NCBI RefSeq assembly: GCF_009730915.1
Contig: NC_052474.1
Span: 841,501-905,500 of the forward strand
Source: Dioscorea cayenensis subsp. rotundata
Lineage: Eukaryota; Streptophyta; Magnoliopsida; Dioscoreales; Dioscoreaceae
DNA: 64,000 bases
Reading direction: 5' to 3'
Made by a program: the position numbers and the translations under genes. The notes under the pieces were generated by a model. It was given only the letters and a program-made list of their open reading frames with translations. It was not told the origin of the DNA and made no database searches. Below, piece after piece: positions 1 to 64,000 of the stretch; the stretch's first letter is position 1; each line of letters begins with the position of its first letter.

Positions 1-366
1 CACAAGTATATAATTGCACAACCTGCGAAACAGAAATTCAATAATATCATTCCTTCAAGCACATTGTGGTCAAAACTTTATATTCTAGATTGTATGTGGC
101 CATGCTACTCTGGTGGCTGGAAACTGAAAAATCCGGCTTTGAGCTGCCTATAGTGGTAAGGAGAAGGTGAACAATGAATAGAACCAGGTCTACTGCATTC
201 TTAGCCGATAATGCTGAACTGCAATGCATTTATAAATAATGTACCTTGCAAGCCAAATTTCATCTTTTTCCACGCGAATTAGGTGAGATTGCAACAACAA
301 CAACAACAGCTAGGGTTTCTAGAGATTAACTTTTGGGAATCGATGAGCTGGGATTGAAACACGAAC
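1..366 (-). other. Probable intron 1 of the WRAP73-like gene
   Basis: No open frame in this stretch matches the expected second WD-repeat exon. A 60-codon frame on the minus strand near 47-229 does not resemble WD40 sequence. I read it as intron; the next exon should lie off the left edge. Confidence 0.4.
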
Positions 367-483
367 CTTGAGGGAGTGAACATCGCGGATGACAAGGCGA
401 TAGTCGACTGCGACGGCGAGGTACCGGGAATTTGGGGAGAAGCAGCAAGGTCCTGTCAGCTTGTACGCATCTGTGAACTCCAT
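367..483 (-). CDS. WRAP73: WRAP73-like WD-repeat protein, first exon only (gene continues off left edge)
   Basis: On the minus strand an ATG at 483-481 opens a 39-codon exon beginning MEFTDAYKLTGPCCFSPNSR and ending at a GT donor at 366-365. Phenylalanine-serine-proline near residue 15, then a YRLVIRDVHSLK stretch, matches the start of WRAP73/WDR8-family WD-repeat proteins, where a first short beta-propeller blade is followed by a LysVal-rich strand. Family members in animals and fungi act at centrosomes or spindle poles; the plant role is not settled. The remaining exons lie beyond position 1; 1-366 looks like intron. The call rests on a short N-terminus, so another WD40 protein is possible, but start codon, frame and splice donor fit well. 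Confidence 0.72.
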
Positions 484-1217
484 TACCTCCAGGATCTATG
501 GAGATCCAGCCCCGCTGGCAGAGAAATCGGACACTAGGGCATCATCGAGCATCGATTTGAGGAAACCCTAGAAGGAGCAAAGGGATACGGTGGTCTTCCT
601 CGTCGCGCGCGGGATCTAAATTTGACTGAACAAGCCGATGAAGCCTCACTTGAGTCATCAACGTTCATTAGTTATTATTTTGGAAATTGGAATAACTCCC
701 AAAAAAAAAAATATATAATAAATAAGATTTGTCTATTTTGATTTATATTTTTGGTAAATTTAAGATGCAATGCGACAAATAATTCAATAATTAATTGTCT
801 CATATCTATATAATGATCTCTCTTTTTCTTAGCTTGGCTTAGCTTAGCGATCAAGTTATAATTATTATTAGGCATTTTCCCGGCTTTGCATCGGAGTTTT
901 TAAAATTTTGTGAGTTTTGAGACAATATCATATATAAAATAATATAATTAAACTATTACTATAGAAATTTTTTTATACCTTAGATTTCAAAGGTCTTATG
1001 GATATTTATTATATAAATAATTAAATGTAATTAATATTTTTCAATTATTAATATTATAAGTAATATAAATAAAAACTTAAATGTTATTAAAAAAATAAAA
1101 ATTATTCTTCCTTGAATCGCTTTCGGAGTAGATTATACATCTACTTTAATAGTATTTATAAATTATTATGTTATTGTGGGTTTAATATAAAATATAGGAT
1201 ATAAATTTGAATTATAG
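484..1217. other. 5' leader and promoter side of the WRAP73-like gene; no gene seen
   Basis: The first ~170 bases upstream of the ATG are GC-richer and fit a 5' leader. The rest, up to the MULE target-site duplication at 1218, is strongly AT-rich with no coding signal on either strand. The transposon lies about 740 bp upstream of the start codon. Confidence 0.4.
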
Positions 1218-1226
1218 ATTTTTTTA
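1218..1226. repeat. Left copy of 9-bp target-site duplication
   Basis: ATTTTTTTA directly precedes the first GGG of the left terminal repeat and is identical to the nine bases just outside the right end. Confidence 0.7.
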
Positions 1227-1300
1227 GGGAAAATTACTGTTCACCCCTCGTAATTTTCAAAACTTCCCAAAAACCCCCTCCTACTTTTGCACACCCCGGA
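1227..1300 (+). repeat. Left terminal inverted repeat of the MULE (imperfect)
   Basis: It begins GGGAAAATTACT and contains an A-flanked CCC...AAAAACCCCCTCC block. The same layout is found, reverse-complemented and diverged, at the other end. The inner boundary is approximate. Confidence 0.6.
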
Positions 1301-2040
1301 CAGCCCTTCCATTAGTGTTTAACTTCCCTTTTACCCCCTACCGCTCACTTCAAATGGGTCCATGTTGTGAAATCCCATTTTTAGCCCTCGAAAATGGTGG
1401 GAAAGAAAAAGCCCTAAATCACATCATGTTCAACCTTTTGAAGGACTTTCTAGCTTGGTTTAACGTTTAAATATTTTTACTAATATGTTTAATAATTGTC
1501 ATATCCGTGTAATACTTCCCATCTCCGCTTAACGTTATCTTTACATGTATAACTATTCATATTAACGTGTAAATTCTCAAAAGTCTCGCAGAAACGGCGA
1601 TTTTTCGCTTGATCCGAATCGTGGCAGTGGCACATGGCGGTGGCAGAGTTATGGTATCCCGTGCATAAGAATTAATGACGGCATTAAAAATTTATGCACG
1701 GTAACATAATTTTCCCGAACACCCGCTCGCTTCATCACCAATCGCTGCTACGATGCGTTTAACTTTTTTTCTCGGATATGAAGAGTCGCGATGCTTGTGG
1801 AATTCACACCATAAATAACCGTAAAGAACCCTCCCCATGGACAACCACCTCGCTCGTCCCTCATCATCCTCCTCCTCCTCCTCGTCCTCCTCTTCCCATG
1901 GACAACCACTCTATTTGAAAGGATGTTTCGTGAACCTTCTTCCTTATCTTGAGAATCGTTTAGCCGCAATCACGCATACAAGTTAAACTATCTTTTTCGC
2001 TAGTCGAAATGCTCTCATAATCGCCTCGAATCGCGGAGGA

Positions 2041-2460
2041 TTCTTCGACAGTGGATGACGGGCAAGCAATTAAGCGAGCATTTCGACTTGGGTAAGAAAA
2101 GAAATTTTTCACGATTTCGTGATTCAGGAGGATTCTCTGAGGAGGAGATCGAGAAACATCCTTTAAAGACGGGGTTGATATTTATCACTTGAGACTTTCT
2201 CGTACCATTTAAAAAAACATTACGTCAGTGTACAACTATTACGCTTTTTGTGTTTAACTATCGGGATCTTCGTTTAAGTCCCACCATAACACATTGATTA
2301 ATAGTCGCTTTTCATGAATGTGTGTTGTTTAACCTTTTTAATGTTGTACGTCATGTGCGGGTTCAAGTTGATGCGCATGTTATGCAAATCACGTGAGCAT
2401 TCGAATGTCATAAACACTTGTTTTCAGTTATACTGAGGGTCGAGTCGTGAGTGTCCAAAG
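2041..2460 (+). pseudogene. Duplicated fragment of the MULE transposase (intron plus exon edge)
   Basis: The block around 2353-2385 repeats the transposase exon start near 5216-5245 almost exactly (shared GGTTCAAGTTGATGCGCATG). The sequence just upstream, 2205-2345, has the same GTTTAA-type spaced motifs as the intron at 5056-5204. This looks like a displaced second copy of an internal part of the transposase gene, now far from its frame. It has no open frame of useful length. Confidence 0.5.
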
Positions 2461-2504
2461 TCCGAAGCGAGACGTTGTAAATGTTGTAAATGTTGTAAAA
2501 TCTT

Positions 2505-2925
2505 TTATAAATAAAAACGAAAACAAGCTTTATTTCGATCGTGAACTTCGAAATTTAAACATAGACCTAGTAAAAAACAAACAATGTGGGAAACAAAAAG
2601 AACGCTCATTGTAAACAATAGAAAATACGTAAATATGTTTAAACAAATGACAACGGTGTTTAAGAAAAAGTTACTCTTTAAACAATGACAACGTGTAAAC
2701 AATAGAAAAAGTTAAACACTACTCAAGTTACTCTTTAAACAATGACAACGGTGTTTTAAGAAAAATACGTAAAGATGTTTAAACAGTGACCCAGGAGGTA
2801 CCCATCTTCAACGCGATGTCAGTAAAAGCATTCAATTTAAACAATAACATATTATTTAAATGATATAGACTTTAGTTAAACAATTAACCATTTTTAAACA
2901 CTATATGTATCCTGCTTAAACATAA
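2505..2925. repeat. Irregular TTTAAAC-rich spacer before the transposase
   Basis: TTTAAACAATGACAACG-like words recur, including a local duplication (about 2670-2700 and about 2728-2755). No coding signal is present. It resembles the other motif-rich spacers of the element but is less evenly spaced. Confidence 0.5.
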
Positions 2926-3578
2926 AAAAAGCTTGACGCTTTACACGGAGACTCATGTTGAGTTGAGAACTTTCATTCGAACGATGACAATATGTCTTCC
3001 TCGCGACGATGACATATATTTCCCTTTTTGCCCTTGGGATGGAGGGAAAAAAATACCGCCCAATCACATCACGTCTAGTCTAACCTCTATGCATACAACT
3101 GCACTTTTTTTGTTTGCCTTTTCCGATCGCCTGCTTGTTCTTTACATCTTCTACTTCTTCTTCTTTGTCTTCTTTTTGTTCTTCATTTCATTTGGTTTGT
3201 ACGATTTGGTTTTCGACCGATATATTATGGAGAGTTTTTGTGGTATTGCTAGATTCAACGGGGAGGAAAGAGTGCTAATGTTCACGGCTCAGACTTCTTG
3301 GGAGTTGGTGTTAGCTGAGATATGTGAGCGATGGGGTCTCGAAGTTTCTCTTGTCAGGGTTAAGTTCATCACACCAGATGGATATAAAACGGTTTGCCCA
3401 ATCAAAAACGATGTTGACTTCCAGCGGATATGTCACGTCCATTCCATCTTCAAATGTGCTGTAGTTGATCTTGTCGTCGAGACATAAAATGTGCCATTGC
3501 CGAATCCTAATGAAAACGAGGTTTACTCGTTGTAAGTTCCTTTTCTTTTAATTATTCCAGTTGTCTGGGGTCATTATT

Positions 3579-3709
3579 GTTTAAATATGTCCAGTCATCT
3601 GGTTAACATATTATACTAGTCCTTTTACGTTATTAGTTAATTGCTTAAGTATTTAATTTAACGCTTTAACTATTGTCATTATCGCTAAACATTATACTCT
3701 CCGCTTAAC
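3579..3709 (+). repeat. Spaced TTAA-motif array in transposase intron 1
   Basis: GTTTAA, GTTAAC, TTTAAC, CTAAAC and CTTAAC words recur, mostly about 20-21 bases apart (for example 3581, 3602, 3637, 3657, 3684, 3704). The array fills the intron between the PB1-like and MuDR-like exons. Confidence 0.55.
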
Positions 3710-5055
3710 ATATTGATCTTTTCATTCTGATCGAAGTGTTGGCGGGAATTCGATTCTCGCGAGTGCTCCCATTCATCCCCATGGTGACCCTGGCGGTGTG
3801 GGATGTCTTCCTTCCTCGTCAGATCATTCTGAAGTGTTGTCGTTGGATATTGGACAACGTTTTGACGGTGTCGAACATTTCGTGGATGTACTTTCAAATC
3901 ATGCAATCAAAAGGAATTTTCGACTTCAAATTCATAAAGAACGAAAAACATCGGGCGATCGTGGAATGCGTCGATGGTTGTCGTTGCGCCTTCATGCATC
4001 AAAAAGAGTATAACAAAAAAATACTTTCGAATCAAGACAATCAACCCTGTCACACACTTGCGGTGGTGGCATAGGTTCAAGCGTCACATCCAAAAAGCGT
4101 CCCAAAAAAATGGGTTAGCGCACGAGTGATTCGTAAGCTCAAGCACCGTCCCCTCATGACAAGGCCATCGACATTCGGAAGGACATGTTATGGAACATGG
4201 TGTCCACATACCATACAAGCAGTGCTTGGTTGGGAAAAAGAGCATGCCCGGGTGGTCCTCGACCGCAGTGACATCTCCAGCTATGATCGCTTTGCTTTGG
4301 TATGTGGATAAGGTGGTCGAGACAAATCCCTAGCAGTATGCGATCGTGGAGAGAGACGGTGATCGTTTTAAACGTGCATTCTTTTCTTTCAGTGCGTGTA
4401 TTGTGGGATTTAAGAGGGCTTGCATGCCGTCATGCTTTCTCGATGGTACCCACCTCCTTGGAAAAATATCGGGGTACACTCATCGGGTGCTACGAGGGAA
4501 AGATGGTAACAATGGTTTTTTTCCACGTCGCCTTCGGTATAGTCGACAACGAGACCGATGCCAATTGGACTTGGTTCATATCTAAGTTAGGCGATGCCTT
4601 ATACGAGGGTGGAGATTATCATGAGATAATTACCTTCGTGTCGGACGAGTCCAAGGGCCTCGTGAGCGCAATTGCAGAGTCTTCCCTTCTTCGCCACATG
4701 CGTCATCGCCTTCGACATTTGGAGGCCAATTTTATGAAAGCCAATGTCGGACTTGGGAAGGCATTGAGGGAGGAGTGCTCGGTCATATGCTTCCGCATTG
4801 CGTGGGCATCCACGGCTAAAAGATTTCGATGATACCGTGAATGAACTGCAGCCATATCACCCAAGCTCATCACCGGTTGATTAATAAATCGGATATGACA
4901 CATTGGTCGAATTATCTCGCTCGGAGGTGATCGTTGGGGTGAGATGTATTCGAACGTCGCGGAGTCGCTCAATGCTTGGATCAAGGAAGCTCGCTCATTT
5001 ACCGGTGACTGAAAATGGTCGACTCCATAAGGTCTCGCGAATGTTGGTTTTACAC

Positions 5056-5204
5056 TTAACATTTAGTATTACCCTTTAAACATTCTCAATCTTTGTTTAA
5101 TTACACTTGTCTCGACTTTTAAATATTAATCATTTCGTTTAAATAATTACAATAATGTTTAAACATGTTGACGAATTATTTAACCATCATCGCCTTTTGT
5201 TTAA
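5056..5204 (+). repeat. Phased TTAA-motif array in transposase intron (period 20-22 bp)
   Basis: TTAA cores start at 5056, 5076, 5097, 5119, 5139, 5159, 5180 and 5201: eight in a row with spacings of 20, 21, 22, 20, 20, 21 and 21. The bases around each core are variants of GTTTAAAC or CTTTAAC, while the spacer bases are unrelated. The array ends 12 bases before the CAG acceptor at 5215-5217. Confidence 0.75.
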
Positions 5205-5830
5205 CCTTATTTGCCAGGTTCAAGTTGATGCGCATGTTATGTAACCGGCGTGAGCAAGCGACCAAATGGGAGAGCTACTTATCCCCATACATACATTCGA
5301 AGTTAGAGATCATTGTTGAGGACAGCCGAAATCTTCGTGTTGGTCGTTGTGTCGATGATCGTTACGGAGTGATCGACCAATCGCAGCGAACTCGTGGATC
5401 TCGCCATCGAACTTGTTCGTCGTCGAAGGTGGCAAGTTTATGGTATCCCTTGCGAAACATGCTTGCGCAAACGAATAATGCGCATGACACCAACGTACAT
5501 CGATTTATTAGCGGGTACTTCACCGTCGACAATTACAAATCGGGCGTATAAGGAAGCTATATTCCCCATACCCGACGACGATGCAGCCTTCGGGGACGGA
5601 AATCGTGAGCTTCGCTTTCATCGACCGTCTGTGACTAGAAGGCACTGGGCGGCCTAGGGCGAAAAAGAGGATCGAGTCGCAGCGTTTGATGTCCGCGAGT
5701 TACATTGCGACTGCCGCCAGGATCCGGTCACAATCGACGATCTGCTGAATGAAACGTCAGCCGACTAGGCATTGTTAATAAACCGACGATGATGTGGAAA
5801 CATTGTGTATTGATGGGAACCTTTCCACAT

Positions 5831-6084
5831 TTAAACTCTTACTCTTTACAACGAATTGAATGTATTTACACGAAATGACATTGTTATTTTTAAACGGATC
5901 ATATCGTAATTTGAAATATTTCAACCGATGTTTAAACAATGAGTGCATTTATTTAAACAGAGACAGGTGTTATTTTTAAACGAGTACACCGTATTTTTGA
6001 AATATTTAAAACTGATGTTTAAACGATATATAGTATATTTAAACAATGAAAGTGAAATGTACACAATTACAACGTAAATTAAAC
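5831..6084 (-). repeat. Spaced TTAAAC array between the convergent MULE genes
   Basis: TTAAAC occurs at 5831, 5890, 5932, 5953, 5976, 6019, 6039 and 6079. Most gaps are 20-23 or about twice that, and degenerate words sit at some missing steps. The array lies between the transposase 3' end and the 3' end of the minus-strand gene. Confidence 0.6.
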
Positions 6085-7029
6085 AATGAAATAAAACCGA
6101 ATGGAATTTAACACGCTTTTACAATTCAAAAACAAACAAAAATTTACATTAAGATATACAAGTCATGTTCTTCGAACACGAAAACAATGAATTGAATTTG
6201 TCCATATTTACATTTGAAAACAAAATCGATGATCGATATACTGGGACATATTATTCAAAAACAAAAATTTAACCCGCTTGTGACGACCCCTTTGTCATGG
6301 ACGCCGTACCGCCTCCCTCCTTAAGTATCGCGGGTAACATACCGTAATCCGAGGTAAGGAACGTCCCGTCTGCGGTAGCCGTAACTTCTCACCCCACGTA
6401 ATTGCTCGATAAACCGCATGACGTAGACGGGCGTAATCGACGCTTCCTTGTTTTTGGCGTGGGGTTTTTACGTAGTGCGTGCACGAGCGGGTACTTTTGC
6501 TGTCGCCGACTCGCTTAACTCCATATCGACACAAAGGTCGAATAGATTCCACTGCCGAGATATGCAAGTCGAGATTAGAATACCGATTTAAATACCAAAA
6601 GCAGATATTAATCGGACATAATTAAAGAACTTACCATGTCCAACGCGTCCCTTATCGTACTCGGACACGAAGAATAATGCCTGTATTCTTGTTTATCATT
6701 GTCCGGGACGACGACATGGAAGTGGCCATTCATGATTATCGGGAGGATGACAATTTGAACTTCATGCGAGTTCGCGACAGATCCCCGATCATAGCCATAA
6801 TTGTGTCATGTGCGTCGTCCCCGCTTTGACATAAACAATAGCAAGCTGCTCGGTGATGGAGGCGCCTCTTGTAAGGATATTGCTCTTTGCTCGGCGACTT
6901 TTTGTATGATGCATCTGAAAAGCGTCCCATCACATCATCGATGACCATCTCCTTCCCCTCAGCAGCGTGTATAACTCGTCAGCGTGTAGTGCCGGCAGTC
7001 GTCATTCTTCCACCACGGCAGTCTCGAGG

Positions 7030-7200
7030 TTAAACGATAATGGATATAATAAGACCATATTGTAAATATTTAAATGATATTATCAATTGTTACATGATAT
7101 TATATATAATTAAACGATAAGTAGAAAAACTTAAATGATAACATAAAGGTATTAAACACTATTAGGAAATAGTTAAAACACTATAAGAAACCCTTTAAAC
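7030..7200 (-). repeat. Phased TTAAA(C/T) array in the Ulp1-like gene (period 20-22 bp)
   Basis: Motifs start at 7030, 7070, 7090, 7110, 7131, 7152, 7173 and 7195. Apart from one skipped step (7030 to 7070 is 40) the spacings are 20, 20, 21, 21, 21 and 22. Words are TTAAAC, TTAAAT, TTACAT and TTAAAA; intervening bases are unrelated. It sits in a non-coding, intron-like stretch. Confidence 0.75.
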
Positions 7201-8432
7201 AATAACATAAAAAGCGTTACACTTACCCGTCCCATAGAGCGATTGAGGAAGATCCTCATCAACTCCCTCGTCAGTATTTGTTAAAGACGACTTAGGCCAA
7301 CCCATTTCTTCTTCTTCGAATAAAAAGCTTTTCCGAGCCGTCCCGGTCCAATTTTTGATTGGCCTCGATCATCTCTCTCGTTGCTTTCGGTCGGGGTCTT
7401 CATCAAAGATCTTCCTTCGATCGCGGGGGACGATGGTGACAGCATCAACTGCAGACACATTCTTACATGGTTGTTCTTGTTGTGGGATTGTGTATGGCTT
7501 GGTCATGCAGATCGTCGGCCACGGCCACGCAGAACGGATTCGACGATCTTCTCAACCGTGGCCATGACAACAGAGATCATTGGGAGACACACCCTTTAAC
7601 TTGTTCTTGATCTTCGTGGATTGTGTCCATCTTTGATGCCATATCTCGGCAAACTGGGTTCCACCGGGTCGACGATTTCATCGAGAAGAGAGTCAACGAC
7701 CTTCTCAACCGCAAAGAACGGCCACATCATCTACGATGTCCTCCACCGTCATGTCCATATCATCAACGGCGATGACTCGAATGACGATCGACCACCGATG
7801 GTGTTGCTATTGTTTCATCGTCACCGACGGTGGAGACGAGGCGATTGTTCTCCTCTTTTTCGCAAGTCTCTTCGAATGTGGCCGCTTTGGAAAACGACCT
7901 TCCCGATGATGTCGTCGTCGTCAAATTCCGACGCCTCGTTCGTCCCGGGTGCTTAAGTTCTTTCGAGGGATGGCGTAGTCGGTTGTGAACGTCCTTCCAG
8001 CGCCTCCACACGAGCGACAAGACGAGGAAACTCGGTCATCAATATCCGCACGCTCGCGATAAGAGTTGCGGTGACATCTTCGCCCTAATGTCACCGGTAG
8101 GGGCTGCCACGGTCGGAGGGCCGCCATGGCCGGGGGACCCTGTCGTTGTCGTGGTAGGGGGGGTTGTTGCAATCTGCCGGGGTAGGGGAGGGCTTCTCCG
8201 TGCCGAGGAATGCGTGCGTGCGTGGTGGGGTCGGGAAGTAGGAGAACAGGGCGTCCAGCAGCAGACGATGAGGTCGCCTCTCATCTTCGCCTTCGAGCAA
8301 GTGGTTCCGGGAGCAATGGCATTCATCCGCTCGGTTGGCCCCAACAAATATTTCTTCTTCAAACGATTCGACGGAACCATTTCGTGAAACTAACATATGT
8401 AAACCAAACAATTTCAATGAGATCATTCATTT

Positions 8433-8603
8433 TTAAACTATAAAAAAACTATATTTAAACAGAGTGTTTATATATTTAAACGTTATAGAATATAATTAAA
8501 CGGAGAACAAAAATATTTAAACCGGTATGAATAATAGTTAAACGGTAAATACTAAAGTTAAACGCTAAATAAAATGTTTAAACATTAAAGACTTATGTTA
8601 AAC
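8433..8603 (-). repeat. Phased TTAAAC array, nine copies (period 20-22 bp)
   Basis: Exact TTAAAC words start at 8433, 8455, 8476, 8496, 8517, 8538, 8558, 8578 and 8598, with spacings of 22, 21, 20, 21, 21, 20, 20 and 20. On the minus strand, the sense of the Ulp1-like gene, the word is GTTTAA. The intervening 14-16 bases share no obvious sequence, so this is not a simple minisatellite. It is the cleanest of the arrays. Confidence 0.85.
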
Positions 8604-9504
8604 ATTGTCCATGATTTATTACATCTTTTCCATCGAGCGATGACAAGCTGGTTTCTACCGTCGCTTGCTTCGGTAGTACTTTCACCGTAGCACGACGATC
8701 CTTGGGATCTTGCCGAAACGGACTTTCTTCCCCGCTCGAGTCACTCAGTAAAACCGGGACGTTAAGCGCGACCGAGCAACCCTTAATGTACCTCGTGTTG
8801 GTCTTCTTCCCGCAGCATCTATCTTGCACTCGGGCGGCCGCTGTGGAATATCCTCCATAAGCCACTTGTGCGTCGCTCGCGCCCTACGCGTGATCGCCCC
8901 CATGGGTCGATAGATCATCGACGTAATCAACGATCCGACTCGAACCGAGCATGATGTATTTGGGAAGAGGACTCGTCCCCCATGAGGTACACCATCAGGA
9001 GTTTGACAAAAATTATCTTCTTCTCCCCTCTGTCGAACAAGTTGCACCAGAGTGCTCTTGATGGAGTCTCCGTGCTCTCGTAGGGTCTCTGATAGATACC
9101 GCCTTCGACGGCGACCGGTTTTTCTTCTTCCGAAAGACCACTGCGCCGCCATCGCAACGCGAGACCAAGAACGAGGGCCACATCTTGAGGTCCCGAAAAC
9201 TCGGCAGGCTTTCCCGATCCTCGAATTTATTGATGCGACCATCGTACCTTTGCAAAAGAGAATCAAGAAGGGCCTCTCTTGGTATATGGCTTCCGACTCA
9301 GATGAAGCCGCAAACGGTGTCCTTCGAATAATCTCCCGAGTGTCGAGGGGTCATGTTAACTTTCAATTCGACTAAGGTCTCCACAACCGGTGTCAAATAG
9401 CAACGCCCATTAACTAGGTTGACCGCCATAATCACAAGCCTGCGACAATAACAACACATTCAACATGCAGTATTGACAAAAGTTTAAGCGGAAATATAAG
9501 GTTT

Positions 9505-9636
9505 TTAAACGGTAAACTCTCGCTTATTAAACAGAGATATAAAATGTTAAACAGAGACCCATCTTGTTAAACGAGACGAGAATACTTAAACAGGGGACAA
9601 CAAATGTTAAACTCAGTAACATCTCATTTCTTAAAC
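9505..9636 (-). repeat. Phased TTAAAC array, seven copies
   Basis: TTAAAC starts at 9505, 9527, 9547, 9567, 9586, 9607 and 9631, with spacings of 22, 20, 20, 19, 21 and 24. It lies upstream of the minus-strand Ulp1-like relic, so this array is probably leader or first intron. Confidence 0.75.
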
Positions 9637-9669
9637 GTCAACCCTCATTTTGTAAAACCGCAACCATAT

Positions 9670-10299
9670 CAAACGAAACGGAAATGTACATTATAAATAT
9701 TACATAAATCATAACAATCGAAAAAAACTATTTCGATAGTGTATACATACGAAAATGCAAAACAAAAAACAAAAACCCTACTGAGAAATCTCCCCTGCAG
9801 ACTAACAAAACCCCAGAGAAATCCCCCTGCAGACTTCAATATCTTCCAACAAAAAAACAGGGAGCACAAAACAAAAACCGAAAAAAATCTTTCTTTGAAT
9901 GTAGCAGCTTAACATAAAACCATACTCAATACCTTAGATTGCAATCGATGAAATGCCAACTAGTTGCATGGGGGACTTCTCCTTCGAGATACCGGGTGGA
10001 AAGGGAAAAGTCGATGAAATGCCAATTACAGAGGCTTCACGGTGAGAGACAACTTCGGAGACGACTCGAAATGGAAAAAGTCAAGACGTGAGTTGAGAAA
10101 AAAGCAATTAAACTGGCTCCAATAAATTGCCTCTGGGGTTACCCTACGGAAAAACCGCCCACTTCCTCTCAAATCGCCGAGATGGTCTGCAGCCCACGAC
10201 TCCCCATGCAAGGGCATTTTTCGTCCAAAAAAATTTGAAACTCACTCCGCTCACATCCGTTCTGAGGGGTTTGGGGGTTTGAAAAAAACATAGACTTTT
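9670..10299. other. Right subterminal region of the MULE; no gene seen
   Basis: The stretch is non-coding, with a short local repeat of the form CCCTGCAGACT near 9795 and 9827. Short open frames here have no family resemblance. Confidence 0.4.
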
Positions 10300-10386
10300 A
10301 AAAGGAGGGGTTTTTGGGGATTGCAAAACTAACGGGGTGTTTTTGGCAATTTTACAAACTTAAAGGGTTTTTTTGGCAATTTCCAC
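10300..10386 (-). repeat. Right terminal inverted repeat of the MULE (imperfect)
   Basis: Read on the minus strand it starts GTGGAAATTGCCAAAAA and contains CCCCAAAAACCCCTCC, matching the left end in order and spacing with substitutions and small indels. Confidence 0.6.
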
Positions 10387-10395
10387 ATTTTTTTA
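10387..10395. repeat. Right copy of 9-bp target-site duplication
   Basis: ATTTTTTTA directly follows the right terminal repeat and matches 1218-1226 exactly. Confidence 0.7.
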
Positions 10396-10864
10396 TCATA
10401 TAATTTTCATTTAAATAATTATCTACTTTGTTGGAAACTAGCTGGATTTCAGAGGGCAAAAAAAAAATAACCGCAAACAAGCTTTTGAGCAATTGTAAAA
10501 TCCAAAATTCAAAAGATACATAAATACCATCAAGTGAGCAATATTTAACTATGAAAAAAATTATCATTTTCTTTTGAGACCCTTTTCCATAACCCATGCA
10601 CCCAAAAATTCAAAAATAAAAACATCACTTCAATGATAATTTTTATCCAACTTTAAGACCCGAATAAAATACAAGCTTCTTTCACATTGGCTATTGAGTT
10701 CCCTTCTTGTTGCTTGAAATTGAGAAGCTTATTGGATGGAATCCTATAGGTAATCAAACATATCATACAACACTCTTGTGAATTCCCTGCTACAAAACAA
10801 CCGAATATGTAAATCAAGAATAAATTAACTCCTATATCTATAGTCAGCAGCAATAAGAAAACCT
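10396..10864. other. 3' flank of the nucleobase transporter gene
   Basis: AT-rich sequence between the MULE and the stop codon of the NAT-like gene. It probably contains that gene's 3' untranslated region. I saw no coding frame. Confidence 0.4.
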
Positions 10865-13800
10865 TCACAATCCGACGCATTTTGCCCATCTAAAGAAACA
10901 ACTGATCTGTTTGGGCAATAAGTAAGGTTCAAGAGAAGCTGGATCCAAGTCTGGGCTTCTCGGATTCGACCATATGTACACCCCTCGTTCTTGTTTGGTA
11001 CCTGGAACTGTATTATCGAGCACAAAGGCTACAAGAAGAGCCACCACCATATTGAGTGACAGAAGTCCATTCAATGCATAGTTGAGCTGCATCAAAATTG
11101 TGCAATCAGTTTAAAAACAAGACCTAGGAAAAGCGGAAAAGCATGCAATAGATATAGTTCGTACTCCTGCATTTCCAATATGGATAGGACCATCTGATGC
11201 TGCGGCATATGGTATGAAATAACTGGGCAGAATGAGGCTGGTATTAGGTTGATACTGCTGGAAAAATGCCGGGATGGATAGAGAGATGAACATTGTAAAT
11301 CCAACAATGATTATATTTCTGGAACTTGCTGTCTGAGTGTATTGCATTGTTGATAGGCCGAGAGCCACAATCAAACCCCAAGTGAAGCACAGAACAGCAG
11401 CAGCCAAGGCGAGCGGGATAGATGCAAGAAGTGCACCCACTTTTCCTGTGACATGCGGACACGCAAATTTAGAGCAACTGCCTCAAGCACATTAGATTGC
11501 ACACATTGCCATGAACACTAAGAAGCTCCAAGAGAAGAATTTATTCATTACCAACAAATGAGATGAAGATCAAGAATGCAGCTCCAGCTACCAAGGCTTT
11601 TCTGCTACCCATCTTTGTAACCTCTAGGGTATGCATATTCTCTGTTAGTGTTGTTGAACCAATGCCTGTTCCCCACAGTCCAGCTAGAATGCTTGAAATT
11701 CCTTCCAAACCAATTCCCCTGCTCACTACCCCAGGAGTTGGGGGCCTTAAGTTTACTAGTAAGGATGAAGCATGATAAGTACCAACCTGGATAAATGTCA
11801 ACAATGAAACCAACAAAAGACTTGATTAAAATCTTCAACGATATTGGAGGCGACCTTAAGCAAAAGCATCAAAAATAATAGTGTGTCTTGCATTGTTTCA
11901 CCAAAAGCATACACAAGGCTTGTGAGCATAAACAAAAGAGAAGTGAAAACTTATTTCTTACATTATCTGTCAAAAAATAGAATTATAAATAAGCCAATGA
12001 CGCGAACAACTACTAAAGTTTTGCCAAGACAGAAAAATCACCGGGCCTTAATATTTGCAAATAAAGTTTTTTTTTTTTTTCTATAATTTTTTTTTTCTTT
12101 TTGTCAGATTGTCAAACATTAACTGCTACTATTTGTCACCTACAAATCAAAGTGAACACAGGACCAAGATATATACAGAAAACCATCAACCATAAGTGTA
12201 AGGTCTACTGAATAAACAAGCATCTTTCTTTTCAGTCACTTGAATAGGAATGAATCTTCCAATACATAAATCTACAAAACTAGCAAGTCTTTACACTATC
12301 GGCAACTCACGATCTGCTTGAGAATAAAAGCACAGGTCATTATCTAACTACAAACAAAAAGTAGCAAATGATCAATAAGTTGATGATAATTCAAAAAGAA
12401 GCCTTCGGAGATGCACATTTTTTTAGGATTTCCAAATAAGGTATTATCCTATATTACTGATATTCAAAACAGCACTCAGAAAAATAAAATACTTTCCTAA
12501 CCAGTAGAAAGACTACAGAAATAATTGCATCTTTTTTGATTTATAGACACATGATATTCTGTAGCCAATTTAGGAGCAATGTACAGATAAAAATACAAAG
12601 TCAGGGATGACACATCTTGCAATCATTTAATAGTGCCATAACTAACAGTATATATATATACTCACTGAGTCAACTGATGCCACAATTGATGCAATGATCA
12701 TTAAAATAGATGTCTTGAAATGGAAACTTGGGGCACCCCATTGGAATGGATAGGGAACCCTAACCCAAGCAGCAGTTCTCCAAGCATTGGATGCATCAGT
12801 TCGACAATGCCTCATGGTATCCACATGTCTCTTGCATGAATCCAGTAAGATATTTGAGTTAGGTATGTTTGAGTTACATCCCTTATAATTATAAGCCCCT
12901 CCTGTAGTCAAAAAGAAAGCATATGCCCACACTATTGCAACACTGAGAGGAACCTGAGACAGTAAAGATGGAAGAAGGGTAATGAGAGCACAAAATCCAT
13001 CTAGCCTCCGAAAGAGAATGTACATGAGGCCCAAGAGGACATTGGTTACAGTTGTTGGATGCTAACAAAGTCCACTTCAGCAAAACAAGAGATAGGAAAT
13101 CAAATTACCGCATAAACTAGGAAGATGTGATGCCCAAAGATAGAAATTCTTCTGAGATACTGCAATCAAGGAAAAGGGCAAACTGTAAAGATGAAGAAGT
13201 TTCTGGAAGCCAATAAGCATTGATATACAAAAGAGCATATCAAATGGGAGAAACATTCTAAACAGCATCAGAGTCTTTTTGATGAGGAAAATTCATTTTT
13301 AGCCTTAAACTAGAAGTTATCAAGAGCTGCGGAGTTGTATACCAGAGTGAAAATTAGAACCAATATAATAAGCGGGACACTAATTTCAGCACAGGTGCCA
13401 GCTTGAGGGAAACCATAGCTGAAAAATGCCAAACCTACAGCAGCAACAGTTGGAGCAACAACCACTGGATTTATTAACCTGCAATGTGCATGCAAAACCT
13501 TGAAATTATTCATGGATTACTCTACAAACAGACAAGACACAGCATTTAGAACATTAATTAAGAAACCTAGAATCAGCCATGTAAAATATGTCTATAATAA
13601 GTGCAAAAGGCACTACTACTAGCCCCTGTTTCAATAGTTTTAGATAAACCACATACACTATCACATTTCTAACCCAATTCATAGGAGCTCTATACTATTG
13701 AAATTGTTTCCATAGTAATCTGGTGTATCACAGAAAAGATAAATGAACAAATTGTCCATAGTAAAGGGAGGGAACACTATATCCAATAGATATGAGAATT

Positions 13801-16038
13801 CAATGAACAACACATAGGGGGAAAACATGGAGTTTAGGGATTCAAAGATCAGTATATTAAAAGTCAAATCAGGCGGAAAAAGGGAATCGCGCTAAATGAC
13901 ATTCTACAGCTTTCGTGTGTGCTAAAAACTTAACTCATCACATGTGTGCTTCTATTCCGTTTCTTTGTGATACAAATCTTTTAACAAATAAACTGAGACA
14001 AAGGAAAAAAAATTACAAAATGACTGCCTATTGGTTCAAATTTTATCTTGTAAGGTGCTTTTGCCTCATGAATAAATTTGAAGGCTTGATTAGTTTTCAT
14101 TCTACTAGCAAGTTGTATAGGCTATGTTTTGAGACACAAATATGAGAACAGTGAAGCGATCAGTAGAAGCTCAAAGAAAGTCAGATGGAGCACATATTAG
14201 AAAGGAAAAAACTTAATCAAAATAATCGAGATTTTGTACCTCAAGAAAAGGGCCATAAGGCCACTGTATCCCAAAATTGTCTGAAAAACTGAACCAATAA
14301 TGATAGCCCCTTGTAGTTCCCTCATTATATGCCTAAATTTCTGCATTCAAATAAAATGATATTTTCAACAACCCATCAATTACAAAAACTCTCAATTTCT
14401 AAGAATCATTATCCCAAAGTGCAAACTTACATTTTCACTGAGATTTCGAAACTCTTCAGAGTTAATGACAACCAATGCTGGAGCCAAATATACAAATGAG
14501 CTTCCTTGGACCAATGGAAGCCTAGTACCTAGAAATGAATGCATTATAGTTGTAACACCAGATACCAAAAGCATGGTGGAAATGACATTAGCAGTCTCCT
14601 CCTGTCATATATAAAAACCAGTAACGCTAAATTTTGTTATGTTTAGCTCAAACAGTGAGATATTAGTAAAAAACAATCCTTACATCAGTTCCACCCATGG
14701 CTGGTACCATAATTAAAGGAATGAATACAAGTGAACCCGCCAATGACAAGTAGTGTTGGACACCATATGGAATAAGGCTGGCTGCAATTAGAACAGACAC
14801 AATAAGACCCGGAACAATATCGGTTCCCTGTTTCATAAGTAAATCAGCTTTTCTACTTTGACAAATTCTAAAAGATACCAACAGTCTTACACGAAGTCAC
14901 ACTGAGAATTATTAGAAAGACCACCTATTCTACAAGAACCAACGCTGAAAAATATTGAGTGGAACATCAAAACACTTCGCCAAGATCAGGGGTATACAAT
15001 GAAACCTTAAGTTTTCTTTCCTAGGTGCATTATTGTTTTACTTATTGAAAAGAAAACATGAACTAGATACAATCTTTATGATGGCAAATGAACTCATCCA
15101 CGAAGTCAAACAGAACCACACTCAACACTAGCTTAATTATAGTGATTCTTTGAACCTGGCAAGTTAATTCCATAACAATGTAAATAACCCACTAACAAGT
15201 ACAAGGCATTTCTATCAAAGGCAAAAAATTTCAAATAGTTGTGCAGTAGCAGCATGATAAAGGTTCGAATTTTAAAGTACCATCTAACTTGAACATGGAA
15301 TTGGATGTTACTAAAACAAAAGCAAGATGATGAAGTGAACTAACCATAACCCGGTTTATCTGTTAGTCTAGACTTAAGCCTTGGTGATCTATTCAATGGT
15401 GGATTCTCCAGCTCGGGAGACTCAGAAAACATATCAATCTCCACTTCACCGTCAAATTTCTGGGCATCCTTCTTCTTCGACTCCTCATCACCAGACGCTA
15501 CTGGCGCTATCGCCGCAACACCCACATTAGCATTCCTATTCCTATTCCTATTCCCGTTCGCATTCACATTCGCATTCACCTCCTCTGGCTTTCTCTCTTC
15601 CTTGATACCCACCCCAGTCTCAACTCCAACCCTTCTCTTATCCTTCTCATCAGCTCTCAACCCCCCATTCCCAGAGCCAATCTCGATCCCCTTACTCTCC
15701 ACCCCAATATTCCTCCTCCGGCCCAGCATGGGTTCAATCTCCACCTTCGGCGGAGACCGAGCTCTCCGGCGCTCAATCCCCTCCTCCAAATCCACCTCGT
15801 CAGCAGGCCGCTCCATCTCAACCTCACCAACGGTACTGACAACGGTCTCTCCAGAGAAATTAGGGTTAAACCCAGTGCGCTTAGCCCAGGACTTGAGGTC
15901 TCTGGGGTTATGATCATTGTTGTGAACGAATGGCTCGATCCTCGGCGGCCACGGCCCTGGCCTCGGCCGGGCCTTCGTCTCCTCCGGGATCTTGGAGCTG
16001 GAACCAGGATCCATAGAGGAGATCGAACTACCACTCAA
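10865..16038 (-). CDS. NAT12: Nucleobase-ascorbate transporter, NAT11/NAT12-like, complete
   Basis: Ten exons on the minus strand join in frame to about 758 codons: 16038-15345, 14781-14684, 14601-14431, 14340-14240, 13478-13343, 13159-13109, 12953-12666, 11786-11552, 11445-11165 and 11086-10865 (TGA). The family (NCS2/UraA) moves purines, uracil or related bases across membranes with protons; substrates of the NAT11/12 branch are not well defined. Exon 1 encodes the ~230-residue hydrophilic N-terminal extension typical of this branch (PGPWPP and SWAKRTGF motifs). After it come the QHYLSLAGS motif of the first membrane helix, GTRLPLVQGSSFVYLAPAL, INPVVVAPTVAAVGLAFF, and the GxxxxTLTEN signature loop, with about 12 membrane segments in all. 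A second in-frame ATG at 16014 could also start translation. No break was found. Close relatives are near 700 residues, so this one is slightly long because of an Asn/Arg-rich low-complexity run in exon 1. Confidence 0.9.
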
Positions 16039-16988
16039 CCAGAGAGAAAAGAAGGAGAAGGAGAAGGCTATAGAGACGAAGATGAAGCGGCGGTGAAAGC
16101 GAATCGTGGAAGCGAAGGAAGTGAAGATGATAAGAAGCCACTCACGCAGTGTGCCATGGCATGGTAGAGAGCTGGTCGCTTTCTTTTCTGGTGTTTGTTG
16201 GACTTTTTAATTGTTTAATTAATTATTTTACCGTTGGTGGGACACGTCATTTAGTGCTGGGATTTGAAATTTGGGTGCTAAATTTGGATTATAATTAGTA
16301 ATTCTTATGAGTAATGAGTGGTTTTTGGATATTAATTAATTATTTTCTGTGATTTTATAATTGGAGTTTTGTTTTTAATTGAGATTTGTTGGATTTTAAT
16401 TTTTGGTTGAGTTTTTTTCTTTGGCTGTGATGATTGTGATGAGAAATGTTTGATGTGAAGTTTTAATTTCGGATTGGATTTGGTTTGTTTATTTAATTAA
16501 ATACATGTGATTTTATATTTAATATAATGATCAAATTTTAGTAAGATGAGAAACATTTAATTTTATAAATAATCTTTATTTATTCAGGTATTTTATTTAT
16601 GAACATTCTATGTCAAAATTTGGATAGTTAAAATTTTACCATACGTGTGAGATGTTTTGGTGACTTTGTCAAAAAAAAAACCTCAATAAATACAAGGACC
16701 AAATAGTTATGGGGAACATATATATTTATTTATTTTAATTTTTAAAAAATTAGATAAATTATATAAATTATTATTTTTTAATATAGAAAATGATGAAGGT
16801 AAGTGGGAAATTTTTCAATAACTCCACAAAAAAATAGATGGTCTACAAAAATAATAAAAGACAAAAGTTTGTAAGAAAATATATGGGGCATTGAATTACT
16901 CCATAACAGTTTTTTCCTTTGATGTAAAAACCTAATTGAATTCTTTATAGATGCTAAGGTAAAAATGAAATTTTACCGTTAAATATGT
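16039..16988. other. Divergent intergenic region: NAT-like leader and AT-rich spacer
   Basis: The first ~150 bases are a GC-richer leader upstream of the transporter ATG. The remainder is AT-rich with no open frame of note. Confidence 0.4.
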
Positions 16989-18345
16989 AATAGCAAAAAA
17001 TTTTTTAACATTATTTATATGAAGTTCCAAATCAAACATATTAATAAAAGAGACAATCGGAATCTAGTATTTTTATCGACGCTACATTAATAAAATTCTG
17101 TGTATATTTATAATAAATTCAAGACTTAAAACTCAACAAAGAAATACAAATTTAATTATTCATATGAGTAATTGAATATGTTTTCAAATCACCATCACCA
17201 CCTATCAAACAAACAACCAACAAATGATATTTTTTAACATTTTACCCTTAAAGGCATAAGTGCTATTTTCAACTTATTACATATAATTCTCATATTTAAA
17301 AAGAAAAAATATTTTTTTATAATAAAAATCTGGCTGTTAAGACGTCATAATTATTGTTTTTATTTGTTATTTTTTAACTTTCCAAATTTAATAATATTAT
17401 GATAATACTATATTTTCCCAAAATCCAAATACCCACATATATAATGGCAAAATGAATTTAAATATTATTTATATGAAACACCAAATCAAACGAACGAACT
17501 GATTAAAAACACATGATAAAAGAAAAAACTATAAATAAGTTTTCTCATAGAGACACAATAACATTAATGAAATTCCTTTATCATGTATATTTTAGATAAA
17601 TTCAAGTCTTCACATTCAATAAATAAATATAAAATCTAATCATTCACATAAGTAATTGAATAATCAACCAACAAATAATATTTTTAAACATTTTACAATA
17701 GTACTATTTTCAGTATGTCACATATAATTCCTATTTTTAAAACATATTAATTTTTATTTTTAAAAAATCCAACAGTTAAGAGGTCATAATTGTTTTTTTT
17801 TTAATCTTTTATTTTGTCCACTTTCCAAATTTAAATAGGATCATGTTAATAATATATTTTTTCAAATACCTACTTAATACTATCTTTTCCCAAAATCCAA
17901 ATACCCGCTTACATAATGGCAAAATAAATTTAAATATTATTTATATGAAACACCTAATCGAACTGATTAAAAGCACATAATAAAAGAAACAACTAGAAAT
18001 AAGTATTCTCATAGAGTCACAATAACATTAATGAAATTCCTTTAGCATGTATATTTTAGATAAATTCAAGTCTTCAAATTCAATAAATAAATATAAAATC
18101 TAATCATTCACATAAGTAATTGAATAACCAACCAACAAATAATATTTTTAAACATTTTACAATAGTACTATTTTCAGTATGTCGCATATAATTCCTATTT
18201 TTAAAAACATATTAATTTTTATTTTTAAAAAATCCGACAGTTAAGAGGTCATAATTGTTTTCTTTTTTTAATCTTTTATTTTTTCACTTTCCAAAATTAA
18301 ATAGGATCATGTTAATAATATATTTTTTCAAATACCTACTTAATT
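16989..18345. repeat. Three tandem copies of a ~455-472 bp AT-rich unit
   Basis: The word AATGGCAAAAT (AATAGCAAAAA in the oldest copy) followed by TATTTATATGAA starts units at 16989, 17443 and 17915, giving periods of 454 and 472. Units 2 and 3 are nearly identical over long runs, including TGAAATTCCTTTA, TAGATAAATTCAAGTCTTC and the TTACAATAGTACTATTTTCAG block. Unit 1 keeps the same order of landmarks but is clearly diverged. The array ends about 50 bp upstream of the UTP10 TATA box, so at least the last unit is in promoter range. Confidence 0.8.
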
Positions 18346-18392
18346 AAGGACCGTTATGTAATTAGTAATTACCGTTTACTAGCTAAACTACC

Positions 18393-18400
18393 TATAAATA
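18393..18400 (+). promoter_or_regulatory. TATA box of the UTP10 gene
   Basis: TATAAATA lies 134 bp before the start codon, at a suitable distance for a leader of about 100 bases. Confidence 0.6.
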
Positions 18401-18448
18401 AAGATCAGCGGTAACGAAAAGCGAAACCAAAATCTCTCACTCCCTCAT

Positions 18449-18462
18449 AAACCCTAAACCCT
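18449..18462 (+). promoter_or_regulatory. Telo-box in the UTP10 leader
   Basis: The telomere-like repeat AAACCCTAAACCCT lies between the TATA box and the ATG. Telo-boxes near transcription starts are a known mark of plant ribosomal-protein and ribosome-biogenesis genes, which suits a U3 processome gene. Confidence 0.65.
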
Positions 18463-18533
18463 GTGCCTCGCTGCCGAGCGGCAACGGCGACGGGTTTCGT
18501 CTTCATCGTTCGATCCCTCTCCAAACCCTAGCA

Positions 18534-21500
18534 ATGGCGACCGCCCTTGCTTCTCAAATCCGGGAGATCAAAGCGGTCCTTAGAGGCAGAGAAGACCCTC
18601 TCCGTAGACCCATCACTCGCCCCTCTATCATCTTCGATCCCAAAGAAGCTGCCGATATCGACCTCCGAACTATCCTCTCCTTAGCTCTTTCGGGTAATCT
18701 ACTCTCTCTCTTTATCTCTCTGCGACATTGATTGTTCTTCTTGTGCTGTTGTTTGTGTTCTTTAATCGATTTTTTCGTTGGATTCAAGGTTTGGATGTTC
18801 TTAACGAATTGGATAGTAGATTCGGGAAGTATAGGAATACGCTTTTTAGTCACACGAGCCTTGAAGTAGATCGTGAAAAGATGGTTCCCAAAGAGGAGGA
18901 GAAGCTCAATATTTCTATCCGTTCTTATCTTCGTCTGCTTTCTGGGCACTTGCAAACCCCTGCGGCCCTGAAGACTCTTGAATACCTTATACGACGATAC
19001 AAGTATAGTATTTGTGTTTTCTTTCAGTTCATGGTTTTTGATTCTTGGTTTTTTTAAGTCTTGAAAAACTTTGATGTGATTTTCATTTGTTTCTGTTTAT
19101 CAATTTTGTGGTGCAGAGTTCATGTCTTGGATGTAGATGAACTAATTCTATGTGCACTGCCTTATCATGATACCCATGCTTTTGTTCGGATTGTTCAATT
19201 ACTTGAATTGGGGTGAGATTTTGGTTCTTGCTGGGTGCTCGTCCTTCTATTTTATTTTTCATTTTTTTGGTTTCGATAATGGTATTCAACCTTGATGCCT
19301 TGCTGGTGGTGGTAATTTTTTGTTGTTGTTATTTTTTTTTAAAATTTTATTTATACATTTCAATGCAGAAACTCAAAGTGGATTTTTCTGGAGGGGATCA
19401 AGACATCGGGGGCACCTGCTCCGAGGAAAGTTATAGTGCAGCAGAGCATTCGTGATAAAGGCATTTTGGAGACAATATGCAATTACGTATGTACCCACTT
19501 CTATATGATTGGCAGTCTGATGCTATATGGAGGTTTTAGTAATTAATCCTGCTTTTTTTAACAGGCATCACCTACTAAGGAGTTCCAGCATTCAAGACCA
19601 GTGATTTGCTTTTGCACTGCAGTCATTGTAGAGGCTTTAGGTGGCATTCCTAGGCTTGACACTGATACAGTGAAAAGGGTTTTAAATTTTGTGTTTGATG
19701 GGCTTAACCCTGACATGAGGGGTAGCCAGGATCACAAGGTTTGTTCTGTAGGTTCACACAGTGCTAATTATCCAATTTCTGCTTTTAAAATTAAAATTAC
19801 TACATGAAGTAGTTCTAGTAGCCATAATATGATACTTTGTGGTGTCATACTGTTTATTTCATATTATTTTAGTTGCGCTGTTCCTCTTGTTGAATTGATG
19901 GTCAACAAAAGGTATAGGATCTTTTCTTTTCCCTCCTCCAATGGAGCCTCTTGTCCAATGTTTGTGGCTTTATAAAATACAATCAAATTATCATGTTTGA
20001 AAGTGTCAAATACTAAAATGTTCAGTTGGCAGGCTGGTGCACTGATGGTTGTGGGTTTATTGGCGACTAGAGCAACGCTAGCCCCTAAGCTTGCTCAAAA
20101 TTTAATCCTCTTTGTTGCAAGAGTAGCTCAACAAGACTCAAAGCAGTCACCAGATCTATCTTGGCTACGAGTGGTGGTTATGGCCATGGTTAGCCTTGTT
20201 CAGGTAAGATACTCTCTAGAGTCTTTCATGTCATTTTTGCTTGTGGCAAGCTCATTTCCAGTAAAGGAAACATGCTTGTATGCCATTTTTGGACCATATG
20301 ACAAAATTGCAAGGGTAAATATACTTCCACTGTATGCAAATGCTCAATAATTGTCAGGAAAAACTTCAATACATTGTTCAGGACTTCTCTAAAAAAATAG
20401 CCTGTTTTTTATGTGAAGATTTGGTATCTATATTGTTACCTAAGAATTCAAACTTTTATAAATTTGCATCTATTTTCCATCAGTTTTAATGTTATTGTCT
20501 CAGCAAGTTTCTGCTTAAGATGCTTGTTGTGGATGCGCTTGCTTAATCTAACATCTTATTTAGCTGCATGCTTCATTGCCTGCGAATGGTTATGTTTGGT
20601 AAGGAGGCTCTTTTATTCTCCTCTTGCATGCCTACCTTTCTGTAACTAACAAATACTGTCCTCTGAATGCTTACTCAACTCTTGATCTTCCCCATGCATC
20701 AACCAGCCAAATACTAAGTGTTGCTGATGTGAGGTACTGCACGCTTAATTATTTCCCAGTTTCATTTTAAGCGAGCTTGACTCTTATCCCCAGGCACAAT
20801 CAACTCAAATGTTCCCGAAGAAGACAATTATGATTTTAAGGGATATCAGGTATTTCACATGAACTTATGCTAACCATTTTAATGGGAGTTCATTTTGGGA
20901 AATCTCTTTTGTAATGTCCTTGGTTTCCCGCATCTGCACTCATGATGGTTCTTTTACTCTTTTCAAGGGATTTTGCTGCAATACTTTCTGGATTGTTGCT
21001 TGACTTCAAGATTCAGAAGTTTTTGTGTCTCTACCTAGAAGCCTTGGTCGATTACAGGTTTATAATTTTGTTTCGTTTAGCTTTCTTCTTCTTTAATGTA
21101 TAAAAACTTATTGATCTTCTTGACTCAGTACGTCAGATGATTCTTGTCGTCTTACACTAGTTGAAACTATGGAAAGTCTTCCTCTGAAGGATTTTGTTGA
21201 AAGGATTGTGTTTAAGGTGCTTGGATTTTGCATCAAGTTATCTCGGCAAGTGGACAGCTCTAAACTACATGATGCAGGTGGTTTTAATTTGATATATTTG
21301 TAGTTGCTGCCTATATATATATATATATATATTGTCATTTCCTTTCACTACCCACTGTTTAGCTGTGCCATTCTCATAGTAGTTTATTCCTTTTCTCTTC
21401 TTTTTGGGTATTTTGTTTTCATGCCACTTGTTGTTCTCTGTCTCTTATTTTATTTATACACTATTTTCCTTATTTTTCATAGGTATTTGGGGGAAGCAGA

Positions 21501-24500
21501 TATTGCTTGTTATTGGTAATTATTATCCATGTGAGCTTCAAGCAGCTGTTTGTAAATATCTTGAGGTTTGTTACAGGACCTTCCCTTACAATTATCTTCT
21601 TTTAATGATTTTCTAAATGAAGTTTCTGAATGGATTATTCTAGAATTCAATGAGAAACTCTACAGAGGAGGAATCAGTTTTTGATACTTTCTGCCTTATG
21701 TTTGATGGCCAATTGGATTTACCACAAAGCATATCCGATTCAAAAGTTTGGTTCTCGCTTGAACACCCAAAGGTACCACCTTTTTTTATGAATTTAATTT
21801 TATGAAAAGTATTCTAATCTGGTCTGCTCTGACTTTTTTATATCTCAATTTGAATGCATCATTTTAAATTTTAGGTTATTTGGTGTTGTCCAGTCATCCA
21901 GTCCACTTATTCATTCCTTTTCTAGTGGCTGCCTTTGTGAAACAATTTCATACCTTGTTTTGTTGTATAGGCTGTGGTTCGTCAGGCTACTCTATCTCAG
22001 ATAGCTAGAACTGGTATCATCAAGGAGTTTGCAGATACACCACAGGTGTGCTCTTACCATTGTCTTGGTATCACCACTTGAGTAGTATTTCAGCTGCCTA
22101 GACTTCTTTGTGCATTGACTTGATGCTATCCATGGACTGAAGATTAAATATTGACCTTTCTTTATATATGCAGAAGCTTATAAATGTACAAGATGCGATT
22201 GTGCGACGGCTTTATGATGATGAACTTAATGTGGTCCAGGCAGCTTTATCTGTTGATGGATTATCTATTTTGATCGATCATGCATGCCTCTTTAAAGCTT
22301 ATCAGGATATCCTTTCTAGATGTGTCCACATAATAGAAAAATGTAAGAACTTCTTACTAGGCTTCTTATATTTTTATATTTTTCGTATTTTAGTTTAACC
22401 AAAAAAAATTTCACGACTGTGTATGAGGGATATTTTTGCAGTGACTGTAGGTTTAGTTCTTCGGCAATTAATAGTTATTTGTATATTTCGTAAGGGATGG
22501 TTTTTTTTTTTCAATCAGGTTTTTTCTTTTAATAATCTGGATGCACTTTATTCACGCGTTCATGTACATAAATTTTCAAATAGTAAGCATTTAAGGTAAG
22601 TTTACGAAGTTAAGGAGTGTAGAATACTAGGAGTTTGAGCATTTATTTTTGTTTAGATGAGCAGTAAAGGTGGTGACATGAAAAGGGAAGTGTATAAACC
22701 TTCGGTTATGAGCCATCCTATTTGTTTCAGATGGCTCATTAAACGTTGATGGTGGAATCTTACTTCACAATGAGTAAAGGGCGTGAAGAATGTATAGAAT
22801 GGAAAGGAGGGTCAGAAAAAGGATAATAAGGATTAAGGAAAGGTTTATGTACAGTTCATATTATTCCATGCTAAGGTTGTAATACACGCAAAGGCCTTCC
22901 CTAGCTTGCCATTGTGACTCTACCTTCAAGATGCACGTAAATAATTCAAAGTGTTGAACTGTTTGAAGAGTTCTTTACAAATCCAAGTGCATTGATACAG
23001 TCTGAAATATGAATACATGTATGAAGTGCGTTGAAGTGGCATTGAGTTTGTCACTTGGTCTCCAGAGTGTAGTGCATGAAACTACTAATGTTTACTACTA
23101 TGATCGTTAAATATGCTTCTGTTCAGGTTGATTCTTATGTATGACACATCCTCCTAATGTGCTTACATGTATTTTGTATAATCTGCAGCTACCTCTAAAT
23201 CATCTCAGGCTACTGATGTTGCTATATTATGCCTTGTCCACCTTGTCACGGATTTTGGTTCTCACTTGGATTATTCTAAAGAAGTTGCTACAATTCTGTT
23301 TCCTTTCCTTCTTGTTTTACCCAAGGTTTTTCTTTCTGCTTAATTTCTGAAAATCATTTTGGTTTCTTTATGTTGTATTCGGATAATAATTTCCTTTTCT
23401 TCTGGTACACTTTGCAGACGTGGAAGGTCTCTTTGAAGGCATTGGAATTAGTTAAGCAAGTTAAATGGAAATTCTATTGTGATAAACTCGTTGAACATGA
23501 TCCAGTATCTTGTGAGCGAATTAAGGTAAGAAGACTTTTTAGTTCTTTCATTTTGTTATTGTGCAGTTGAAATCATTCTGTTAACCCATTGCCTGATACT
23601 TGTGATTCCAACCTGCATTTGGATGTTGCTACTGCTTTTGTTGTCAACTAGTTGAATGACGGCCTCAAGTGTTGTTCCAAATGCTAGTGACTTTCGGGTC
23701 AAATTTATTTTTAACATGATTATGTGATTGTCATTACTTATAATCCATCTTATTTTTGAGGCAAAATTCTAGTGTTGTTTGCAGTTATATTGAGTATGCT
23801 GAAGCAAATTAAAGCAAGAGTCCTTTTCATAGAAAAAGACAGTTGCTTTTTATTTTTCTGTCTTTGACGGCAGACATTTGAGCGATTTATTTAGTTGTTT
23901 TTATTCGAAAGACCTAGCCCAACTAAATATGGATGGTGGTAGTGTTGCAATTCAGTCAATTGAGTTATGGACCAAAGCCTTCAGAGGATGTTGATTTCTA
24001 CAAGACTGACTCCTGAAGCAATTATGTTACCAGCAAGTGCCTTTTCCATAGAAAATAGGCACTTGTTTTTTAATTTTCTTTCTTTTGCAATAGATATTAG
24101 AGCAATTTATTTCATTATTTTTGTTCCAACGACGTAGCCTAACTAAATCTGGATGCTGGTAGTGTTGCTATTCTGCCAATTGAGTGATGGACTAAAGCTT
24201 TTTAAGGGCTATTGGTTTCTGCAAGGCTGAATTGCGAAAAAATTACACTGCCAGCATTGTGTTTTTTGGAATACTTTCGAGCTATATCCTATTGTTGTTC
24301 ACTGTCGCCAATTCTGTAATATTCTACCATTGTTCACTAGTTCAAAACCTTCTGCTTCATTTTGGATGTTTCCTCTAAATGAGTTGTGCTTGTTTGGTGT
24401 TGTCATACCTAAACTTCCTTATCTTTTCAGTAACTTAGAGAAGTGTTTGTCTGCCACAACTGAGGACTCTCTTTATTGTGGTTGAAGGTTCCTTTTCTTG

Positions 24501-27500
24501 ATGATTTTGGTGCATACCATGACCAGCCCTTCTTGCATTTTGCATGTGAATTTTACTTCTAACTATTGATTTGTTGCGAATGTTTGATTTATACCATAGT
24601 AAAATAAGTACGAAAGTGTTAGTTGATATACTTGCTGGCAAACGGTGATGCTTATTTTATCTATGAACTATTTGTATGATTTGCAGGGTTGGGACGCTGA
24701 TTATGTCACTACAATTAATTCAGAGACCATTGAAGCACTGGCGAATGCTTTGCTTTCAAACCCACAAGACCACATTCAGTGGTTGGTAAATTCCAGCAAC
24801 ACGAATAAACTTTCCAGGATTCTGTTTTTATTGGTTATTTTGAAGGCATTGATGATCTGTAAAGAAGGTAAATGTGCATTATGCATTGCTACCACTTATC
24901 TAATACTATGTGGTGAACTGGTAATTTACATTTTATATGCACTTTTCCGCATATTTACTTCCATATGTTCATAGATTCTGCTGTTTTCTATCTGATCCTA
25001 TATCCTACTGACCAGGGAAACTTAGAAAATCAAATAAGAATGATCATATATATATATAGGAAAACATGTTTTACTTGAACTGGTGCTACTACTATCACTT
25101 GCTTTTTTCCTTAAAATTGCCTTCACTATTCCTGACATCTTTATCATTGTCGTCATTCGTGCACAAAAAAAAAAAAGAAAAAAAAAAGAAGTGCTTCCTC
25201 TGCATGGAAACATCAGTTCATTTTGTATTGCATGTTTAACTTCAATCTTTAAACTTCCTTGACAGTGTTGATTTCCTTTTGTCTTTCATTGTCTCTTTTA
25301 TCTTCTCAAGGTACATGCTGATTACAGTGAACTTGAAGTTTTATTTTCTCTTTGTTTCCTTCCTAATACTTGAGAATTACTGTTTATGATAAATAGGTAA
25401 TATGTCGAATTATAGTCTTTAATTAACAAAACCAGTACGCTTTTATTTTGTTGGAGGCCAATCTGAAATCTGGGTTTGATTTCTGGTTTGACCAAAGATG
25501 CACATGATTGGGGGACAAGGACAATCCAAGGCATTTGAGCTGAAGTGCCTGACTTGGGCTTAATTGTTCTGTAGCTGCCTCATTTTTATTTGGCCCAATT
25601 GCACTCCATTTATGGGTTGCTGTTGGGGAGTAGTGATGGGGCAGAGAGAGCAGTGACACACTGGTATATGGACTAGTATAGTTGAAGAATTAAAAATGAG
25701 TATAGCAACAGATTAGCCAGATGCATAAGGGGGTTGAACGAAGGGGAAAATTGAGGTCTCATTTTTCATGTTACCCTTTCTTGAATTGGAAGGGACATGT
25801 GCCCTTCTATGAACAGTCATGTGCCTTTTTGATATAAAAAGTTAAGGATTTGATAAAATTAGGAATAGTTATGAAAAATGAACATGTTAAGAATTTTCTT
25901 GATTTCTTTTCTTCTTCCTTTTGCTTTGTTCATATAAAAACAATTGAAGATGATGCAAAAGGAAACTGAATTGAAAACAATGCCACTCAACAATTCTAAA
26001 TGTGCTTAGGTAAAGAAAACAACAGTTTGTTTTACTTGTGTTTAGCATCGATGAATTCTATGAAGCAGTATCCCTTTTGTAATTTGTATTTCTAATTGGT
26101 AACTTGTCCCTTGTGTTCATTTCTATCAGTTAATGGCAGTTTTTTCAAACTACATAAAGCTTGCTTTCCACCTTTGGTAAATGAGTGGCGTGAAATGGAG
26201 TCTAGGAGAATCATTCTTCTGTCTGAAGAGGTTTGCTGTTGTGATTGATTCTAAGCCATGTGAAGTATTTTACATTTAGTTAGAATTATAGTTTGGACAG
26301 ATGTGTCAATGTTGTCTTTGATAATTTGCTTTGCAGTTCTATATGGAAAAATTTGATAAAGTCTGCAGTGGATTTGTGGATCAGTTGTTTAGTGCTGATC
26401 TGGATGCCATGAATTCCAAGATTATGGTTTGCATATTTTGGAGTTTAGTGCAAGCATGTGCTGAAGCAGCTCACCAAGATTCTTCGGTATGTGTATACTT
26501 GTATTTTTGGTTAAAATTTATGCCTTTTAATTTGCTAGTGTGTAGAATTGTTCCATTATTATATGTTAACAATTCAGATATTTAATTTACATTCTTTGTT
26601 TCCTATTTTCAGTAAATATTTTTCTTCAATCCACTGTATAATTTCTTCTACTTGCAGGAGTATTGCTGTGACCAGATACTTGATGAGCTTTTCCTTTTCT
26701 TCGCAAATTCACCTTCAAGAAATGTTTTTAGGAAACATCTTCATTTTCTTGTCACAAGATATAACAAAGATACCTTTCAATTGCTTTCAAAATATTTCAC
26801 TGATGAAGGTCTATCTTTTGAACCTACTTAGCATTTCATCAATGTTTCATTTCCTTCTTTTTCAAGTTTTTTCTTTGAAGTACATAGGATAAATATCCCA
26901 AGTTCATCTTGCTTAGCTTTTTAAATCTGACATTGAATGAAACATTTACCTGTAATTCTTCTGGTCAATTACCTCTTGGTTATGATGTTAGTTAGGATGT
27001 GTCCATGATATTGTGTTTTATGTGATCTAATAGTTTGTTCCACTTAATGGTTTGGCCAGAGTAGTTTTCACACAAATTTTTCGTACCGTCTTCTGAATGT
27101 ATCTTTACCATCTCTTCTTGCTTGGTTTTGGACTCTTGCATTCCTCACTAATACAGTGATGTGATGATTTTTTCCGCAATTATAGATCACACTCATTTTG
27201 AGGGGGAATCTCCCAATGCATTGTTATTATTCCTTTTGCAGACTGCTGTCTCAGTAATAATACTGCATTATAAAGAATTATCTTTAAGACAACTGGCATC
27301 ATAGATTGGACTACAATGTTAGTGTTGTGTATTTTAGTTTGTCTATTTTCACGGGCATAATACACTGCTTTTATTAGACTTTTTATGTCATTAATGACTA
27401 TATCCTAAGTTTGTTAGTGAATGTTTAATTTCTTACATGCAATTGTAATAACTCATTTGAGTGATTTACAGTTTGCATTTGTTTTGATGAGATAAATGTA

Positions 27501-30438
27501 TGAATGATGTGAAAGGGAAAGTAATGTGATATTTGTGTTTTTTCTTGGGTTATTAGCAATTGATTATCAGAAATTTTTTTGGTGATAATACCATGTTTAT
27601 GATGGATTGGGTGAAGTTTACTGCAACTGCACATCTAGGGTTCTATGTGTTCGGCACTCCAATTGACATAATGGATATTATTTATCAGGAATTATCTTCT
27701 ATATGTATTGTACTTGTCCTTCACAGGATTTCCGGAAGAAGTTCAAATTGAGAGCCTCGTTTCTGTCTCTGCTATATGTTCCATGCATACGTCACCAGAT
27801 ACAAATATGAAGGAGAGCAGTCCTCTGCAATTGTTATTTGGATTTTCTTCCCTCCTGATTCCACTTTCTAACAAAAATAAGGTTTTTATTCTTAAACATA
27901 TTTTTGGTTTTTCTATTGTATTCAACAATCCATAATTTGATAAATAAGCACGTGATTTTTTGTGATGGTTGCCTTCTTGTCAGCTGAACCGTGGGTTTTG
28001 TTTTCCACAGGATATACGAGCTTCTGCAGTGAGCTGCACAGAAAACCTCCTTAAGTTGTGGCGCTCCTTTGATGTCTCTCGTTTACGCAATGGTTATTGA
28101 TCTTGCTAATTTTTTGATATCTCCTATATAAGATATTTCCTGTAATAACTAGGTTGACATATTAAAAATGTCAGGGAATGATATGATGCTGCCTCGTGGT
28201 ATATCCACTGCAATTTTTGGGGATTTTTTGGAGTCTATAGTCAATCAAAAGAAGCTGATAATATCAGATGTGGATTTTCTCTCATCATTTTTAACATCCA
28301 TGCTGAGTCCATGTCCAGATACACTGCGGGCACCGGAGAATATTAATAAAAGGTTATGTTTCTTTTTGTTGGCTTTTACAAAATATTATCATGTTGATAT
28401 ATAGAGGGTTCAAAGGATATACTGTTTGCTTAGCAGAAGCACACTATTTAATCTTGTAATTATGTGGTTGTGAAATATGTGTGCATCTTTATTAATATTT
28501 GTCTTCTCATATCTATGCTTTCTATGACCATTTAAATACAACTTGATATTCAAGCCTCTAATTTTCTAAGTTTCAACATTAATTGAATTTTCCCTGTATT
28601 ATTGTGTTTGGGAATCTGCATTTATTTGTATTTTAATTCAGTGATTTTTATTTGCGAAGGGTAGATATATGTTGGCTTGGTGTTGTTTGTTCTATTTTGG
28701 TTTGACAATCATGAGTTTTGTGAAATATAAAAAATTTTGGAGCGGAATGAATTGCATTGACTTCTGTCACTATAGTATTAGATGTTGTCTTTGTTTTGCA
28801 CTTCAAATTTCTTGTGATTTTTTTGAGTCTGTGAGTCTAAATATTATTGGTCAATTCTACGGATGAAATAATACATACAGATTCCAATCAGAATGAGTTC
28901 CAAGATGATTATGTTTCAATTAGATGTGTGGGATCTAGATTTAGACACAGAAACATGTATAGAAGCCCTTGTGTTTTTATATGTTTTTAGTCAGTGACAT
29001 GAAATCTTTCTTCCAATATTTAAATTGTGACATCTATGATTTTGGTTAGTCTTTAGTGGCTTGAGCCAAGCTCATAGATTCATCTTAATATACATTAATA
29101 CTTCTCGATGCTCTTCCTCTGAGTCATGGGCAAAGATTTAGTTATTTTCCCAGAAATCTGGCAACACCGTAAATTATCGCTGGAAGAGGGATAAGCTATT
29201 GTACATGAACACTCAGGACAAATAAAGTAGCACCATATTTGAACAGTAAAAATAGTGACCAAGGAACCTGAAGATTGAAGATACAAACTATTCTTTATGC
29301 TCACTTTTTAGAGAACTAACACTGAGTTCTTTTTGTTATTATAAAGTGATTTTAATGGCAATTTTACTGTCTAATCTCTGAAGTTGTTCCCCATGATTAA
29401 ATTTTGAAGTGCCTTTGTGTGTTGTATCTTTCAATCTGCAAGGAAAAGGTGTGATGATTCAGTTTTAGAAAATAAGACGCATGTATATTTTTTTCCAAGT
29501 ATTGGCTGATTTTCACTTGCAGCTACTATTCCTGTATTTTTAGAATTTGAATTTCTGTCTCTTTTCTAGGTTTGATCAGTCGACGAAGGATGGCATATTA
29601 TTCTTTATTTTGAGTTCTGCTCTTGAACTGTCTTCATATGGGAAGGTATGTGTTGAGCAAGTTACCACGCATATGTTTCCTTGTTATTTTCTATGCCCCA
29701 TTCCCCCTCTTTGTTACTTTATGATGCATGATAGTTTGTTCTTTTATCTTCACTTATCATTTGTTTTCTTCTCAGGAAGGTTTAGTCAACTCCATTGGAG
29801 GAAAAAAATATATTTTATAAGGCTCATGTGTTTCTTCTTTCTTTCAGCTAGCAGTATTCTCTCTGCTTAAAGGAGTGGGAAGTGTTATATTTCACGTTGA
29901 AGGACTCAAACTGCTGCTGTTTGAACTTTTGGAAAGACGTAATCAATACTGCATTACACACCAAGCCCTGCCAACCATTGAATCAGAGACCTTGTGTTTG
30001 CTTTTGGAGGTAAGTAAAATTCATAAAAGCCCTTGCCTCAGAGATTTCTTGTTTTATATTTACTTCTGCTAAGTTCTTTTATAATTTTATGCAGCTATTC
30101 TGCATTATTCACTGAAATTCAAAAATTTGCAGGTTTTTCTTTCAAGTCCAAGCTCTGGACAGTATGATGCTGACATCGGCAGTTCTCTTATTAAATCTTT
30201 AAAAGTAGGTGCAATGGCCCTTGGCATCTGTTATTCTTTTGCAAAGAAACTTGAAATTGTTTTTTGTTCCTTTTTCCTTTTCAATGTTTCAAAGCTACCC
30301 TTGACTTTTGTGACATAATAACTTTCAGGTGGATGGTTTGTCTTCAGAAGATCCAGCTGGCCCTTCAGCACGTATGTGTGACTGCCCTGGACAATCTCAT
30401 GCATGTACTTTGTACAATCATTTGAAGGCTGATGTGCA
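18534..30438 (+). CDS. UTP10: UTP10/HEATR1-like U3 snoRNP (SSU processome) HEAT-repeat protein, N-terminal half
   Basis: 26 exons: 18534-18693, 18789-19002, 19117-19212, 19369-19486, 19565-19738, 20033-20203, 20794-20849, 20968-21057, 21129-21277, 21483-21565, 21644-21772, 21971-22045, 22174-22342, 23189-23325, 23418-23525, 24687-24867, 26130-26230, 26337-26486, 26658-26808, 27727-27881, 28011-28092, 28175-28352, 29570-29645, 29848-30009, 30133-30204 and 30329-30438. Joined, they give about 1115 codons beginning MATALASQIREIKAVLRG. Hallmarks are RPSIIFDPKEAADID, LEYLIRRYK, ALPYHDTHAFVRIVQLL and AGALMVVGLLATRATLAPKL. The protein is a long array of HEAT repeats that helps 18S rRNA processing and rDNA transcription in the nucleolus. 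Relatives are about 2100-2200 residues, so the second half, including the conserved C-terminal domain, is missing at the assembly gap. The last exon (30329-30438) has two local frame slips, +1 then +2, that leave it open but garble about 20 residues. Confidence 0.9.
23814..24255. repeat. Imperfect tandem duplication in a UTP10 intron (~219 bp units)
   Basis: Unit 1 (23814-24032) and unit 2 (24033-24255) share the same landmarks in order: GCAAG..CCTTTTC.ATAGAAAA, TTTATTT.TTTATT, GCC.AACTAAAT.TGGATG.TGGTAGTGTTGC, and a final CAGCA. They have diverged by many substitutions. No frame or hairpin explains them. Confidence 0.7.
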
Positions 30439-31435
30439 GTACGTAAAAGAAATTACAACGGGGGTGAGCATGAACTCTGCCACTGTTTTGCACTGCAGCA
30501 TTATCTTTCGTGCATAGTATGCTCTTGATTAGTGGGTGTTCTTTGAAAATATAAAGGAACATCAATACCTATTGAAAACTCATTCTAAGCTTGAAACCTC
30601 TTTAAGACTTTCAGTTTGAAATCGAATAGTTTCAGGGCTGAGATAAAACCCAATTCCTGGGCAGGACGTTGGACAGATTGTTTTCTTGTAGTTATCAATA
30701 TCAGGTATGATGTGTTCAGTTGCAAGTGGAGGAATGGTTCAGGGCTGAGGTTCAAGGCTGGGGTCTGGAGTGGCTGGCTGTGAGGGCACACTGGTCAGGG
30801 CTGCAGAACGTTGGATGACGCGTGAGAGTTCTAACAGTAGCAGAGTTCATGTTTAACCCCAATTTTGCACTCAACATGGTATTGCTGGAATATGATGGTT
30901 CTGAGCATCACAGCTGTGGATCTTCCAGAGATCAAACCTACTGAAGGACTATTAAGTCAAAAGTCAAGGGCTGGAGACATTGAAAAAGAACAAAACTGGT
31001 TGCGAATACTTGAATTTATCAAAGGCAACCACTGTCCAGGCTTCGGACGAAGAAACTGCAGTTTTGGTTTGTTGGTGTTGAATAGCTGCATAAATTGCAT
31101 AAGGCCATTAAGGCAAAATCTAGGGCAGGGGCTTTTGTAGTTTTACTTTCAAAGTGACACCGGGTCTCGGTTCGTGGTGGCAGGGCTTGATATTGTAATG
31201 CAGTGTCGATGCATCTTCAAGGACCGAGCAAGTTTAAGGTCCTTCAACGTGAAATATAACGCTTCCACCCCAAGCAGAGAGAATACTGCCAGCTGAAAGA
31301 AGAAGAAACTTTCCCATGAACTTATAAAATATATTTTTTTCCTCCAATGGAGTTGACTAAACCTTCCTGAGAAGAAAACAAATGATAAGTGAAGATAAAA
31401 GAACAAACTATCATGCATCATAAAGTAACAAAAAT
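29711..31435. repeat. Large inverted copy of UTP10 exon 24-26 region abutting the gap (probable misassembly)
   Basis: Reverse-complementing 31141-31435 gives the intron and exon 24 sequence of 29713-30003. The match is near perfect for over 100 bases (31324-31431 against about 29713-29820) and then becomes error-rich with indels in the exon part. Further blocks continue the mirror: CCCTTGACTTTTG (30298) matches 30957-30970 inverted, and GAGCATGAACTCTGC (30466) matches about 30841-30860 inverted. The centre is near 30.6-30.7 kb. Open frames seen in 30865-31435 are shadows of this mirror copy. Confidence 0.85.
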
Positions 31436-32435
31436 NNNNNNNNNNNNNNNNNNNNNNNNNNNNNNNNNNNNNNNNNNNNNNNNNNNNNNNNNNNNNNNNN
31501 NNNNNNNNNNNNNNNNNNNNNNNNNNNNNNNNNNNNNNNNNNNNNNNNNNNNNNNNNNNNNNNNNNNNNNNNNNNNNNNNNNNNNNNNNNNNNNNNNNNN
31601 NNNNNNNNNNNNNNNNNNNNNNNNNNNNNNNNNNNNNNNNNNNNNNNNNNNNNNNNNNNNNNNNNNNNNNNNNNNNNNNNNNNNNNNNNNNNNNNNNNNN
31701 NNNNNNNNNNNNNNNNNNNNNNNNNNNNNNNNNNNNNNNNNNNNNNNNNNNNNNNNNNNNNNNNNNNNNNNNNNNNNNNNNNNNNNNNNNNNNNNNNNNN
31801 NNNNNNNNNNNNNNNNNNNNNNNNNNNNNNNNNNNNNNNNNNNNNNNNNNNNNNNNNNNNNNNNNNNNNNNNNNNNNNNNNNNNNNNNNNNNNNNNNNNN
31901 NNNNNNNNNNNNNNNNNNNNNNNNNNNNNNNNNNNNNNNNNNNNNNNNNNNNNNNNNNNNNNNNNNNNNNNNNNNNNNNNNNNNNNNNNNNNNNNNNNNN
32001 NNNNNNNNNNNNNNNNNNNNNNNNNNNNNNNNNNNNNNNNNNNNNNNNNNNNNNNNNNNNNNNNNNNNNNNNNNNNNNNNNNNNNNNNNNNNNNNNNNNN
32101 NNNNNNNNNNNNNNNNNNNNNNNNNNNNNNNNNNNNNNNNNNNNNNNNNNNNNNNNNNNNNNNNNNNNNNNNNNNNNNNNNNNNNNNNNNNNNNNNNNNN
32201 NNNNNNNNNNNNNNNNNNNNNNNNNNNNNNNNNNNNNNNNNNNNNNNNNNNNNNNNNNNNNNNNNNNNNNNNNNNNNNNNNNNNNNNNNNNNNNNNNNNN
32301 NNNNNNNNNNNNNNNNNNNNNNNNNNNNNNNNNNNNNNNNNNNNNNNNNNNNNNNNNNNNNNNNNNNNNNNNNNNNNNNNNNNNNNNNNNNNNNNNNNNN
32401 NNNNNNNNNNNNNNNNNNNNNNNNNNNNNNNNNNN
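31436..32435. other. Assembly gap, exactly 1000 Ns
   Basis: A run of 1000 unknown bases. The round number indicates a placeholder of unknown true size. It should hold the second half of UTP10 and the last exons of MSH4. Confidence 0.97.
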
Positions 32436-33297
32436 AATATTACTTTGCCTTAATGAGTGCGATATCATCCACTGAACTCACAATACAAGCCTTCGCGAGA
32501 CTTACACCGACGGCACCAACGCCCTGCTCGCATTACCCAATAAATAAGTCCTACTGATCAGAGCGATCAAAAATATATCTTCTGGTAGGCAGCACTCATG
32601 TTAACCTTTTGGCCTGAGAAAATGTTATCTTTTTTGGCATTCTGGGACAGTACCTGCTTGCTGGTCTAGCTTGTCAGTTTGCACTTTTGGCAAAAGCAGT
32701 GCACCCATGAATCATTATGCATCCCTATATATGACTATTAACTGCATGCTAGTGGCCATCAAGATGTATATACCATACTACTAAGCAAACCTCAAGTAAG
32801 CATGAAATAAGTCAAATATAAAATGTCTCGACATCATAATCAATATAGCTCTGTTGGGCACCAAATCTAACAATGAGGTGGTGCCTTTACTTACCATACC
32901 TACTTTGACAAGTTATGAAAGCGGCAGAAAAAGGAACCTTTATGTAAACCTGCTAAGACATTACTAGAGGATATTCTCTTGAACACACCACCTGTTCTAA
33001 AAGAGAAAAAATTTGCAATATCATAGAAAGGGAATGTACTGAAACAAATTTTAAAGATTGCTGCCAATAATTCATGTCTAGAAATAATCTTCAACATAAA
33101 AGGAAACTACTTTGGAAACAGTTACACTATATCTAACTTAAGTATAAAAATAGTAGCATTGCTAATATAGAGAAAGAAGGAAATAAATTGAGGAAATATT
33201 GAGATTACCCACACATCACTATGAAAATCCAGCAATAATGAATCGAAGTAGATAGGAACTCCAAGAAAAATGGAAATAAAGCTTCAAGGCAACATAC
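32436..33297. other. Sequence right of the gap; probably MSH4 intron
   Basis: No MSH4 exon was found here: the expected continuation encoding FMTEMRETAF and the Walker B region is absent. Nor does any UTP10 exon appear. The AT-rich composition fits a long intron after MSH4 exon 19. Confidence 0.45.
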
Positions 33298-36200
33298 AGT
33301 GCTAGAGTTGTATTCAACATTGTCCCCTGTGCCTATACGGGTAAACATGCGATCAACCACCCTCAGAGAGGCAAATCTAGCAGGAACATAACAACCAGTT
33401 TGCGCAAGAAGAACTATCAGGCAAACTTGTTGAAGGTAAGTGCTTTTCCCACTCCTGGACAAAATAATGCATTGCACAGAAGAGATCAATACTTGCCACA
33501 ACGATTAAATGAATAATGCATTAAAAAACAATATTGCCAATAAAGTCCAAGTAGAACAATGGAGTCTCACATGTTTGGCCCCATGACAACAATCATGTTT
33601 GATGCATCAGAAAGAAACAAATTGTTGGGCTGCATGAGAAACCAACTGACTCAACCTTTTGAAGAATGTAGCCAGAAGGTAACTAGGATAAAGAGAATTC
33701 ACACAACAAAATCACTATGCAAGCTTTCTAGAACGGGATGCCTTCCAGCATCAATTGCCATAGGACCATTATCTGCAGTTTTAGACCACAGTCAGGCATC
33801 TCCAAATGCTTGTGCGAAGCATGTATGATTTTTGCAAGGCAAAAGGAGAAAATGTCAAACCTGTGAACTCTGGTCTTGTATAGCGGTCAACAGGCTTGGT
33901 GGATATTGTATGTGCAAATGAATTCACAATCATGTCTAGCAAGCACAGGACCTCCGCAAGCAATGTTAATGGAGAGATATCCTCTCTTATGACTTCCAGA
34001 AGTGCTGTAGGAAAATTGATATGAAATAGCAAAAGCATTAAATAGTTCTTAAAAGATGAAAAATTTACCAAAATGGAAACATTAAAGAGAAAACATGTTT
34101 GTGTGCCCTTTAGCATCAGATGGGTTAAGAATGTTTATGCATAGTACACACTAAACATAAAGAAAGAACAGGAAAATAGCTTATAGCCAAAACTATAACT
34201 GCATGAAGATCATACAGCCTTTGAAAAATTTGCAGCATATGAAAAAGCAAATTTATGTCCCACAGGATTATAATAAGACTATCAAAGAAAATTTTGATCT
34301 TTCGCAAGAAATTGACTAGCATGATAATATGCTGAAAACCTCACAAATGTGTGAAAGAATGTATATAAGAACCTTCTAGACAAATCTCTGTGCGCATAAA
34401 GCATTCAGCTGCTGCAGACTTATTTCTAACATTTAGCTGCAAAATAAATGAGCAACACATCATATCTCAAAAGAATTATTCTCAAAGTAACGATGGAGTC
34501 CTTGATTTACAAAAATGGGCATCACAGTTTCACGTAAAGGAACATGGCTTTAGTAGCTTCACTTACAAAAAAATGATATAAAAATGACCAAAACAATTCA
34601 CACTGATTTTGTTAATCAGAAGCCGGCTAAGTTAAGCATCAAATTTAGGCCAACATAAATTCACAAATTGTGCACTGCAAGATCAATGGAGATGATATAA
34701 ATAATAATTATAGATCCATCTTTTTACAGCCTAAGGAAATAGAGGAACATGATCTTCAGTAGTTCAACAGAAACATTAGAAGTTTACTGTTGAAAAAATG
34801 ATATATAAATGATTAAAACAGAGACAGTGATGCTACCAATCAGAGATCCATTAAGTTAAGCATCAAATTTGAGACCAAAACAAAAACAAGGATAGGGAAG
34901 TGTAAGCTCATTTAAGATGATATTCACATTCAAATTATTTTTATAACTAAATGAGTCATCACCATGCTAAACCTACCAAAGTGGGAAATACATAAAGTAA
35001 ATAGAAATAAGTAGAACTGAATAGTAAATCATTGGCACCGTTCTCTCTAGGTGCAGTAATCAAATAAAGTACAGAGGGTGATAACAGAAGTAATGCAGTC
35101 TGTGATTTGCTGAGTCATAGCATAATACAAGATTCACTTGAAATCTTGCTTGTTCTCAGAGATACATGCAATCATGGTTGGAATGCATGAAGTAAACACA
35201 AGTAGATATAAGTTTTTAAGAATGTTCGGAAGGAGGTAAAATAACCTTTAACAATGCAATTAAAACATACTCTTCTTAACTGACAGCCATCAATAAAGAA
35301 TAGATTGGTGTAATGGAGTTGAAGGTCGTCTAAATAACAAAAGTTTGAAGAATGCACATAATGCTTGGAAAGTGTAGCTACCACAGGATATTGGAGGATG
35401 TTGGGGTATACATAAAGTCAGCTGGGGCCTAACATACAATAAAAGATTTCTTTAAGGAGACAGATGAATCAGGATGACATGTATGAGCCTGATTCTTGCA
35501 TCTCTAACTTTAGTTTCACAAAAAAATCCTACTTCAGCCAACTTAATCAGCTTGACTCTTGCATCTCTAATATTATTCAACTCAAGCCACACATGATCTA
35601 CATTAAAAACTGATAAGAGCATCGAAACTTTGGAATATAATTTTATAGTTCAAGATTTTTTCTTTAAAACTTTAGATGGTTATCATAATAGCACAAAATT
35701 AGATCACATATCTAGAAAAGTAAAGGGAACCATGTATTATATAGTGTTGAAAACAATAGAAGTATAATTTTAAAACTACATATTCATCATGAACAATAAA
35801 TTGACCTTGCTAAAAAGGGAGCATGCATTACTTACAGATGCGAGTTCAAAGGTTGAGCAATGAATGTTTTTCCCATGTTTCATGACCTGTTCATGTTAAT
35901 AATAATAAAAGAAGTGACAAGAAATTATCACATAGAATATGAGAATATGAGAAAAGGTACACATCAAACCTGTATGAATTTTCCAGGAAGTTTTCCGTTT
36001 ACATCCTTTTGTGGAATAGTAAAGTAAAATCCTTGTCTATTATTGAAGGGTATCTTCAAGTTTGGCAGCTTATATTCCTCGCGGTACTTGTTTGCAAGGT
36101 TATGTATAGCTATTAAAATATTTTATCAGCAACAAAAAACAAAAGAAACATTAATTATAGACTTCTGGTTGGACTTTGAAATACCTTCGCTAGTATCACA

Positions 36201-39200
36201 AAAAGAACGCCGAGCAACATCAAGTAGGCCATCCACACCAGCCTTGACTGCAAAACACTGTTGAGTGTAGGCAAGAAAAGGAACTCTGGCATGCACTACA
36301 TCCTCATCAATGACACCTGCAATTCTAGGAGAGAGACACCATAATTCAATAATAATTAGCAAATCCCATGACATCCAAAGAAAGTAGCAGCAATAACTTC
36401 ATATCCCTTAAAATTAATAACAATTAAACCAAGTACTGCAAAATATGTAACAACAGCCGATTATATTGTGATGAACAAATTTCGAAGAAAGTACCTAATG
36501 CACTAAATAGTAATAAAAGTTGTTGCAGTACCACGAGAATAAGTGCAAAATTAGGGCTTTAAAACTTAGCCAAGGCTACAGTAGTAAGACACACCATAGT
36601 TGCTAAATATTTCTTGAATAGATGAAGTATAAAATGAGAAAGAGTATGTCACCACCAGGCTACAATACTGAGAAACAAATATACTACAAATTTGAGTTAA
36701 GCTCAAGAAAATTATATTGGCCCATCTCGAAAAATTCTAATTGCATCTCCATCAAATATACTATAAATTCACTTGCAACTGTTTTATACACATCAATGGC
36801 ATCCATATTTTATTGATCATATTCACCCTTAACAAATAAAGCTAACATGTCTGGTCCACAAGTTCTTTATGGAGAAAGATAGGTGAAGATTAAATACAAA
36901 CTGTTATTACAAGCAAGGCAGGTGTTGGCCACAAGGAAACAAAGTGGTATGTCTGGTCCATTAATTCAAAGATATCGTTGAATAGCCGCCAGTTTGAAAA
37001 ACATAACATTTTTCTTAATGTTTAACCATTGAGAAACACCTTATGTCAGAAAAGAGCTATGCAATTTGAGCAGAATATATCATTTAATAAACATGCAATT
37101 CAGGCAGAAGATTTCACAAAGATAACCAAACCTCTTTCTCATTTCTTCATACTTTGGATTTTCACAGATAGACCTATAGATGTTGCAAAGGAGAAAACTT
37201 TTGGCATCCTTCAGCACCTGAAGCATTGCATCATTAACATAGCAAAAACACTAGTAGTGAAAAGAAGTCATGTGAAACAAGCAAAATATAGTCAATATCA
37301 GACAGCAGTAAATACATATTTTTTCTGACTTATTGAACTCCAATAACAAATGACCATGCATCTCATTCAAAAAGAACAAAGAACACCAGAATCAGTAGAA
37401 TGTCGCATGAATGATGTATGATAATGAGCCCAAGTTGTTACAAAATAGATTAAGACTCTGCCAAGAGCAGCAGCTGCTTTACCTTAGACAGGAAAGGAAG
37501 AGCATCTAAAGCAGTTTTGAGAATGATGATGCTTGATATTAGCATTTGACTCTTTCTACCATTGGCTGGCTTTAGAACCACATCTGTGACCTTTTTTGGC
37601 TTAAAACAGAAATGGCATAGTACTTTATCTAGACCACATACAAAAAAAAATGAATCAAGAAACAGAAGGCACACAGTATATTATCTAGACCACAAGCAAA
37701 ATAAAAATTGTCAAGAGAGTGAGAGCAAGCCATAAAGAGAAAAGAAAACAAAACCATGGATCCCATGAAGATATCAATATTAATGTGATTACCGGTTTCT
37801 TTTGGAAATTTACGTAGGCCCTGAGATAGACCAAAGAATAGCTCCTCATTGCTCATTAGCTCATCCTGAAAGATATTGAATTTTGAGTTTCTTACAAAAT
37901 GTGCAAAGATGATGAGATAAACCAAAGAATAGCTCTTCACTGTTCATTTAACTCATCCTGAAAAGATCCTAAAGTTCAAGTTCTGTCTACAAATTTAAGG
38001 TAAGTTACCACTATTGAGTTTGTTCCAAAAATGAACAGAGTGGCACTATTTTCGAAACAATTTGGCAACACAAAGAAACACTAAAATAAATCAAACAACA
38101 GACATAATGTAATGAATCCTATATATTTCACCTAGACACCTAATTACTTCAAAGGACATTTTAAGAAATTAACAGGCAATTCTACACATGCAGACAGTTT
38201 GTTTGGCAAGAACACATAAACAAATTTAAGTAGCAACAAATGCAGGTGATAATGACAAGTTTAAGATGAAATTGTATTTTAAAGCATACTCACATCATGA
38301 GCACAAAAGAAAATAATGATGCTACATTGCTTAATATTTTACATCATACCTTGTTTTGCCTTTTCAGTCACCAACTATATGCATGCTACACAAAATGTTT
38401 TGAATCCCATTATGCTGACACAACACATTTCTTGGTAGATTAGTTGAGTTTTTAATCCCCATCAATCGGTTTACTCACTGTTCCAAACCTACATATGCAA
38501 CTTTTTTTCAAGTGCATTCTTTCCAAAGTCATTAGTTCATTATAAAGAAGCGGTTGAAGAGGGAATAATGAGTCAAAAATGTAAATATATGACATAGTGT
38601 GCACAACAAGGCTCGATGAAGTATATTTGCAGCAAAAGTAAATGTCATCCTCTCAAACAAAAAATAAACTAGCTTAAGGGATGAAGAAAAATACTAATAC
38701 TGACCAAACAATCAAGACGAGCATTAATAGTATTGATATCTTTTAATGGCTGCAATAAGTTGGCACGTAGTAATCTTGTTCTGCATATAATAAAAAATAA
38801 ATATGAGAGAGAGAGAGCACTACAGACTAAGATACATAAGCATGCTTTTTGTGTCAACAAACAATATATTATGAGAATCAAAAGCATATCCTATGACAAA
38901 TTTGATAAAAAAAGGTTGGCCCTAGCAGGTGATACAATGAAAAAGAGGATAAATTGATCATACAGTTATTGACACCATTGAACCCATCCCCATTCATGAT
39001 TTTGACTGTCATCATATTTTTAATTATTCATATTCAGTCTTATATAGCAAAGCCAGCTCAGGTGATAACTACTGGTTACAATTTTACTTTTAGCTAAGTA
39101 AGTGCACACCGAGTGGATCCTTCATTTTAAAAGACACATGTATGTATGTGATATATAGACAAATAAACAGGTCATTTCTCTGCCTTCTAGGTCTTCATCC

Positions 39201-42200
39201 AAACTAAACTATACCTGATATAAAAGAAAAATAAAGAAAATGGTGTTTGCCCATGCTCTTCTTCCCCATTTCCTCTGCCTTCTAGGCCTCCATCCAAGCT
39301 ATTAACCCTCATATGCCATAATGATTCGTCCAGGTGCCAGTTCACTACCAACAAGCACGGGACAGAATTGCTCTTTTCTCACCACCATAACATAAAAAAA
39401 AAAAGGTGAAAATGGTGGAAAGTTTTGATTTTGTTGTAGCATGAAAATTATTTAGCTAATAGAATCTTCTGTTGAATAAAGTTTTAAGCTTGTTTCCACA
39501 AAAAATTGTGATGGCAAAATAACATGGCTGTGAGTTGGGAAAAAAAAAGGCCCTAACAGCTAAAGCATGTGCACTCAAAATTGACACTGAAGGAGGTAGA
39601 CAAGTAGAATGAAGAGGGAAAACGAAACTAATGAAGGAACATGAAAGGTGATAAGTGCAGATGTTAGCCAATTCCATAATTTCCACATTTAAGGCAGAAG
39701 AAATCAAATGACAGGTTAATCCAAATTCCAAATAAGGAAGATAAAGTAATTGGGCTGGAATGAATCTTTGGAGATTTTGAGGCTTTTTTTAAGTAAAAAC
39801 ACCAAGTTGGTTATTTCATGTTGGTTATGCTCAAACAATGTCCACCAACTCAAATAAGAATGCATAAACGAGCAACAGAGATGATAATAGAATGGACATG
39901 TGACTATATTTACATTATACAAATTGATATGTTCAATAAGAGAATCAAATGAATTAAATCAATTACAAATAAGATAAATATGGAAATGACATGATCTTTA
40001 CAATAATATCAGAGGCCCCCGTGAGATTGCAAATGGTATTCTACATTTATTCTAATTAATTGTCACCAGAAATTCATGAAATTTTACTACAAGATTATGT
40101 GAACTCTACAACCAGAAACCAAATACTCATCAGGCAATTACACAGACTTCTTATTAAAACCCAAAATCAACATGACAATATTTTAAGGTAATAAGATATC
40201 TTCCTTACAAATTTTTAAGTACCCTTCGTATATGTTTATTTTCATTATGTTTTCAAACGTTATAGGTTGGTTTGTATATTTTTAACAGAGTGGCATTTGC
40301 CAATGTTTCTAGTCAAGGCACTAAAATACCATGTGAAACAATATGGTTTTCTTAGTGAACAAAAATGTCAGCCTAAGAAAATAAATGATCATCTCATCCT
40401 AAAGATTCTACTTCTTCAAAAACATTGATTCATCAAACACAAACTCAAAAATAACCCCTAACAGATATTGCAGACGAAGAAGTAAACCAATATAGTGATA
40501 TGTCCTATAATCTAGGGAAACACAAGTGCAAGTTTCACACTAGAATGAAGATTGTTTAAGTAGCTATGTCAATTTAACTTACCCGCCAATTGTCTTTGTT
40601 GTTTTCAACATATGGAATAGGCTTCTCTTCTTGTTGCTTGAGCCCCAGAGTTCAATATGTAATGGGTCAATAATCTCCAAATTCCGAACACTGTATGTGG
40701 GAAAAGAATGTCAGTATATATATAATGAGATCATAGTGCACTATGAAAAATATGCCATGCCACCCCTAAAAACAGAAAAAGCACTGTGCTAAAATATTGG
40801 ATCATGGGAATTTCAACGAATTCATAAACAGTACCTGGTTGCATCAATATTCATGTGGTCAAATGAACCATTAAATGTGACCTGGAAGGTTTAGCATATG
40901 TCAAAAAAATCTTGTGCATTTCATGTTCCAAAATTTGAAGTTACTGATATAATCATGAATAACTGTGTCTAAGAAGTTCTCGACATGCATATGCTAAGGT
41001 AAGAAAACAATGTTCCAGAAAAGTTTCAGGGTCCATCTACAATAATCATTTCTGGACATTTCTTAAAACAGTTAACTTAGTAATATGACTAATGACAAAT
41101 AGATATAGTGCATAAGTTCTTTCAAGTTTGAGTCTCAAGTTTAAAGTTCAGTAAGATGCTTCCAAATAGGCTTTGAATATCTTTGCAATCTCTAGTTAAA
41201 TTAATACCCAAGAAAATTATACAAAACTTAGTATGAAAGTTCAGAATTGATGAAGAGAGCTGACTCATCCAATAAAAATTAATAATTAAACCATCACTAT
41301 TCCAAATAAATGGCCACACATCTTTCTAGTTACAAAGGGAAACTTGTCCAGTTAACATGTGCCTACTGACAGTTCTAGTATAACTTGCAAAACTATGTGC
41401 AGGTTTCAGACTTTGTGTTGATCTCATCTACACTTCTTGCATGTCTCCTCCAGACTCAAACTAGTATTATACTAGAGCTAACGTATTTGGTCATCATATC
41501 CTCCTAACAAACAGCAGATTGACTTCATATGTGGCGTGACATTAATGGGAATGCAACGACCCCCCAATTAAAGTTGATTTTTGCTCATTGTTTACCAAAA
41601 AAGAAAAGGAAAAAGGAAAACTGTGTAAATAAGATAATACAAAATTGATTTTTGCTCATTGTTTACCAAAACACACATTATAATTTTTATCTTTCCAATA
41701 CCAGATTTAATTAAAATTGACCTTCAAATTAATGAAAAACAAATGGGAATAGAGACGGTATATTCAGAGTTGGCACCAGTGATGATCACCTCAAGGCAAC
41801 CTAAAAAACACTTTATAGGAAGCACATAAATGTACCGTCAGTGAGTGATTGGTAACAATCACGCCTTTTTCTGCCTCAATCCTGTGCATGCGTAAAAGAT
41901 ATCATAAGCATATAGATAATAGCATCAAGGTGTCCTTACATTTGGATGTTGCAAACTAGATGAGTCACCTAAGAACTTAAATTATAGCATCAAATTTTAT
42001 GGGAAAATAATTTCAAACCAGAGAGAACTTCAATGTCAATTGTCTGATATATCCAGCAGCAAGATTGACGAAATGGAGAAAAGAACTTGTAAATAATATC
42101 TGAATGAATTTGCATGCTTTGGAAATGCTGAATGTCATGCAATATACATGTTCAAAACAATAGCAAAAATGAGAAAGCAATAACATATTATTGGATGTCA

Positions 42201-43966
42201 TTTACTTTATTCTAGAATACCCCAGAATTTGTGCATGATAAACATACAACAAGAAGTTTTTTACAATGAGGAAAGAATTTGTGATATGCTTTGGAAATGT
42301 TGGATGCCATGCAATTGGAAATAAAAGCAAACATAGTAAGATAATAGCATGTCAATGGTGCCCTTTGCTCACTCCATACTAGTAGACCTCAGAATTTTCA
42401 TGTGAGCCTCCAGCAACTCCATAATAGTAATAAGAAAGGAGCATCCATGAGGGTAAGGATTAATAATGTATAAGCAATTTTCCCTTTTCAACATATTCCA
42501 TAAAGAATAAACAGATCTAAAATCATTGTTACTATGTAGGAGGAAAAAGCTGCTAGCCATCTACAAAGTCTACATTCAATGAAATCTAAGAAATACATGC
42601 AGTAGAAGTTGGCCACAGAAGTGATAGAAAGATTGAGCTCACCAGATTTAAGTGTAGGGAAGATATTCAAGGGTTCTACATATATGGTGACATTTAATCT
42701 ATTCTTGATCAAAAACAACAATTTCAAGTTTTTGACATACAAAATTAGACCTCATAGTGTCAAAAGTTGAGCACTGATTTATGCAACAAATCAAACTATA
42801 TTTATGATTTTCAAATTTCAGAAACCAGAAATTCTCAAGGAATTTCATGAGATCAAATGCTGTAAAAACCCCTAGCCACAACCTAGCTTTTATACTTCTG
42901 AACCGCATCCATCACACCCATGCCTATACTAAGAGATTTGCTAATTTTAGTAGATCTTTATAAAAGTTGATTACCACTTCCAAAATTTCTCCATTACCAT
43001 TAGAAAAGCTTGTAGACAAAGAGCACAATATCTGACGCACTAAACCATGAACTAACTTGATACTGTATATTTAATACTATGGCATCTTATTACATCATGA
43101 ACTTTGTCTAATTTCACACCATCTTCAAAAGTGTGAGAAAAACAATGCCAGAAAACATCAACCAATATGATAACCAACATGATTTTTCAATTTGTACATC
43201 CTAAAATTTCACCAAGCAAAATAACTATAATGGTTAGTTGCAGCAAACAAATGGTAGGGCCAAATTAGTGATAATGTACATTACAGTTCATATGGCAGAA
43301 ATTCGCTCTTTAGGAAGGAGCAACTTCAGTGAGTTAAAATATATAATAATTTCAATTATTGTGATTGAATTAATGTAAGGAAAGAAAACACAGCATACCA
43401 TTTGATAGTAGCTGCAGCAGCAGCAAGGCAGAGATAGTATTGCTTGTAGTAAGTATCCAGGCCAAGAGCAGATGGCTTCTTTGCTGCTAAATTGTTAACA
43501 AGCACAGCACCCTTAATGGACAAATTATCACAAAGTTAGCATACCATTGCAAGCAATCATAAAGAAGATTTAAATTGAGAAAAGTATTAGCGTATATGAC
43601 CTTTGTGTCATCAAAGCAACCTCGAGACATGGTGATCTGAGAGAAGTGAAAAAACAGAGAAAAAAAAAATACATCACTAAGGTAGACTAAAGAGAAAGTA
43701 AACAACAATGCTTACAAAGTATCAACACCTTCTTGTTTGATGTGTAATATTTATCCACCAGCTCTGACACTCCAACCATACCATCTGGTGCCAGTTTGAC
43801 TGGGGGAACAATAATCACCATAGGGTCGTAAAAGTGTAGCAAGGTCTTCGTGTTTTGATATGAGCAGCTAGTTTCAATGTATTGAGAAAGATGAAGTGAG
43901 GCCGACCTCAAGTCAAAGGCAGCCACACCAACCTGCAAAAAGATACTCGGAAAAGAGCAAAAAATA

Positions 43967-43998
<32 letters not shown>

Positions 43999-44887
43999 GT
44001 AAGAGATCATTCTTGAAACAGAATTCAAAATCCAGACTATCTTAGACCTAAATCCAAAAAAAGTTTCAGTAACTACAGTGAACAGCATTTCAATTGCGAA
44101 AATGATCGGCATCCCCGAAGAAAATTATTAAAAAATCTTAAAGCAATTTCACAGATAAACCCTAAACTAAATATATTTTTTGGCCCACTTCTAAATAGGC
44201 ATTTCTAACTTCAAAAACGCTGTCCAAGAACACCACAATAAACCAGAAACACCTAATTAATGTTCAAGAAACAGAAGATATTTCACAGATAAAGCTTTTA
44301 ATTGGAAGCAATCCAAATGATCTTACAAGAACCTTGCACAATAAACAATTCCAAGATTCAAATAAACAGACATAGAGAAAGGGTATATCATCAAGATATA
44401 AATGGTTAATTCTAGCTTCAAGAACTCTGTCCAAGGAAAGCAAAACAAATCAAAAACATCCAAAACAATGTCCAATGCACAGAAGATATTTCATCAACAA
44501 AACTTTTGATTAAAAACCACTCCAAATGGTATAACTAGAAACTCGCAGTACAAACCATTCAAGAAACAGACATCAAGATAAGGCATAACAACAAATCATC
44601 TCATGAAAACCATTCCGAAGAACAGACATCAATAAACCAATCCAATATTTCAAGAAGCAGACATCATACAAACACAGATCAAAACTCTCTTCTTACTACT
44701 AGAGTCATAAGATCCATCGATCATCTCAGAAACCCTAAATCCTCAGTACCAAGATGAGAGAAAACAGAACAAAAATAGAAGAAAAGAGGAAATGGATGAG
44801 AGGGGAGACGACCTCTTTGGCTCGATTCTCGATCAGCCCTACCACAGTGCTTGAAGCTCCAACACCTCCTCCCTCGTCGTCCTCCAT
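33298..44887 (-). CDS. MSH4: MSH4 meiotic MutS homologue, N-terminal three quarters
   Basis: 19 exons on the minus strand: 44887-44813, 43932-43729, 43636-43601, 43511-43399, 41881-41836, 40881-40835, 40690-40583, 38780-38705, 37865-37793, 37628-37483, 37217-37132, 36324-36185, 36109-35970, 35886-35836, 34436-34373, 34004-33861, 33772-33705, 33629-33571 and 33454-33298. They give about 611 codons in one frame, starting [10 protein letters not shown]. Clear family blocks are [66 protein letters not shown] and the Walker [18 protein letters not shown]4 pairs with MSH5 and stabilises interfering (class I) crossovers in meiosis; it lacks the mismatch-recognition domain of MSH2/6. Relatives are near 790 residues, so about 180 residues with Walker B (DELGR) are missing toward the gap. 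No stop or frameshift was found in the exons present. Confidence 0.93.
41574..41671. repeat. Two 27-base direct repeats in an MSH4 intron
   Basis: Identical 27-base words beginning TTGATTTTTGCTCATTG start at 41574 and 41645, separated by an A/G-rich spacer. Confidence 0.7.
43968..43998. repeat. (AAT)n microsatellite in MSH4 intron 1
   Basis: About ten perfect AAT/ATA triplets lie just upstream of exon 2 on the minus strand. Confidence 0.85.
44209..44600. repeat. Tandem duplication in MSH4 intron 1 (~207 bp units)
   Basis: CTTCAA.AAC.CTGTCCAAG occurs at 44209 and 44416, AGAAGATATTTCA at about 44273 and 44481, and a CAAGAAACAGACAT-like tail ends each unit. Spacing between paired landmarks is 207-208. 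A partial third tail follows to about 44670. Confidence 0.65.
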
Positions 44888-44944
44888 CGCCTCTGCAACG
44901 ACGATGAAAAGAAGCTATGAATGGCCCGTTGAGGAGGAGTGGTC

Positions 44945-44952
44945 TATTTATA
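44945..44952 (-). promoter_or_regulatory. TATA box of MSH4
   Basis: On the minus strand TATAAATA lies 58 bp upstream of the ATG at 44887, predicting a short leader. Confidence 0.55.
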
Positions 44953-45919
44953 GGCCGGGGAGACAAGTGTAAATTTTGGGCGGGCTTTTTTTTTTCAAGG
45001 CCAGGTGACCGTTTGCAAAGATTTGCAATAAAATTTTAAAAGATTATATCATAATTAATAGAACATATTTAATCAAAATAATAATAATTAATAGAACATA
45101 ACAACGTATATTTGGAAAATGTAGGCTTTGTTTTAAATTTTAAAAATACTCATAATTACTGGGATTATAGAGAATATCACTGTTATAATTAAGAAATAGA
45201 TGTAATTCTCATTACAAAGATTTACAAAGATATCACTGTTATAATTAAAAGAAAATTAAGGAGTTTCCTGAAAATATAATAGATTTCAAGGTGTTTTACG
45301 CAAACAAACTTGATTAAAAAAAAATAGATAAATATATGAGAAGATTTCAGAGATTTGTGTCACAATTTATAGATCATAACAACCTCTATTTGAATATGTA
45401 GGTTTTATTTTAAATTTAAACATACTCATTATTATCGGGATTTAATGACATTATGAGGAATAATTAGAATTCCTACTATAAAGATTTAAGATGATGGCAT
45501 TATAAATTTGGAAACAAAATTTAAAACTGATTTATAAAATAAGTTAAAAGAGTTACCTGAAAATACAATAGATTTCAAGGTGGTTTATGCCAACAAACCT
45601 ATTTTAAAAAAAAATAATTACATAAATATATTATTACCAGAGTCTAGTATTGAGTTTGTTTGAATACAAGTGAGTGCTAATGTATATACATTCACATATG
45701 ATGCTTCATTGAATTGACATTCCTGATGTTTTTCCAAACTTCATACAAAGAAAGAAAGCCACTCAAACTGTAAATCATATTGTGCCTCATATTATCCAAA
45801 AACTCATACAGCATATGAACAATTGATTTGATGTTTCTAAATAAGAACTTGAGCTGTGAGAAATTATAGGAAAAATAAATATGCATGAACAATTTGGCTC
45901 ACGAATAATACGAACTTCT
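44953..45919. other. AT-rich intergenic region
   Basis: No coding frame. Similar words recur (ATTTCAAGGTG.TTTA near 45285 and 45574; TATCACTGTTATAATTAA near 45176 and 45230), suggesting small old local duplications. Confidence 0.4.
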
Positions 45920-47312
45920 CTAGTGTTTTTGAGGAGAAGAGCTCTGAAACTCATATGCCACATTATCATTTTGCTTGATGTTCTGTATCATTTTGGCCAC
46001 AATAACTGCAATAACTGTAACAGCTGGCACGAAGATGAAGTCGGGAACCAGACGCTTGAAGATCATAGCAACCGGTGGCGTAATAAGTCCAGTCATCAAG
46101 ACAGAATCATTTGTATGATTAATAACTGCGTGTTCATTAAGGAGCCTTATGATCAAATTTTTCTTCTCCTCTTCATCCAATCCTGAATTGGAATCTTTCC
46201 ATTCCTCATAACAAAGCTGCAATGTAAAAGGAAAAGGCATTGTAAGGCACAAGGATTTCAAAGAACATTAGAGTTGAAAGAACAATGGATATCAAGAACT
46301 TGTGATTTAAAGCAGGTGTTTTATGGTTAATTTTGAATAGCAATTGAGTAAGTAAATGGGGAAAACCTCACAAAATTTGAAAGACTATGTTCATGCTTTG
46401 TGAACTTACAAGCTAATGTTGGCCTAGACAACATAAATAGCACATAATTAGCTTTAATAAAGTATTCTGTAAGAATTCAGTAAAATTTCAATGGATTCTT
46501 GAGTCTTTTAATTACATGCTCACTGTGGAGAAATTCTTCTGACTTGAAATGTGAACGATTTTGTTTTATCATTGAACAATAGTTTCATGCATAAAAGTGC
46601 TACCACATATATCATAGAATTTCAAGTATGAAATCAATGGTTAAAAACAAAACAGAAAACTGAGGGAGACAGTGGGAGATTAACTCACTTTAACTTCTTG
46701 AAGAGGCACACAAAAATGCCTACCGGGCATGATCGAGTTAAGCTTGCTGATCAAATCAACAGAAAAAAAATATATACATCAATCATATTTTAAAGTGAAA
46801 TAAACAACACCAAGGGCAGCATTTAAACAAATACAAGTGAACAAAACCGCAAACATAAAGTCTTCTTTTTCTTTCAATGATTGGCTCATCCACATAGGTG
46901 AAAAGAACAATAAAAAAAATTTGAAAAAAACAAAAAGCATAGTTAAGATCTGAAATCAAACTGTTCTTACCTACAGATATCAAGAAAAGCCTCACAGAAT
47001 TCTTCAAAATTAAGAATTTTATCCTTAAATGAAAGTACAAAGATGTCTACCAATACTGATTCAATTCCAAGCATATCTGAGAAAGAAAACATCCAGTTTA
47101 AGGGAAATATATATTTGCAGTTACTCTCAGAGTTGTCAGTCTGAAGCAACTCTTTCAGAACTAGTTCGAAATGAAGGAACCTTTGTGACTTATGAGTAAC
47201 ATAAGAAGGAAGGATGGCAAAGGGAGATAGAAACATTACCATGTTTTCGCAAAGAACTCCGGTTTCCCATCAGTGATGTGATGCAGAGCTTCAAGACTAT
47301 AGTTATGAACAT
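45920..47312 (-). CDS. Unidentified small protein with C-terminal hydrophobic segment
   Basis: Four exons join in frame: 47312-47240, 47076-46971, 46746-46689 and 46216-45920 (TAG), giving about 177 codons. The protein reads ..RSSLRKHDMLGIESVLVDIF.., then an acidic NFEEFCEAFLDIC helix, then KLCYEEWKD..LDEEEKKNLIIRLL, and near the end GLITPPVAM followed by a likely membrane helix DFIFVPAVTVIAVIVAKMI. I do not recognise a named family. The consistent splice phases (1, 2, 0) and protein-like composition argue that it is real. The start is uncertain: the ATG at 47312 opens the frame, but an upstream exon (a candidate lies near 47580-47620) could replace it. It lies 760 bp downstream of the H+-ATPase stop on the same strand; the genes are probably independent. 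Confidence 0.6.
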
Positions 47313-48072
47313 AATCTACTATATAAATAATGAAAAGGAAGACTTCTACTTAAAAAACATAATACAAAAGCAAGCAGGAGCTGGAAGTTTGGAATTCCAA
47401 TTTCTCAGCTTTGTTTTGATACCTTGACCCAGAATAGAAGCCATCTCATGTATGCAATTACCTTTTCTTTTTCAAGGCAAAAAGGTATCCAAGAATTGCA
47501 ACCATATTTAGAACCAGTAATAATGAAAGAAAACTGTAACGGAGCGCAGACAAACTCACCACAGGTAAGAGAACTTACTGTTTCACGCCTTCCCTGATGA
47601 CGATGAACAAATGGTTGCCTGCATTAAGTATGCAAGCTGATGGTCAGCAAGCAAAGCAGAGGAAGGTATCATAGGACTCCAAGATTACGGATTTTAAGCC
47701 TTCATTTCAGCAAACAACACTCTCAGTCACCATGCCACCGTTTTCACAATGCATGGACAACAAACGAACTACTCCAAAGGAACACATTTCTCTCTGGCAT
47801 TTCATCAAACAGGCACAAAGCATCATTTAGCTAGACAAGGAGTGCGAAGCGAGAGAGGTTAGAGAGATGTGCAGATGTGGGTCATTGAAAAATTCATTTT
47901 CTAAATGATTTAAATATAGAGATAAAATCACTGCACAACAAACACAACCTCCTACACAGATAAAGGAGAGGCAAGTATATGTATATATTTGATACTTAAA
48001 TTCCATGAAATGTTTCATTTACAAAAAACAGAATGAATTGAAAACAAAACAACAATTCAATAAGAAGCAGTG
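47313..48072. other. Spacer between the unidentified gene and the H+-ATPase
   Basis: It probably contains the H+-ATPase 3' untranslated region and the unidentified gene's leader. A possible short exon at about 47575-47618 (minus) encodes an Arg/His-rich stretch with a GTAAGT donor, but I could not join it in frame to the next exon. Confidence 0.35.
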
Positions 48073-51000
48073 TCACACAGTGTAATGGTTATTCGCCAGG
48101 TCGATATCCAGGCCTCTAAGTTTTGCAAAGGACTCTACCTTGCCTTTGAGCGTATGCAGCTCCCTTAACCTGTGTATATAACGAAATGCTTTTAGTTGAT
48201 AGGAACTGAGACTTAAGACTATAAGTACTATATAAATGAGACTATTAACTATTAAGACTAGACTATAACGTTAAATGCGCTCACCTTGCAAGTTCTGCAC
48301 GTCGTTTAGCTTCTTCGGCCATTTGATTGATGTCATTGAATGTATGACGATCATTGAAGACCTGGGAATCTGCAGGCTCTAGACCATGCAGTGTGCGCTG
48401 CTCACGAGCCCAGGCAGCCTCCCTTGCCTCTTTTCCAAAATCTTTCTGGCTTGTGAATGCAGTCTGAGAGACATTACCAACCATTAGTACTCATGATATT
48501 ATGCAATGTGTGAGTGAACAGCATGGATGGAAATTTAGGATTATTTATTACTGACCTTCCTATCCAAGACAAGGTTCCAGGCTTGCCCACTAAGTGCATA
48601 TCGAACGCCAATTTTAATCGGATCAAGCAGCAAGTAAATAATGATGTTGTAGAGCCAAATAACTCCTGTCCAACCCCAGCCTATGCCTTTGATTCCAGCG
48701 AAGTCCCAGTTTGCTTGTGCAGCTAGCACACTAGCAACCTGTCCAAGAACATGTAAAATGAATGAGATGAAATGCTGAACATACCACCTCCAGGATAGGA
48801 GAGTGGTAACTTATTTCTCTCCCTCCCAAGTGAGAGGTTGAGAGTTCGGCTCCCTCTCACAGGATGGTGGCGTGTCCACATTTATCAACAAGATAAAAAA
48901 TAAATGCTGAACATTTCTTGTTATGAAGATCTTGGGAAAAAAAAAAGGACATTTATCTCACCAGTTGAGCAATGATGAACGCTGAAACAAGAAGCAGACC
49001 TGGTCTTTCCATGAAAGAGAAGCCTCTGGATCGGGTCACAAATATCAAAGCTTGACTAATTGTGCTCACTTGAAGATATACAGCAGATGCCAACATTTCT
49101 GCAGTAGCAAAGACCTTCTCTATATCTGATTCATCAATCTTGTTTTTGTTAAAGTTTCTAACACCAAAAGCATTCTGAAAATGTCAATTAAAGAGGAAGA
49201 ATTGGTTATACACCAAAGTCTGGAAGCATCCAAAATTAAGAGTCCGGTGTCAGATTTACCACAAAGAAGTCTGTCTGATGAGCTGCCCAGAAGAAGATAA
49301 CAGTGGTTACAGCCAGATATGTACCAATCACTACTCCAGTGGTAAAAATTTCTGAGAGTTTCCAACTATCAGGAAGTGGAGATGGCTTGACCCTGTCCTT
49401 GGATATAGTCATGATAGTACCTGAGCATGAACGTGCATGAACAAAAAAACCCAACTGTGCACTCCAAGTCTAAACCTATGAGTAGATTCTTACCATCATT
49501 AAGAATGGCGATCACAAGAACCATGAAGGGAGGAAAATCAAACTTCCAGAAGACATTCAATAGTAAAAACCCAAGCTGTTCAAGGGCAACCAAATATAAT
49601 TAAAGCGATTCGAACAGATAAAAATTGCACTCAAGTGTGCCTTTGATCATATGAATGAGCTTGAGGTCCGTCTAAAGGTGTATCTTTAGTTCATTCCTGG
49701 TAATAAGGATACCTCCATCTAAAGCTAGAACAAATAATCATGTCACTAGTCTATACAGTCATGTCCAACTATTTCTGTGTGTCCATAAATGCATGTTAAT
49801 TGAGAAAATGTGTGGAAATAATATCAAAATAACATGTGCAATCAACGCAAATAGGGATAGTTCACAACTTACCACAATACGTATGGTTATTGATACAGCG
49901 TATATCTGCATGAGAATATAAGGGAAGTAACCGTCAGCAGAAAACCTCAAAATTTGCATCTTTATCTATTTACTTCAAGAGAATTGAAGCTACATAATAT
50001 TCAGGAAAACAATTACAACCTTCAAGCATGTGAATGAGACAGAGAATTATGTGAAATTAAATGATTGATAGTTGGTAACAGAAACAAGAAATGGACTTAT
50101 GTTGCATGACAGTGTGATGACAAGATACTATAGATGTAGATGTTGCAAAAAGAATTGGAATATATGTATTTATCTATATGCCAAATTACTGTATAGTTTT
50201 TCATCCTCTGGAAAATGGCACGGCTTGTTAAAACAGCACTGATGATCACACTCAATCCAGGCTCGGTGAGAACAATGTCAGAGGCGCTGCGAGCGGCATC
50301 AGTTGCATCTGCCACTGCAATTCCAATATCTGCCTTCTTTAGTGCTGGTGCATCATTAACACCATCCCCAGTCATTCCACAAATATGCTTTCTTGCTTGC
50401 AATCTCTGTACAATTTCATACTTGTGCTCTGCAGACAATGCAGAAGAATTAGTAGACATGAAGGGATAATCTATAAGTCTTACAAGCCAAAAGATATAGA
50501 AAAAGAATAACCTGGAAAAACCCCAGCAAAACCATCTGCTTTTTCAATGAGTTCGTCGACTGGTAGCACAGCAAATTCCCCATCCTTGTTACTACCTAGC
50601 AGAGATGAAGAGGGGTACATATTTGTGCCCATACCCAATCTCCTTCCAGTTTCCTTAGCAATTGCCAATTGATCACCTGGAAGTATTTTACGTGATCAAA
50701 GGTTTCGCCTCTCATAGATACAACAAGATGGTTGACAGTTGATGTTGCAAATGCATTTTAAGTAGAGGGAACAACCTGTGATCATCTTGACGCTCACTCC
50801 AAGGTCAAGAGCTCTGCGAATTGTTTCAGCACTATCATGGCGAGGAGGATCAAACAGAGGAAGGAGGCCAACAAATTCCCAAGGCCCTCCTGGACTTTCT
50901 TTAGTACCTGCAGGCACATCCTGAAAGAAAGAAAGAAGAAAGCTCTCAATAAATAAGGCCATATTTACTGCAAACCAAGTAAGGACAAAGGTTACATCAT

Positions 51001-54000
51001 ATATGGCTTGTGTAGCCTAATAGTGAGAATTTAGGTAACCTGAATGGCAACTGCAAGAGAACGCAGCCCTCTATCAGCAAACTTGCCAATAATCCCATGC
51101 ACCTTGCGCTCAATATCAGCCTTATTGGATGCAAGATTGAGAATCTACATGAAAATGCAGAAAAATCAGCAGTATATTCATTGAGACACCATCAAATTTT
51201 TACTTAGTTTAGGCAGGTGGGCGTCTTGCATTAAATCAAAAAATATGTAGTGATATTTTGCAAGTGGGGTTCATTACCTGCTCAGGTGCACCTTTGCTCA
51301 CCCTGTGCATTTTCCCAGAAGCATCTATGTACGTAAGAGCTGTTCTCTTGTCAGTCGGGTTGAACGGAAGGAAATGAACCTCTTTGATACCAGCTCGAGC
51401 CTATTCAGAAAAAAATAAATAAATAAATAAATAAATATATAATAATAAATAAATAAATAAATAAATATTTTCAAATTATTTACCTCCTTAGGATCTGACA
51501 ACATAGAAACAATTGCAGCATCAATAGCATCTTGATTTTCCAGCCTTGAAGCCCTTGCAGCCATTAAAACAACTGTATCTTTTTTAACACCTTTGGCAAA
51601 AACCTGAAAAGAGAATTACATGATGAAGACTATTCCACGAGCTGCAGGAAGTTGATGCAAATCATTCTCTCGACATTTTTTAATGCAAGGGACCGATGGC
51701 ATGATACAGATGAGGAGGCAAAAAGGCAATAAACCTCAATCAAGTTCTCGTCGACTGTGAGCTTGTTAAGTGTTAAGGTTCCTGTTTTGTCACTACAAAG
51801 AACATCCATCCCAGCCATCTCCTCAATAGCAGTCATTCTCTTTGTTATGGCACCCTACATAAAGCAACATCAAAATTAAATTATAAAACTAATGGCAAGG
51901 CCAACAACTGAATTCAGAAAATTTGAACAATAAAATTAATGGCATGCTTTAGTTCAAACCTGCTGGGACAAGCGATGTGAACCAATTGCCATAGTGACAG
52001 AGAGAACAGTAGGCATGGCAATTGGAATACCACCAATTAGCAACACAAGCAAATTATCAATAACAGTACGGTATTTCCGATCATGAACACCACACATCAC
52101 GATCACATCAATGATCATTCCAATAGCAATTGAACAAATGCAGAAATTCCCTATTGCAGTCAAAACCTGGAAAGCATGGAAAAAAAGCAGTCAGTCAGAT
52201 GTACAACAAATGAATGCACATAGATTAAATTCTCACATAGTTAGAGGGTATGGACTATGGAACACACAATATAATAAGGGTCTGATTCTCTTGAATGATG
52301 TTCAAGAATTTCAGATGTTTTCAACCAAAACTATAGTGAATGAAGACTCCTGTGACCTCAAAAATACCTACTTTCTGAAAATGACCAATATGTGTGGTTG
52401 ATTCTACAAGATGAGCCGCCTTCCCAAAGAAAGTGTGAATACCAGTAGCAATGACAACTGCTTCTATTTCACCTTGCTTGCATGTAGAACCTGAGTAAAC
52501 TCCATCACCAGGGCTTTTTGTAACAGGGAGTGATTCTCCAGTAAGTGCAGCCTGGCAACATAAAAGCAAATTTTGAAATTTTAACTCAGGAAGTTCTTTA
52601 TCAACCATATGCATCACTAATTATAAATGTCTATATAAATGGATTTGAATGTCTGCCTGATCAATTTTTAAAGGATCCCCCTCGAGTAGGCGAGCATCAG
52701 CAGGAATAATGTCACCAAGTTTGATACTGATTATGTCACCAGGCACTAGTACTGAAGCATCCTCCTCACTCCATTTACCATTACGTAGAACCTATAAAAA
52801 AAAATCATAAGACAACATCACAAAATTTATCACAGTGATGCCACCGCCAACAAGTTGCCCTCTGATCTGATGTTAGAATTGATTAGCAGAGCAATAGAAG
52901 CCAGACCTTGGCCTTGGGTGCCAACCGAGCCACAAGAGCAGCAGCGGCATTGCCTGCATTGTTCTCCTCAATAAAACTTATGCTGGAATTGATTAGAAGC
53001 AATGTTACAATTCCAATAAAATCATGGAAATCAATTGTTCTTTCCTGCAAAAAACAATTAGCAACATCGCAGAATAAGTTTCTGGTGTATATTGACTCAC
53101 ATAAGGAGATGAACTGAAATTCAAAAGGGAGATAAGTTTGTCCAAGGAGTGTATGGAAACATTATGATAACCAATGAATTGCAGTAGAACCAATCAACTT
53201 CTTTAATGACAATTACTAAGGGGGACTGTAAATTTCTTGGCAAAGGATTAACAATCTAATTAAAGTACTCATGATACCAGTTATGAAATTTGAACGAAAG
53301 GCCTAGCCTCCAAAAAGAAGACCGATGGGAAATAAGATTAGCCATACCATACCCAAAAATAAAATGGGCTGGGGAATCCATGTACCCTCCAATTTGTTCT
53401 ACAGATATGGTATCATCCAAAACTAAGCATTGATAAAATTTTAGTTAAGTTTTTGTGTCCCAGACCTTCCCTCTCAAATCTTTGCCACCATGTGCAAGAG
53501 CGATTGCCATGATTGCTGCAGCTTCCATAACCCAAGACAATGGATTCCACATAAACCCCAAAAATTTAAGTAATTTACTTTCCTGGCAATATAAGATAAA
53601 AAAAAGACTTTGTTGGAACAAATGATATAAGAAACAATCAAAGAAGTATTAAGACCTTCAACAATGATGTTTAACCTTTTTCTCTTCGAGCTTGTTAAAA
53701 CCAAAGACACCCAATCGTTCTTGCACAGCATCAGAGGTCAGCCCTTCTCTTGTACATTTAAGAGCATCAAATACCTCTTCAATAGGAATGTTTTCCTGAG
53801 AGGAAAAGAAGACAGGAAAAGTGTTAGATTAAAAATGCACCAGAAGAACAATGGCCATATCAAGAAGAATATTTTCAGAATCATCAATGAATTCCAAGCA
53901 CAAATGATGGACAGGATAAGAACATCAAATTTATCACTACCCCTACAAAGTTGAGTTGGCTAGGTCCACATACCAGATCGACAGCTTCCTTGTTAATTGC

Positions 54001-54027
54001 TTCCAGAGCAAATGACTTGTTATCCAT
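48073..54027 (-). CDS. AHA: Plasma-membrane H+-ATPase (P3A-type), complete
   Basis: 21 exons on the minus strand: 54027-53974, 53795-53676, 53582-53466, 53044-52907, 52791-52657, 52551-52372, 52166-51960, 51854-51735, 51603-51484, 51400-51278, 51144-51040, 50920-50776, 50676-50512, 50428-50190, 49905-49873, 49575-49494, 49420-49260, 49174-48962, 48738-48556, 48463-48285 and 48169-48073. They give about 971 residues. The pump uses ATP to export protons and set plasma-membrane potential. Visible motifs are LTGES (actuator), CSDKTGTLT with the phosphorylated Asp, KGAPEQ (nucleotide binding), [18 protein letters not shown] (hinge), ten membrane segments, and an autoinhibitory C-terminus ending HYTV, the phospho-Thr 14-3-3 site. 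It is somewhat longer than the usual ~950, with extra residues after the second membrane helix and near the nucleotide domain. That divergence reminds me of the AHA10-like branch, though I cannot prove it. Intron 5 uses a GC donor. Confidence 0.95.
48783..48901. mobile_element. SINE-like insertion in H+-ATPase intron 18
   Basis: A 119-bp segment is bounded by perfect 13-base direct repeats AAATGCTGAACAT at 48770-48782 and 48902-48914. It has a tRNA A-box-like TAGGAGAGTGGTAAC near 48796, a B-box-like GAGTTCGGCTCCC near 48842 and an A-rich right end. These are the marks of a tRNA-derived short retroposon moved by LINE machinery. It is intronic between exons 19 and 18 on the minus strand and does not disturb the splice sites. 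Confidence 0.75.
51411..51470. repeat. (AAAT)n microsatellite in an H+-ATPase intron
   Basis: An array of AAAT/AATA units, with minor interruptions, fills most of the 83-bp intron between exons 9 and 10. Confidence 0.85.
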
Positions 54028-57000
54028 CCTGCTTCCCCTGTGCTCTCAAACCTTTGTAGAACAAAAATAACCTGCAGGCACCGCCAAAATAACATTCTTG
54101 AAACTTAATTCAAGGAAATAATATGACATTTTGCAAGGAGAAGCAGCAGCAGCAGCATAGTAATCAAAAACGCCTCCAGGAGTTAAGGACATCTTATAAC
54201 GCTCAATTAAACCGTTACCATAAATAGCCTTGCCTTTTATATAGAAGGCATAATTTTTGCATTCAAAATAAGAAACCTAGCACAAAATCATATCTTCTTT
54301 CTCAAGAGAAATAATGCAAATCAACCCATTAAAAGACTTTCATTATATAAACTCAATCAATCAATTGATCACTAGAAATATCCTTACAACTCGAGAAAAT
54401 CACCAAAGTTTTAGATTAGCTAACAAAAGAGAACTTTGAAGCTAATCAATTACTCACCAAAAGAAACAAAATACTTTCTGAAAGAGTGAACATTCAAATA
54501 ACAAAGTATGAAATGTACTTGAATAAGAAGCCAGGAATTCTCAAATACCTAACAATCAAGAAGAATGCAGCTTTTATTCCCTCCACCCCCAGCAGTTCCA
54601 AACGTCGATCTCAACTCCAAATCTCAATCAGCCCCAATCCGGAGGGACCGGGGACCGTGATTGCAAATGGAGATAGAAGGGAAAGAGCATATGGGCAACA
54701 GAGGTTAAATAAAGAAGAGCAATGTCGTCCAAAACCATGACCGTGGAAGCGTTGGGATGGAAAAGACAGAGAGGAAGAGGAGGAGAAGGGGAGAAAGAAG
54801 CAGCTGAGCTCCATTTGCCATTTGGAAGTAGACGAAAAGCCCTAAGAAGCTCCATTGATAGTGTCTTGCAAGATGTCGTTTCCCGCGCTTTGGGAATCAC
54901 TCCCAAGGGCCAAGAGTCGCCATTTTCAAACAGCGAACAGCGAGCTCTACCCAATTGGAAGTTCTGGGCCAAACGCCTGGAATGAGTTCTCGGGCCCGAT
55001 CCAGACCCAACCTGTTGCCAGACCCGGCCCGACACAATTGCATATTATTTTCTATGTTTTTTTATTAAAAAAATTGGATAAATTACAAATTTATTAAAAA
55101 AAAATTACAACAAACAATAAGAACCAGACAAACCGCTTAAAAAAATAAAAAAACCAATATCAAAATAAAGTGGAACCAAAGTGAGCCCGATCATATGGGA
55201 TGATGCACTTCACCACCACAACAACAACCACACAAAAATAAAGAAAAAATAAAGTAAAATAAAGCTGAGTCATCATAGTCCACCTCCTCGTAGCGTAGGC
55301 CTGCTCGAGTTAACAGGTGGAGTAGATCACTCCATGGGAGGTTGCGTGGTCATGATGTTGGTGTCATTTTCTATATTCTTCTGATAGTTTTAAAAATAAA
55401 TAAATAAATAAATGTCGAAACAAATTGTTCAGTATTTGACCTTATTATCGTAAAACGAGAATAGCACAATAAAAAAATATCAAATTTAAAGCTTAACATA
55501 AATAATTAATAATGATAACAGATCATCATTTATGGGTGTGAGCTCACAGCTCAAACCCCTCATCTCAGGTAAATGTATATTGAACGATTAATTTTTCAGC
55601 ATGCGTCAAAAAAATTTGAAAAAACATAGCTCGGAATTTCAGTTTATATGGTTTCCAAGTGATGATTCTCTTGGGGAGAGATAAGATTCTAGGAGGAGAA
55701 AGACATGAAAGTCCAACACCAACTAGATCTAAAATCCCAAAAGAAGACAAATATTTTTTTATTACTATTAAATCAATCTCACAACAACGTTTCTTGATTA
55801 CATATTCTTTTAAGGCATAGGTAGTTATCGTTGTTACATTCCTTGTGCCTAGTTCCCAAGATTGAGAAAAATAAACCAAGAAACCCACTATAAATCAAGG
55901 TACTCGTTTGCCAAACAAAGAGGTCACTCTCAAGTTTTAGGTAGAGACACAAGAATTCATTTGCCAGCATTTGATGGCATCTCAAATGCCATCAAATCAT
56001 ATATATAAACAAAGTTTATTTAAATATTACTTTCTTCGATACTTTAGATTTCGTATGATTCCTGATTAAACTTAATTATCCAGGTGATAACTTGTTCTCA
56101 ACCGAATGAAATGCTCAATGACGAGAGAGTTAGACTACATGAAAGAACTATCTGACATTAATTTTTAGAGCACATACATATATATATATATATTAAGAAT
56201 ATTTTAATTTGTCGTATTTCCATTCATTTAATTTATAAGAATTAATACTTTTTCAACATTGAACTACATGCACATATATACGCATCATTAATTTTTAAGC
56301 ACAGAATAAGAATGGTTGGTGTATATAATTAGCCACACGTTAGACATGAAGATAAACTAAAATGTCAGACTAGCAAAAAATCTAATCTGTTATGATCTGT
56401 CAACCAGCTTAATCAAAGACCACTAAACATATTAAGTTGAAAACTCTGCAGATAAGTTTGTGGTGTAGAAATTCAGCTAACTTGTATGAGATGCCCATTA
56501 TTAGTGTTGAAGCCTGAAAATAAAGTCTAAAAAAAACATTTTGGAGGATTTAAACAAAACTAAAAACACAAAATCATGCAAAACTAACTGGGTTAGCATG
56601 CATATATCTAAGTATCCTAAAAGCTTTTCTGCATGAAGTGCTTCATATATCCAAGAGCATATGTAGAAGCAGTAAATTAATTAATTGGCAGCAGACATCA
56701 TTGGTAGAAATACAATCAACATGCATGGTCAAACTGTGAAAGAGTCAACAAAAAATATTCATTAACACCAATGCATAATGTGTAATTGCTTGGATACTCT
56801 AGTTACCTAGTGACATGAATATTCTTTGTAGATGTAGTTTGAAATTTTTTTTTTTAAAAAAAAAGAATGAATAGATCATGGATATATTAAAAACATAGAG
56901 TATAAAATAAATAAATATATAAATAAACATATAATTGGTTTTTTTTAAAACAACTAAAATTTTTAAAACTATTGTTTTGTGAATAACCCTCGAATTTAAA

Positions 57001-57290
57001 ATTAAGATGAGATATCTTTATTTAAGAGCATTAATTGTTATGAAATTAAAAAACCATCTCATAAAACAATAGAATATCACATGCATAAAATATCTACTTA
57101 TATTACAAATATTCCCATAATTATTGCAGATTGAAATCCATTTACGTGCTTATAATTTATTAGAATATCAACAAAAAAGCTTAATTTTATTAAATGATCA
57201 TGTTGCTTAACTTTAGAACATATGCATATATATATACCAATATAAAAGCAGATATTTCTATTATATACCCATGACCATAAAGTTTTTTCA
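54028..57290. other. H+-ATPase leader and intergenic region
   Basis: A CAG acceptor near 54073 and a GC-richer block at 54580-55020 suggest a spliced 5' untranslated region. The GC-richer block has open frames on both strands (54722-54985 plus, 54628-55035 minus) but neither resembles a known protein. From about 55050 to 57290 the sequence is AT-rich and I see no gene. Confidence 0.4.
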
Positions 57291-57291
57291 A

Positions 57292-57292
<1 letters not shown>

Positions 57293-57345
<53 letters not shown>

Positions 57346-57346
57346 T
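57293..57346. repeat. (CA)n(TA)n compound microsatellite
   Basis: About 18 CA units run straight into about 8 TA units, roughly 100 bp upstream of the LINE. Confidence 0.95.
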
Positions 57347-57419
57347 ATATTCATAAAGTTCATATTGGTGTTTTGCAAATCAGTTTTTCTATTTAAGAAA
57401 GAATGACCCTGTATGTACT

Positions 57420-60400
57420 ATAATCAACAACAGCAATATTTCAGATCATTGTGGAATTTTGGTTGACATAAAAAGCTCAAAGGAAAATGTAAATACCCCA
57501 TGTAGATTCTTTAATATGTGGTGTGAGCATCCCAATTTCTTCAAGATTGTTGAGAGAATTTGGAATATGCAAATCAGAGGATGCCACATGTATAGAATCT
57601 ATTACAGGTTGAAGCTATTGAGGGCTGAATTAAAATGCTTAAATAGAAGAGAGTTTGCAAATGTAGGCATGAAATGGAGGAACTGAGGAGCAAATTACTC
57701 ATAGATCCTTTTAATGCGAGTTTGCAACAAGAAGAAAAGAGTGTGATATGTCGTTTGCAGAAGCTCCTATATTGGGAGGAGAGCCTATTAAAACAAAAAT
57801 TTAGATGCCAATGGGTTCATGCAAGGGACCATAATACTAGATTTTTCTTTAGATTTTTGCAACAAAGGAAAGCCAGAAATCAGATTACTCAATTAACTTT
57901 ATCAAATGGTGACATTTGCACTGACAAATTTGAAATCAGAGATGCCATATTGACATACTTCAAAAATTTCTTAGGTAAGGCAGAAGCCAGGAGGGCCATT
58001 TTTTATGGCAGTGGTTTTCTAGACAAAGTTATTAATGATGAGGCATGTGATCCTTTGTGTAAAATGCCTACAGAGAAAGAAATCAAGGGTGCTCTCTGGA
58101 ATATCGAGGATGATAAAAGCCCAGGGCCAGATGGTTTCAACAGCTACTTCTTCAAAAAAACATGGAAAATTGTGGGGAAGGAGGTCTGTCTTGATGTACA
58201 TGATTTCTTCTCAAATGGAGCTTTGCTGAAGCAAGCCAATTCAACTGTGATCACACTTATCCCAAAAATCCAAAGACCACAAAAAATTACTGATTACAGA
58301 CCTATATCATGCTGCAATGTGATGTACAAGATCATATCAAATTAAGATCCTAGCAGGAAGACTGAGAGTTGTTTTAGGTGATATCATCCATATGAACCAA
58401 TCTGCATTTATTCCAGGCAGGGCTATATCAGATAATATAATGCTTGCTCATGAGCTTCTAAGAGGGTACCATAAGGAGAAATTAAGATGTTGTGCAATGA
58501 AGATTGATCTACAAAAAGTATATGATTCGGTGTCATGGGATTTTCTAGAAGAAGTGTTGATGGCCTTCAAATTTCCACATCAGTTTATCAAATTAATCAT
58601 GAGTGATGTCGGATCCTCAGTATGTTCTCAATTCGATTAATGGGCGGATGGAGAGATACTTTCCCGGTAAAGTGGGCTTGCGGCAAGGTGATCCTATATC
58701 TCCACTCTTATTTGTATTATGCATGGATTACTTGACTAGATCTTTCAACAAAATGCCCTTGAATGGATTCAAATATCATAAAGGTTGTGAGGAAATCAAA
58801 TTGAGCCATTTGTGTTTTGCTGATGACTTGTTTGTTTTTGCAAATGGAGATATACTTTCTACTGGAATGATCAACAATACTCTAAAACACTTTCAAGGTG
58901 TATCGGGACTAAAAGCCTAATTTACATAAAAGTGCAATTTATTTTTTCCGGTGTAGATCGGAATGAGAAGCAACAAATTATTAAGCAGCTAGGGATTTGT
59001 GGAAGGTACTATACACTGCTAAGTATCTAGGGTTACCCTTAATTTCCACTAAATTGAAGAGAGAACATTGCAATGATCCGATCTCAAAAATAATCGCTAG
59101 AATATCTTCATGGATCGTTAGAACACCGTCCCCTATGCATGCGACTTTCAATTAGTCAATTCAGTTCTATCGAGCATGCATATTTATCGGGTGTTCGGTG
59201 GTTTAGTCTACCAAAAGTAGTCATCTCCGAGGTGGAAAAAAACTATGTAGAAACTTTTTGTGGCATGGAACAGAGGAGTCCAAGAAGGGAGGCCTAGTTG
59301 CATGGGATATGGTCTCATCAATGTAAAAGAACAGGAGGGTTGGGCATAAAAATCAATAAAGATGTGGAATCAAATTGCACAAAATGAAAACACATCTGGG
59401 AAATTATTCAAGGAAAACAAACCTTATGGGCTACATGGGTAGCAAAAATCAAACCGAGAAGGTTGAGCTTTTTGGGGCATTACTAAAACACTTGGCAGTG
59501 CTTGGAATTGGAGGAATCTCATCGAAATTGCGAAAGTTAGCAAAACCTCCGGTTAATTACCAACTTGGGGATGGCAAGATGTTTTCTTTTTGGTTTGATC
59601 CATGGTGTAATGGTGAATTCATAGTAGATCTATTTCCTGAAGTGAACTTTAGAGAACCATATATGAACAAATACACTACTGTATCTAAATATTGGAATAA
59701 TGGAAGATGGATTATACCAGCGAGATGGAATCCTGAGATGGTAAGAATCTCTGAATACCTCACTTCAAATGTTGCAATTGATGAAAACAAAATGGATTGC
59801 ATTACATGGAAAGTGGAAAAACAAGGCATATATGATACTAAGAGTGTATACAAGTTACTGCTACAACCTCAAATACAAGTCTCATGGACAAAGTTGGTAT
59901 GGTCGGCAGCAAATTTACCTAGACACTCTTTTATTTTTTGGTTGGCAATCCAGAAAAGGTTGCTCACAAAAGATAAATTGATGAAATGGGGTCTAACTGA
60001 ATCAAATGCTTGTGTGTTTTGTTACTCTGTTGAGGAACAAATTGAGCATCTATTTTTCGGTTGTGTTTTCTCTAAAGGAATTTGGTGTAGAGTATTACAT
60101 GCAATTAATGTGGGCAGAAGACCTCTTCCATGGGCTAGAGAAATAAGTTGGTTCTCTCATAAAGCTACGGGCAAGTCTCTATTAGCTAGAGTAAGAAGAA
60201 CAGCATTGGTTGCAAGTGTTTACACTATTTGGAGAGCAAGGAATCAATTAATTTTTCAGAAGAAAGTGGCTAGTAGTGAAGAAGTATTCAGCCAAATCAG
60301 GGAAATCATGATACTGAAGTATGTCTATCAAGTTCCCACAAAGATACCTGGCCAAGAGAGAATTATGCAGAAATGGTTTACTGGATGTAAGACCTCTTTA

Positions 60401-60690
60401 CTGGTTAGATAAACTTAATGTAGCAGCAGCAGAAATGACACCAGGTGCTTAATATCAAAAGAACTATTACTGCTAGAAGTTGTTGGCTCAAGAACAAGTT
60501 GGAAAGTACCTCTTCATACCTTTTTTGTTTGTGTGTGTTCACATTTTGGTTGTTATGAGTATTGGTGATTTGCTTAGGAGCATCCAAATTATCATTTGTA
60601 TAAATGGTTGCCCCATGTTTTTGTAATGTTGAGCTTACTAAATATACTGGTTGATTTGAAAATAAAATAAAAATAAAAATAAAAATCTGT
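57420..60690 (+). mobile_element. L1-type LINE, 5'-truncated and inactive
   Basis: It opens inside the endonuclease C-terminus (SDH motif at 57441-57449). Reverse-transcriptase blocks follow in order: KSPGPDGFNSYFF near 58117, DYRPISCCNVMYKII near 58290, QSAFIPGRAISDNI near 58400, DLQKVYDSVSWDFL near 58505, GLRQGDPISPLLF near 58678 and FADDL near 58816. A zinc-binding RT-associated domain (FWFDPWCNG near 59590; CVFCYSVEEQIEHLFFGC near 60010) ends at the stop at 60412. An A-rich (AAAAT)n tail at about 60658-60688 marks the 3' end. Frame breaks near 58335, 58610 and 58920-59375 kill the protein, and most of the endonuclease and ORF1 are absent. I could not find a convincing target-site duplication. 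Confidence 0.9.
57674..60412 (+). pseudogene. LINE reverse transcriptase reading frame, frameshifted
   Basis: The polymerase is split over at least four pieces: 57674-58345, about 58350-58610, 58603-58920 and 59375-60412. The catalytic motif-A Asp (DLQKVYDS) and the motif-C FADDL aspartates remain readable, so decay is by indels, not by loss of the core. The last piece carries the C-terminal zinc-knuckle-like region found in plant L1 elements. Confidence 0.85.
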
Positions 60691-62993
60691 GAATATATAT
60701 AGCTGTTAAAATTAATAGTGGATCATTTTTGCTTTTTTTAAAAAAAAATTGATAAATTATGAATGCATTATAAAACAGAAACACAGTACAAAAGTGGAAG
60801 CAAAGGTAAGATAACAGCAACGAGAGACACACAGACGCAGACAAACAAATTAGAATAAAATATAAATTTTATAATTGTTACAGCCCGGTAATTTTGTATG
60901 AACAAATTGGAATATTTCAGAATATAGACCTGGTTTTAAAAAACTATTTCCAAGGAAAGACCATGAAGGTGCTCCCATGTGCTTGCATCAATCTTACATC
61001 AAACTGACTTTCTATATATAGAAAATAAATTGAAGATTGAAGCTTTATTGAGTTCAGACTTTAATATCATCATGCTGTAAATAGACCTATCTCACTTTCC
61101 TACTTGCCAGACTTTAGATGAGGTTCCGGTCTGAAATAATCTTAGCAAACTATATTTGAACCAGTATTTTATTAGGCCGGCATGCTGATTTGCTGACCCA
61201 GAGAATGTGAATATGTGATTCACAAGTAATTAATAACTCCAAAGAAATGAGAACACTAAAAAGTACTACAGTTGATATGTTCCCGGATATATTAGTTATT
61301 TAATACATAAACAATGCAAAACCAAAACTAAGAGCTTTAAAAGGTGGTGATTTAAATTACTGAACATTTAAATTTTTTTTTAATTAAAATTGTATGTTTA
61401 CATAGCTATCAAATTTAACAACAAATATTTTTTTTATAATTAAGAATAAATCAAACTTGTTTTTATATTCGTTTTTTCGATTTTTATTATAGTAAAGAGA
61501 GATTTTATAACTTTAATTAGGAAAAGAAAATAAAAAAAAAAAAAGGATTAAAGTTTGGAGGCGAATAAAGCCAAAAATGGCAATAAAGAGGTTGCGTGAA
61601 AGTGATGTCATTTAGCACGTGGTTGGTTTGATTAAGCCCAAGGAGTCTGATTTGAAGTTTGAAAGTCAAAGAGTTTCTCTGAAAATGCGAATACATGCAG
61701 GAGTTTCAAACTTTTTTTTTTATGCCGGTGTGATCTCTGCCTTGCTATTTTCCGATAGAATGCATCATTTAAATCCAAGTTCCGAAACACCCTTATCTAT
61801 AACTTAATACACTTTCCCTACTAATGTATCCAATGCTTTGCCTCAATGACCAAGTTGGTCAAACCAATGTTGGCCGCAAATATAGGTCAAAGTCAAAGGA
61901 AAGATATAACAGTTGAATTTACAACTATAATAATAATAATAATAATAATGAATTTGAAAGGTATTACTATTCCAATTTGTACATGAGACCTTAATTGCAT
62001 ACGATTTAGTATATTATTGAACAGTTCGGAAGATGGTCAATGTAATTTGCTTTCAAGCCATTGCACGAAAATGCTCCTTCTTGTATAGTAATGCTGGAAG
62101 GGATAGTTTTTAATAAAAGAGACTAATGCTATCAAGAAAAATGAACAATAGCCTTTATATCTGAAGTATTGAGCTAAATAACTAAACGCCCTTTGCACCC
62201 ACCCGCTTTGAGCCATTAACAAAACTAAAGGGATATCTAGTATTATTTACATGTTTTTTTTATCTAATTCACATCTATTAAAAATTCAATTAAATTTAAT
62301 AAAAATGCTTATATATATATATATAATCAACTTTCAAAATAACCCTTATTTGAAACCCATTAAAATTCCATTAATTTATTTTTTTAATTTTAATTATATG
62401 TTTTATTCCCACTTTTAGAATAGTATTTTAGTTAAAAAAATAATAAATATAAGAGTATATTAAAATTAAACGACAGATGTGGTTCATTCACTTTTTTATT
62501 AAATGGCGAAAATTTTATTTAATGCTAGATAAGCTTTTTTTTAAATTTCTTAAAATAAATAAATAATACATATATAATCTAAAAGATGACATATAGTAAA
62601 TAAGAGCAGGGAGGGTAAAATCTATCCATGCATTGATGTGATTAAGTTCATACACCGTCATACCAGCATACGCGTTTCTCTCTCATTGGAAGTGCAAGTT
62701 TGACATTATATTAATATGATACCCATGATCAAGGCCCGGGAATGGTTTCCATGTTTGACTTTTTAACATTACAAAAATCAACTACATTTCCATTATGAAA
62801 ACTGTATATATTTAAATTTTAGATAAATGCTAAAAAAATATATATAGTTATTATTCATTACCATAAAATTTACATAACAGCTCAGCAAGGAAATATCCTT
62901 CAAACAAACTCAAACATCACCACTAAAACCTTTTTTTCTCTTTTAATTATAAAAAGGACATTCTAGAAGAAGCGCTTTCTTTCGTTCTCTTTC
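60691..62993. other. AT-rich intergenic region; no gene seen
   Basis: The stretch consists of homopolymer and TA/AAT tracts (for example (AAT)n near 61928-61950). Short open frames lack any family resemblance. Confidence 0.45.
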
Positions 62994-63728
62994 TCATTGT
63001 ACCAAGAGTTGGGGGAAACCAAGCGAGGGGTGCGGAGAGAGCGGCGAGGGTGGCGGCAAGCTGAAGATCCCCTTCCCTTCCGACTCCTCCCAAACGCTCT
63101 TCCAGATCGATGGCGTCAGTTGCCCCGTCTCCTCCTCCGGTGAGCTCTCTCTCTTCACCGCCTTCATCCCCTTCTCTGTCTCCTCTGTTACCCTTCTTCT
63201 CTTTGTCCCGGTGACCACCGATGTCATTTGCATCGCCGCCCGATCGCCTGAGCTGGCAACCTCGTTTGGGAAATTAAGTATCGCCTTGCAACCGCGCATC
63301 TGAAAGGCGGCGCGATCGTATGCCTTCGCCGCCTCAACGGCGGTGTCAAAGGTACCAAGCCAGACACGAGATCCCTTCCGATTTGGATCTCTGATCTCCG
63401 CCGCATACTTCCCCCACGGCCGTTGCCTCACTCCACGGTACCTCCTCGTATCCCGCGCTGGCTCCGGCTCTGGCTCTGGCTCCGGTGCCGGTGCCGGTGA
63501 ATCACGCCACTCAACCACAGGCGGTGGGGGGTGCGAGATGGATAGCGCGGCGGGTCGGCGTTCCGGGTCGGATCTGAAACTGATAACGGGCGCAACTAAG
63601 TTTGGGATCCGATAACAGTAAGGATCCGGTGTTGAGTCGGTGAGCAGGAAGTCTGGTACCGCGATGGAATCACCGAGAAGATGCTCGCGTATGAGGTCGA
63701 GCACGAAGAAATCCTCGCCCGTGCTCAT
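62994..63728 (-). CDS. ERF: AP2/ERF transcription factor, group IX
   Basis: An intronless 244-residue frame starts at the ATG at 63728. One AP2/ERF domain occupies residues ~96-154 ([20 protein letters not shown] through [20 protein letters not shown] to ILNFP). It has the Ala and Asp in KYAAEIRDP that mark ERF-type, GCC-box-binding members over DREB types. Residues 5-20 ([16 protein letters not shown]) resemble the N-terminal group-IX motif. A KRRR basic cluster follows the domain, and the C-terminus has a Trp-rich [10 protein letters not shown] stretch and a [16 protein letters not shown] tail, whose Ser-Pro pairs look like MAP-kinase sites of the ERF5/6-like branch. Such proteins act in the nucleus in ethylene, jasmonate and pathogen responses. 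The frame is much more GC-rich than its surroundings, as is common for monocot ERFs. No defect is seen. Confidence 0.93.
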
Positions 63729-63841
63729 GGCTACCCTGATTACTTAGCGCGTTTACCCGTAAAAATGGCAAGTTTTTTGCTCAGATGAGACGAAGATGGT
63801 GGGAATGAAGCGGATCGATAGGATTTTTTGGCCTTGTGGTC

Positions 63842-63849
63842 TATTTATA
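63842..63849 (-). promoter_or_regulatory. TATA box of the ERF gene
   Basis: On the minus strand TATAAATA lies 114 bp upstream of the ERF start codon. Confidence 0.6.
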
Positions 63850-64000
63850 GATTTGAAAAATTTTTTTTTAAAAAAAAATGAAAGGATACTTCGCAGAAGC
63901 AAGGGACACACGATGGGATGGGTTTGGATTTATTTATTCCTTTATTTGATTTTATATTATTATTTTATTGTATTAGATAAGATTCTAATATTATTTTTAT

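Follow-up and report, generated by a model that had tools for sequence, protein, structure and literature searches.

Two-turn ladders of a TTAAAC-type core in the noncoding DNA of a decayed Mutator-like element: putative target arrays of a VANC-type protein

The VANDAL MULEs carry short motifs that are present in one orientation and at high density in introns, intergenic DNA and terminal noncoding DNA (Hosaka et al. 2017, PMC5735166). VANC, an anti-silencing protein that the element itself encodes, binds the motif arrays; DUF1985 is present in VANC proteins, and the tandem repeats of VANDAL elements were displayed in dot plots of 10-bp exact matches (PMC5735166). The word 'periodic' does not occur in the main text of that paper, and in the parts of the literature consulted we found no description of a two-turn step for the published VANC motifs, which are reported to diverge. 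A related group, the KI-MULEs, is non-TIR with a ULP gene opposite mudrA, while some Vandals carry VANC together with Ulp1, and the ULP genes of MULEs are found in both orientations (PMC2528002, PMC13317346).

Within the window (the whole stretch of DNA analysed, 64,000 nucleotides), a Mutator-like element of 9,160 bp was delimited at 1227-10386 from flanking repeats, end comparison and transposase domains. The element is flanked on each side by an exact copy of the 9-bp target-site duplication ATTTTTTTA (left copy at 1218-1226, right copy at 10387-10395), the length usual in MULEs. Clear terminal inverted repeats were absent, the ends having by eye only a short degenerate stretch in common, and none of the eight inverted pairs (seed 11, length at least 16) connected the two ends; VANDAL and other non-TIR MULEs also have no long terminal inverted repeats. 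A search of viral contigs with the transposase ORF gave no relative. In the rest of the window beyond the element we observed a single 34-bp match (82%, E.01) and no cluster of cores.

The element contains a decayed MuDR-type transposase gene (3226-5770, plus strand; bounds by eye), recognised by its Pfam domains. The MULE domain (PF10551) was found in the unstitched ORF 4302-4832 (E 3.2e-5). In the stitched read we observed PF10551 (E 6.1e-6, 27.0 bits against a curated cut-off of 27.6), DBD_Tnp_Mut (E 8.8e-5, 22.5 bits against 25) and PB1 (E.0036, 17.6 bits against 23.6); each is below its own cut-off, yet all three are in the expected order.

A decayed second gene lies opposite to the transposase (6270-9440, minus strand; bounds by eye), as in the KAONASHI-MULEs and the KIU-bearing Vandals, which are likewise non-TIR (PMC2528002, PMC13317346). 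This orientation is not diagnostic, since ULP genes in MULEs run both ways. When the pieces of this gene were joined by eye, the best Pfam family was DUF1985 (E 7.1e-5, 23.2 bits, under the curated cut-off of 35.1), with the DUF1985-like N-terminal part read at 9429-8707, and the next was PMD (1e-3). Neither family appeared in any of the seven wrong-frame stitches or the three single-frame reads, one of which weakly matched an unrelated family (Arm_APC_u3, E 0.055). Full-frame reads in all three frames gave no Pfam family, the single read searched against NCBIfam gave nothing, and the automatic frame path scored -4.0, within the range of 200 shuffles (-14.9 +/- 6.0, maximum 2.8). The 3' part of the gene looks Ulp1-like, but the Ulp1 domain known from the KIU-bearing Vandals could not be confirmed in it: the stitched, badly decayed 3' read had no Pfam match, and its best PDB match (E 1.4) was unrelated. 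The DUF1985 match weakly suggests that the second gene may have made a DUF1985 protein.

The noncoding DNA of the element carries TTAA-centred cores in nine arrays, A1 to A9. One of them is A8 (8425-8615, plus strand), within a presumed intron of the second gene, where the preliminary description had reported nine exact TTAAAC; we recovered all nine at 8433-8598 with the same spacings (22, 21, 20, 21, 21, 20, 20, 20; step 20.6-20.8, p=.001) and an extra TTAA at 8585 within the run. The eight TTAA cores reported for A5 (5045-5215, minus strand; inferred transposase intron) were likewise recovered at 5056-5201, with an extra TTAA at 5126 (8 rungs, step 20.7, p=.0065). For two further ladders the pattern stood and the single skipped step claimed for each did not: A7 (7025-7215, plus strand; another inferred intron of the second gene; step 20.6, p=.0005) skips two steps in its ladder at 7030-7200 (7030, 7070, 7110), and A9 (9480-9640, plus strand; 5' of the first exon that was recognised in the second gene; step 20.7, p=.0005) skips none at 9505-9631 (22, 20, 20, 19, 21, 24). 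An acceptor-like TCGCAG is present beside A9, at about 9440. A3 (2540-2940, plus strand), which lies upstream of the transposase gene and has a step of about 19.9 (p=.0095), was absent from the earlier list.

The four arrays previously described as weaker fared unevenly. A6 (5825-6100, plus strand), between the 3' ends of both genes, has borderline phasing (p=.056). A1 (1440-1600, minus strand; p=.72), A2 (2200-2345, minus strand; p=.29) and A4 (3560-3720, minus strand; inferred transposase intron, one exact core; p=.68) are not significantly phased on TTAA alone, yet they are dense in motifs by a matrix trained on A6-A9 (43, 27 and 37 per kb on both strands, where the remainder of the element has 1.4 and the flank 3.7); in A1 all three non-palindromic cores read GTTTAA on the plus strand. 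A2 precedes a 40-bp piece that shares 87.5% identity with the transposase exon at 5217. For the phasing p values of the nine arrays all TTAA were counted, with 2000 random placements for each array. A step of 20.6-20.9 bp fits the four main arrays and the borderline fifth; the step fits cover four of the nine arrays, and their chains omit the TTAA at 5126 and 8585.

Phasing across the whole element was evaluated against 200 shuffles in 300-nt blocks. We observed 42 TTAA pairs 19-23 bp apart against 3.1 in the shuffles (maximum 9) and 35 pairs 40-44 bp apart against 3.1 (maximum 9), and in the same test TTAAAC on the plus strand gave 43 against 5.3. Three TTAAAC in step occurred 12 times, every time inside the element, against 0.01 expected, and the downstream flank showed no excess. 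The phasing proposed earlier withstood the shuffled control, and chance was rejected on the shuffle counts, the in-step triples and the spectrum of helix turns.

This spectrum also bears on the proposal that the motifs all face the same side of the DNA, which proved incomplete. Even turns (2, 4, 6, 8) gave 39, 31, 23 and 13 TTAA pairs over the whole element, and odd turns (1, 3, 5, 7) gave 3, 7, 6 and 7 (counted in 4-bp bins, with a 3-bp bin at 8 turns). The prevalence of even over odd turns indicates a two-turn ladder, beyond same-face phasing, and pure same-face phasing was rejected since odd-turn spacings are little used. The same scarcity is not expected from same-face phasing alone, and it counts against a device that acts through chromatin or DNA shape, be it curvature, nucleosome placement or a bound host protein with a preference for AT-rich DNA. 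The two-turn step and the AT-rich rungs would suit such a device, as would A8, which was more curved than 90% of its own shuffles; however, A5, A6 and A9 were straighter than 99, 97 and 93% of theirs and A7 was average (wedge model, 100 shuffles each, five of the nine arrays). On this model, and for these five arrays, the intrinsic curvature put forward earlier was rejected as the source of the ladders, and we regard a device of this type as very improbable.

The ladders are non-random, biased to noncoding DNA and mostly of one orientation per array. Non-palindromic cores agreed with the majority orientation of their own array in 43 of 46 cases (p=.001), and of the 96 matches that the matrix has on the two strands of the element, 91 fell outside the coding intervals, which were drawn with the arrays known. 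The earlier claim that the coding remnants lack the pattern stands as a noncoding bias; 2 of the 42 in-step pairs have both members in presumed coding sequence. A dense short motif in one orientation in noncoding DNA is what characterises VANC arrays. The placement could also suggest an RNA-level code for splicing or intron recognition, as the cores are mostly GTTTAA on the gene sense strand in the inferred introns (A4, A5, A7 and A8) and in A9. T is abundant in plant introns anyway, it is not obvious what a two-turn DNA step would mean at the RNA level, and A3 lies upstream of the transposase with its cores mostly (8/9) antisense to it; we consider an intron code hardly credible. Internal sites for the transposase itself, or for a host factor that it uses, are quite improbable: the element does encode a MuDR-type transposase, and A1 and A9 lie towards its ends, but most arrays are in introns and between genes, and in the outermost 200 bp at the two ends the matrix has a single match (1319). 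The terminal regions are where MULE transposases bind.

The arrays resemble minisatellites in their head-to-tail units of about 20-21 bp and in a higher-order tandem duplication of 86 bp in A6 (5882-6050). They differ in that several share little beyond the core, and the same core with a like step recurs at separate places. Within the duplication the core is conserved: 0 of 18 core columns differ against 29 of 69 other columns (p=2e-4). Spacer likeness was evaluated in six of the nine arrays, in chains that omit the TTAA at 5126, 8585, 6006, 2660, 2756, 2884 and 9484. At offsets 9-17 the spacers were alike in A3 (0 of 500 shuffles as alike), A7 (p=.008) and A5 (p=.05), and no more alike than shuffled letters in A8 (p.14), A9 (p.25) and A6 (p.11); at offsets 11-17, A8 was near-significant (p=.056). 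An old minisatellite without function, built of a 20-21-bp unit and dispersed to several introns, whose core survived by chance, would account for the residual likeness in A3, A7, A5 and nearly A8, for rungs that fall on multiples of one unit and not on odd turns, and for a duplication of about four units. However, the spacers of A8, A9 and A6 resemble shuffled letters at offsets 9-17 despite exact cores, and neutral decay should strike core and spacer alike, so the pattern in the duplication counts against such a relic, which we judge unlikely. Of the meanings offered earlier, phased, putative binding sites and a tandem repeat with selection on the core alone both remain tenable and are compatible with each other; the preliminary interpretation as a whole is partly supported.

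Its statement that no MULE feature of this kind had been described was wrong in kind, as VANC target arrays are known in VANDAL MULEs (PMC5735166). Like the VANC arrays of Arabidopsis VANDAL21 and VANDAL6 described there, the present arrays have a dense short motif in the same orientation in the noncoding DNA of a MULE, are linked to tandem duplication, and belong to an element whose second gene may code for a DUF1985 protein (a weak match here). Unlike the VANC21 and VANC6 targets given there (YAGTATTAY or AGTTGTCC/AC), the core here is TTAAAC-R; identity with either motif was rejected, since YAGTATTAY and AGTTGT[C/A]C each match once in the element and are not enriched. The near-constant 20.7-bp step and the largely unrelated spacers of several arrays also differ from VANDAL21 and VANDAL6. 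The comparison suggests that the ladders are a VANC-array-like feature of a described kind, with a different motif and a two-turn step for which we found no description.

We conclude, as judged from sequence, that the arrays probably act in cis as target sites for a VANC-type anti-silencing protein that is encoded by the transposon and binds DNA sequence-specifically. In such a VANDAL/KAONASHI-like Mutator element, the second gene would supply a DUF1985 protein, presumably the binder of the TTAAAC-type cores, and its copies would sit on these cores, about one per two helix turns, across introns and spacers. Once bound, the protein would protect the element from DNA methylation. The two-turn step may correspond to neighbouring protein units packed side by side, and the arrays may have grown by tandem duplication, after which selection retained core and step. 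As the genes of the present copy are broken, it would now have to rely on protein supplied by intact relatives, should there be any.

Base composition was examined as a proxy for methylation history. The CpG o/e was 1.29 in the element against 0.40 downstream, and 1.66 in the arrays (1.32 with the motif masked); the TpG o/e was 0.99 against 1.25 downstream. In the left flank, too, CpG was not depleted (0.89 over the first kilobase, and 1.0-1.4 in the 250-bp windows adjoining the element), nor was it at 18-19 kb (1.22). The absence of CpG depletion in the element is as would be expected of long escape from methylation, of which it would be a sequence-only sign; a young insertion or the composition of the family could also be its source.

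More tentatively, a VANC-like protein may polymerise on DNA at a fixed two-turn repeat, the specificity for the transposon being read from a lattice, made up of the core and the 20.7-bp step in several arrays, and not from single sites. If this is true, the length of the step would add to the motif a second code for specificity, which could explain how such systems overlook stray motifs in the host genome. The finding bears on how anti-silencing proteins are directed to their own transposon alone. A six-base core with a fixed two-turn step and largely free spacers gives a concrete, testable rule (motif density plus step), the lag spectrum alone offers a way to seek such systems in plants, and the ladder would be a simple DNA design for targeted hypomethylation.

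We observed that the word TTAAAC was concentrated in the decayed Mutator-like element (MULE) at 1227-10386, with 63 copies on both strands (6.9 per kb; palindromic sites count twice) as against 29 downstream, where known bases total 52.6 kb (0.55 per kb). Read along the motif strand, the core was (T)TTAAAC; the next base was A or G in 52 of 58 exact array cores, with weak preferences beyond it. Of direction, 43 of the 46 non-palindromic cores matched the majority direction of their own array (p=.001). Judged by eye from splice-like borders, arrays A4 (3560-3720) and A5 (5045-5215) lie in introns of the transposase gene (3226..5770, forward), A7 (7025-7215) and A8 (8425-8615) in introns of the second gene (6270..9440, reverse), and A9 (9480-9640) immediately 5' of the first recognised exon of the latter. 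A3 (2540-2940) is upstream of the transposase, and A6 (5825-6100) is between the 3' ends of the two genes.

The phased TTAA/TTAAAC arrays of the preliminary description were present as it gave them. TTAA pairs 19-23 bp apart numbered 42 in the element, compared to 3.1 +/- 1.9 (max 9) in 200 shuffles preserving dinucleotides within 300-nt blocks; another 35 pairs lay 40-44 bp apart (3.1 in the same shuffles). The 53.6 kb downstream had no surplus of in-step pairs. In the sum over all nine arrays, TTAA positions reached their highest power, 35.5, at 20.6 bp, with harmonics at 10.3 and 6.9 (threshold 23.3, the 99.9 percentile of 1000 random placements, periods under 30). Hand-picked chains in A5, A7, A8 and A9 fitted steps of 20.6-20.7 (residual SD 0.5-1.3 bp), and A3 had a step of 19.9; part of the jitter could be single-base indels. 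Among the arrays earlier called weaker, A1 (1440-1600), A2 (2200-2345) and A4 were motif-dense but not significantly phased, and A6 was borderline.

Motifs had also been proposed to face one side of the helix. TTAA pairs at 2, 4, 6 and 8 turns numbered 39, 31, 23 and 13, and those at 1, 3, 5 and 7 turns 3, 7, 6 and 7. Since even-turn pairs far exceed odd-turn pairs, the motifs form a ladder whose rungs stand two turns apart; the even turns are used as proposed, while odd turns are little used. Such a ladder is expected from a duplicated unit and equally from a protein lattice of that footprint, and the data fit both.

In an 86-bp duplication (5882-6050), 0 of 18 columns were changed in the three TTAAAC cores and 29 of 69 in the remainder (p=2e-4; with TTTAAAC, 0/21 vs 29/66, p=4e-5), and in a weaker test, on stretches of A2 and A5, the share of identical columns was 31 of 41 for cores and 59 of 119 elsewhere, although the aligner can bias both alignments toward cores. 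A2 and A5 each precede the same transposase exon piece (37/45 columns identical). Transposase-exon-like pieces recur upstream in a different order (2360-2399 resembles 5217-5256; 1639-1664 resembles 5428-5453), and a rearranged or second transposase remnant may make up the element's 5' part. Between units, spacer likeness at offsets 9-17 (six arrays) was at background in A6, A8 and A9 and raised in A3, A5 and A7, with A8 near significance at offsets 11-17 (p=.056); directly after the core (offsets 6-10) it was raised in A3, A6, A7 and A8. We read these results as arrays that probably grew through tandem duplication and were then under selection for the core.

The element has exact 9-bp TSDs without clear TIRs. 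Short repeats like TTTTTGGCAATTT were seen by eye at its right end (10298-10386), part of which the left end echoes in complement. The transposase domains (MULE, DBD_Tnp_Mut and PB1) were all under their respective curated cut-offs. The second gene runs opposite to the transposase, and numerous small shifts interrupt its reading frame; those at 8707-9429 (reverse strand), with few stops, reflect either indel-rich decay or assembly error. A stitched N-terminal read matched DUF1985 (E 7.1e-5) and PMD (1e-3), the only Pfam families listed (E up to 10; filters remove most weak matches). Neither appeared in 7 of 7 wrong-frame stitches or in single-frame controls, one for each of three frames (one gave Arm_APC_u3, E 0.055). 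Full-frame reads of the whole gene in three frames had no Pfam match, and no credible match was found for its 3' part, Ulp1-like by eye. As frames were picked by eye, the DUF1985 significance is weaker than its E implies, and correcting in the worst case by 3^6, for the six joins within the matched region, would bring it to about 0.05. The top family among 24,736 was one known from VANC, the anti-silencing protein of Arabidopsis VANDAL MULEs, which argues that the match is real.

DUF1985 is present in VANC proteins, and VANC6 targets bear AGTTGTCC/AC (Hosaka et al. 2017, PMC5735166). The kind of array seen here, of which the preliminary description knew no MULE example, is known from VANC targets. 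RdDM and VANC have opposite effects at common noncoding targets (Sasaki et al. 2023, PMC10398659), and some Vandals have VANC together with a Ulp1 domain, with strong conservation in eudicots (PMC13317346). KI-MULEs, non-TIR elements with ULP opposite mudrA (PMC2528002), likewise lack TIRs and have a second gene opposite the transposase. In the main-text passages of VANC/VANDAL/MULE literature that were searched, we found no description of a fixed two-turn step; 'periodic' and 'TTAA' do not occur in the main text of PMC5735166, nor 'spacing' in that of PMC10398659. Sasaki et al. 2022 on eudicots may already describe relatives.

Elsewhere in the window, Pfam matches were Xan_ur_permease (12642-13034, reverse), HAD hydrolase (50097-50459, reverse), zf-RVT (59375-60412, forward) and AP2 (62994-63728, reverse). 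The stretch 15001-19000 had CpG o/e of 0.68-1.22 and GC of 0.21-0.46, and its ORFs at 15340-16038 and 18554-18955 (both reverse) had no Pfam match. Exactly 1000 N at 31436-32435 mark an assembly gap, and long ORFs spanning it are artefacts.

A lineage long free of methylation is expected to have undepleted CpG, and this prediction was checked. CpG o/e was 1.29 in the element vs 0.40 downstream, where 70 overlapping 9.16-kb windows had a mean of 0.37 and a maximum of 0.56; TpG was 0.99 vs 1.25. Within the element, CpG o/e was 1.23 in coding sequence, 1.66 in the arrays (1.32 with the motif masked) and 1.07 in other noncoding sequence. It drops to 0.24 at the right end of the element, and was 0.33 at 58.8-60.8 kb, which holds the zf-RVT match. 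The left flank was not depleted (0.89 in the first kilobase; 1.0-1.4 in 250-bp windows adjoining the element), nor was there depletion at 18-19 kb (1.22) or in the AP2 gene (1.04). A young insertion would give the same CpG picture. The undepleted CpG is thus not proof, and we consider it supportive, in that it agrees with a long escape of the element from methylation.
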